64,000 bases of DNA from Chamaelirium japonicum (Eukaryota > Streptophyta > Magnoliopsida > Liliales > Melanthiaceae). The position numbers and the translations under genes were made by a program. Every line of letters starts with the position of its first letter. Positions within the stretch are counted from its first letter, which is position 1. Of the stretch, positions 1-64,000 are shown in pieces. Below the pieces are notes generated by a model. The model saw only the letters and a list, made by a program, of their open reading frames with translations, ran no database searches and was not told where the DNA came from. Location of the stretch: positions 23,967,981-24,031,980 of the forward strand of contig OX393552.1 of NCBI GenBank assembly GCA_947650365.1, read 5' to 3'.

Positions 1-2220
1 ATTTATTTCTTTACTTATTATTATTTTTTAAAAGTATTTTATTAATTAATTAAATAATAAATATTTGAAATAATAAAATAATTAATTATTTTATTATTCA
101 ATAAGTAATTAATGAAAATCTTTAATTAATTATGTTTAATGAAATAATTAATAATTATTAATTATAAATTATAAATTTTATTATTTTATAAAATATTTTA
201 TTAATTTAATTATTTATTAAATAAAGTAATAAAATAATATATTAATATAATAAATGATTATTTATTATTTTAAAAAATAGATTATTTTAAAAAATATTTT
301 ATTATTTATATGATTAAATAATTAACTAATTATTTAAATAATAAGTAAATAGTTATTGAATTAATTTTTTATGTTATTACTTCATGAAATAATTGATTTT
401 TTGATGTATTTTATTTAATTTTTTATAATTTAATTAAATAATTTGTTATTTACTTCATTAGATAATAATTTATTTAAATTTTTATTTATTTAACCATAAA
501 ATTAATTAATATTTAAATTATTTCTTATTTAATTAAATAATCTATTTAATATATTTCTTTATAAAATTAGTTTTTAAATATTTAAATAATAGACTAATCT
601 ATTTAACTAAATTTTTTAAAATAATTTATTTATATATCAAATAGATTATTTACTTAAAAAATAAATATTTTTATTATTAAATAATTTCATAGGTAAATAA
701 AAAATAAATTACAAAAAATATTTTATAATTAAATAAATATAAAATTTTATTAAATTATGAGATATTAATTAAAATAACTGAAAAAAATAATTATTCAATT
801 AAGTAATAAAATAAAACAATAATTTAATAATAATTTACTTATAATTTAAATAGATAGTTAATTATTTGAATATATAAATAATAAAATATTTTTTTAAAAA
901 GCTTAATAATTTTTTTTATAATCAAATAAATAGTTATATAACTATTAATAATTTTAAAATTAATTTAGTTATAGAATTAATAATTAATTTAGTTAGATAA
1001 TTACTTATTTGAAAAAATTATTATTTAAACAATTCTTTATATCATTGTTTAATTAAAAAAAAATTAATTTGATAATTATTTCAATAAAGAATTATTTAAT
1101 AAATTATTTCAATAATAATTTAATAAGTTTATTATATTATAATTTAGTTATGTAATTATTAATTAAATTATTGTATTATTTTAAAAAATTAATAAATAAT
1201 ATAATTTATTCTTAAAATTATTAATTAAATATTTTAAAAATAAAATACATAAATTTATTTTGTTAAAATATTATATAATTATATAATGGAATTATTTTAT
1301 TAGAATATAATAATAATATAAAGAAATAATAAAATTATTCAAATATTTTCTAAAATAATTAAATATTATTTGATATCATTATTCTATAAATTATAATTAA
1401 TCTAATATTTTAATTATTTACTTATGGAATAATTCAATAATGACAATTGAATTGTTTCATTATTGAATTATTCAATAAGTAAATCATAAAAATATTTAAT
1501 TAATTATAATTTATGGAATAATGATTCAAATAAATATTTAATAATTTTGAAAAATATTTAAATAATTTCATTATTTCTTTATGTTATTAATATTTTATAA
1601 TAAAATAATTCATTTATATAATTATATAATATTTTAATCAAATAATTAAAGTATTTTATTATTTAAATATTAACTTAATAATGTAAAGTATAAATTATAT
1701 TAATAAATAATTTTTGAAATTAATAAAATAATTTAATCAATAATTATATAACTAAATTATTATATAATAAAATTAGTAAAAATATATAGATTATTTACTT
1801 AAAAAAATTAATATGTTTATTATTAAATAATATAATAGTTAAATAATTAATAATTTAAATAAATTATTATATAATTTATTTAATATAAAATATTATGAAA
1901 TTATAAGATATTAATTGAAATAACTAAAAATAATATTTATTTAATTAAGTAATCAAATAAAATAATAATGTAATATATATTTATTTATTATTTAAATAAT
2001 TAGTTAATATTTGAAATATATGAATATGAAAATATTTCTTCAGTTAGATTTATAATTTTTTAATAATTAAATAAATATTTATTTATTTTAATATTTAATT
2101 AATAAATTATTAGTTTAAATTATTTAATTATATAGATAATTAAATATTTCATTAATTATTTAAATTTTTAATTTATTTAACTATTTAATTTATTAAACTA
2201 ATTAAATTAATTAAATAATA
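1..2220. repeat. AT-rich foldback block, left-truncated by window
   Basis: Almost pure A and T with no gene. An imperfect palindrome is centred near 1,450: 1,428-1,442 reads AATAATTCAATAATG and 1,458-1,472 is its exact reverse complement. The pairing can be followed outward by eye to about 1,085 on the left and about 1,800 on the right, with mismatches and small gaps. The outer left part (1-1,000) belongs to the outer left arm seen in longer blocks. Confidence 0.8.
1428..1472. repeat. Palindrome core (representative)
   Basis: Two perfectly complementary 15-mers flank a 15-base spacer that is itself nearly palindromic (CAATTGAATTG). About 30 versions of this core occur in the window, one in most AT-rich blocks. 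Those near 3,162, 4,495 and 5,682 have slightly different loops. Confidence 0.9.
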
Positions 2221-2238
2221 GGAAGTAAAGAAGGAAGA
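2221..2238 (+). promoter_or_regulatory. Polypurine-tract-like run
   Basis: GGAAGTAAAGAAGGAAGA has a single pyrimidine in 18 bases, sits at the end of pure AT-rich DNA and directly abuts the TG that starts the LTR-like segment. This is where a plus-strand primer (PPT) lies in LTR retrotransposons. Most modules keep it exactly; M10, M16 and M22 read GAAAGTAAAGATGGAAGA. Confidence 0.5.
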
Positions 2239-2363
2239 TGAGGCACACCCGAATTTTTGGCTTTAAAAAAATATATATTATTCTTCAAAGAAATTTAAAA
2301 CATTACAAGTTTTATGAGATCGTTCGATCGGATGACTGTCCACCGTCGGATCTCTCCCATAGA

Positions 2364-2372
2364 TTAGGGTTT
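2364..2372 (-). promoter_or_regulatory. Telo-box
   Basis: TTAGGGTTT on the + strand is AAACCCTAA on the - strand, the plant telo-box known from promoters of translation-related genes. It lies 35 bases upstream of the TATA box. Whether it is used here is not known. Confidence 0.5.
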
Positions 2373-2381
2373 CCCATATTA

Positions 2382-2398
2382 TACTTAGGCCCTAAGTA
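2382..2398. promoter_or_regulatory. 17-bp dyad upstream of TATA box
   Basis: TACTTAGG C CCTAAGTA is a perfect palindrome around one central base, ending nine bases before the TATA box. It is intact in M1, M3, M7, M11, M13, M17, M19 and M23, and has one or more mismatches in the M2, M9 and M10 families. Confidence 0.6.
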
Positions 2399-2407
2399 AG
2401 CTTACTC

Positions 2408-2415
2408 TATAAATA
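2408..2415 (+). promoter_or_regulatory. TATA box of M1
   Basis: TATAAATA lies 66 bases before the candidate LTR end. This would put the transcription start about 30 bases downstream, inside the LTR, as expected for a U3/R boundary. The site is kept in M2, M9, M10 and their copies and mutated to TAAAAATA in M3, M7, M13 and M19. Confidence 0.5.
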
Positions 2416-2478
2416 ATATACGACCCTTTAGGGTGTGGTACGTTTGACGGCTCTTTTTTTCTTTCATCTCAGAATATG

Positions 2479-2490
2479 TTATCAACACGA
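2479..2490 (+). promoter_or_regulatory. Primer-binding-site-like motif
   Basis: TTATCAACACGA follows the candidate LTR end after five bases (ATATG). It resembles the TTATCAGCACGA motif that I recall after some plant Copia LTRs, but that memory is not verified. It does not begin with TGG, so it would need priming by an internal part of a tRNA, or it is not a PBS. It is kept unchanged in M1, M2, M3 and most copies. M9 and M10 have one and two changes. Confidence 0.35.
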
Positions 2491-2708
2491 ATATATCGAG
2501 TCCAAACGACCCATCGCAAGGAAACAGAAAGAGAAACGAAGATAGAAGAGAGAGAAGAAGAGAGATGAGAATGGAGAAATAAACAAAGAGAGAAGAAGTC
2601 CTGCTCCAGTCTATTGGCCACGGGTATAGGTTTGAAGTAAGAAGTAATCTAAATTCTAAAACTCCACTTCTCAATAGTATCATCTCAATGTTATTATGAT
2701 TATCATTG

Positions 2709-3888
2709 TAATGTTTCTATAATTTTTTTAACAATATTAATCGTTTATTTACTTATAAAATAATTTAAATAATTAAAAAATTTTAATAATTAAGTTTTTA
2801 TTAAAATAATTATTTTATTTAATTATTTAATTTTTTAATTATCTAGTTATTTAATAAAATTTATTATTTTATTTATTTATTAAAATTATTATTTCAAAAA
2901 ATTATTCATTAATATAATTTACTCTTTCAATTATTAATTAAATATTTAAAAATAAAATACTTAAATTTATTTAGTTAAAATATTATATAATTATATATTG
3001 GAATTATTTTATTCGAATAAAATAATAACATAAAGATAAAATTTAATTATTCAAATATTTTATTAAATAATTTAATAATTATTTGAATTATTATTCCATA
3101 AATTATAATTAATCCAATATTTTTATTATTTACTTATTAAATAATTCAATAATGATTATTGAATTATTTTATTATTGAATTATTCAATAAGTAAATAATA
3201 AAAATATTTGATTAATTATAATTTATAGAATAATGATTCAAATAATTATTTAATTATTGAATCAATAATTTATTCAAAAAAATTATTCGATTATCATTTA
3301 AATAAATTATTAAATTATTATTTATTTTTATAACTAAAATATTAGAATTTAATTATTTAGATAATGAAATAAAGAATTATTTAAATAATTAATTATTTAG
3401 TCATTTATTAAAATATTTAAAAACTTAATTAGTAAAGAAATATATCAAATAGATTATTTACTTAAAAAAATAAATATTTTCATTAGTAAATAATTTTATA
3501 GTAAAATAAATAATAATTTAAATAAAATATTATATAATAAAATAAATAAAATTTATTAAATTATGAGATATTAATTGAAATAAGTTAAACTATTAATTAT
3601 TTAATTAAGTAATAAAATAAGACAATAATTTAATAACTATTTACTTATTATTTAAATAATTAGTTAATTATTTGAAAATATGAATTATAAAATATTTTTT
3701 AAATTGCTTAATATTTTTTTTAATAATCATTAAAATATTTATTGATTTTAATATTTAAATAATAAATAATTAGTATAAATAATTTAATTATATAGATAAT
3801 TAAATATTTCTTTAATTATTTAATTATTTAATTATTTTATTTATATAACTATTTAATTTATAAAACTAATTAAATTAATAATATAATA
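2709..3888. repeat. AT-rich foldback block
   Basis: Lies between modules M1 and M2. The palindrome core is centred near 3,162 and the arms can be traced through most of 2,900-3,420. No gene, RNA or GC-rich insert is visible. Confidence 0.8.
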
Positions 3889-4340
3889 GGAAGTAAATAA
3901 GGAAGATGAGGCACACCCGAATTTTTTGCTTTAAAAAAACTTATATTTTTCTGTAAAAAAGTTTAAAACATTACAACTATTATGAGATCGTTCGATCGGA
4001 TGATTGTTCACCGTCGGATCTCTCCCATAGATTAGGATTTCCCATATAATACTTAGGCCCTTAGTAAGCTTAGCCTATAAATAATATACGACACCTTTAG
4101 GGTGGGGTACGTTTGACGGCTCTCTCTTTCTCCCATCTCACAATATGTTATCAACACGAATATATCGAGCCCAGCTAATCCGTCGCAAGAAAACGAAGAG
4201 AGAAACGAAGACAGAAGAGAGAGAAGAAGAGAGATGAGAATGGAAAAATAAATGAAGAGAGAAGAAATCCTGCCCCAGTCCATTGGCCACGGGTATAGGT
4301 TTGAAATAAGAAGTAATCTAAATTTCAAAACTCCACTTTT
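3889..4340 (+). mobile_element. LTR-like module M2, 3'-truncated leader
   Basis: Purine tract 3,889-3,906 (one T more than in M1), LTR-like segment 3,907-4,142 (TGAG...CTCACA), TATAAATA at 4,076-4,083, PBS-like motif at 4,148-4,159. The telo-box is spoiled (TTAGGATTT) and the dyad is mismatched. The leader stops after CCACTTTT and joins TATTAGAATG, which is normally deep inside the left palindrome arm, so the outer arm has been deleted. The same junction occurs in M5, M12, M18 and M24, so it predates amplification of the 14-kb unit. Confidence 0.6.
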
Positions 4341-4937
4341 TATTAGAATGTAAACATAACATAAAGAAATAATTGAATTATTCAAATATTTTATAAAATT
4401 ATTAAATAATTTTTTGAATCATTATTCCATAAATTATAATTAATCAAATATTTTTATTATCTACTTATTGAATAATTCAATAATGATTATTGAATTATTT
4501 TTTTATTGAATTATTCAATAATTAAATTATAAAAATATTTAATTAAATATAATTTATGGAATAAGGATTCAAATAATTATTTAATTAACTTATAAAATAT
4601 TTAAATAATTTTATTATTTCTTTATGTTATTAATATTTTTTCATAGAATAATTCAATTATATAATTATATAATATTTTAATCAAATAATTTAATTATTTA
4701 ATTATTTTATTATTTACATAATAATTTAAAGTATAAATTATATAAATTAATAAGTTTTTTACAAAAATAAAATAATTTAATCAATAATTACATAACTAAA
4801 TTATTATGTAATAAAATTATTATATTATCATTTAAACAAATTATTAAATAATTATTATGTAATAAAAACTAAGTCTGGAATTATTAAATTATTAAATAAT
4901 TATTAAATAATTATTAAATTATAAATTATTATGTAAT
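4341..4937. repeat. AT-rich block with palindrome core, before short array
   Basis: Palindrome core centred near 4,495. Toward its right end ATTATTATGTAATAAAAACT occurs twice, 74 bases apart. The first occurrence carries an isolated 65-bp-repeat fragment and the second opens the short array. Confidence 0.8.
4862..4880 (+). repeat. Isolated satellite fragment in AT-rich DNA
   Basis: ATAAAAACTAAGTCTGGAA is the joint between AT-rich DNA and the first part of a 65-bp monomer, but the sequence returns to AT-rich DNA at once. It is repeated at 12,162-12,180 and in each higher-order copy (30,784, 45,137 and 60,487). Confidence 0.8.
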
Positions 4938-5288
4938 AAAAACTAAGTCTGGAATGCACACTCCGAAGCGTGGCGCACCGAAGACCGGCCAAAATTCGCC
5001 CGAAAAACTAAGTCAAAAACGCGCACCCCGAAGCATGGTACATTGAAGTCCGACCAAAATTCGCCCGAAAAACTAAGTCTAGAACGCTTACCCCGAAGCG
5101 TGGTGCACCGAAGACCGGCCTTGCTCGAAATACTAAGTTTGGAAGGCGCAGCCCGAAGCGTGGCGCACCAAAGACTGGCCGAAATTCACCCGAAAAACTA
5201 AGTCTGGAATGCGACCCCAAAGCGTGGCGCACCGAAGACCGACCGAAATTCGCTTGAAAAACTCAGTCTGGAACACGCATCCCGAAGC
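4938..5288. repeat. Short 65-bp minisatellite array S0
   Basis: About 5.4 monomers of the CpG-rich repeat recognised by AAAAACTAAGTCTGGAA, CCCGAAGCGTGGCGCACC and GACCGGCCGAAATTCGCCCG. One monomer (5,071-5,130) is only 60 bp because GAAATTCGC is shortened to TTGC. The next-but-one lacks a base in GCGACCCC. Both marks also occur in the last monomers of the long arrays, so this array is a copy of a long-array tail. Confidence 0.92.
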
Positions 5289-6202
5289 TAAAATTTTAAT
5301 TTGATAATTATTTCAATAAAGAATTATTTAATAATTTATTTCAATAATAATCTAATAAGTTTATTATATAATAATTTAGGTATTTAATTATTAATTAAAT
5401 TATTATATTATTTCAAAAAATTAATAAATAATATAATTTATTCTTAAAATTATTAATTAAATATTTTAAAAATAAAATACTTAAATTTATTTTGTTAAAA
5501 TATTATATAATTATATAATGGAATTATTTTATTAGAATATAATAATAACATAAAGAAATAATAGAATTATTCAAATATTTTATTAAATAATTAAATAATT
5601 ATTTGAATCATTATTCCATAAATTATAATTAATCCAATAATTTTATTATTTACTTATTGAATAATTCAATAATGATTATTGAATTATTTTATTATTGAAT
5701 TATTAAATAAGTAAATAATAAAAATATTTAATTAATTATAATTTATGGAATAATGATTTAAATAATAATTTAATTATTATATAAAATATTTAAATAATTT
5801 TATTATTTCTATATTTTATTAATATTTTTTAATAAAATAATTCAATTATATAATTATATAATATTTTCATCAAATAATTTAAGTATTTTATTACTTCAAT
5901 ATTTAAGTAATAATTTAAAGTATAAATTATATTAATTAATAATTTTTTAAAATAATAAAATAATTGAATAAATAATTATATGACTAGATTATTATGTAAT
6001 AAAATTATTAGATTATCATTAAAATAAATTATTAAATAATTATTTATTTATATAACTAAAATATTAGAATTTAATTATTAAGATAATTAAATAAAGAATT
6101 ATTTAAATAATAATTTTTTGAAATAATTAAATAGTTAGTCAATTATTGAAATATTTAAAAATTTAATTAGTGAATAAATATATCAAATAGATTATTTATA
6201 TA
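5289..6202. repeat. AT-rich foldback spacer between short and long arrays
   Basis: The clearest whole-block palindrome in the window. The centre is near 5,682 and the arms can be matched from about 5,300 to about 6,060. For example, GGAATTATTTTATTAGAATA on the left pairs with AATATTTTTTAATAAAATAA and its flanks on the right. The remaining 140 bases continue the right arm, whose left partner has been replaced by the array. Confidence 0.82.
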
Positions 6203-8656
6203 AGACCGATCGAAATTAGATTGAAAAACTAAGTCATAAATGCGCACCCTGAAGCGTGGCGCACCGAAGACCGACCTTAATTCGCATAAAAAACTAAGTC
6301 TGGAGTGCGATCCCAGAAGCGTGGCGCACCGAGGACCGGCCAAAATTCTCCCGAAAAACTAAGTCTGGAATGTGCACCCCAAAGCGTGGCGTACCAAGGA
6401 CATGCAAAAATTCGCTCGAAAAACTAAGTCTGGAACGAGCACCCCGAAGCGTGGCGCATCGACGATCGGCCGAAATTCGCCCAAAAAACTAAGTCTGGAA
6501 CATGCACCCCAAAGCATGGTGCACCGAAAACCGGTCGAAAATTCGTACGAAAAACTAAGTCTGTAATGCGCACCCCGAAGCGTGGTTCACCAAAGACCGA
6601 TCGAAATTCATCCAAAAAACTAAGTTAGGAACGCGCACCCTGAAGAGTGGCACACTAAAGACCTGCCGAAATTCGACAAAAAAACTAAGTCTGGAATGCG
6701 CACCCTGAAGCATAGTGCAGCGAAAACCGACCGAAATTCGCTCGAAAAGCAAACTCTGGAACGTGCACACCGAAGCGTGGCGCACCGAAGACCGATCGAA
6801 GTTCACCCAAAAAACTAAGTCTGGAATACGCGTCCTGAAGCGTGGCGCACCGAAGACCATCCAAAATTCGTCAGAAAAACTAATTCTGCAATGCGCACCC
6901 CGAAGCGTGGCACAACGAAGACCGGCCGAAATTTGCCCGAAATGATAAGTCTAGAACGTGCACCACGAAGAGTGGCGCACCGAAGAACGACCGAAATTCG
7001 CTCGAAAATCTAAGTCTGTAATGCGCATCCCGAAGCGTGGTGCACCGAAAACTAGCCAAAATTCGGTAAAGAAATAAAGTCTAGAACGCGCACCCCAAAG
7101 CGTGGTGTAGCGAAAACCGACCAAAATTCGCACGAAAAACTAAGTCTGGAACGTGCATGATGAAGCGTGGCGCACTGTAGACCGATCGAAATTCTCCCGA
7201 AAAACTAAGTCTCGAACACGCACCCCGAAGCATGGTGCACCGAAGACCGGCCAAAATTTATCCAGAAAACTAAGTCTGGAATGTGCACCCCAAAGCATGG
7301 CGCACAGAAGACCGGCCAAAATTTGCCCGGAAAACTAAGTCTGGAACGTGCACCCCGATGCGTGGCTCACCGAGGACCGACCAAAATTCGTCCGAAAAAC
7401 TAAGTTAGGAACACGCACCCCGAAGAGTGGTGCACCGAAGACTGGTCGAAATTTACCCAAAAAACTAAGTCTGGAACGCACACCTCGAAGCGTGGCGCAC
7501 CGAAGACCGACCAAAATTCGATCAAAATACTAAGTCTGGAATGCGCACCCCAAAGCGTGGCGCACCCAAAACTGGCTGAAATTCACCCGAATAACTAAGT
7601 CTGGAATGCACACACCAAAGCATGGCACATCGAAGATCGGCCGAAATTCACTTAAAAAACTATGTCTGGAATGCACATCCTGAAGCGTGGAGCACCGAAG
7701 ACCGACCGAAATTTGCCCAAAAAACTAAGTCTAGAGTGCGCACCCCGAAGCATGGCGCACAGAGGATCGGGCGAAATTCGCCCAAAAAAATAAATCTGGA
7801 ACGTGCACCCTGAAGCGTGGCGTACCAAGGACCGGCCGAAATTTGGCAGAAAAACTAAGTCTGGAACTCGCACCCTGAAGCGTGGAGCAGTGAAGACCGA
7901 TCGAAATTCACCCGAAAAACTAAGTCTTGAATGCGCACGCCAAAGCGTGGTGCACCGAAGACCGGCAGAAATTTGCCCGAAAAACTTAATCTCGAATGCG
8001 CACCCCGAAGCATGGCGCACCGAAGACAAGCCAAAATTCGCCCGAAAAATTAAGTCTGGAACGCGCACCCCGAAGAGTGCCGGACCGAAGACCGACCGAA
8101 ATTTACCTGAAAAACTAAGTTTGGAACGCGCACGTCAAAGCATGGCGCACCGAAGACCGATCGAAATTCGTGGGGAAAACTAAGTCTGGAACGTGCACCC
8201 CGAAGCGTGGCGCACCGAAGACTAACCAAAATTCACCCGAAAAACTGAGTCTGGAATGCGCACCCCGATGTATGGCGCACCGACGATCAGCCAAAATTTG
8301 ATCGAAAAACTAAGTCTGGAATGCACACTCCGAAGCGTGGCGCACCGAAGACCGGCCAAAATTCGCCCGAAAAAACTAAGTCAAAAACGCGCACCCCGAA
8401 GCATGGTGCATTGAAGTCCGACCAAAATTCGCCCGAAAAACTAAGTCTAGAACGCGCACCCCGAAGCGTGGTGCACCGAAGACCGGCCTTGCTCGAAATA
8501 CTAAGTTTGGAATGCGCAGCCCGAAGCGTGGCGCACCAAAGACTGGCCGAAATTCACCCGAAAAACTAAGTCTGGAATGCGACCCCAAAGCGTGGCGCAC
8601 CGAAGACCGGCCGAAATTCGCTTGAAAAACTCAGTCTGGAACACGCATCCCGAAGC
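6203..8656. repeat. Long 65-bp minisatellite array L0 (alpha type)
   Basis: About 38 head-to-tail monomers of 64-66 bp. Starts mid-monomer at AGACCGATCG and ends mid-monomer at CATCCCGAAGC. The consensus is about 60% GC with about ten CpG sites per monomer. Most monomer differences are CG to TG or CA changes (GAAGCGTGG against GAAGCATGG, GCGCAC against GTGCAC or GCACAC). Open frames of 60-138 codons on both strands are by-products of few stop codons. Confidence 0.95.
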
Positions 8657-9993
8657 TAAAATTTTAATTTTATAATTATTTCAATAAAGAATTATTTAAT
8701 AATTTATTTCAATAATAATCTAATAAGTTTATTATATAATAATTTAGGTATTTAATTATTAATTAAATTATTATATTATTTCAAAAAATTAATAAATAAT
8801 ATAATTTATTCTTAAAATTATTAATTAAATATTTTAAAAATAAAATAATTAAATTTATTTTGTTAAAATATTATATAATTATATAATGGAATTATTTTAT
8901 TAGAATATAATAATAACATAAAGAAATAATAGAATTATTCAAATATTTTATTAAATAATTAAATAATTATTTGAATCATTATTTCATAAATTATAATTAA
9001 TCCAATAATTTTATTATTTACTTATTGAATAATTCAATAATGATTATTGAATTATTTTATTATTGAATTATTAAATAAGTAAATAATAAAAATATTTAAT
9101 TAATTATAATTTATGGAATAATGATTTAAATAATAATTTAATTATTATCTAAAATATTTAAATAATTTTATTATTTCTATATTTTATTAATATTTTTTAA
9201 TAAAATAATTCAATTATATAATTATATAATATTTTCATCAAATAATTTAAGTATTTTATTACTTCAATATTTAAGTAATAATTTAAAGTATAAATTATAT
9301 TAATTAATAATTTTTTAAAATAATAAAATAATTGAATAAATAATTATATGATAGATTATTATGTAATAAAATTATTAGATTATCATTAAAATAAATTATT
9401 AAATAATTATTTATTTATATAACTAAAATATTAGAATTTAATTATTAAGATAATTAAATAAAGAATTATTTAAATAATAATTTTTTGAAATAATTAAATA
9501 GTTAGTCAATTATTGAAATATTTAAAAATTTAATTAGTGAATAAATAAAATAGTTAATTTATAAATTATTTTATTATTTCAAAAAATTATTAATTAATAT
9601 AATTTAATCTTTGAATTATTAATGACATATTTAAAAAATAAAATAGTTAAATTTGTTTACTTAAATAATTTTATAGTTAAATAAATAATAATTTAAATAA
9701 AATATTATATAATGAAATAAATAAAAAAAATTATTAAATTATGAGATATTAATTTAAATAACAAAAAAAAAAATTATTTAATTAAGTAATAAAATAAGAA
9801 AATAATTTAATAACTATTTACTTATTATTAAAATAATTAGTTAATTATTTGAATATATGAATAATAAAATATTTTTTTAAATAGCTTAATACTTTTATTA
9901 ATAATTAAAGAAATATTTATTGATTTTAATATTTAATTATTTAATTTATTTAACTATTTAATTTATTAAACTAATTAAATTAATTAAATAAAA
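8657..9993. repeat. AT-rich foldback block after long array
   Basis: Opens with TAAAATTTTAATTTTATAAT, the same flank that follows every array. Palindrome core near 9,050. At about 9,540-9,560 the right arm is joined by a short filler to an inner arm sequence, a deletion shared by H0, H1, H2 and H3. The intact order is seen only at 17,550-21,129. Confidence 0.8.
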
Positions 9994-10407
9994 GGAAGTA
10001 AAGAAGGAAGATGAGGCACACCCGAATTTTTTGCTTTAAAAAAATTTATATTTTTCTTTTAAAAAATTTAAAACATTACAACTGTTATGTGATCGTTCGA
10101 TCGGATGACTATTCACCGTCAGATCTCTCACATAGATTTGGGTTTCCTAAATAATACTTAGGCCCTAAGTAAACTTACCCTAAAAATAATATACAACCCC
10201 TTTAGGGTGGGGCATGTTTGACGGCTCTCTCTTTCTCCCATCTCACAATATGTTATCAACACGAATATATCAAGCCGAGCCAATCCGTGGCAAGAAAACG
10301 GAGAGAGAAACAAAGACAGAAGAGGGAGAAGAAGAGAGATGAGAATGGAGAAATAAACGAATAGAGAAGAAGTCCTGCCCCAGTCCATTGGCCATGGGTA
10401 TAGGTTT
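9994..10407 (+). mobile_element. LTR-like module M3, damaged TATA, truncated leader
   Basis: Purine tract 9,994-10,011, LTR-like segment 10,012-10,247, PBS-like motif 10,253-10,264. The TATA position reads TAAAAATA and the telo-box is changed, while the dyad is intact. The leader ends at TATAGGTTT and joins AATTTATTTCTTTACT of the outer left arm, so its last 90 or so bases are missing. Confidence 0.58.
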
Positions 10408-11150
10408 AATTTATTTCTTTACTAAATAAGTTTTTAAATATTTAAATAATTAAATAATTATTTATATAATTATCTAATTAATAAAATTCTAATTTTAAAA
10501 TTATTTCAAAACATAGATTTTTAATAATTTATTTAAATCATAATATAATAATTTTATTATATAATAATTTAGTTATATAATTATTATTGAAATTAATTTA
10601 TAATTTAAAAAAATTATTAATTTATATAATTTATTCTTTAAATTATTACTTAAATATTTAAAAAATAAAATATTTTAATTTATTTTGTTAAAATATTATA
10701 TAATTATATAATGGAATTATATTATTATAATATAATAATAATAAAAAGATATAATTAAATTATTCAAATATTTTCTAAAATAATTAAATAATTATTTGAA
10801 TCATCATTCCATAAATTATAATTAATCCAATATTTGTATTATTTACTTATTGAATAATTCAATAATAATTATTGAATTATTTAATTATTGAATTATATAA
10901 TAAATAAATAATTAAAATATTTAATTAACTATAATTTATAGATAATTAAATATTAGTTAAAAAATTTAATTAACTATAATTTATAATAATAAAAAATTAA
11001 CTATAATTTAATTAACTATAATTTATAATAATAAAAAATTAGTTAAAAAATTTTAATTATATAGATAATTAAATATTTCATTAATTATTTTATTTATTAA
11101 TTTATTGAACTATTTAATTTTTTAAAATAATGAAATTAATTAAATAATAT
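10408..11150. repeat. AT-rich foldback block with local expansion
   Basis: Palindrome core near 10,878. The right arm is interrupted at about 10,910-11,055 by local tandem copies of an arm segment; beyond it the block runs directly into a purine tract. Confidence 0.8.
10910..11055. repeat. Local tandem expansion of an arm segment
   Basis: TTTAATTAACTATAATTTAT occurs three times at uneven spacing of about 40-46 bases, with a partial extra copy, alternating with AATAATAAAAAATTA. The same expansion is at 22,479-22,624, 36,832-36,977 and 51,185-51,330. Confidence 0.75.
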
Positions 11151-11383
11151 GAAGTAAAGAAGTAAGATGAGGCACACCCGAATTTTTTGCTTTAAAAAAT
11201 TTATATTTTTCTTTAAAAAAATTTAAAACATTACAACTGTTATGAGATCGTTCGATTGGATGACTGTCCACTGTCGGAAGAAAACGAAGAGAGAAATAAA
11301 GGCAGAAGAGAGAGAAGATTAGATATGAGAATGGAAAAATAAACGAAGAGAGAAGAAATCATGCTCCAGTCCATTAGCCATGG
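11151..11383 (+). mobile_element. LTR-like module M4 with internal deletion, cut at 11,384
   Basis: Starts with a changed purine tract and TGAGGCACACCC at 11,168. After CTGTCGGA the sequence jumps to AGAAAACGAAG of the leader, losing telo-box, dyad, TATA, LTR end and PBS-like motif. The leader then stops at the rearrangement point. It cannot be an active promoter. Confidence 0.6.
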
Positions 11384-11390
11384 ATATACG
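11384..11390. other. Rearrangement junction with 7-base microhomology
   Basis: ATATACG is shared by the leader of an M8-type module (GGATATACGTTTG at 22,952) and the post-TATA part of an M2-type module (AATATACGACACC at 4,082). Left of it the sequence follows the M8 type, right of it the M2 type. Confidence 0.88.
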
Positions 11391-11640
11391 ACACCTTTAG
11401 GGTGGGGTACGTTTGACGGCTCTCTCTTTCTCCCATCTCACAATATGTTATCAACACGAATATATCGAGCCCAGCTAATCCGTCGCAAGAAAACGAAGAG
11501 AGAAACGAAGACAGAAGAGAGAGAAGAAGAGAGATGAGAATGGAAAAATAAATGAAGAGAGAAGAAATCCTGCCCCAGTCCATTGGCCACGGGTATAGGT
11601 TTGAAATAAGAAGTAATCTAAATTTCAAAACTCCACTTTT
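11384..11640 (+). mobile_element. LTR-like module M5, 5'-truncated by rearrangement
   Basis: Equivalent to 4,084-4,340. It keeps the LTR-like 3' part (to 11,442), the PBS-like motif (11,448-11,459) and the M2-type truncated leader. It lacks purine tract, telo-box, dyad and TATA box. Confidence 0.6.
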
Positions 11641-12237
11641 TATTAGAATGTAAACATAACATAAAGAAATAATTGAATTATTCAAATATTTTATAAAATT
11701 ATTAAATAATTTTTTGAATCATTATTCCATAAATTATAATTAATCAAATATTTTTATTATCTACTTATTGAATAATTCAATAATGATTATTGAATTATTT
11801 TTTTATTGAATTATTCAATAATTAAATTATAAAAATATTTAATTAAATATAATTTATGGAATAAGGATTCAAAAATTTATTTAATTAACTTATAAAATAT
11901 TTAAATAATTTTATTATTTCTTTATGTTATTAATATTTTTTCATAGAATAATTCAATTATATAATTATATAATATTTTAATCAAATAATTTAATTATTTA
12001 ATTATTTTATTATTTACTTAATAATTTAAAGTATAAATTATATAAATTAATAAGTTTTTTACAATAATAAAATAATTTAATCAATAATTACATAACTAAA
12101 TTATTATGTAATAAAATTATTATATTATTATTTAAACAAATTATTAAATAATTATTATGTAATAAAAACTAAGTCTGGAATTATTAAATAATTAAATAAT
12201 TATTAAATTATAAATTAATAATTATATATTAATAAAT
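11641..12237. repeat. AT-rich block with palindrome core
   Basis: Follows 4,341-4,885 at offset 7,300, core near 11,795, with the isolated satellite fragment at 12,162-12,180. The last 55 bases (from about 12,187) differ from the other copies and lead into the array through AAATTAAGTCTGG. Confidence 0.8.
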
Positions 12238-13298
12238 TAAGTCTGGAATGCACACACCAAAGCATGGCACATCGAAGATCGGCCGAAATTCACTTAAAAA
12301 ACTATGTCTGGAATGCACATCCTGAAGCGTGGAGCACCGAAGACCGACCGAAATTTGCCCAAAAAACTAAGTCTAGAGTGCGCACCCCGAAGCATGACGC
12401 ACAGAGGATCGGGCGAAATTCGCCCAAAAAAATAAATCTGGAACGTGCACCCTGAAGCGTGGCGTACCAAGGACCGGCCGAAATTTGGCAGAAAAACTAA
12501 GTCTGGAACTCGCACCCTGAAGAGTGGAGCAGTGAAGACCGATCGAAATTCACCCGAAAAACTAAGTCTTGAATGCGCACGCCAAAGCGTGGTGCACCAA
12601 AGACCGGCAGAAATTTGCCCGAAAAACTTAATCTGGAATGCGCACCCCGAAGCATGGCGCACCGAAGACAAGCCAAAATTCGCCCGAAAAATTAAGTCTG
12701 GAACGCGCACCCCGAAGAGTGCCGGACCGAAGACCGACCGAAATTTACCTGAAAAACTAAGTTTGGAACGCGCACGTCAAAGCATGGCGCACCGAAGACC
12801 GATCGAAATTCGTGGGGAAAACTAAGTCTGGAACGTGCACCCCGAAGCATGGCGCACCGAAGACTAACCAAAATTCACCCGAAAAACTGAGTCTGGAATG
12901 CGCACCCCGATGTATGGCGCACCGACGATCAGCCAAAATTTGATCGAAAAACTAAGTCTGGAATGCACACTCCGAAGCGTGGCGCACCGAAGACCGGCCA
13001 AAATTCGCCCGAAAAAACTAAGTCAAAAACGCGCAGCCCGAAGCATGGTGCATTGAAGTCCGACCAAAATTCGCCCGAAAAACTAAGTCTAGAACGCGCA
13101 CCCCGAAGCGTGGTGCACCAAAGACCGGCCTTGCTCGAAATACTAAGTTTGGAATGCGCAGCCCGAAGCGTGGCGCACCAAAGACTGGCCGAAATTCACC
13201 CGAAAAACTAAGTCTGGAATACGACCCCAAAGCGTGGCGCACCGAAGACCGGCCGAAATTCGCTTGAAAAACTCAGTCTGGAACACGCATCCCGAAGC
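12238..13298. repeat. Intermediate 65-bp array L' (about 16 monomers)
   Basis: Matches 7,596-8,656 at offset 4,642, including the 60-bp monomer near the end. It occupies the position of the short array in the other units, so the array at this site varies from about 5 to about 16 monomers. Confidence 0.93.
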
Positions 13299-14212
13299 TA
13301 AAATTTTAATTTTATAATTACTTCAATAAAGAATTATTTAATAATTTATTTCAATAATAATCTAATAAGTTTATTATATAATAATTTAGGTATTTAATTA
13401 TTAATTAAATTATTATATTATTTCAAAAAATTAATAAATAATATAATTTATTCTTAAAATTATTAATTAAATATTTTAAAAATAAAATACTTAAATTTAT
13501 TTTGTTAAAATATTATATAATTATATAATGGAATTATTTTATTAGAATATAATAATAACATAAAGAAATAATAGAATTATTCAAATATTTTATTAAATAA
13601 TTAAATAATTATTTGAATCATTATTCCATAAATTATAATTAATCCAATAATTTTATTATTTACTTATTGAATAATTCAATAATGATTATTGAATTATTTT
13701 ATTATTGAATTATTAAATAATTAAATAATAAAAATATTTAATTAATTATAATTTAAGGAATAATGATTTAAATAATAATTTAATTATTATATAAAATATT
13801 TAAATAATTTTATTATTTCTATATTTTATTAATATTTTTTAATAAAATAATTCAATTATATAATTATATAATATTTTCATCAAATAATTTAAGTATTTTA
13901 TTACTTCAATATTTAAGTAATAATTTAAAGTATAAATTATATTAATTAATAATTTTTTAAAATAATAAAATAATTGAATAAATAATTATATGACTAGATT
14001 ATTATGTAATAAAATTATTAGATTATCATTAAAATAAATTATTAAATAATTATTTATTTATATAACTAAAATATTAGAATTTAATTATTAAGATAATTAA
14101 ATAAAGAATTATTTAAATAATAATTTTTTGAAATAATTAAATAGTTAGTCAATTATTGAAATATTTAAAAATTTAATTAGTGAATAAATATATCAAATAG
14201 ATTATTTATATA
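13299..14212. repeat. AT-rich foldback spacer
   Basis: Same as 5,289-6,202 at offset 8,010, core near 13,692. Private marks include AATTTAAGGAATAATG near 13,750, which recurs near 61,370. Confidence 0.85.
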
Positions 14213-16666
14213 AGACCGATCGAAATTAGATTGAAAAACTAAGTCATAAATGCGCACCCTGAAGCGTGGCGCACCGAAGACCGACCTTAATTCGCACAAA
14301 AAACTAAGTCTGGAGTGCGATCCCAGAAGCGTGGCGCACCGAGGACCGGCCAAAATTCTCCCGAAAAACTAAGTCTGGAATGTGCACCCCAAAGCGTGGC
14401 GTACCAAGGACATGCAAAAATTCGCTCGAAAAACTAAGTCTGGAACGAGCACCCCGAAGCGTGGCGCATCGACGATCGGCCGAAATTCGCCCAAAAAACT
14501 AAGTCTGGAACATGCACCCCAAAGCATAGTGCACCGAAAACCGGTCGAAAATTCGTACGAAAAACTAAGTCTGTAATGCGCACCCCGAAGCGTGGTTCAC
14601 CAAAGACCGATCAAAATTCATCCAAAAAACTAAGTTAGGAACGCGCACCCTGAAGAGTGGCACACTAAAGACCTGCCGAAATTCGACAAAAAAACTAAGT
14701 CTGGAATGCGCACCCTGAAGCGTAGTGCAGCGAAAACCGACCGAAATTCGCTCGAAAAGCAAACTCTGGAACGTGCACACCGAAGCGTGGCGCACCGAAG
14801 ACCGATCGAAGTTCACCCAAAAAACTAAGTCTGGAATACGCGTCCTGAAGCGTGGCGCACCGAAGACCATCCAAAATTCGTCAGAAAAACTAAGTCTGCA
14901 ATGCGCACCCCGAAGCGTGGCACAACGAAGACCGACCGAAATTTGCCCGAAATGATAAGTCTAGAACGCGCACCACGAAGAGTGGCGCACCGAAGAACGA
15001 CCGAAATTCGCTCGAAAATCTAAGTCTGTAATGCGCATCCCGAAGCATGGTGCACCGAAAACTAGCCAAAATTCGGTAAAGAAATAAAGTCTAGAACGCG
15101 CACCCCAAAGCGTGGTGTAGCGAAAACCGACCAAAATTCGCACGAAAAACTAAGTCTGGAACGTGCATGATGAAGCGTGGCGCACTGTAGACCGATCGAA
15201 ATTCTCCCGAAAAACTAAGTCTCGAACACGCACCCCGAAGCGTGGTGCACCGAAGACCGGCCAAAATTTATCCAGAAAACTAAGTCTGGAATGTGCACCC
15301 CAAAGCATGGCGCACAGAAGACCGGCCAAAATTTGCCCGGAAAACTAAGTCTGGAACGTGCACCCCGATGCGTGGCTCACCGAGGACCGACCAAAATTCG
15401 TCCGAAAAACTAAGTTAGGAACACGCACCCCGAAGAGTGGTGCACCGAAGACTGGTCGAAATTTACCCAAAAAACTAAGTCTAGAACGCACACCTCGAAG
15501 CGTGGCGCACCGAAGACCGACCAAAATTCGATCGAAATACTAAGTCTGGAATGCGCACCCCAAAGCGTGGCGCACCCAAAACTGGCTGAAATTCACCCGA
15601 ATAACTAAGTCTGGCATGCACACACCAAAGCATGGCACATCGAAGATCGGCCGAAATTCACTTAAAAAACTATGTCTGGAATGCACATCCTGAAGCGTGG
15701 AGCACCGAAGACCGACCGAAATTTGCCCAAAAAACTAAGTCTAGAGTGCGCACCCCGAAGCATGGCGCACAGAGGATCGGGCGAAATTCGCCCAAAAAAA
15801 TAAATCTGGAACGTGCACCCTGAAGCGTGGCGTACCAAGGACCGGCCGAAATTTGGCAGAAAAACTAAGTCTGGAACTCGCACCCTGAAGCGTGGAGCAG
15901 TGAAGACCGATCGAAATTCACCCGAAAAACTAAGTCTTGAATACGCACGCCAAAGCGTGGTGCACCGAAGACCGGCAGAAATTTGCCCAAAAAACTTAAT
16001 CTGGAATGCGCACCCCGAAGCATGGCGCACCGAAGACAAGCCAAAATTCGCCCGAAAAATTAAGTCTGGAACGCGCACCCCGAAGAGTGCCGGACCGAAG
16101 ACCGACCGAAATTTACCTGAAAAACTAAGTTTGGAACGCGCACGTCAAAGCATGGCGCACCGAAGACCGATCGAAATTCGTGGGGAAAACTAAGTCTGGA
16201 ACGTGCACCCCGAAGCATGGCGCACCGAAGACTAACCAAAATTCACCCGAAAAACTGAGTCTGGAATGCGCACCCCGATGTATGGCGCACCGACGATAAG
16301 CCAAAATTTGATCGAAAAACTAAGTCTGGAATGCACACTCCGAAGCGTGGCGCACCGAAGACCGGCCAAAATTCGCCCGAAAAAACTAAGTCAAAAACAC
16401 GCACCCCGAAGCATGGTGCATTGAAGTCCGACCAAAATTCGCCCGAAAAACTAAGTCTAGAACGCGCACCCCGAAGCGTGGTGCACCGAAGACCGGCCTT
16501 GCTCGAAATACTAAGTTTGGAATGCGCAGCCCGAAGCGTGGCGCACCAAAGACTGGCCGAAATTCACCCGAAAAACTAAGTCTGGAATGCGACCCCAAAG
16601 CGTGGCGCACCGAAGACCGGCCGAAATTCGCTTGAAAAACTCAGTCTGGAACACGCATCCCGAAGC
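14213..16666. repeat. Long 65-bp minisatellite array L0' (beta type)
   Basis: Same length and monomer order as 6,203-8,656 at offset 8,010, but with a different set of substitutions. For example it has GAAGCGTAGTGCAG at 14,717 where alpha arrays have GAAGCATAGTGCAG, and CTAAGTCTGC at 14,890 where alpha has CTAATTCTGC. The array at 61,828 shares these. Confidence 0.93.
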
Positions 16667-17909
16667 TAAAATTTTAATTTTATAATTACTTCAATAAAGA
16701 ATTATTTAATAATTTATTTCAATAATAATCTAATAAGTTTATTATATAATAATTTAGGTATTTAATTATTAATTAAATTATTATATTATTTCAAAAAATT
16801 AATAAATAATATAATTTATTCTTAAAATTATTAATTAAATATTTTAAAAATAAAATAATTAAATTTATTTTGTTAAAATATTATATAATTATATAATGGA
16901 ATTATTTTATTAGAATATAATAATAACATAAAGAAATAATAGAATTATTCAAATATTTTATTAAATAATTAAATAATTATTTGAATCATTATTCCATAAA
17001 TTATAATTAATCCAATAATTTTATTATTTACTTATTGAATAATTCAATAATGATTATTGAATTATTTTATTATTGAATTATTAAATAAGTAAATAATAAA
17101 AATATTTAATTAATTATAATTTATGAAATAATGATTTAAATAATAATTTAATTATTATCTAAAATATTTAAATAATTTTATTATTTCTATATTTTATTAA
17201 TATTTTTTAATAAAATAATTCAATTATATAATTATATAATATTTTCATCAAATAATTTAAGTATTTTATTACTTCAATATTTAAGTAATAATTTAAAGTA
17301 TAAATTATATTAATTAATAATTTTTTAAAATAATAAAATAATTGAATAAATAATTACATGACTAAATTATTATGTAATAAAATTATTAGATTATCATTAA
17401 AATAAATTATTAAATAATTATTTATTTATATAACTAAAATATTAGAATTTAATTATTAAGATAATTAAATAAAGAATTATTTAAATAATAATTTTTTGAA
17501 ATAATTAAATAGTTAGTCAATTATTGAAATATTTAAAAATTTAATTAGTGAATAAATATATCAAATAGATTATTTATATAAAAAAATAAATATTTTCATT
17601 ATTAAATAATTTTATAGTTAAATAAATAATAATTTAAATAAAATATTGTATAATGAAATAAATATAAAATTTTATAAAATTATGAGATATTAATTTAAAT
17701 AACTTAAAAAATAATTATTTAATTCAGTAATAAAATAAAACAATAATTTAATAACTATTACTTATTATTTAAATAATTAATTAATTATTTGAATATATGG
17801 AAAATAAAAATAAAATTTAAATAGCTTAATATTTTTTTTAATAATCAAAAAAATATTTATTGATTTTTATATTTAAATAATAAATAATTAGTTTAAATAA
17901 TTTAATTAT
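16667..17909. repeat. AT-rich foldback block after long array
   Basis: Palindrome core near 17,060. It follows 8,657-9,540 until about 17,550 and then continues along the right arm (ATATATCAAATAGATTATTT and on) where other copies are deleted. Confidence 0.8.
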
Positions 17910-18088
17910 GAAGAAACGAAGGCAGAAGAGAGAGAAGAAGATATATGATAATGGAGAAATAAACGAGGAGAGAAGAAATCCTGCTCCAGTCCATTAGCCA
18001 CAAGTATAGGTTTGAAGTATGAAGTAATCTAAATTCCAAAACTTCACTTCTCAATAGTATCATCTCAACGTTATTATGATTATCATTG
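17910..18088 (+). mobile_element. LTR-like module M6, leader remnant only
   Basis: Begins directly after AT-rich DNA at GAAGAAACGAAGGCAG and runs through the purine-rich leader, CCATTAGCC and the conserved end at ATTATCATTG. Purine tract, LTR-like segment and PBS-like motif are absent. Single copy in the window. Confidence 0.6.
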
Positions 18089-21000
18089 AAATATTTCTAT
18101 AATTATTTTAATAATAGTAAACATTTATTTAATTATAAAATAATTGAAATAATTGAAATATTTTAATAATTAACTTTTTATTAAAATAATAATTTTATTT
18201 AATTATCTAGTTATTTAATAGAATTTATTATTTTATTTATTTATTAATTATTATAATATTAAATAATTATATTATGTACCTATTTAATGGTTTAAAATAT
18301 TAAATAAAGAAGTAATAATTTAATTATATAAATTAATTTATTTTATTAGTTATTTCTTTAATTATTATTATTTTTTAAATTAATTTAACTAATTTATTAA
18401 ATAATAAATTGTTAAAATAATAAAATAATTAATTATTTCATATTTTATTATTTAATAAGTAATTAATGAAAATATTTCATTAATTACCATTAATGAAATA
18501 ATTATTATAATTTTTATTTAATTATTTTTTGAAATAATTTATTAATTTCATTATTTCTTTAATAAAGTAATATAATAATATAATAACTAATTCCTTATTA
18601 TTTTTTAAAAAATCTATTATTTAAAAAAATATTTTATTATTTCTATATTCACATAATTCACTAATTATTTATATAATAAGTATATAGTTATTGAATTAAT
18701 ATTTTATATTATTATTTAATAAAATAATTAATTTTTTGATATATTTAATTTAATTTTTTATAATTTATTTAAATAATTTGTTAATTATTTCATTACATTA
18801 TTATTTAAGTTAATTATTATTTATTTAACTATAAAATTATTTCAGAATTAAATTATTTTTTTGTTTAAGTACTTAATCTATTTAATATATTTCTTTGCTA
18901 AATAAATTATAACATATTTAAATAATTAACTAATTATTTAATTATTTCAAAAAAATATTATTTAAATAATTCTTTATATAATTATCTAAGTAATGAAATT
19001 CTAACTTTATAATTATTTCCTTAAATAATTATTCAAAAACTAATTTAAATAATAAAATAATAATCTTATTACATAATAATTTAGTTATGTAATTATTAAA
19101 TAAATTATTTTAATATTTTCAAAAAATATAATTTATTTAAATTATAATTTATTTAACTATGAAATTATTTAATAATTAAATTATTTTTTTGTTTAAGTAA
19201 GTATTCCATTTAATATATTTCTTTACTAAAATGTTTTTAAATATTTAACTAATTAAATAAATATTCACTTATTTTGAAAAATTATTATTGAAACTATTCT
19301 TTATATCATTATTTAATTAATGAAATTCTAATTTTATAATTATTTCAATAAATAATTATTTAATAATTTATATCAATAGTAATCTAATAATTTTATTACA
19401 TAATAATTTAGGTATGTAATTATTAATTAAATTATTATATTATTTAAAAAAATTATTAATTAATATAATTTATTCTTAAAATTATTACGTAAATATTTAA
19501 AAAATATAATACATAAATTTATTTTGTTAAAATATTATATAATTATATAATGGAATTATTTTATTAGAATATAATAATAATATAAAGAAATAATTTATTT
19601 TCTAAAATAATTAAATTATTATTTGATATCATTATTCCATAAATTATAATTAATCTAATATTTTTATTATTTACTTATTGAATAATTCAATAATGATAAT
19701 TGAATTATTTCATTATTGAATTATTCAATAAGTAAATAATATAGATATTTCATTATTTATAATTTATGGAATAATGATTCAAATAATTATTTAATTATTT
19801 CATAAAATATTTTAATAATTCCATTATTTCTTTATGTTATTTATATTTTATATTAAAATAATTCAATTATACAATTATTTAATATTTTAATAAAATAATT
19901 TAAGTATTTTATTATTTAAATAGTGATGAAATAATTTAAAGTATAAATTATATTAATAAATAATTTTTGAAATTCATAAAATAATTTAATCAATAATTAC
20001 AAAAATAAATTATTATATAATAAAATTTTTAGATTATCATTTAAATAAATTATTAAATAATTATTTATTTATATAACTAAAATATTAGAATTTAGTTATT
20101 TAGATAATTAAATATAGAATTATTTAAATAATTAAATATTTATTCAATTATTGAAATATTTAAAAACTTAATTAGTGAAGATATATATCAAATAGATTAT
20201 TTACTTAAAAAAATCAATATTTTTATTATTAAAAAATTTCATTTTTAAATAAATAATAATTTCATTATATAATTAATTTATTATATTAGTTATTTTTTTA
20301 ATTATTACTATCTTTTTAATTAATTTAATTAGTTCATTAAATAATAAATTAGAGAAATAATAAAATAATTAATTAATTCATTATTTTATTATTTAATATG
20401 TAATTAATGAAAATATTTAATTAATTACCATTAATAAAATAATTTTTATAATTTTTATTTAATTATATTATAAAATATTTGATTAATTTAATTATTTATT
20501 TCATAAAGTAATAAAATAATATAATAACTAATTATTTATAATTTATAATTTAATAAAATAATTTGTGAATTATTTCATTACATAATAATTTAATTAAATT
20601 ATTATTTATTTAACTATAAAATTATTTAATAATTAAATTATTTTTTTGTTTAAGTAAATAATCTATTTAATATATTACTTTACTAAATAAGTTTTGAAAT
20701 ATTTAAATAATTCTTTTTATAATTATCTAAATAATGAAATTAGCATTTAATAATTATTTTAATAAAATAATTTGTAAAAAATTTATTTAATTGATAATAT
20801 AATAATTTTATTATATAATAATTTAGTTATGTAATTATTAAATAAATTATTTTATTATTTGAAAAAATAATATTTTTTTAAATTATTCTTTTGCTTAAGT
20901 AAATAATCCATTTAATATATTTCTTTTCTAAATAAGTTTTTAAATATTTAAATAATTGAATAATTATTCATTTATATAAAAAAATTATTATTGAAATAAT

Positions 21001-21562
21001 TATTTATATAGTTATCTACTTAATAAAACTCTAATTTTACAATTATTTCAATAAATTATTATTTAATATTTTATTTAAATAATAATCTAATAATTTTATT
21101 ACATAATAATTTAGTTATGTAATTATTAATGAAATTATTTTATTATTTCAAAAAATTATTAATTAATATAATTTAATCTTTGAATTATTAATGAAATATT
21201 TAAAAAATAAAATAGTTAAATTTGTTTACTTAAATAATTTTATAGTTAAATAAATAATAATTTAAATAAAATATTATATAATGAAATAAATAAAAAAATT
21301 TATTATATTATGAGATATTAATTTAAATAACAAAAAAAAAACTTATTTAATTAAGTAATAAAATAAGAAAATAATTTAATAACTATTTACTTATTATTCA
21401 AATAATTAGTTAATTATTTGAATATATAAATAATAAAATATTTTTTTAAATAGCATAATACTTTTATTAATAATTAAAGAAATATTTATTGATTTTAATA
21501 TTTAATTATTTAATTTATTTAACTATTTAATTTATTAAACTAATTAAATTAATTAAATAAAA
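18089..21562. repeat. Longest AT-rich foldback block
   Basis: Outer left arm from 18,089, inner left arm from about 19,140, core near 19,703, right arm to about 20,280. A second left-arm series follows (about 20,280-21,190) and then a right-arm end running into the next purine tract. No gene or GC-rich insert. It is the best single view of the order of arm segments before deletions shortened other blocks. Confidence 0.75.
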
Positions 21563-21976
21563 GGAAGTAAAGAAGGAAGATGAGGCACACCCGAATTTTT
21601 TGCTTTAAAAAAATTTATATTTTTCTTTTAAAAAATTTAAAACATTACAACTGTTATGTGATCGTTCGATCGGATGACTATTCACCGTCAGATCTCTCAC
21701 ATAGATTTGGGTTTCCTAAATAATACTTAGGCCCTAAGTAAACTTACCCTAAAAATAATATACAACCCCTTTAGGGTGGGGCATGTTTGACGGCTCTCTC
21801 TTTCTCCCATCTCACAATATGTTATCAACACGAATATATCAAGCCGAGCCAATCCGTGGCAAGAAAACGGAGAGAGAAACAAAGACAGAAGAGGGAGAAG
21901 AAGAGAGATGAGAATGGAGAAATAAACGAATAGAGAAGAAGTCCTGCCCCAGTCCATTGGCCATGGGTATAGGTTT
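21563..21976 (+). mobile_element. LTR-like module M7 (M3 type)
   Basis: Copy of M3 at offset 11,569: LTR-like segment 21,581-21,816, PBS-like motif 21,822-21,833, dyad intact, TATA changed to TAAAAATA, leader ending at TATAGGTTT. Confidence 0.58.
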
Positions 21977-22719
21977 AATTTATTTCTTTACTAAATAAGT
22001 TTTTAAATATTTAAATAATTAAATAATTATTTATATAATTATCTAATTAATAAAATTCTAATTTTAAAATTATTTCAAAACATAGATTTTTAATAATTTA
22101 TTTAAATCATAATATAATAATTTTATTATATAATAATTTAGTTATATAATTATTATTAAAATTAATTTATAATTTAAAAAAATTATTAATTTATATAATT
22201 TATTCTTTAAATTATTACTTAAATATTTAAAAAATAAAATATTTTAATTTATTTTGTTAAAATATTATATAATTATATAATGGAATTATATTATTATAAT
22301 ATAATAATAATAAAAAGATATAATTAAATTATTCAAATATTTTCTAAAATAATTAAATAATTATTTGAATCATCATTCCATAAATTATAATTAATCCAAT
22401 ATTTGTATTATTTACTTATTGAATAATTCAATAATAATTATTGAATTATTTAATTATTGAATTATATAATAAGTAAATAATTAAAATATTTAATTAACTA
22501 TAATTTATAGATAATTAAATATTAGTTAAAAAATTTAATTAACTATAATTTATAATAATAAAAAATTAACTATAATTTAATTAACTATAATTTATAATAA
22601 TAAAAAATTAGTTAAAAAATTTTAATTATATAGATAATTAAATATTTCATTAATTATTTAATTTATTAATTTATTGAACTATTTAATTTTTTAAAATAAT
22701 GAAATTAATTAAATAATAT
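21977..22719. repeat. AT-rich foldback block with local expansion
   Basis: Core near 22,447, arm-segment expansion at 22,479-22,624. Same as 10,408-11,150. Confidence 0.8.
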
Positions 22720-23037
22720 GAAGTAAAGAAGTAAGATGAGGCACACCCGAATTTTTTGCTTTAAAAAATTTATATTTTTCTTTAAAAAAATTTAAAACAT
22801 TACAACTGTTATGAGATCGTTCGATTGGATGACTGTCCACTGTCGGAAGAAAACGAAGAGAGAAATAAAGGCAGAAGAGAGAGAAGATTAGATATGAGAA
22901 TGGAAAAATAAACGAAGAGAGAAGAAATCATGCTCCAGTCCATTAGCCATGGATATACGTTTGAAGTAAAAAGTAATCTAAATTCCAAAACGCCACTTCT
23001 AAATAGTATCATCTTAACGTTATTATGATTATCATTG
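22720..23037 (+). mobile_element. LTR-like module M8 with internal deletion
   Basis: TGAGGCACACCC at 22,737. The deletion falls near 22,849, where CTGTCGGA meets AGAAAACG, and removes about 169 bases with the whole promoter-like part, LTR end and PBS-like motif. The leader is complete to ATTATCATTG. Intact modules have CCGTCG at both deletion ends (for example 25,296 and 25,465), pointing to a short-homology deletion. Confidence 0.62.
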
Positions 23038-23470
23038 AAATATTTCTATAATTTTTTTAATAATAGTAATTATTTATTTAATTATAAAATATTTTAAATA
23101 ATAGAAATATTTTAATAATTAACTTTTTACTAAAATAATATTTTTATTTAATTATCTAGTTATTTAATGAAATTAATTATTTTATTTATTTAATAATTAT
23201 TATATTGTTAAATAATTAAATTATGTACCTATTTAATGGTTTAAAATATTAAATAAAGAAATAATGATTTAATTATATAATTAATTTATTTTATTAGTTA
23301 TTTATTTTATTATTATTATTTTTAAAATTAATTTAATTAATTCATGAAATAATAAAATGTTGAAATAATAAAATAATTAGTTTAAATAATTAAATATTTC
23401 TTTAATTATTTAATTATTTAATTTATTTCATTATTTAATTTAATAAACTAATTAAATTAATTAAATAATA
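23038..23470. repeat. Short AT-rich block lacking the palindrome core
   Basis: Outer left arm joined to outer right arm, with the core and inner arms missing. It is the shortest inter-module block. Confidence 0.75.
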
Positions 23471-23958
23471 GGAAGTAAAGAAGGAAGATGAGGCACACCC
23501 AAATTTTTTGCTTTAAAAAAATTTATTTTTTTCTTTTTAAAAAATTTAAAATATTATAACTGTTATGAGATCGTTCGATCGGATGACTGTCCACCGTCGG
23601 ATCCCTCCCTTAGATTAGGGTTTCCCATATAATACTTAGGCCATAAGTAAGCTTACCCTATAAATAATATACGACCCCTTTAGGGTGGGGCACGTTTGAC
23701 GGCTCTCTTTTTCCCATCTCATAATATGTTATTAACACGAACATATCGAGCCCAATCGACCCGTCGTAAGAAAACAGAGAGAACAACGAAGACAAAAGAG
23801 AGAGAAGAAGAGAGATGAGAATGGTGAAATAAACAAAGAGGGAAGAAGTCCTGCTCCAGTCCATTGGCCATGGGTATAGGTTTGAAGTAAGAAGTAATCT
23901 AAATTCCAAAAATCCACTTCTCAATAGTATCATCTCAACGTTACTATGATTATCATTG
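23471..23958 (+). mobile_element. LTR-like module M9, full length
   Basis: Purine tract 23,471-23,488, LTR-like segment 23,489-23,723 ending CTCATA, PBS-like motif TTATTAACACGA at 23,729-23,740, leader to the conserved ATTATCATTG end. The dyad has one mismatch. Confidence 0.6.
23615..23666 (+). promoter_or_regulatory. Telo-box to TATA box of M9
   Basis: TTAGGGTTT at 23,615-23,623 and TATAAATA at 23,659-23,666, in the same spacing as in M1. Confidence 0.48.
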
Positions 23959-25175
23959 TAATATTTCTATAATTTTTTAAATAATAGTAATCATTTAATT
24001 ATTTGATTATCTAGTTATTTATTGAAATTTGTTATTTTATTTATTTATTAATTATTATATTATTAAATAATTAAATAATTATATAATGGAATTATTTTAT
24101 TAGAATATAAACATAACATAAAGAAATAATTGAATTATTCAAATATTTTATAAAATTATTAAATAATTTTTTGAATCATTATTCCATAAATTATAATTAA
24201 TCAAATATTTTTATTATCTACTTATTGAATAATTCAATAATGATTATTGAATTATTTTATTATTGAATTATTTAATAAGTAAATAATAAAAATATTTAAT
24301 TAAATATAACTTATGGAATAAGGATTCAAATAATTATTTAATTAACTTATAAAATATTTAAATAATTTTATTATTTCTTTATGTTATTAATATTTTTTCA
24401 TAGAATAATTCAATTATATAATTATATAATATTTTAATCAAATAATTTAATAATTTAATTATTTTATTATTTACTTATTAATTTAAAGTATAAATTATAT
24501 AAATTAATAAGTTTTTTTGAATAATAAAATAATTTAATCAATAATTACATAACTAAATTATTATGGAATAAAATTATTATATTATCATTTAAACAAATTA
24601 TAAAATAATTATTTATTTATATAACTAAAATATTAGGGTTTAATTATTTAGATAATTAAATAAATATTATTTAAATAAATTTTTTTTAAATAATTAAATC
24701 ATTAGTCAATTATTGAAATATTTAAAAACTTAATTAGTGAAGAAATATATCAAATAGATTATTTACTTAAAAAAATATATTTTTATTATTAAATAATTTC
24801 ATTTGTTAAATAAATAATAATTTAAATAAAATATTGTATAATGAAATAAATATAAAATTTTATTAAATTATGGGATATTAATTGAAATAACTAAAAAAAA
24901 TAATTATTTAATTAAATAATAAAATAAAACAATAATTTAATAACTATTTACGTATTATTTGAATAATTAGTTAATTATTTGAATATATAAATATTAAAAT
25001 ATTTTTTTAAATAGTTTAATATTTTTTTTAATAATCAAAGAAATATTTATTGATTTTAATATTTAATTAATAAATAATTTCATTATATAAATAATTAAAT
25101 ATTTCTTTAATTATTTAATTATATAATTTTTTTAACTATTTAATTTATTAAACTAATTAAATTAATTAAATAATA
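23959..25175. repeat. AT-rich foldback block
   Basis: Core near 24,252. Near 24,077 the left arm is joined to AATTATATAATGG; the H3 copy has 997 more bases at this point. Confidence 0.8.
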
Positions 25176-25656
25176 GAAAGTAAAGATGGAAGATGAGGCA
25201 AACCCAAATTTTTTTCTTTAAAAAAATATATTTTTCTTTAAAAAAATTTAAAATATTATAACTGTTATGGGATCATTCGATCGGATGACTGTCCACCGTC
25301 GGATCCCTCTCTTAGATTAGGGTTTCCCATATAATACTAAGGCCCTAAGTAAGCTTACCCTATAAATAATATACGACTCCTTTAGGGTGGGGCATGTTTG
25401 ACGGCTCTCTCATTCTCCCATCTCATAATATGTTATTAATACGAACTTATCGAGCCCAGTCGACCCGTCGCAAGAAAGCGGAGAGAGAAACGAAGACAAA
25501 AGAGACAGAAGAAGAAAGATGAGAATGAAGAAATAAATGAAGAGAGAAAAAGTCATGCTCCAATCCATTGGCCATAGGTCTGAAGTAAGAAGTAATCTAA
25601 ATTCCAAATCTCCACTTCTTAATAGTATTATCTCAACGTTATTATGATTATCATTG
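25176..25656 (+). mobile_element. LTR-like module M10, full length, divergent
   Basis: Purine tract 25,176-25,193 with a T in GATGGAAGA, LTR-like segment 25,194-25,427, PBS-like motif TTATTAATACGA at 25,433-25,444, complete leader. GAGGCAAACCC replaces GAGGCACACCC. It is the most diverged of the full-length modules. Confidence 0.58.
25317..25368 (+). promoter_or_regulatory. Telo-box to TATA box of M10
   Basis: TTAGGGTTT at 25,317-25,325 and TATAAATA at 25,361-25,368; the dyad reads ACTAAGGCCCTAAGT with a mismatch. Confidence 0.48.
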
Positions 25657-28142
25657 CAATATTTCTATAATTTTTTTAATAATAGTAATCATTTATTTAA
25701 TTATAAAATAAATTAACTAATTGAAATTTTTTAATATTTAAATTTTTATTAAAATAATAATTTTATTTTATTATTTAATTATCTAGTTATTTAATGAAAT
25801 TTATTATATATTTCATTTATTAATTATTATATTATTAAATAATTAAATTATTTAACTATTTAATGGTTTAAAATATGAAATAAAGAAATAATGATTTTAT
25901 TATATAATTAATTTATTTTATTATTTATTTCTTTACTTATTATTATTTTTTAAAAGTATTTTATTAATTAATTAAATAATAAATATTTGAAATAATAAAA
26001 TAATTAATTATTTTATTATTCAATAAGTAATTAATGAAAATATTTAATTAATTATGTTTAATGAAATAATTAATAATTATTAATTATAAATTATAAATTT
26101 TATTATTTTATAAAATATTTTATTAATTTAATTATTTATTAAATAAAGTAATAAAATAATATATTAATATAATAAATGATTATTTATTATTTTAAAAAAT
26201 AGATTATTTTAAAAAATATTTTATTATTTATATGATTAAATAATTAACTAATTATTTAAATAATAAGTAAATAGTTATTGAATTAATTTTTTATGTTATT
26301 ACTTCATGAAATAATTGATTTTTTGATGTATTTTATTTAATTTTTTATAATTTAATTAAATAATTTGTTATTTACTTCATTAGATAATAATTTATTTAAA
26401 TTTTTATTTATTTAACCATAAAATTAATTAATATTTAAATTATTTCTTATTTAATTAAATAATCTATTTAATATATTTCTTTATAAAATTAGTTTTTAAA
26501 TATTTAAATAATAGACTAATCTATTTAACTAAATTTTTTAAAATAATTTATTTATATATCAAATAGATTATTTACTTAAAAAATAAATATTTTTATTATT
26601 AAATAATTTCATAGGTAAATAAAAAATAAATTACAAAAAATATTTTATAATTAAATAAATATAAAATTTTATTAAATTATGAGATATTAATTAAAATAAC
26701 TGAAAAAAATAATTATTCAATTAAGTAATAAAATAAAACAATAATTTAATAATAATTTACTTATAATTTAAATAGATAGTTAATTATTTGAATATATAAA
26801 TAATAAAATATTTTTTTAAAAAGCTTAATAATTTTTTTTATAATCAAATAAATAGTTATATAACTATTAATAATTTTAAAATTAATTTAGTTATAGAATT
26901 AATAATTAATTTAGTTAGATAATTACTTATTTGAAAAAATTATTATTTAAACAATTCTTTATATCATTGTTTAATTAAAAAAAAATTAATTTGATAATTA
27001 TTTCAATAAAGAATTATTTAATAAATTATTTCAATAATAATTTAATAAGTTTATTATATTATAATTTAGTTATGTAATTATTAATTAAATTATTGTATTA
27101 TTTTAAAAAATTAATAAATAATATAATTTATTCTTAAAATTATTAATTAAATATTTTAAAAATAAAATACATAAATTTATTTTGTTAAAATATTATATAA
27201 TTATATAATGGAATTATTTTATTAGAATATAATAATAATATAAAGAAATAATAAAATTATTCAAATATTTTCTAAAATAATTAAATATTATTTGATATCA
27301 TTATTCTATAAATTATAATTAATCTAATATTTTAATTATTTACTTATGGAATAATTCAATAATGACAATTGAATTGTTTCATTATTGAATTATTCAATAA
27401 GTAAATCATAAAAATATTTAATTAATTATAATTTATGGAATAATGATTCAAATAAATATTTAATAATTTTGAAAAATATTTAAATAATTTCATTATTTCT
27501 TTATGTTATTAATATTTTATAATAAAATAATTCATTTATATAATTATATAATATTTTAATCAAATAATTAAAGTATTTTATTATTTAAATATTAACTTAA
27601 TAATGTAAAGTATAAATTATATTAATAAATAATTTTTGAAATTAATAAAATAATTTAATCAATAATTATATAACTAAATTATTATATAATAAAATTAGTA
27701 AAAATATATAGATTATTTACTTAAAAAAATTAATATGTTTATTATTAAATAATATCATAGTTAAATAATTAATAATTTAAATAAATTATTATATAATTTA
27801 TTTAATATAAAATATTATGAAATTATAAGATATTAATTGAAATAACTAAAAATAATATTTATTTAATTAAGTAATCAAATAAAATAATAATGTAATATAT
27901 ATTTATTTATTATTTAAATAATTAGTTAATATTTGAAATATATGAATATGAAAATATTTCTTCAGTTAGATTTATAATTTTTTAATAATTAAATAAATAT
28001 TTATTTATTTTAATATTTAATTAATAAATTATTAGTTTAAATTATTTAATTATATAGATAATTAAATATTTCATTAATTATTTAAATTTTTAATTTATTT
28101 AACTATTTAATTTATTAAACTAATTAAATTAATTAAATAATA
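25657..28142. repeat. AT-rich foldback block, 2.5 kb
   Basis: Long outer left arm (25,657-27,000), core near 27,372, right arm to 28,142. Its part from 25,923 is the same as 1-2,220. Confidence 0.82.
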
Positions 28143-28630
28143 GGAAGTAAAGAAGGAAGATGAGGCACACCCGAATTTTTGGCTTTAAAAAAATATATAT
28201 TATTCTTCAAAGAAATTTAAAACATTACAAGTTTTATGAGATCGTTCGATCGGATGACTGTCCACCGTCGGATCTCTCCCATAGATTAGGGTTTCCCATA
28301 TTATACTTAGGCCCTAAGTAAGCTTACTCTATAAATAATATACGACCCTTTAGGGTGTGGTACGTTTGACGGCTCTTTTTTTCTTTCATCTCAGAATATG
28401 TTATCAACACGAATATATCGAGTCCAAACGACCCATCGCAAGGAAACAGAAAGAGAAACGAAGATAGAAGAGAGAGAAGAAGAGAGATGAGAATGGAGAA
28501 ATAAACAAAGAGAGAAGAAGTCCTGCTCCAGTCTATTGGCCACGGGTATAGGTTTGAAGTAAGAAGTAATCTAAATTCTAAAACTCCACTTCTCAATAGT
28601 ATCATCTCAATGTTATTATGATTATCATTG
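28143..28630 (+). mobile_element. LTR-like module M11 (M1 type), full length
   Basis: Identical in layout to M1 at offset 25,922: LTR-like segment 28,161-28,395, dyad 28,304-28,320, PBS-like motif 28,401-28,412. Confidence 0.6.
28286..28337 (+). promoter_or_regulatory. Telo-box to TATA box of M11
   Basis: TTAGGGTTT at 28,286-28,294, intact 17-bp dyad, TATAAATA at 28,330-28,337. Confidence 0.48.
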
Positions 28631-29810
28631 TAATGTTTCTATAATTTTTTTAACAATATTAATCGTTTATTTACTTATAAAATAATTTAAATAATTAAAA
28701 AATTTTAATAATTAAGTTTTTATTAAAATAATTATTTTATTTAATTATTTAATTTTTTAATTATCTAGTTATTTAATAAAATTTATTATTTTATTTATTT
28801 ATTAAAATTATTATTTCAAAAAATTATTCATTAATATAATTTACTCTTTCAATTATTAATTAAATATTTAAAAATAAAATACTTAAATTTATTTAGTTAA
28901 AATATTATATAATTATATATTGGAATTATTTTATTCGAATAAAATAATAACATAAAGATAAAATTTAATTATTCAAATATTTTATTAAATAATTTAATAA
29001 TTATTTGAATTATTATTCCATAAATTATAATTAATCCAATATTTTTATTATTTACTTATTAAATAATTCAATAATGATTATTGAATTATTTTATTATTGA
29101 ATTATTCAATAAGTAAATAATAAAAATATTTGATTAATTATAATTTATAGAATAATGATTCAAATAATTATTTAATTATTGAATCAATAATTTATTCAAA
29201 AAAATTATTCGATTATCATTTAAATAAATTATTAAATTATTATTTATTTTTATAACTAAAATATTAGAATTTAATTATTTAGATAATGAAATAAAGAATT
29301 ATTTAAATAATTAATTATTTAGTCATTTATTAAAATATTTAAAAACTTAATTAGTAAAGAAATATATCAAATAGATTATTTACTTAAAAAAATAAATATT
29401 TTCATTAGTAAATAATTTTATAGTAAAATAAATAATAATTTAAATAAAATATTATATAATAAAATAAATAAAATTTATTAAATTATGAGATATTAATTGA
29501 AATAAGTTAAACTATTAATTATTTAATTAAGTAATAAAATAAGACAATAATTTAATAACTATTTACTTATTATTTAAATAATTAGTTAATTATTTGAAAA
29601 TATGAATTATAAAATATTTTTTAAATTGCTTAATATTTTTTTTAATAATCATTAAAATATTTATTGATTTTAATATTTAAATAATAAATAATTAGTATAA
29701 ATAATTTAATTATATAGATAATTAAATATTTCTTTAATTATTTAATTATTTAATTATTTTATTTATATAACTATTTAATTTATAAAACTAATTAAATTAA
29801 TAATATAATA
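28631..29810. repeat. AT-rich foldback block
   Basis: Core near 29,084; same as 2,709-3,888. Confidence 0.8.
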
Positions 29811-30262
29811 GGAAGTAAATAAGGAAGATGAGGCACACCCGAATTTTTTGCTTTAAAAAAACTTATATTTTTCTGTAAAAAAGTTTAAAACATTACAACT
29901 ATTATGAGATCGTTCGATCGGATGATTGTTCACCGTCGGATCTCTCCCATAGATTAGGATTTCCCATATAATACTTAGGCCCTTAGTAAGCTTAGCCTAT
30001 AAATAATATACGACACCTTTAGGGTGGGGTACGTTTGACGGCTCTCTCTTTCTCCCATCTCACAATATGTTATCAACACGAATATATCGAGCCCAGCTAA
30101 TCCGTCGCAAGAAAACGAAGAGAGAAACGAAGACAGAAGAGAGAGAAGAAGAGAGATGAGAATGGAAAAATAAATGAAGAGAGAAGAAATCCTGCCCCAG
30201 TCCATTGGCCACGGGTATAGGTTTGAAATAAGAAGTAATCTAAATTTCAAAACTCCACTTTT
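29811..30262 (+). mobile_element. LTR-like module M12 (M2 type)
   Basis: LTR-like segment 29,829-30,064, TATAAATA 29,998-30,005, PBS-like motif 30,070-30,081, leader truncated at the M2 junction. Confidence 0.6.
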
Positions 30263-30859
30263 TATTAGAATGTAAACATAACATAAAGAAATAATTGAAT
30301 TATTCAAATATTTTATAAAATTATTAAATAATTTTTTGAATCATTATTCCATAAATTATAATTAATCAAATATTTTTATTATCTACTTATTGAATAATTC
30401 AATAATGATTATTGAATTATTTTTTTATTGAATTATTCAATAATTAAATTATAAAAATATTTAATTAAATATAATTTATGGAATAAGGATTCAAATAATT
30501 ATTTAATTAACTTATAAAATATTTAAATAATTTTATTATTTCTTTATGTTATTAATATTTTTTCATAGAATAATTCAATTATATAATTATATAATATTTT
30601 AATCAAATAATTTAATTATTTAATTATTTTATTATTTACATAATAATTTAAAGTATAAATTATATAAATTAATAAGTTTTTTACAATAATAAAATAATTT
30701 AATCAATAATTACATAACTAAATTATTATGTAATAAAATTATTATATTATCATTTAAACAAATTATTAAATAATTATTATGTAATAAAAACTAAGTCTGG
30801 AATTATTAAATTATTAAATAATTATTAAATAATTATTAAATTATAAATTATTATGTAAT
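30263..30859. repeat. AT-rich block with palindrome core
   Basis: Core near 30,417; isolated satellite fragment at 30,784-30,802. Confidence 0.8.
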
Positions 30860-31210
30860 AAAAACTAAGTCTGGAATGCACACTCCGAAGCGTGGCGCAC
30901 CGAAGACCGGCCAAAATTCGCCCGAAAAACTAAGTCAAAAACGCGCACCCCGAAGCATGGTACATTGAAGTCCGACCAAAATTCGCCCGAAAAACTAAGT
31001 CTAGAACGCTCACCCCGAAGCGTGGTGCACCGAAGACCGGCCTTGCTCGAAATACTAAGTTTGGAAGGCGCAGCCCGAAGCGTGGCGCACCAAAGACTGG
31101 CCGAAATTCACCCGAAAAACTAAGTCTGGAATGCGACCCCAAAGCGTGGCGCACCGAAGACCGACCGAAATTCGCTTGAAAAACTCAGTCTGGAACACGC
31201 ATCCCGAAGC
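30860..31210. repeat. Short 65-bp array S1
   Basis: Same as 4,938-5,288, including the 60-bp monomer. Reads AACGCTCACC near 31,008 where S0 has AACGCTTACC, so S0 has a C-to-T change. Confidence 0.92.
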
Positions 31211-32124
31211 TAAAATTTTAATTTGATAATTATTTCAATAAAGAATTATTTAATAATTTATTTCAATAATAATCTAATAAGTTTATTATATAATAATTTA
31301 GGTATTTAATTATTAATTAAATTATTATATTATTTCAAAAAATTAATAAATAATATAATTTATTCTTAAAATTATTAATTAAATATTTTAAAAATAAAAT
31401 ACTTAAATTTATTTTGTTAAAATATTATATAATTATATAATGGAATTATTTTATTAGAATATAATAATAACATAAAGAAATAATAGAATTATTCAAATAT
31501 TTTATTAAATAATTAAATAATTATTTGAATCATTATTCCATAAATTATAATTAATCCAATAATTTTATTATTTACTTATTGAATAATTCAATAATGATTA
31601 TTGAATTATTTTATTATTGAATTATTAAATAAGTAAATAATAAAAATATTTAATTAATTATAATTTATGGAATAATGATTTAAATAATAATTTAATTATT
31701 ATATAAAATATTTAAATAATTTTATTATTTCTATATTTTATTAATATTTTTTAATAAAATAATTCAATTATATAATTATATAATATTTTCATCAAATAAT
31801 TTAAGTATTTTATTACTTCAATATTTAAGTAATAATTTAAAGTATAAATTATATTAATTAATAATTTTTTAAAATAATAAAATAATTGAATAAATAATTA
31901 TATGACTAGATTATTATGTAATAAAATTATTAGATTATCATTAAAATAAATTATTAAATAATTATTTATTTATATAACTAAAATATTAGAATTTATTTAT
32001 TAAGATAATTAAATAAAGAATTATTTAAATAATAATTTTTTGAAATAATTAAATAGTTAGTCAATTATTGAAATATTTAAAAATTTAATTAGTGAATAAA
32101 TATATCAAATAGATTATTTATATA
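31211..32124. repeat. AT-rich foldback spacer
   Basis: Core near 31,604. GAATTTATTTATTAAG near 31,990 is shared with H2 only; the other copies have GAATTTAATTATTAAG. Confidence 0.83.
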
Positions 32125-34578
32125 AGACCGATCGAAATTAGATTGAAAAACTAAGTCATAAATGCGCACCCTGAAGCGTGGCGCACCGAAGACCGACCTT
32201 AATTCGCACAAAAAACTAAGTCTGGAGTGCGATCCCAGAAGCGTGGCGCACCGAGGACCGGCCAAAATTCTCCCGAAAAACTAAGTCTGGAATGTGCACC
32301 CCAAAGCGTGGCGTACCAAGGACATGCAAAAATTCGCTCGAAAAACTAAGTCTGGAACGAGCACCCCGAAGCGTGGCGCATCGACGATCGGCCGAAATTC
32401 GCCCAAAAAACTAAGTCTGGAACATGCACCCCAAAGCATGGTGCACCGAAAACCGGTCGAAAATTCGTACGAAAAACTAAGTCTGTAATGCACACCCCGA
32501 AGCGTGGTTCACCAAAGACCGATCGAAATTCATCCAAAAAACTAAGTTAGGAACGCGCACCCTGAAGAGTGGCACACTAAAGACCTGCCGAAATTCGACA
32601 AAAAAACTAAGTCTGGAATGCGCACCCTGAAGCATAGTGCAGCGAAAACCGACCGAAATTCGCTCGAAAAGCAAACTCTGGAACGTGCACACCGAAGCGT
32701 GGCGCACCGAAGACCGATCGAAGTTCACCCAAAAAACTAAGTCTGGAATACGCGTCCTGAAGCGTGGCGCACCGAAGACCATCCAAAATTCGTCAGAAAA
32801 ACTAATTCTGCAATGCGCACCCCGAAGCGTGGCACAACGAAGACCGGCCGAAATTTGCCCGAAATGATAAGTCTAGAACGTGCACCACGAAGAGTGGCGC
32901 ACCGAAGAACGACCGAAATTCGCTCGAAAATCTAAGTCTGTAATGCGCATCCCGAAGCGTGGTGCACCGAAAACTAGCCAAAATTCGGTAAAGAAATAAA
33001 GTCTAGAACGCGCACCCCAAAGCGTGGTGTAGCGAAAACCGACCAAAATTCGCACGAAAAACTAAGTCTGGAACGTGCATGATGAAGCGTGGCGCACTGT
33101 AGACCGATCGAAATTCTCCCGAAAAACTAAGTCTCGAACACGCACCCCGAAGCATGGTGCACCGAAGACCGGCCAAAATTTATCCAGAAAACTAAGTCTG
33201 GAATGTGCACCCCAAAGCATGGCGCACAGAAGACCGGCCAAAATTTGCCCGGAAAACTAAGTCTGGAACGTGCACCCCGATGCGTGGCTCACCGAGGACC
33301 GACCAAAATTCGTCCGAAAAACTAAGTTAGGAACACGCACCCCGAAGAGTGGTGCACCGAAGACTGGTCGAAATTTACCCAAAAAACTAAGTCTGGAACG
33401 CACACCTCGAAGCGTGGCGCACCGAAGACCGACCAAAATTCGATCGAAATACTAAGTCTGGAATGCGCACCCCAAAGCGTGGCGCACCCAAAACTGGCTG
33501 AAATTCACCCGAATAACTAAGTCTGGAATGCACACACCAAAGCATGGCACATCGAAGATCGGCCGAAATTCACTTAAAAAACTATGTCTGGAATGCACAT
33601 CCTGAAGCGTGGAGCACCGAAGACCGACCGAAATTTGCCCAAAAAACTAAGTCTAGAGTGCGCACCCCGAAGCATGGCGCACAGAGGATCGGGCGAAATT
33701 CGCCCAAAAAAATAAATCTGGAACGTGCACCCTGAAGCGTGGCGTACCAAGGACCGACCGAAATTTGGCAGAAAAACTAAGTCTGGAACTCGCACCCTGA
33801 AGCGTGGAGCAGTGAAGACCGATCGAAATTCACCCGAAAAACTAAGTCTTGAATGCGCATGCCAAAGCGTGGTGCACCGAAGACCGGCAAAAATTTGCCC
33901 GAAAAACTTAATCTCGAATGCGCACCCCGAAGCATGGCGCACCGAAGACAAGCCAAAATTCGCCCGAAAAATTAAGTCTGGAACGCGCACCCCGAAGAGT
34001 GCCGGACCGAAGACCGACCGAAATTTACCTGAAAAACTAAGTTTGGAACGCGCACGTCAAAGCATGGCGCACCAAAGACCGATCGAAATTCGTGGGGAAA
34101 ACTAAGTCTGGAACGTGCACCCCGAAGCATGGCGCACCGAAGACTAACCAAAATTCACCCGAAAAACTGAGTCTGGAATGCGCACCCCGATGTATGGCGC
34201 ACCGACGATCAGCCAAAATTTGATCGAAAAACTAAGTCTGGAATGCACACTCCGAAGCGTGGCGCACCGAAGACCGGCCAAAATTCGCCCGAAAAAACTA
34301 AGTCAAAAACGCGCACCCCGAAGCATGGTGCATTGAAGTCCGACCAAAATTCGCCCGAAAAACTAAGTCTAGAACGCGCACCCCGAAGCGTGGTGCACCG
34401 AAGACCGGCCTTGCTCGAAATACTAAGTTTGGAATGCGCAGCCCGAAGCGTGGCGCACCAAAGACTGGCCGAAATTCACCCGAAAAACTAAGTCTGGAAT
34501 GCGACCCCAAAGCGTGGCGCACCGAAGACCGGCCGAAATTCGCTTGAAAAACTCAGTCTGGAACACGCATCCCGAAGC
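32125..34578. repeat. Long 65-bp array L1 (alpha type)
   Basis: Matches 6,203-8,656 base for base except for scattered changes, several of them CG to CA or TG (for example GCGCATGCC near 33,855 against GCGCACGCC near 7,933). These changes are shared with L2. Confidence 0.94.
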
Positions 34579-35915
34579 TAAAATTTTAATTTTATAATTA
34601 TTTCAATAAAGAATTATTTAATAATTTATTTCAATAATAATCTAATAAGTTTATTATATAATAATTTAGGTATTTAATTATTAATTAAATTATTATATTA
34701 TTTCAAAAAATTAATAAATAATATAATTTATTCTTAAAATTATTAATTAAATATTTTAAAAATAAAATAATTAAATTTATTTTGTTAAAATATTATATAA
34801 TTATATAATGGAATTATTTTATTAGAATATAATAATAACATAAAGAAATAATAGAATTATTCAAATATTTTATTAAATAATTAAATAATTATTTGAATCA
34901 TTATTTCATAAATTATAATTAATCCAATAATTTTATTATTTACTTATTGAATAATTCAATAATGATTATTGAATTATTTTATTATTGAATTATTAAATAA
35001 GTAAATAATAAAAATATTTAATTAATTATAATTTATGGAATAATGATTTAAATAATAATTTAATTATTATCTAAAATATTTAAATAATTTTATTATTTCT
35101 ATATTTTATTAATATTTTTTAATAAAATAATTCAATTATATAATTATATAATATTTTCATCAAATAATTTAAGTATTTTATTACTTCAATATTTAAGTAA
35201 TAATTTAAAGTATAAATTATATTAATTAATAATTTTTTAAAATAATAAAATAATTGAATAAATAATTATATGATAGATTATTATGTAATAAAATTATTAG
35301 ATTATCATTAAAATAAATTATTAAATAATTATTTATTTATATAACTAAAATATTAGAATTTAATTATTAAGATAATTAAATAAAGAATTATTTAAATAAT
35401 AATTTTTTGAAATAATTAAATAGTTAGTCAATTATTGAAATATTTAAAAATTTAATTAGTGAATAAATAAAATAGTTAATTTATAAATTATTTTATTATT
35501 TCAAAAAATTATTAATTAATATAATTTAATCTTTGAATTATTAATGACATATTTAAAAAATAAAATAGTTAAATTTGTTTACTTAAATAATTTTATAGTT
35601 AAATAAATAATAATTTAAATAAAATATTATATAATGAAATAAATAAAAAAAATTATTAAATTATGAGATATTAATTTAAATAACAAAAAAAAAAATTATT
35701 TAATTAAGTAATAAAATAAGAAAATAATTTAATAACTATTTACTTATTATTAAAATAATTAGTTAATTATTTGAATATATGAATAATAAAATATTTTTTT
35801 AAATAGCTTAATACTTTTATTAATAATTAAAGAAATATTTATTGATTTTAATATTTAATTATTTAATTTATTTAACTATTTAATTTATTAAACTAATTAA
35901 ATTAATTAAATAAAA
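34579..35915. repeat. AT-rich foldback block after long array
   Basis: Core near 34,972; the shared deletion joint lies near 35,465-35,482. Confidence 0.8.
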
Positions 35916-36329
35916 GGAAGTAAAGAAGGAAGATGAGGCACACCCGAATTTTTTGCTTTAAAAAAATTTATATTTTTCTTTTAAAAAATTTAAAACATTA
36001 CAACTGTTATGTGATCGTTCGATCGGATGACTATTCACCGTCAGATCTCTCACATAGATTTGGGTTTCCTAAATAATACTTAGGCCCTAAGTAAACTTAC
36101 CCTAAAAATAATATACAACCCCTTTAGGGTGGGGCATGTTTGACGGCTCTCTCTTTCTCCCATCTCACAATATGTTATCAACACGAATATATCAAGCCGA
36201 GCCAATCCGTGGCAAGAAAACGGAGAGAGAAACAAAGACAGAAGAGGGAGAAGAAGAGAGATGAGAATGGAGAAATAAACGAATAGAGAAGAAGTCCTGC
36301 CCCAGTCCATTGGCCATGGGTATAGGTTT
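35916..36329 (+). mobile_element. LTR-like module M13 (M3 type)
   Basis: LTR-like segment 35,934-36,169, PBS-like motif 36,175-36,186, mutated TATA, truncated leader. Confidence 0.58.
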
Positions 36330-37072
36330 AATTTATTTCTTTACTAAATAAGTTTTTAAATATTTAAATAATTAAATAATTATTTATATAATTATCTAAT
36401 TAATAAAATTCTAATTTTAAAATTATTTCAAAACATAGATTTTTAATAATTTATTTAAATCATAATATAATAATTTTATTATATAATAATTTAGTTATAT
36501 AATTATTATTAAAATTAATTTATAATTTAAAAAAATTATTAATTTATATAATTTATTCTTTAAATTATTACTTAAATATTTAAAAAATAAAATATTTTAA
36601 TTTATTTTGTTAAAATATTATATAATTATATAATGGAATTATATTATTATAATATAATAATAATAAAAAGATATAATTAAATTATTCAAATATTTTCTAA
36701 AATAATTAAATAATTATTTGAATCATCATTCCATAAATTATAATTAATCCAATATTTGTATTATTTACTTATTGAATAATTCAATAATAATTATTGAATT
36801 ATTTAATTATTGAATTATATAATAAGTAAATAATTAAAATATTTAATTAACTATAATTTATAGATAATTAAATATTAGTTAAAAAATTTAATTAACTATA
36901 ATTTATAATAATAAAAAATTAACTATAATTTAATTAACTATAATTTATAATAATAAAAAATTAGTTAAAAAATTTTAATTATATAGATAATTAAATATTT
37001 CATTAATTATTTAATTTATTAATTTATTGAACTATTTAATTTTTTAAAATAATGAAATTAATTAAATAATAT
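36330..37072. repeat. AT-rich foldback block with local expansion
   Basis: Core near 36,800; arm-segment expansion at 36,832-36,977. Confidence 0.8.
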
Positions 37073-37390
37073 GAAGTAAAGAAGTAAGATGAGGCACACC
37101 CGAATTTTTTGCTTTAAAAAATTTATATTTTTCTTTAAAAAAATTTAAAACATTACAACTGTTATGAGATCGTTCGATTGGATGACTGTCCACTGTCGGA
37201 AGAAAACGAAGAGAGAAATAAAGGCAGAAGAGAGAGAAGATTAGATATGAGAATGGAAAAATAAACGAAGAGAGAAGAAATCATGCTCCAGTCCATTAGC
37301 CATGGATATACGTTTGAAGTAAAAAGTAATCTAAATTCCAAAACGCCACTTCTAAATAGTATCATCTTAACGTTATTATGATTATCATTG
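37073..37390 (+). mobile_element. LTR-like module M14 (M8 type, internal deletion)
   Basis: Same roughly 169-base loss as M8, at about 37,202; leader complete. Confidence 0.62.
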
Positions 37391-37823
37391 AAATATTTCT
37401 ATAATTTTTTTAATAATAGTAATTATTTATTTAATTATAAAATATTTTAAATAATAGAAATATTTTAATAATTAACTTTTTACTAAAATAATATTTTTAT
37501 TTAATTATCTAGTTATTTAATGAAATTAATTATTTTATTTATTTAATAATTATTATATTGTTAAATAATTAAATTATGTACCTATTTAATGGTTTAAAAT
37601 ATTAAATAAAGAAATAATGATTTAATTATATAATTAATTTATTTTATTAGTTATTTATTTTATTATTATTATTTTTTAAATTAATTTATTTAATTCATGA
37701 AATAATAAAATGTTGAAATAATAAAATAATTAGTTTAAATAATTAAATATTTCTTTAATTATTTAATTATTTAATTTATTTCATTATTTAATTTAATAAA
37801 CTAATTAAATTAATTAAATAATA
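37391..37823. repeat. Short AT-rich block lacking the core
   Basis: Same as 23,038-23,470 apart from a small difference near 37,680, where it agrees with H3. Confidence 0.75.
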
Positions 37824-38311
37824 GGAAGTAAAGAAGGAAGATGAGGCACACCCAAATTTTTTGCTTTAAAAAAATTTATTTTTTTCTTTTTAAAAAATTT
37901 AAAATATTATAACTGTTATGAGATCGTTCGATCGGATGACTGTCCACCGTCGGATCCCTCCCTTAGATTAGGGTTTCCCATATAATACTTAGGCCATAAG
38001 TAAGCTTACCCTATAAATAATATACGACCCCTTTAGGGTGGGGCACGTTTGACGGCTCTCTTTTTCCCATCTCATAATATGTTATTAACACGAACATATC
38101 GAGCCCAATCGACCCGTCGTAAGAAAACAGAGAGAACAACGAAGACAAAAGAGAGAGAAGAAGAGAGATGAGAATGGTGAAATAAACAAAGAGGGAAGAA
38201 GTCCTGCTCCAGTCCATTGGCCATGGGTATAGGTTTGAAGTAAGAAGTAATCTAAATTCCAAAAATCCACTTCTCAATAGTATCATCTCAACGTTACTAT
38301 GATTATCATTG
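37824..38311 (+). mobile_element. LTR-like module M15 (M9 type), full length
   Basis: LTR-like segment 37,842-38,076, PBS-like motif 38,082-38,093, complete leader. Confidence 0.6.
37968..38019 (+). promoter_or_regulatory. Telo-box to TATA box of M15
   Basis: TTAGGGTTT at 37,968-37,976 and TATAAATA at 38,012-38,019. Confidence 0.48.
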
Positions 38312-39528
38312 TAATATTTCTATAATTTTTTAAATAATAGTAATCATTTAATTATTTGATTATCTAGTTATTTATTGAAATTTGTTATTTTATTTATTTA
38401 TTAATTATTATATTATTAAATAATTAAATAATTATATAATGGAATTATTTTATTAGAATATAAACATAACATAAAGAAATAATTGAATTATTCAAATATT
38501 TTATAAAATTATTAAATAATTTTTTGAATCATTATTCCATAAATTATAATTAATCAAATATTTTTATTATCTACTTATTGAATAATTCAATAATGATTAT
38601 TGAATTATTTTATTATTGAATTATTTAATAAGTAAATAATAAAAATATTTAATTAAATATAACTTATGGAATAAGGATTCAAATAATTATTTAATTAACT
38701 TATAAAATATTTAAATAATTTTATTATTTCTTTATGTTATTAATATTTTTTCATAGAATAATTCAATTATATAATTATATAATATTTTAATCAAATAATT
38801 TAATAATTTAATTATTTTATTATTTACTTATTAATTTAAAGTATAAATTATATAAATTAATAAGTTTTTTTGAATAATAAAATAATTTAATCAATAATTA
38901 CATAACTAAATTATTATGGAATAAAATTATTATATTATCATTTAAACAAATTATAAAATAATTATTTATTTATATAACTAAAATATTAGGGTTTAATTAT
39001 TTAGATAATTAAATAAATATTATTTAAATAAATTTTTTTTAAATAATTAAATCATTAGTCAATTATTGAAATATTTAAAAACTTAATTAGTGAAGAAATA
39101 TATCAAATAGATTATTTACTTAAAAAAATATATTTTTATTATTAAATAATTTCATTTGTTAAATAAATAATAATTTAAATAAAATATTGTATAATGAAAT
39201 AAATATAAAATTTTATTAAATTATGGGATATTAATTGAAATAACTAAAAAAAATAATTATTTAATTAAATAATAAAATAAAACAATAATTTAATAACTAT
39301 TTACGTATTATTTGAATAATTAGTTAATTATTTGAATATATAAATATTAAAATATTTTTTTAAATAGTTTAATATTTTTTTTAATAATCAAAGAAATATT
39401 TATTGATTTTAATATTTAATTAATAAATAATTTCATTATATAAATAATTAAATATTTCTTTAATTATTTAATTATATAATTTTTTTAACTATTTAATTTA
39501 TTAAACTAATTAAATTAATTAAATAATA
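38312..39528. repeat. AT-rich foldback block
   Basis: Core near 38,605; carries the 997-base deletion joint near 38,430. Confidence 0.8.
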
Positions 39529-40009
39529 GAAAGTAAAGATGGAAGATGAGGCAAACCCAAATTTTTTTCTTTAAAAAAATATATTTTTCTTTAAAAAAAT
39601 TTAAAATATTATAACTGTTATGGGATCATTCGATCGGATGACTGTCCACCGTCGGATCCCTCTCTTAGATTAGGGTTTCCCATATAATACTAAGGCCCTA
39701 AGTAAGCTTACCCTATAAATAATATACGACTCCTTTAGGGTGGGGCATGTTTGACGGCTCTCTCATTCTCCCATCTCATAATATGTTATTAATACGAACT
39801 TATCGAGCCCAGTCGACCCGTCGCAAGAAAGCGGAGAGAGAAACGAAGACAAAAGAGACAGAAGAAGAAAGATGAGAATGAAGAAATAAATGAAGAGAGA
39901 AAAAGTCATGCTCCAATCCATTGGCCATAGGTCTGAAGTAAGAAGTAATCTAAATTCCAAATCTCCACTTCTTAATAGTATTATCTCAACGTTATTATGA
40001 TTATCATTG
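39529..40009 (+). mobile_element. LTR-like module M16 (M10 type), full length
   Basis: LTR-like segment 39,547-39,780, PBS-like motif 39,786-39,797, complete leader. Confidence 0.58.
39670..39721 (+). promoter_or_regulatory. Telo-box to TATA box of M16
   Basis: TTAGGGTTT at 39,670-39,678 and TATAAATA at 39,714-39,721. Confidence 0.48.
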
Positions 40010-42495
40010 CAATATTTCTATAATTTTTTTAATAATAGTAATCATTTATTTAATTATAAAATAAATTAACTAATTGAAATTTTTTAATATTTAAATTTTT
40101 ATTAAAATAATAATTTTATTTTATTATTTAATTATCTAGTTATTTAATGAAATTTATTATATATTTCATTTATTAATTATTATATTATTAAATAATTAAA
40201 TTATTTAACTATTTAATGGTTTAAAATATGAAATAAAGAAATAATGATTTTATTATATAATTAATTTATTTTATTATTTATTTCTTTACTTATTATTATT
40301 TTTTAAAAGTATTTTATTAATTAATTAAATAATAAATATTTGAAATAATAAAATAATTAATTATTTTATTATTCAATAAGTAATTAATGAAAATATTTAA
40401 TTAATTATGTTTAATGAAATAATTAATAATTATTAATTATAAATTATAAATTTTATTATTTTATAAAATATTTTATTAATTTAATTATTTATTAAATAAA
40501 GTAATAAAATAATATATTAATATAATAAATGATTATTTATTATTTTAAAAAATAGATTATTTTAAAAAATATTTTATTATTTATATGATTAAATAATTAA
40601 CTAATTATTTAAATAATAAGTAAATAGTTATTGAATTAATTTTTTATGTTATTACTTCATGAAATAATTGATTTTTTGATGTATTTTATTTAATTTTTTA
40701 TAATTTAATTAAATAATTTGTTATTTACTTCATTAGATAATAATTTATTTAAATTTTTATTTATTTAACCATAAAATTAATTAATATTTAAATTATTTCT
40801 TATTTAATTAAATAATCTATTTAATATATTTCTTTATAAAATTAGTTTTTAAATATTTAAATAATAGACTAATCTATTTAACTAAATTTTTTAAAATAAT
40901 TTATTTATATATCAAATAGATTATTTACTTAAAAAATAAATATTTTTATTATTAAATAATTTCATAGGTAAATAAAAAATAAATTACAAAAAATATTTTA
41001 TAATTAAATAAATATAAAATTTTATTAAATTATGAGATATTAATTAAAATAACTGAAAAAAATAATTATTCAATTAAGTAATAAAATAAAACAATAATTT
41101 AATAATAATTTACTTATAATTTAAATAGATAGTTAATTATTTGAATATATAAATAATAAAATATTTTTTTAAAAAGCTTAATAATTTTTTTTATAATCAA
41201 ATAAATAGTTATATAACTATTAATAATTTTAAAATTAATTTAGTTATAGAATTAATAATTAATTTAGTTAGATAATTACTTATTTGAAAAAATTATTATT
41301 TAAACAATTCTTTATATCATTGTTTAATTAAAAAAAAATTAATTTGATAATTATTTCAATAAAGAATTATTTAATAAATTATTTCAATAATAATTTAATA
41401 AGTTTATTATATTATAATTTAGTTATGTAATTATTAATTAAATTATTGTATTATTTTAAAAAATTAATAAATAATATAATTTATTCTTAAAATTATTAAT
41501 TAAATATTTTAAAAATAAAATACATAAATTTATTTTGTTAAAATATTATATAATTATATAATGGAATTATTTTATTAGAATATAATAATAATATAAAGAA
41601 ATAATAAAATTATTCAAATATTTTCTAAAATAATTAAATATTATTTGATATCATTATTCTATAAATTATAATTAATCTAATATTTTAATTATTTACTTAT
41701 GGAATAATTCAATAATGACAATTGAATTGTTTCATTATTGAATTATTCAATAAGTAAATCATAAAAATATTTAATTAATTATAATTTATGGAATAATGAT
41801 TCAAATAAATATTTAATAATTTTGAAAAATATTTAAATAATTTCATTATTTCTTTATGTTATTAATATTTTATAATAAAATAATTCATTTATATAATTAT
41901 ATAATATTTTAATCAAATAATTAAAGTATTTTATTATTTAAATATTAACTTAATAATGTAAAGTATAAATTATATTAATAAATAATTTTTGAAATTAATA
42001 AAATAATTTAATCAATAATTATATAACTAAATTATTATATAATAAAATTAGTAAAAATATATAGATTATTTACTTAAAAAAATTAATATGTTTATTATTA
42101 AATAATATCATAGTTAAATAATTAATAATTTAAATAAATTATTATATAATTTATTTAATATAAAATATTATGAAATTATAAGATATTAATTGAAATAACT
42201 AAAAATAATATTTATTTAATTAAGTAATCAAATAAAATAATAATGTAATATATATTTATTTATTATTTAAATAATTAGTTAATATTTGAAATATATGAAT
42301 ATGAAAATATTTCTTCAGTTAGATTTATAATTTTTTAATAATTAAATAAATATTTATTTATTTTAATATTTAATTAATAAATTATTAGTTTAAATTATTT
42401 AATTATATAGATAATTAAATATTTCATTAATTATTTAAATTTTTAATTTATTTAACTATTTAATTTATTAAACTAATTAAATTAATTAAATAATA
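40010..42495. repeat. AT-rich foldback block, 2.5 kb
   Basis: Core near 41,725; same as 25,657-28,142. Confidence 0.82.
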
Positions 42496-42983
42496 GGAAG
42501 TAAAGAAGGAAGATGAGGCACACCCGAATTTTTGGCTTTAAAAAAATATATATTATTCTTCAAAGAAATTTAAAACATTACAAGTTTTATGAGATCGTTC
42601 GATCGGATGACTGTCCACCGTCGGATCTCTCCCATAGATTAGGGTTTCCCATATTATACTTAGGCCCTAAGTAAGCTTACTCTATAAATAATATACGACC
42701 CTTTAGGGTGTGGTACGTTTGACGGCTCTTTTTTTCTTTCATCTCAGAATATGTTATCAACACGAATATATCGAGTCCAAACGACCCATCGCAAGGAAAC
42801 AGAAAGAGAAACGAAGATAGAAGAGAGAGAAGAAGAGAGATGAGAATGGAGAAATAAACAAAGAGAGAAGAAGTCCTGCTCCAGTCTATTGGCCACGGGT
42901 ATAGGTTTGAAGTAAGAAGTAATCTAAATTCTAAAACTCCACTTCTCAATAGTATCATCTCAATGTTATTATGATTATCATTG
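42496..42983 (+). mobile_element. LTR-like module M17 (M1 type), full length
   Basis: LTR-like segment 42,514-42,748, PBS-like motif 42,754-42,765, dyad 42,657-42,673 intact. Confidence 0.6.
42639..42690 (+). promoter_or_regulatory. Telo-box to TATA box of M17
   Basis: TTAGGGTTT at 42,639-42,647, dyad, and TATAAATA at 42,683-42,690. Confidence 0.48.
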
Positions 42984-44163
42984 TAATGTTTCTATAATTT
43001 TTTTAACAATATTAATCGTTTATTTACTTATAAAATAATTTAAATAATTAAAAAATTTTAATAATTAAGTTTTTATTAAAATAATTATTTTATTTAATTA
43101 TTTAATTTTTTAATTATCTAGTTATTTAATAAAATTTATTATTTTATTTATTTATTAAAATTATTATTTCAAAAAATTATTCATTAATATAATTTACTCT
43201 TTCAATTATTAATTAAATATTTAAAAATAAAATACTTAAATTTATTTAGTTAAAATATTATATAATTATATATTGGAATTATTTTATTCGAATAAAATAA
43301 TAACATAAAGATAAAATTTAATTATTCAAATATTTTATTAAATAATTTAATAATTATTTGAATTATTATTCCATAAATTATAATTAATCCAATATTTTTA
43401 TTATTTACTTATTAAATAATTCAATAATGATTATTGAATTATTTTATTATTGAATTATTCAATAAGTAAATAATAAAAATATTTGATTAATTATAATTTA
43501 TAGAATAATGATTCAAATAATTATTTAATTATTGAATCAATAATTTATTCAAAAAAATTATTCGATTATCATTTAAATAAATTATTAAATTATTATTTAT
43601 TTTTATAACTAAAATATTAGAATTTAATTATTTAGATAATGAAATAAAGAATTATTTAAATAATTAATTATTTAGTCATTTATTAAAATATTTAAAAACT
43701 TAATTAGTAAAGAAATATATCAAATAGATTATTTACTTAAAAAAATAAATATTTTCATTAGTAAATAATTTTATAGTAAAATAAATAATAATTTAAATAA
43801 AATATTATATAATAAAATAAATAAAATTTATTAAATTATGAGATATTAATTGAAATAAGTTAAACTATTAATTATTTAATTAAGTAATAAAATAAGACAA
43901 TAATTTAATAACTATTTACTTATTATTTAAATAATTAGTTAATTATTTGAAAATATGAATTATAAAATATTTTTTAAATTGCTTAATATTTTTTTTAATA
44001 ATCATTAAAATATTTATTGATTTTAATATTTAAATAATAAATAATTAGTATAAATAATTTAATTATATAGATAATTAAATATTTCTTTAATTATTTAATT
44101 ATTTAATTATTTTATTTATATAACTATTTAATTTATAAAACTAATTAAATTAATAATATAATA
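42984..44163. repeat. AT-rich foldback block
   Basis: Core near 43,437; same as 28,631-29,810. Confidence 0.8.
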
Positions 44164-44615
44164 GGAAGTAAATAAGGAAGATGAGGCACACCCGAATTTT
44201 TTGCTTTAAAAAAACTTATATTTTTCTGTAAAAAAGTTTAAAACATTACAACTATTATGAGATCGTTCGATCGGATGATTGTTCACCGTCGGATCTCTCC
44301 CATAGATTAGGATTTCCCATATAATACTTAGGCCCTTAGTAAGCTTAGCCTATAAATAATATACGACACCTTTAGGGTGGGGTACGTTTGACGGCTCTCT
44401 CTTTCTCCCATCTCACAATATGTTATCAACACGAATATATCGAGCCCAGCTAATCCGTCGCAAGAAAACGAAGAGAGAAACGAAGACAGAAGAGAGAGAA
44501 GAAGAGAGATGAGAATGGAAAAATAAATGAAGAGAGAAGAAATCCTGCCCCAGTCCATTGGCCACGGGTATAGGTTTGAAATAAGAAGTAATCTAAATTT
44601 CAAAACTCCACTTTT
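44164..44615 (+). mobile_element. LTR-like module M18 (M2 type)
   Basis: LTR-like segment 44,182-44,417, TATAAATA 44,351-44,358, PBS-like motif 44,423-44,434, leader truncated at the M2 junction. Confidence 0.6.
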
Positions 44616-45212
44616 TATTAGAATGTAAACATAACATAAAGAAATAATTGAATTATTCAAATATTTTATAAAATTATTAAATAATTTTTTGAATCATTAT
44701 TCCATAAATTATAATTAATCAAATATTTTTATTATCTACTTATTGAATAATTCAATAATGATTATTGAATTATTTTTTTATTGAATTATTCAATAATTAA
44801 ATTATAAAAATATTTAATTAAATATAATTTATGGAATAAGGATTCAAATAATTATTTAATTAACTTATAAAATATTTAAATAATTTTATTATTTCTTTAT
44901 GTTATTAATATTTTTTCATAGAATAATTCAATTATATAATTATATAATATTTTAATCAAATAATTTAATTATTTAATTATTTTATTATTTACATAATAAT
45001 TTAAAGTATAAATTATATAAATTAATAAGTTTTTTACAATAATAAAATAATTTAATCAATAATTACATAACTAAATTATTATGTAATAAAATTATTATAT
45101 TATCATTTAAACAAATTATTAAATAATTATTATGTAATAAAAACTAAGTCTGGAATTATTAAATTATTAAATAATTATTAAATAATTATTAAATTATAAA
45201 TTATTATGTAAT
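44616..45212. repeat. AT-rich block with palindrome core
   Basis: Core near 44,770; isolated satellite fragment at 45,137-45,155. Confidence 0.8.
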
Positions 45213-45563
45213 AAAAACTAAGTCTGGAATGCACACTCCGAAGCGTGGCGCACCGAAGACCGGCCAAAATTCGCCCGAAAAACTAAGTCAAAAACGCGCA
45301 CCCCGAAGCATGGTACATTGAAGTCCGACCAAAATTCGCCCGAAAAACTAAGTCTAGAACGCTCACCCCGAAGCGTGGTGCACCGAAGACCGGCCTTGCT
45401 CGAAATACTAAGTTTGGAAGGCGCAGCCCGAAGCGTGGCGCACCAAAGACTGGCCGAAATTCACCCGAAAAACTAAGTCTGGAATGCGACCCCAAAGCGT
45501 GGCGCACCGAAGACCGACCGAAATTCGCTTGAAAAACTCAGTCTGGAACACGCATCCCGAAGC
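45213..45563. repeat. Short 65-bp array S2
   Basis: Same as S1 at offset 14,353, with the 60-bp marker monomer. Confidence 0.92.
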
Positions 45564-46477
45564 TAAAATTTTAATTTGATAATTATTTCAATAAAGAATT
45601 ATTTAATAATTTATTTCAATAATAATCTAATAAGTTTATTATATAATAATTTAGGTATTTAATTATTAATTAAATTATTATATTATTTCAAAAAATTAAT
45701 AAATAATATAATTTATTCTTAAAATTATTAATTAAATATTTTAAAAATAAAATACTTAAATTTATTTTGTTAAAATATTATATAATTATATAATGGAATT
45801 ATTTTATTAGAATATAATAATAACATAAAGAAATAATAGAATTATTCAAATATTTTATTAAATAATTAAATAATTATTTGAATCATTATTCCATAAATTA
45901 TAATTAATCCAATAATTTTATTATTTACTTATTGAATAATTCAATAATGATTATTGAATTATTTTATTATTGAATTATTAAATAAGTAAATAATAAAAAT
46001 ATTTAATTAATTATAATTTATGGAATAATGATTTAAATAATAATTTAATTATTATATAAAATATTTAAATAATTTTATTATTTCTATATTTTATTAATAT
46101 TTTTTAATAAAATAATTCAATTATATAATTATATAATATTTTCATCAAATAATTTAAGTATTTTATTACTTCAATATTTAAGTAATAATTTAAAGTATAA
46201 ATTATATTAATTAATAATTTTTTAAAATAATAAAATAATTGAATAAATAATTATATGACTAGATTATTATGTAATAAAATTATTAGATTATCATTAAAAT
46301 AAATTATTAAATAATTATTTATTTATATAACTAAAATATTAGAATTTATTTATTAAGATAATTAAATAAAGAATTATTTAAATAATAATTTTTTGAAATA
46401 ATTAAATAGTTAGTCAATTATTGAAATATTTAAAAATTTAATTAGTGAATAAATATATCAAATAGATTATTTATATA
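45564..46477. repeat. AT-rich foldback spacer
   Basis: Core near 45,957; shares the GAATTTATTTATTAAG variant with H1. Confidence 0.83.
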
Positions 46478-48931
46478 AGACCGATCGAAATTAGATTGAA
46501 AAACTAAGTCATAAATGCGCACCCTGAAGCGTGGCGCACCGAAGACCGACCTTAATTCGCACAAAAAACTAAGTCTGGAGTGCGATCCCAGAAGCGTGGC
46601 GCACCGAGGACCGGCCAAAATTCTCCCGAAAAACTAAGTCTGGAATGTGCACCCCAAAGCGTGGCGTACCAAGGACATGCAAAAATTCGCTCGAAAAACT
46701 AAGTCTGGAACGAGCACCCCGAAGCGTGGCGCATCGACGATCGGCCGAAATTCGCCCAAAAAACTAAGTCTGGAACATGCACCCCAAAGCATGGTGCACC
46801 GAAAACCGGTCGAAAATTCGTACGAAAAACTAAGTCTGTAATGCACACCCCGAAGCGTGGTTCACCAAAGACCGATCGAAATTCATCCAAAAAACTAAGT
46901 TAGGAACGCGCACCCTGAAGAGTGGCACACTAAAGACCTGCCGAAATTCGACAAAAAAACTAAGTCTGGAATGCGCACCCTGAAGCATAGTGCAGCGAAA
47001 ACCGACCGAAATTCGCTCGAAAAGCAAACTCTGGAACGTGCACACCGAAGCGTGGCGCACCGAAGACCGATCGAAGTTCACCCAAAAAACTAAGTCTGGA
47101 ATACGCGTCCTGAAGCGTGGCGCACCGAAGACCATCCAAAATTCGTCAGAAAAACTAATTCTGCAATGCGCACCCCGAAGCGTGGCACAACGAAGACCGG
47201 CCGAAATTTGCCCGAAATGATAAGTCTAGAACGTGCACCACGAAGAGTGGCGCACCGAAGAACGACCGAAATTCGCTCGAAAATCTAAGTCTGTAATGCG
47301 CATCCCGAAGCGTGGTGCACCGAAAACTAGCCAAAATTCGGTAAAGAAATAAAGTCTAGAACGCGCACCCCAAAGCGTGGTGTAGCGAAAACCGACCAAA
47401 ATTCGCACGAAAAACTAAGTCTGGAACGTGCATGATGAAGCGTGGCGCACTGTAGACCGATCGAAATTCTCCCGAAAAACTAAGTCTCGAACACGCACCC
47501 CGAAGCATGGTGCACCGAAGACCGGCCAAAATTTATCCAGAAAACTAAGTCTGGAATGTGCACCCCAAAGCATGGCGCACAGAAGACCGGCCAAAATTTG
47601 CCCGGAAAACTAAGTCTGGAACGTGCACCCCGATGCGTGGCTCACCGAGGACCGACCAAAATTCGTCCGAAAAACTAAGTTAGGAACACGCACCCCGAAG
47701 AGTGGTGCACCGAAGACTGGTCGAAATTTACCCAAAAAACTAAGTCTGGAACGCACACCTCGAAGCGTGGCGCACCGAAGACCGACCAAAATTCGATCGA
47801 AATACTAAGTCTGGAATGCGCACCCCAAAGCGTGGCGCACCCAAAACTGGCTGAAATTCACCCGAATAACTAAGTCTGGAATGCACACACCAAAGCATGG
47901 CACATCGAAGATCGGCCGAAATTCACTTAAAAAACTATGTCTGGAATGCACATCCTGAAGCGTGGAGCACCGAAGACCGACCGAAATTTGCCCAAAAAAC
48001 TAAGTCTAGAGTGCGCACCCCGAAGCATGGCGCACAGAGGATCGGGCGAAATTCGCCCAAAAAAATAAATCTGGAACGTGCACCCTGAAGCGTGGCGTAC
48101 CAAGGACCGACCGAAATTTGGCAGAAAAACTAAGTCTGGAACTCGCACCCTGAAGCGTGGAGCAGTGAAGACCGATCGAAATTCACCCGAAAAACTAAGT
48201 CTTGAATGCGCATGCCAAAGCGTGGTGCACCGAAGACCGGCAAAAATTTGCCCGAAAAACTTAATCTCGAATGCGCACCCCGAAGCATGGCGCACCGAAG
48301 ACAAGCCAAAATTCGCCCGAAAAATTAAGTCTGGAACGCGCACCCCGAAGAGTGCCGGACCGAAGACCGACCGAAATTTACCTGAAAAACTAAGTTTGGA
48401 ACGCGCACGTCAAAGCATGGCGCACCAAAGACCGATCGAAATTCGTGGGGAAAACTAAGTCTGGAACGTGCACCCCGAAGCATGGCGCACCGAAGACTAA
48501 CCAAAATTCACCCGAAAAACTGAGTCTGGAATGCGCACCCCGATGTATGGCGCACCGACGATCAGCCAAAATTTGATCGAAAAACTAAGTCTGGAATGCA
48601 CACTCCGAAGCGTGGCGCACCGAAGACCGGCCAAAATTCGCCCGAAAAAACTAAGTCAAAAACGCGCACCCCGAAGCATGGTGCATTGAAGTCCGACCAA
48701 AATTCGCCCGAAAAACTAAGTCTAGAACGCGCACCCCGAAGCGTGGTGCACCGAAGACCGGCCTTGCTCGAAATACTAAGTTTGGAATGCGCAGCCCGAA
48801 GCGTGGCGCACCAAAGACTGGCCGAAATTCACCCGAAAAACTAAGTCTGGAATGCGACCCCAAAGCGTGGCGCACCGAAGACCGGCCGAAATTCGCTTGA
48901 AAAACTCAGTCTGGAACACGCATCCCGAAGC
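46478..48931. repeat. Long 65-bp array L2 (alpha type)
   Basis: I found no differences from L1 in the stretches compared, including its private CpG-decay variants. Confidence 0.94.
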
Positions 48932-50268
48932 TAAAATTTTAATTTTATAATTATTTCAATAAAGAATTATTTAATAATTTATTTCAATAATAATCTAATA
49001 AGTTTATTATATAATAATTTAGGTATTTAATTATTAATTAAATTATTATATTATTTCAAAAAATTAATAAATAATATAATTTATTCTTAAAATTATTAAT
49101 TAAATATTTTAAAAATAAAATAATTAAATTTATTTTGTTAAAATATTATATAATTATATAATGGAATTATTTTATTAGAATATAATAATAACATAAAGAA
49201 ATAATAGAATTATTCAAATATTTTATTAAATAATTAAATAATTATTTGAATCATTATTTCATAAATTATAATTAATCCAATAATTTTATTATTTACTTAT
49301 TGAATAATTCAATAATGATTATTGAATTATTTTATTATTGAATTATTAAATAAGTAAATAATAAAAATATTTAATTAATTATAATTTATGGAATAATGAT
49401 TTAAATAATAATTTAATTATTATCTAAAATATTTAAATAATTTTATTATTTCTATATTTTATTAATATTTTTTAATAAAATAATTCAATTATATAATTAT
49501 ATAATATTTTCATCAAATAATTTAAGTATTTTATTACTTCAATATTTAAGTAATAATTTAAAGTATAAATTATATTAATTAATAATTTTTTAAAATAATA
49601 AAATAATTGAATAAATAATTATATGATAGATTATTATGTAATAAAATTATTAGATTATCATTAAAATAAATTATTAAATAATTATTTATTTATATAACTA
49701 AAATATTAGAATTTAATTATTAAGATAATTAAATAAAGAATTATTTAAATAATAATTTTTTGAAATAATTAAATAGTTAGTCAATTATTGAAATATTTAA
49801 AAATTTAATTAGTGAATAAATAAAATAGTTAATTTATAAATTATTTTATTATTTCAAAAAATTATTAATTAATATAATTTAATCTTTGAATTATTAATGA
49901 CATATTTAAAAAATAAAATAGTTAAATTTGTTTACTTAAATAATTTTATAGTTAAATAAATAATAATTTAAATAAAATATTATATAATGAAATAAATAAA
50001 AAAAATTATTAAATTATGAGATATTAATTTAAATAACAAAAAAAAAAATTATTTAATTAAGTAATAAAATAAGAAAATAATTTAATAACTATTTACTTAT
50101 TATTAAAATAATTAGTTAATTATTTGAATATATGAATAATAAAATATTTTTTTAAATAGCTTAATACTTTTATTAATAATTAAAGAAATATTTATTGATT
50201 TTAATATTTAATTATTTAATTTATTTAACTATTTAATTTATTAAACTAATTAAATTAATTAAATAAAA
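48932..50268. repeat. AT-rich foldback block after long array
   Basis: Core near 49,325; shared deletion joint near 49,820. Confidence 0.8.
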
Positions 50269-50682
50269 GGAAGTAAAGAAGGAAGATGAGGCACACCCGA
50301 ATTTTTTGCTTTAAAAAAATTTATATTTTTCTTTTAAAAAATTTAAAACATTACAACTGTTATGTGATCGTTCGATCGGATGACTATTCACCGTCAGATC
50401 TCTCACATAGATTTGGGTTTCCTAAATAATACTTAGGCCCTAAGTAAACTTACCCTAAAAATAATATACAACCCCTTTAGGGTGGGGCATGTTTGACGGC
50501 TCTCTCTTTCTCCCATCTCACAATATGTTATCAACACGAATATATCAAGCCGAGCCAATCCGTGGCAAGAAAACGGAGAGAGAAACAAAGACAGAAGAGG
50601 GAGAAGAAGAGAGATGAGAATGGAGAAATAAACGAATAGAGAAGAAGTCCTGCCCCAGTCCATTGGCCATGGGTATAGGTTT
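50269..50682 (+). mobile_element. LTR-like module M19 (M3 type)
   Basis: LTR-like segment 50,287-50,522, PBS-like motif 50,528-50,539, mutated TATA, truncated leader. Confidence 0.58.
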
Positions 50683-51425
50683 AATTTATTTCTTTACTAA
50701 ATAAGTTTTTAAATATTTAAATAATTAAATAATTATTTATATAATTATCTAATTAATAAAATTCTAATTTTAAAATTATTTCAAAACATAGATTTTTAAT
50801 AATTTATTTAAATCATAATATAATAATTTTATTATATAATAATTTAGTTATATAATTATTATTAAAATTAATTTATAATTTAAAAAAATTATTAATTTAT
50901 ATAATTTATTCTTTAAATTATTACTTAAATATTTAAAAAATAAAATATTTTAATTTATTTTGTTAAAATATTATATAATTATATAATGGAATTATATTAT
51001 TATAATATAATAATAATAAAAAGATATAATTAAATTATTCAAATATTTTCTAAAATAATTAAATAATTATTTGAATCATCATTCCATAAATTATAATTAA
51101 TCCAATATTTGTATTATTTACTTATTGAATAATTCAATAATAATTATTGAATTATTTAATTATTGAATTATATAATAAGTAAATAATTAAAATATTTAAT
51201 TAACTATAATTTATAGATAATTAAATATTAGTTAAAAAATTTAATTAACTATAATTTATAATAATAAAAAATTAACTATAATTTAATTAACTATAATTTA
51301 TAATAATAAAAAATTAGTTAAAAAATTTTAATTATATAGATAATTAAATATTTCATTAATTATTTAATTTATTAATTTATTGAACTATTTAATTTTTTAA
51401 AATAATGAAATTAATTAAATAATAT
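50683..51425. repeat. AT-rich foldback block with local expansion
   Basis: Core near 51,153; arm-segment expansion at 51,185-51,330. Confidence 0.8.
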
Positions 51426-51743
51426 GAAGTAAAGAAGTAAGATGAGGCACACCCGAATTTTTTGCTTTAAAAAATTTATATTTTTCTTTAAAAAAATTTA
51501 AAACATTACAACTGTTATGAGATCGTTCGATTGGATGACTGTCCACTGTCGGAAGAAAACGAAGAGAGAAATAAAGGCAGAAGAGAGAGAAGATTAGATA
51601 TGAGAATGGAAAAATAAACGAAGAGAGAAGAAATCATGCTCCAGTCCATTAGCCATGGATATACGTTTGAAGTAAAAAGTAATCTAAATTCCAAAACGCC
51701 ACTTCTAAATAGTATCATCTTAACGTTATTATGATTATCATTG
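51426..51743 (+). mobile_element. LTR-like module M20 (M8 type, internal deletion)
   Basis: Deletion point near 51,555; promoter-like part and PBS-like motif missing. Confidence 0.62.
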
Positions 51744-52176
51744 AAATATTTCTATAATTTTTTTAATAATAGTAATTATTTATTTAATTATAAAATATTT
51801 TAAATAATAGAAATATTTTAATAATTAACTTTTTACTAAAATAATATTTTTATTTAATTATCTAGTTATTTAATGAAATTAATTATTTTATTTATTTAAT
51901 AATTATTATATTGTTAAATAATTAAATTATGTACCTATTTAATGGTTTAAAATATTAAATAAAGAAATAATGATTTAATTATATAATTAATTTATTTTAT
52001 TAGTTATTTATTTTATTATTATTATTTTTTAAATTAATTTATTTAATTCATGAAATAATAAAATGTTGAAATAATAAAATAATTAGTTTAAATAATTAAA
52101 TATTTCTTTAATTATTTAATTATTTAATTTATTTCATTATTTAATTTAATAAACTAATTAAATTAATTAAATAATA
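51744..52176. repeat. Short AT-rich block lacking the core
   Basis: Same as 37,391-37,823. Confidence 0.75.
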
Positions 52177-52664
52177 GGAAGTAAAGAAGGAAGATGAGGC
52201 ACACCCAAATTTTTTGCTTTAAAAAAATTTATTTTTTTCTTTTTAAAAAATTTAAAATATTATAACTGTTATGAGATCGTTCGATCGGATGACTGTCCAC
52301 CGTCGGATCCCTCCCTTAGATTAGGGTTTCCCATATAATACTTAGGCCATAAGTAAGCTTACCCTATAAATAATATACGACCCCTTTAGGGTGGGGCACG
52401 TTTGACGGCTCTCTTTTTCCCATCTCATAATATGTTATTAACACGAACATATCGAGCCCAATCGACCCGTCGTAAGAAAACAGAGAGAACAACGAAGACA
52501 AAAGAGAGAGAAGAAGAGAGATGAGAATGGTGAAATAAACAAAGAGGGAAGAAGTCCTGCTCCAGTCCATTGGCCATGGGTATAGGTTTGAAGTAAGAAG
52601 TAATCTAAATTCCAAAAATCCACTTCTCAATAGTATCATCTCAACGTTACTATGATTATCATTG
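52177..52664 (+). mobile_element. LTR-like module M21 (M9 type), full length
   Basis: LTR-like segment 52,195-52,429, PBS-like motif 52,435-52,446, complete leader. Confidence 0.6.
52321..52372 (+). promoter_or_regulatory. Telo-box to TATA box of M21
   Basis: TTAGGGTTT at 52,321-52,329 and TATAAATA at 52,365-52,372. Confidence 0.48.
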
Positions 52665-54878
52665 TAATATTTCTATAATTTTTTAAATAATAGTAATCAT
52701 TTAATTATTTGATTATCTAGTTATTTATTGAAATTTGTTATTTTATTTATTTATTAATTATTATATTATTAAATAATTAAATTATGTAACTATTTAATGG
52801 TTTAAAATATTAAATAAAGTAATAATGATTTAATTATATAATTAATTTATTTTATTAGTTATTTCTTTAATTATTATTATTTTTTCAATTAATTTTATTA
52901 ATTTATTAAATAATAAATTGTTGAAATAGTTATTGAATTAATTTTTTATTTAATTAACTAATAAAATAATTAATTTTTGAATGTAATTTATTTAATTTTT
53001 TATAATTTAATAAAATAATTTTTTAATTATTCTGTTACATAATAATTTATTTAAACTATTATTTATTTAACTTTTAAATTATTTAATAATAATTTTTTTT
53101 TATTTAAGTAAATAATCAATTTAATATATTTTATTACTAAATAAGTTTTTAAATATTTAAACTATAGACTAATTATTTAATTAGTTAAAAAAATTATAAT
53201 TTAAATAATTCTTTATATAATTATCTAAATAATGAAATTATAATTTTATAATTATTTTAATAAATAATTATTCAAAAATTTATTGAAATGATAATATAAT
53301 AATTTAATTACATATTAATTTAGTTATATAATTATTGATTAAATTATTTTATATTTCAAAAAATTATAATTTAATTAAATTAAGATTTATTGAACTATGG
53401 AATAATTGAATAATTAAATTATTTTTTTGTTTCAGTAAATAATCAATTTAATATATTTACTAACTAAATAAGTTTTTAATTATTTAAATAATTAAATAAT
53501 TATTTACTTATTTCAAAAAATTATTATTTAAATAGTTCTTTGTATAATTATCTAATTATTGAAATTCTAATTTTATAATTTTTTGAAAAAATAATTATTT
53601 AATAATTTATTAAAATAATAATATTTTAATTTTTTTACATAATAATTTAGTTATGTAGTAATTAAATAAATGATTTTATTATTTCAAAAAATTATTAATT
53701 AATATAATTTATTTTTTTAGTGATTATTTAAATATTTAATAAATAAAATACTTAAATATATTTTATAAAAATATTGTATAATTATATAATGGAATTATTT
53801 TATTAGAATATAAACATAACATAAAGAAATAATTGAATTATTCAAATATTTTATAAAATTATTAAATAATTTTTTGAATCATTATTCCATAAATTATAAT
53901 TAATCAAATATTTTTATTATCTACTTATTGAATAATTCAATAATGATTATTGAATTATTTTATTATTGAATTATTCAATAAGTAAATAATAAAAATATTT
54001 AATTAAATATAACTTATGGAATAAGGATTCAAATAATTATTTAATTAACTTATAAAATATTTAAATAATTTTATTATTTCTTTATGTTATTAATATTTTT
54101 TCATAGAATAATTCAATTATATAATTATATAATATTTTAATCAAATAATTTAATAATTTAATAATTTTATTATTTACTTATTAATTTAAAGTATAAATTA
54201 TATAAATTAATAAGTTTTTTTGAATAATAAAATAATTTAATCAATAATTACATAACTAAATTATTATGGAATAACATTATTATATTATCATTTAAACAAA
54301 TTATAAAATAATTATTTATTTATATAACTAAAATATTAGGGTTTAATTATTTAGATAATTAAATAAATATTATTTAAATAAATTTTTTTTAAATAATTAA
54401 ATCATTAGTCAATTATTGAAATATTTAAAAACTTAATTAGTGAAGAAATATATCAAATAGATTATTTACTTAAAAAAATATATTTTTATTATTAAATAAT
54501 TTCATTTGTTAAATAAATAATAATTTAAATAAAATATTGTATAATGAAATAAATATAAAATTTTATTAAATTATGGGATATTAATTGAAATAACTAAAAA
54601 AAATAATTATTTAATTAAATAATAAAATAAAACAATAATTTAATAACTATTTACGTATTATTTGAATAATTAGTTAATTATTTGAATATATAAATATTAA
54701 AATATTTTTTTAAATAGTTTAATATTTTTTTTAATAATCAAAGAAATATTTATTGATTTTAATATTTAATTAATAAATAATTTCATTATATAAATAATTA
54801 AATATTTCTTTAATTATTTAATTATATAATTTTTTTAACTATTTAATTTATTAAACTAATTAAATTAATTAAATAATA
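52665..54878. repeat. AT-rich foldback block, long form
   Basis: Core near 53,955. Compared with 23,959-25,175 and 38,312-39,528 it is 997 bases longer in the left arm. Confidence 0.82.
52784..53780. repeat. 997-bp left-arm segment missing from H1 and H2
   Basis: Ordinary left-arm sequence of the AT-rich foldback (TTTAATATATTT, TTTAAGTAAATAATC and similar), bounded on the right by AATTATATAATGG. Because it fits the arm order seen at 18,089-19,690, it is more likely kept here and deleted elsewhere than inserted. Confidence 0.85.
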
Positions 54879-55359
54879 GAAAGTAAAGATGGAAGATGAG
54901 GCAAACCCAAATTTTTTTCTTTAAAAAAATATATTTTTCTTTAAAAAAATTTAAAATATTATAACTGTTATGGGATCATTCGATCGGATGACTATCCACC
55001 GTCGGATCCCTCTCTTAGATTAGGGTTTCCCATATAATACTAAGGCCCTAAGTAAGCTTACCCTATAAATAATATACGACTCCTTTAGGGTGGGGCATGT
55101 TTGACGGCTCTCTCATTCTCCCATCTCATAATATGTTATTAATACGAACTTATCGAGCCCAGTCGACCCGTCGCAAGAAAGCGGAGAGAGAAACGAAGAC
55201 AAAAGAGACAGAAGAAGAAAGATGAGAATGAAGAAATAAATGAAGAGAGAAAAAGTCATGCTCCAATCCATTGGCCATAGGTCTGAAGTAAGAAGTAATC
55301 TAAATTCCAAATCTCCACTTCTTAATAGTATTATCTCAACGTTATTATGATTATCATTG
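54879..55359 (+). mobile_element. LTR-like module M22 (M10 type), full length
   Basis: LTR-like segment 54,897-55,130, PBS-like motif 55,136-55,147. Differs from M10 and M16 by GACTATCC for GACTGTCC. Confidence 0.58.
55020..55071 (+). promoter_or_regulatory. Telo-box to TATA box of M22
   Basis: TTAGGGTTT at 55,020-55,028 and TATAAATA at 55,064-55,071. Confidence 0.48.
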
Positions 55360-57845
55360 CAATATTTCTATAATTTTTTTAATAATAGTAATCATTTATT
55401 TAATTATAAAATAAATTAACTAATTGAAATTTTTTAATATTTAAATTTTTATTAAAATAATAATTTTATTTTATTATTTAATTATCTAGTTATTTAATGA
55501 AATTTATTATATATTTCATTTATTAATTATTATATTATTAAATAATTAAATTATTTAACTATTTAATGGTTTAAAATATGAAATAAAGAAATAATGATTT
55601 TATTATATAATTAATTTATTTTATTATTTATTTCTTTACTTATTATTATTTTTTAAAAGTATTTTATTAATTAATTAAATAATAAATATTTGAAATAATA
55701 AAATAATTAATTATTTTATTATTTAATAAGTAATTAATGAAAATATTTAATTAATTATGTTTAATGAAATAATTAATAATTATTAATTATAAATTATAAA
55801 TTTTATTATATTATAAAATATTTTATTAATTTAATTATTTATTAAATAAAGTAATAAAATAATATATTAATATAATAAATGATTATTTATTATTTTAAAA
55901 AATAGATTATTTTAAAAAATATTTTATTATTTATATGATTAAATAATTAACTAATTATTTAAATAATAAGTAAATAGTTATTGAATTAATTTTTTATGTT
56001 ATTACTTCATGAAATAATTGATTTTTTAATGTATTTTATTTAATTTTTTATAATTTAATTAAATAATTTGTTATTTACTTCATTAGATAATAATTTATTT
56101 AAATTTTTATTTATTTAACCATAAAATTAATTAATATTTAAATTATTTCTTATTTAATTAAATAATCTATTTAATATATTTCTTTATAAAATTAGTTTTT
56201 AAATATTTAAATAATAGACTAATCTATTTAACTAAATTTTTTAAAATAATTTATTTATATATCAAATAGATTATTTACTTAAAAAATAAATATTTTTATT
56301 ATTAAATAATTTCATAGGTAAATAAAAAATAAATTACAAAAAATATTTTATAATTAAATAAATATAAAATTTTATTAAATTATGAGATATTAATTAAAAT
56401 AACTGAAAAAAATAATTATTCAATTAAGTAATAAAATAAAACAATAATTTAATAATAATTTACTTATAATTTAAATAGATAGTTAATTATTTGAATATAT
56501 AAATAATAAAATATTTTTTTAAAAAGCTTAATAATTTTTTTTATAATCAAATAAATAGTTATATAACTATTAATAATTTTAAAATTAATTTAGTTATAGA
56601 ATTAATAATTAATTTAGTTAGATAATTACTTATTTGAAAAAATTATTATTTAAACAATTCTTTATATCATTGTTTAATTAAAAAAAAATTAATTTGATAA
56701 TTATTTCAATAAAGAATTATTTAATAAATTATTTCAATTATAATTTAATAAGTTTATTATATTATAATTTAGTTATGTAATTATTAATTAAATTATTGTA
56801 TTATTTTAAAAAATTAATAAATAATATAATTTATTCTTAAAATTATTAATTAAATATTTTAAAAATAAAATACATAAATTTATTTTGTTAAAATATTATA
56901 TAATTATATAATGGAATTATTTTATTAGAATATAATAATAATATAAAGAAATAATAAAATTATTCAAATATTTTCTAAAATAATTAAATATTATTTGATA
57001 TCATTATTCTATAAATTATAATTAATCTAATATTTTAATTATTTACTTATGGAATAATTCAATAATGACAATTGAATTGTTTCATTATTGAATTATTCAA
57101 TAAGTAAATAATAAAAATATTTAATTAATTATAATTTATGGAATAATGATTCAAATAAATATTTAATAATTTTGAAAAATATTTAAATAATTTCATTATT
57201 TCTTTATGTTATTAATATTTTATAATAAAATAATTCATTTATATAATTATATAATATTTTAATCAAATAATTAAAGTATTTTATTATTTAAATATTAACT
57301 TAATAATGTAAAGTATAAATTATATTAATAAATAATTTTTGAAATTAATAAAATAATTTAATCAATAATTATATAACTAAATTATTATATAATAAAATTA
57401 GTAAAAATATATAGATTATTTACTTAAAAAAATTAATATGTTTATTATTAAATAATATCATAGTTAAATAATTAATAATTTAAATAAATTATTATATAAT
57501 TTATTTAATATAAAATATTATGAAATTATAAGATATTAATTGAAATAACTAAAAATAATATTTATTTAATTAAGTAATCAAATAAAATAATAATGTAATA
57601 TATATTTATTTATTATTTAAATAATTAGTTAATATTTGAAATATATGAATATGAAAATATTTCTTCAGTTAGATTTATAATTTTTTAATAATTAAATAAA
57701 TATTTATTTATTTTAATATTTAATTAATAAATTATTAGTTTAAATTATTTAATTATATAGATAATTAAATATTTCATTAATTATTTAAATTTTTAATTTA
57801 TTTAACTATTTAATTTATTAAACTAATTAAATTAATTAAATAATA
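55360..57845. repeat. AT-rich foldback block, 2.5 kb
   Basis: Core near 57,075. Carries private substitutions against H1 and H2, such as TTTTTTAATGTATT near 56,025 for TTTTTTGATGTATT. Confidence 0.82.
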
Positions 57846-58333
57846 GGAAGTAAAGAAGGAAGATGAGGCACACCCGAATTTTTGGCTTTAAAAAAATATA
57901 TATTATTCTTCAAAGAAATTTAAAACATTACAAGTTTTATGAGATCGTTCGATCGGATGACTGTCCACCGTCGGATCTCTCCCATAGATTAGGGTTTCCC
58001 ATATTATACTTAGGCCCTAAGTAAGCTTACTCTATAAATAATATACGACCCTTTAGGGTGTGGTACGTTTGACGGCTCTTTTTTTCTTTCATCTCAGAAT
58101 ATGTTATCAACACGAATATATCGAGTCCAAACGACCCATCGCAAGGAAACAGAAAGAGAAACGAAGATAGAAGAGAGAGAAGAAGAGAGATGAGAATGGA
58201 GAAATAAACAAAGAGAGAAGAAGTCCTGCTCCAGTCTATTGGCCACGGGTATAGGTTTGAAGTAAGAAGTAATCTAAATTCTAAAACTCCACTTCTCAAT
58301 AGTATCATCTTAATGTTATTATGATTATCATTG
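57846..58333 (+). mobile_element. LTR-like module M23 (M1 type), full length
   Basis: LTR-like segment 57,864-58,098, PBS-like motif 58,104-58,115, dyad 58,007-58,023 intact, complete leader. Confidence 0.6.
57989..58040 (+). promoter_or_regulatory. Telo-box to TATA box of M23
   Basis: TTAGGGTTT at 57,989-57,997, dyad, and TATAAATA at 58,033-58,040. Confidence 0.48.
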
Positions 58334-59513
58334 TAATGTTTCTATAATTTTTTTAACAATATTAATCGTTTATTTACTTATAAAATAATTTAAATAATTA
58401 AAAAATTTTAATAATTAAGTTTTTATTAAAATAATTATTTTATTTAATTATTTAATTTTTTAATTATCTAGTTATTTAATGAAATTTATTATTTTATTTA
58501 TTTATTAAAATTATTATTTCAAAAAATTATTCATTAATATAATTTACTATTTCAATTATTAATTAAATATTTAAAAATAAAATACTTAAATTTATTTAGT
58601 TAAAATATTATATAATTATATATTGGAATTATTTTATTCGAATAAAATAATTACATAAAGATATAATTTAATTATTCAAATATTTTATTAAATAATTTAA
58701 TAATTATTTGAATTATAATTCCAAAAATTATAATTAATCCAATATTTTTATTATTTACTTATTAAATAATTCAATAATGATTATTGAATTATTTTATTAT
58801 TGAATTATTCAATAAGTAAATAATAAAAATATTTGATTAATTATAATTTATAGAATAATGATTCAAATAATTATTTAATTATTGAATCAATAATTTATTC
58901 AAAAAAATTATTCGATTATCATTTAAATAAATTATTAAATTATTATTTATTTTTATAACTAAAATATTAGAATTTAATTATTTAGATATTGAAATAAAGA
59001 ATTATTTAAATAATTAATTATTTAGTCATTTATTAAAATATTTAAAAACTTAATTAGTAAAGAAATATATCAAATAGATTATTTACTTAAAAAAATAAAT
59101 ATTTTCATTAGTAAATAATTTTATAGTAAAATAAATAATAATTTAAATAAAATATTATATAATAAAATAAATAAAATTTATTAAATTATGAGATATTAAT
59201 TGAAATAAGTTAAACTATTAATTATTTAATTAAGTAATAAAATAAGACAATAATTTAATAACTATTTACTTATTATTTAAATAATTAGTTAATTATTTGA
59301 AAATATGAATTATAAAATATTTTTTAAATTGCTTAATATTTTTTTTAATAATCATTAAAATATTTCTTGATTTTAATATTTAAATAATAAATAATTAGTA
59401 TAAATAATTTTATTATATAGATAATTAAATATTTCTTTAATTATTTAATTATTTAATTATTTTATTTATATAACTATTTAATTTATAAAACTAATTAAAT
59501 TAATAATATAATA
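58334..59513. repeat. AT-rich foldback block
   Basis: Core near 58,787; several private changes, for example AATTATAATTCCAAAAATT near 58,712 that weakens the arm pairing. Confidence 0.8.
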
Positions 59514-59965
59514 GGAAGTAAATAAGGAAGATGAGGCACACCCGAATTTTTTGCTTTAAAAAAACTTATATTTTTCTGTAAAAAAGTTTAAAACATTACA
59601 ACTATTATGAGATCGTTCGATCGGATGATTATTCACCGTCGGATCTCTCCCATAGATTAGGATTTCCCATATAATACTTAGGCCCTTAGTAAGCTTAGCC
59701 TATAAATAATATACGACACCTTTAGGGTGGGGTACGTTTGACGGCTCTCTCTTTCTCCCATCTCACAATATGTTATCAACACGAATATATCGAGCCCAGC
59801 TAATCCGTCGCAAGAAAACGAAGAGAGAAACGAAGACAGAAGAGAGAGAAGAAGAGAGATGAGAATGGAAAAATAAATGAAGAGAGAAGAAATCCTGCCC
59901 CAGTCCATTGGCCACGGGTATAGGTTTGAAATAAGAAGTAATCTAAATTTCAAAACTCCACTTTT
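59514..59965 (+). mobile_element. LTR-like module M24 (M2 type)
   Basis: LTR-like segment 59,532-59,767, TATAAATA 59,701-59,708, PBS-like motif 59,773-59,784, leader truncated at the M2 junction. Confidence 0.6.
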
Positions 59966-60562
59966 TATTAGAATGTAAACATAACATAAAGAAATAATTA
60001 AATTATTCAAATATTTTATAAAATTATTAAATAATTTTTTGAATCATTATTCCATAAATTATAATTAATCAAATATTTTTATTATCTACTTATTGAATAA
60101 TTCAATAATGATTATTGAATTATTTTTTTATTGAATTATTCAATAATTAAATAATAAAAATATTTAATTAAATATAATTTATGGAATAAGGATTCAAATA
60201 ATTATTAAATTAACTTATAAAATATTTAAATAATTTTATTATTTCTTTATGTTATTAATATTTTTTCATAGAATAATTCAATTATATAAATATATAATAT
60301 TTTAATCAAATAATTTAATTATTTAATTATTTTATTATTTACTTAATAATTTAAAGTATAAATTATATAAATTAATAAGTTTTTTACAATAATAAAATAA
60401 TTTAATCAATAATTACATAACTAAATTATTATGTAATAAAATTATTATATTATCATTTAAACAAATTATTAAATAATTATTATGTAATAAAAACTAAGTC
60501 TGGAATTATTAAATTATTAAATAATTATTAAATAATTATTAAATTATAAATTATTATGTAAT
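59966..60562. repeat. AT-rich block with palindrome core
   Basis: Core near 60,120; isolated satellite fragment at 60,487-60,505. Confidence 0.8.
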
Positions 60563-60913
60563 AAAAACTAAGTCTGGAATGCACACTCCGAAGCGTGGCG
60601 CACCGAAGACCGGCCAAAATTTGCCCGAAAAACTAAGTCAAAAACGCGCACCCCGAAGCATGGTACATTGAAGTCCGACCAAAATTCGCCCGAAAAACTA
60701 AGTCTAGAACGCTCACCCCGAAGCGTGGTGCACCGAAGACCGGCCTTGCTCGAAATACTAAGTTTGGAAGGCGCAGCCCGAAGCGTGGCGCACCAAAGAC
60801 TGGCCGAAATTCACCCGAAAAACTAAGTCTGGAATGCGACCCCAAAGCGTGGCGCACCGAAGACCGACCGAAATTCGCTTGAAAAACTCAGTCTGGAACA
60901 CGCATCCTGAAGC
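60563..60913. repeat. Short 65-bp array S3
   Basis: Same as S1 and S2 with a few changes (AAAATTTGCCC near 60,616, CATCCTGAAGC at its end). Confidence 0.92.
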
Positions 60914-61827
60914 TAAAATTTTAATTTGATAATTATTTCAATAAAGATTTATTTAATAATTTATTTCAATAATAATCTAATAAGTTTATTATATAATAAT
61001 TTAGGTATTTAATTATTAATTAAATTATTATATTATTTCAAAAAATTAATAAATAATATAATTTATTCTTAAAATTATTAATTAAATATTTTAAAAATAA
61101 AATACTTAAATTTATTTTGTTAAAATATTATATAATTATATAATGGAATTATTTTATTAGAATATAATAATAACATAAAGAAATAATAGAATTATTCAAA
61201 TATTTTATTAAATAATTAAATAATTATTTGAATCATTATTCCATAAATTATAATTAATCCAATAATTTTATTATTTACTTATTGAATAATTCAATAATGA
61301 TTATTGAATTATTTTATTATTGAATTATTAAATAAGTAAATAATAAAAATATTTAATTAATTATAATTTAAGGAATAATGATTTAAATAATAATTTAATT
61401 ATTATATAAAATATTTAAATAATTTTATTATTTCTATATTTTATTAATATTTTTTAATAAAATAATTCAATTATATAATTATATAATATTTTCATCAAAT
61501 AATTTAAGTATTTTATTACTTCAATATTTAAGTAATAATTTAAAGTATAAATTATATTAATTAATAATTTTTTAAAATAATAAAATAATTGAATAAATAA
61601 TTATATGACTAGATTATTATGTAATAAAATTATTAGATTATCATTAAAATAAATTATTAAATAATTATTTATTTATATAACTAAAATATTAGAATTTAAT
61701 TATTAAGATAATTAAATAAAGAATTATTTAAATAATAATTTTTTGAAATAATTAAATAGTTAGTCAATTATTGAAATATTTAAAAATTTAATTAGTGAAT
61801 AAATATATCAAATAGATTATTTATATA
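60914..61827. repeat. AT-rich foldback spacer, mosaic
   Basis: Core near 61,307. Opens with the S-type flank (AATTTGATAATT) but carries AATTTAAGGAATAATG near 61,370, which is private to the spacer at 13,299-14,212. Confidence 0.83.
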
Positions 61828-64000
61828 AGACCGATCGAAATTAGATTGAAAAACTAAGTCATAAATGCGCACCCTGAAGCGTGGCGCACCGAAGACCGAC
61901 CTTAATTCGCACAAAAAACTAAGTCTGGAGTGCGATCCCAGAAGCGTGGCGCACCGAGGACCGGCCAAAATTCTCCCGAAAAACTAAGTCTGGAATGTGC
62001 ACCCCAAAGCGTGGCGTACCAAGGACATGCAAAAATTCGCTCGAAAAACTAAGTCTGGAACGAGCACCCCGAAGCGTGGCGCATCGACGATCGGCCGAAA
62101 TTCGCCCAAAAAACTAAGTCTGGAACATGCACCCCAAAGCATAGTGCACCGAAAACCGGTCGAAAATTCGTACGAAAAACTAAGTCTGTAATGCGCACCC
62201 CGAAGCGTGGTTCACCAAAGACCGATCAAAATTCATCCAAAAAACTAAGTTAGGAACGCGCACCCTGAAGAGTGGCACACTAAAGACCTGCCGAAATTCG
62301 ACAAAAAAACTAAGTCTGGAATGCGCACCCTGAAGCGTAGTGCAGCGAAAACCGACCGAAATTCGCTCGAAAAGCAAACTCTGGAACGTGCACACCGAAG
62401 CGTGGCGCACCGAAGACCGATCGAAGTTCACCCAAAAAACTAAGTCTGGAATACGCGTCCTGAAGCGTGGCGCACCGAAGACCATCCAAAATTCGTCAGA
62501 AAAACTAAGTCTGCAATGCGCACCCCGAAGCGTGGCACAACGAAGACCGACCGAAATTTGCCCGAAATGATAAGTCTAGAACGCGCACCACGAAGAGTGG
62601 CGCACCGAAGAACGACCGAAATTCGCTCGAAAATCTAAGTCTGTAATGCGCATCCCGAAGCATGGTGCACCGAAAACTAGCCAAAATTCGGTAAAGAAAT
62701 AAAGTCTAGAACGCGCACCCCAAAGCGTGGTGTAGCGAAAACCGACCAAAATTCGCACGAAAAACTAAGTCTGGAACGTGCATGATGAAGCGTGGCGCAC
62801 TGTAGACCGATCGAAATTCTCCCGAAAAACTAAGTCTCGAACACGCACCCCGAAGCGTGGTGCACCGAAGACCGGCCAAAATTTATCCAGAAAACTAAGT
62901 CTGGAATGTGCACCCCAAAGCATGGCGCACAGAAGACCGGCCAAAATTTGCCCGGAAAACTAAGTCTGGAACGTGCACCCCGATGCGTGGCTCACCGAGG
63001 ACCGACCAAAATTCGTCCGAAAAACTAAGTTAGGAACACGCACCCCGAAGAGTGGTGCACCGAAGACTGGTCGAAATTTACCCAAAAAACTAAGTCTAGA
63101 ACGCACACCTCGAAGCGTGGCGCACCGAAGACCGACCAAAATTCGATCGAAATACTAAGTCTGGAATGCGCACCCCAAAGCGTGGCGCACCCAAAACTGG
63201 CTGAAATTCACCCGAATAACTAAGTCTGGCATGCACACACCAAAGCATGGCACATCGAAGATCGGCCGAAATTCACTTAAAAAACTATATCTGGAATGCA
63301 CATCCTGAAGCGTGGAGCACCGAAGACCGACCGAAATTTGCCCAAAAAACTAAGTCTAGAGTGCGCACCCCGAAGCATGGCGCACAGAGGATCGGGCGAA
63401 ATTCGCCCAAAAAAATAAATCTGGAACGTGCACCCTGAAGCGTGGCGTACCAAGGACCGGCCGAAATTTGGCAGAAAAACTAAGTCTGGAACTCGCACCC
63501 TGAAGCGTGGAGCAGTGAAGACCGATCGAAATTCACCCGAAAAACTAAGTCTTGAATGCGCACGCCAAAGCGTGGTGCACCGAAGACCGGCAGAAATTTG
63601 CCCAAAAAACTTAATCTGGAATGCGCACCCCGAAGCATGGCGCACCGAAGACAAGCCAAAATTCGCCCGAAAAATTAAGTCTGGAACGCGCACCCCGAAG
63701 AGTGCCGGACCGAAGACCGACCGAAATTTACCTGAAAAACTAAGTTTGGAACGCGCACGTCAAAGCATGGCGCACCGAAGACCGATCGAAATTCGTGGGG
63801 AAAACTAAGTCTGGAACGTGCACCCCGAAGCATGGCGCACCGAAGACTAACCAAAATTCACCCGAAAAACTGAGTCTGGAATGCGCACCCCGATGTATGG
63901 CGCACCGACGATAAGCCAAAATTTGATCGAAAAACTAAGTCTGGAATGCACACTCCGAAGCGTGGCGCACCGAAGACCGGCCAAAATTCGCCCGAAAAAA
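61828..64000. repeat. Long 65-bp array L3 (beta type), cut by window end
   Basis: Follows 14,213-16,385 and shares its diagnostic variants. About 33 monomers are visible. By comparison about 280 bases of the array should remain beyond the window. Confidence 0.93.

Follow-up and report, generated by a model that had tools for sequence, protein, structure and literature searches.

The module at positions 2221-2708 was very probably a fragment of a Ty1/copia retrotransposon. Namely, it appeared to comprise the 5' LTR, the primer binding site (PBS) and the leader of such an element together with an AT-rich flank, which had been cut off from the element and now formed part of a satellite repeat unit. 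Sequence comparison showed that the module LTR was homologous to copia LTRs dispersed in the same genome. The module was a clear case of the control region of a jumping gene that had turned into satellite DNA; the telo-box and the types of retroelement pointed to a plant as the probable host. This type of origin was already known; what was new relative to the known retrotransposon-derived satellites was the captured part and the AT-rich setting. Moreover, a single genome displayed both ends of the process, with copia relatives on each of C1-C12 and a satellite derived from their 5' control region. The original prediction, made from the letters of the module, had proposed an LTR-retroelement identity, which was borne out, and the dispersed relatives specified it as Ty1/copia.

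The satellite array and its modules

The window, i.e., the whole analysed stretch of 64,000 nucleotides (G000:C4:23967981-24031980), was a satellite array with a higher-order unit of 14.35 kb, in which modules A-F recurred, according to blastn, with a period of 14,353 bp (from 28143 to 42496). One higher-order unit with modules A-F inside occupied 28143-42495 on the plus strand, and the next copies of module A were at 42496 and 57846. The last interval was 15,350 bp instead of 14,353 bp because the distance between modules E and F was about 1 kb longer in that unit (52177-54881; 2,704 vs 1,707 bp). Long stretches were 98.8-99.9% alike between the units, and module and spacer stretches inside one unit were about 80% alike. 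The window thus had the long tandem arrays, homogenised over a period of several units, that mark a satellite with higher-order repeats, and the tandem satellite status had been predicted correctly. A blastn search of the window found four copies of module A at 99.8-100% identity, including itself, as well as a diverged set, all on the plus strand. The same modules spanned 23.67 to 24.08 Mb on C4. GC content fell to about 7% where the AT-rich DNA was purest, e.g., at 1-2000.

Module A was preceded by the satellite-type 5' flank of the LTR (2141-2309), which included a purine tract (2221-2238), the block TGAGGCACACCC (2239-2250) and an AT-rich stretch that ended in ACATTACAAG. The AT-to-GC step at 2221 was compositional, and strong conservation between the modules began about 80 bp earlier, near 2141. 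The copia-derived LTR itself (2310-2476) aligned with the dispersed LTRs L058 and L062-L067. Its ends read TTTTATGA...GAATA, the ancestral ones being TGTTATGA...CAACA, and it carried a telo-box (2364-2372), the palindrome CTTAGGCCCTAAG (2384-2396) and a TATA box at 2408. Next came a decayed PBS, TGTTATCAACACGA (2477-2490), which read CGTTATCAGCACGA in the relatives, and a purine-rich fragment of the 5' leader (2491-2690, with an approximate 3' end) that could be aligned among the modules and with the first part of the dispersed leaders. All these features, like the AT-rich spacer between modules A and B (2691-3888) and the other modules, lay on the plus strand.

The same layout was seen in module B (3889-4349; LTR 3978-4145, PBS 4146-4159), module E (23471-23958; LTR 23561-23726, PBS 23727-23740) and module F (25178-25656; LTR 25263-25430, PBS 25431-25444). 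Module C (9994-10407; LTR start 10083, PBS 10251-10264) had a mutated TATA box and a truncated leader, the C copies stopping at module position 413. Module D (11151-11649; copy D1) was rearranged, and the fragment at 17912-18088 consisted of the leader alone. A motif scan of the window revealed 22 TGAGG blocks and 19 PBS-like sites; 22 LTR starts followed the TGAGG blocks at a distance of about 70 bp. The TATA box could be placed in 18 modules; it read TATAAATAATATA in 14 and the mutated AAAAATAATATA in four, all of them C copies. Three D copies (22720, 37073 and 51426) had neither a TATA box nor a PBS. Therefore, the predicted order of LTR, PBS and leader was right, and the complete motif order was real in module A and most others, but it did not extend to every module since the D copies, D1, C and the 17912 fragment deviated. 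Per 30-base block, similarity between the modules was mostly 0.87-0.95 in the LTR and leader, with one block at 0.76, and 0.6-0.9, mostly below 0.8, in the spacers.

The predicted absence of gag and pol also held within the searches made. The leader of module A contained no Pfam family above the cut-off, and the longest open reading frame in the window, counting ATG, GTG or TTG starts, did not exceed 138 aa. Additionally, no tRNA gene was found in the window, and Rfam gave zero matches at the gathering score. The modules held a single LTR and no reverse transcriptase (RT).

Dispersed relatives and the borders of the LTR

Genome-wide searches covered the 1.52 Gb of the host genome in 3,253 contigs. 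A 35-bp LTR core with the TATA box had 30,418 sites at up to 2 mismatches and the reversed pattern had none, so the motifs were not due to chance. Only two of the first 100 sites listed were clearly solitary (C1:42.1 and 46.7 Mb). The TGAGG block had 2,949 sites against 0 for the control, and 99 of the first 100 listed were in clusters. The ratio between these two counts was rough because the two patterns differed in stringency; L039 and L045 fitted it, with a single TGAGG block ahead of a series of partial LTR-PBS-leader units. Chains of such partial units, spaced about 230-370 bp apart behind a single TGAGG block, were observed at L038-L040, L043, L045-L048 and L050. In satellite copies such as L039 and L045, the LTR end and the PBS contained the 19-mer CAACACGTTATCAGCACGA, which occurred at 6,035 genome sites (0 for the reversed control). 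A search for dispersed insertions gave another 13 genome matches (0 in the control), but these proved to be satellite copies surrounded by AT-rich DNA and were not counted as dispersed. No relatives were found in viral_contigs.

Dispersed elements were reached through single occurrences of the 19-mer, 10 of the 43 listed on C1 below 116 Mb being read. All 10 had an LTR of 153-157 bp that started with TGTTATGA, ended with CAACA and was immediately followed by CG-TTATCAGCACGA. In blastn, the LTR of L058 aligned with the module at 76.7% over 180 bp, and the other nine gave no match. A search with the L058 LTR yielded 1,992 candidates, and the 40 matches that were scored lay on many contigs. Six of these 40 were read together with L061, a locus found by pattern. 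L062, L065 and L067 were 5' LTRs with a recognisable PBS, as was L058, and each had its own flank. L061 was a 5' LTR in which a TA repeat took the place of the start, L063 and L066 were 3' LTRs behind a polypurine tract (PPT), and L064 was a satellite-type copy.

Two of these loci belonged to one element on C55. Its LTRs, at 89718-89885 (L065, 5', followed by the PBS) and 96155-96322 (L066, 3'), were on one strand, measured 168 bp each, were 89.9% identical and had TG and CA ends. The sequence upstream of the 3' LTR was CCAAGGGGGAG, with the PPT AAGGGGGAG directly before the LTR. Identity of the C55 LTRs to the LTRs of modules A, B, C, E and F was 74.7-78.9% (75.7% and 76.9% for module A), and 200 shuffles of module E reached at most 52.2% against the C55 5' LTR. 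Between the LTRs, a 451-bp region (C55:94800-95250) encoded a decayed copia RT with the YVDD motif and stops (PF07727, E 5.8e-6), although its 26.5 bits were under the Pfam curated cut-off of 31.6. This element had an LTR pair, a PBS, a PPT and the decayed RT; its five-base flanks, TATAA and TATAC, were identical at 4 of 5 positions, an imperfect target duplication. A second element at C3:55.459-55.466 Mb had PBS, RT and PPT in order, with one mismatch each in the PBS and the PPT. The distance from PBS to PPT was about 6.3 kb in C55 and about 6.6 kb in the C3:55.46 Mb element. The relatives therefore had the attributes of a source element: paired TG...CA LTRs, an RVT_2-type RT between them and a PBS complementary to a tRNA.

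With up to 1 mismatch allowed, the PPT AAGGGGGAG directly before TGTTATG formed 109 junctions genome-wide (0 for the control), and every contig from C1 to C12 had one or more. The 58-aa RT piece of C55 had 150 scored genome matches. For 15 of the 40 best, such a junction followed on the same strand in the next 6 kb (0.9-1.4 kb away in 13 cases and about 4.3 kb away in two), and one junction was common to two of the 15. Control positions on the wrong strand or upstream gave 0, with 100 of the 109 junctions used, and 25 of the 40 matches had no listed junction nearby. On C8 (16998120-17017096), four junctions on one strand (16998120, 17004439, 17010757 and 17017076) were spaced at 6,318-6,319 bp; judging from this spacing, the locus was possibly a shared-LTR tandem of a full-length copia element.

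A second copia family (L051-L057, L059 and L060; C1 generally) had an LTR beginning with TGTTATGAAA(C/T)GGTGGTTGC, the same PBS and a different U3. Twelve of 20 RT matches on C1 lay 4.9-5.6 kb downstream of its PBS, several in open frames of more than 1,000 codons; two of the 20 were beyond the range of the listed PBS places. In L055, L057 and L058, no Pfam match at E 0.1 was present in the 780 bp that follow the PBS. The leaders of all ten loci L051-L060 contained an AGGTA(C/T) motif 150-311 bp after the PBS start, with AGGTACGCC in six of them, and this motif resembled a 5' splice site.

The dispersed relatives defined the borders of the module LTR. In the dispersed copies it extended from TGTTATGA to (C/T)AACA, which corresponded to 2310-2476 in the window. 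The predicted start at TGAGGCACACCC was not supported since the dispersed LTRs began at TGTTATG, 71 bp downstream of it in module A. Nor did the dispersed copies end at TGAG and CTCACA, so that the border claim of the original prediction failed its own criterion, the 3' end being 3 bp off. The 60 bp before TGTTATG were compared with module E at 15 loci, with shuffles as the control (100 per satellite-type copy). Two loci with an unrecognisable LTR start, L061 and L043, were dropped, and six of the 13 satellite-type loci of the source set were left out. Six satellite copies (83-92%) and L064 (77%) each exceeded all 100 of their own shuffles, whereas the six dispersed LTRs (L058, L062, L063, L065, L066 and L067) reached 30-55%, inside the shuffle ranges. 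The flank was shared by the tested satellite copies and absent from the tested dispersed LTRs; thus, TGAGGCACACCC and the purine tract were satellite flank.

It followed that the 18-base purine tract had been misread as a PPT. The real PPT was AAGGGGGAG directly before TGTTATG, as at the 109 junctions. No PPT directly preceded the module LTR, no second LTR was found in the module, and none of the 100 of 109 junctions listed placed AAGGGGGAGTGTTATGAGATC in the listed LTR-core clusters or in the C4 array of the window. The proposal that one LTR ended a unit and started the next was accordingly left without support: with the purine tract not a PPT and the LTR start not at TGAGGCACACCC, no LTR here was shown to be common to two units.

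The primer binding site and tRNA-Ile(AAU)

The original prediction had suggested comparing the PBS with internal parts of tRNAs, and this comparison was productive. The PBS of the relatives, CGTTATCAGCACGA, was complementary at 13 of 14 positions to the anticodon arm of tRNA-Ile(AAU), i.e., positions 29-42 of the 76-base gene in L010. In mature tRNA-Ile(AAU), the wobble base 34 is inosine. The sole mismatch was at this base, where inosine would pair with C; if inosine-34 is assumed, the match becomes 14 of 14. All nine genome matches to the anticodon-arm pattern were tRNA-Ile genes according to ARAGORN, and 13 or more matching positions were reached in 3 of 2,000 random trials against 46 shuffled tRNA-Ile sequences. 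The window PBS TGTTATCAACACGA matched at 11 of 14 positions, a level reached or exceeded in 294 of 2,000 composition-matched trials (about 15%). Since this was no better than chance, the window was not decisive by itself, and the identity of the PBS rested on the relatives.

Priming by a tRNA fragment would be consistent with this complementarity. A short tRNA segment as primer separates Hemivirus from Pseudovirus (PMC8515867), and a PBS for the anticodon loop of tRNA-Ile-AAT is reported for fungal Copia and Helenus (PMC10886601). Neither half-tRNA nor tRNA-Ile priming of plant copia was found in the titles or abstracts searched, and a text search of the literature for the tRNA-arm letters had 0 matches. 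Our results put on record a tRNA-Ile(AAU) anticodon-arm PBS that was present in thousands of copies in a single genome.

The reverse complement of an ice-plant small RNA, mcr-miR6, holds all 20 bases of CAACACGTTATCAGCACGAA, and the star is one base off (PMC4977306). This would be a parallel to a very improbable function of the satellite, namely a standing anti-copia store whose read-through RNA or small RNAs target copia elements with the same LTR end and PBS, or soak up the tRNA-Ile fragment that these elements need. If true, such a store would draw on about 30,000 sites of the LTR core, a large number of which also have the PBS and the leader.

Origin of the satellite and comparison with known systems

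The founding event might have been one insertion or one captured fragment in AT-rich DNA, after which the internal and 3' parts of the element would have been lost. Amplification and homogenisation would have proceeded by unequal exchange or by rolling-circle re-insertion; the outcome, i.e., duplicated LTR-leader pieces and homogenised multi-unit blocks, was seen directly. Substitutions were dominated by C>T (14.6%) and G>A (11.7%) compared to T>C (6.2%) and A>G (5.1%), as computed from 67 of 85 rows, with tRNA genes and AT-rich chance matches excluded and loci L001-L005 left out. This excess would fit methylated, silent heterochromatin, and a passive heterochromatic satellite was the most likely present state.

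It was very improbable that the satellite was the older partner and that a copia element took satellite promoter DNA as its LTR. Satellite-type copies did appear commoner, with 30,418 core sites against 109 PPT-LTR junctions, patterns that differed in stringency. However, the dispersed copies showed the LTR with the borders of an element and with a PBS and a PPT, and the second copia family shared the TGTTATGA...CAACA ends and the PBS despite its different U3, so that this layout looked native to the elements.

The original prediction of a TRIM-like miniature element, amplified in an LTR-internal-LTR-internal pattern with a PPT at 2221-2238, an LTR from TGAGG and each LTR common to neighbours, was highly improbable. 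It was true that the order of purine tract, TG start, TATA box, PBS and leader was present, that tandem Cassandra TRIM arrays with exactly such a layout are published (PMC7215508), and that the full-length copia element on C8, with its 6,319-bp period, may have a shared-LTR layout. Nevertheless, the dispersed LTRs of the family started at TGTTATG rather than TGAGG, the true PPT-LTR junction was absent from the compared satellite blocks (100 of 109 places listed), and neither of the two relatives with located ends was miniature, their PBS and PPT lying about 6.3 and 6.6 kb apart. A module that lacked both a PPT-LTR junction and a second LTR was not a TRIM multiplied in this way. No TRIM-like element was found, and no dispersed short TRIM copies with target duplications were seen among the loci read in a search that was not exhaustive.

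Finally, a functional promoter array under selection, serving a non-coding RNA or a spacer-promoter system, was extremely unlikely: the LTR and leader were more alike between modules than the spacers and 14 copies retained the TATAAATAATATA TATA box, but bad alignment of the low-complexity AT-rich spacers exaggerated this contrast, the conserved flank reached into AT-rich DNA, the TATA box was mutated in four copies, the PBS and core decayed by C>T and G>A, and no Rfam family was present.

The reading of the module as a captured copia 5' region could be placed among known systems. The relatives were like Ty1/copia elements (Pseudoviridae) that are primed by a short tRNA segment (Hemivirus; PMC8515867), with TG...CA LTRs, PBS, PPT, RVT_2 and a PBS for an internal tRNA segment. 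In contrast to such elements, the window modules held the LTR, the PBS and part of the leader alone. The 3'UTR-derived satellites of Lathyrus Ogre were alike in that part of an LTR retrotransposon formed long arrays and the parents were dispersed. However, the Ogre seed is a short 3'UTR tandem repeat, whereas the seed here was the copia 5' LTR-PBS-leader, set in very AT-rich spacers and higher-order units (PMC7004042). Cassandra TRIM arrays similarly have repeated LTRs that alternate with spacers, but Cassandra differs in its true internal domain, in the 5S sequence of its LTR and in its PBS, TGGTATCAGAGC (PMC7215508). Identity with Cassandra or an rDNA-type spacer was ruled out by the 0 Rfam matches, the lack of a tRNA and the different PBS. 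The Helenus and Copia families of fungi were alike in that their PBS fits the anticodon region of tRNA-Ile(AAU); they differed in host and in their tRNA-like LTRs, and no satellite is described in the excerpt of the report on them (PMC10886601). Since promoter, PBS and leader were all kept here, transcription of the satellite and silencing of the parent family become testable.

A 65-bp GC-rich satellite (AAACTAAGTCTGGAATGCGCACCCCGAAGCGTGG...) was inserted at several places of the window. It formed an array between modules B and C (6202-8656, no strand assigned) and further arrays at 4938-5288, 12234-13298 and 14212-16666 and in later copies. It was located both inside and beside AT-rich arrays, as in L018 and L029, with long arrays also on C223 and at C4:23.60 Mb. 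On C48, the array border (L024, from about 3400, read to about 4200) passed into another short-period repeat, of the GAATGAATTAGAATGGATCGTAC type.
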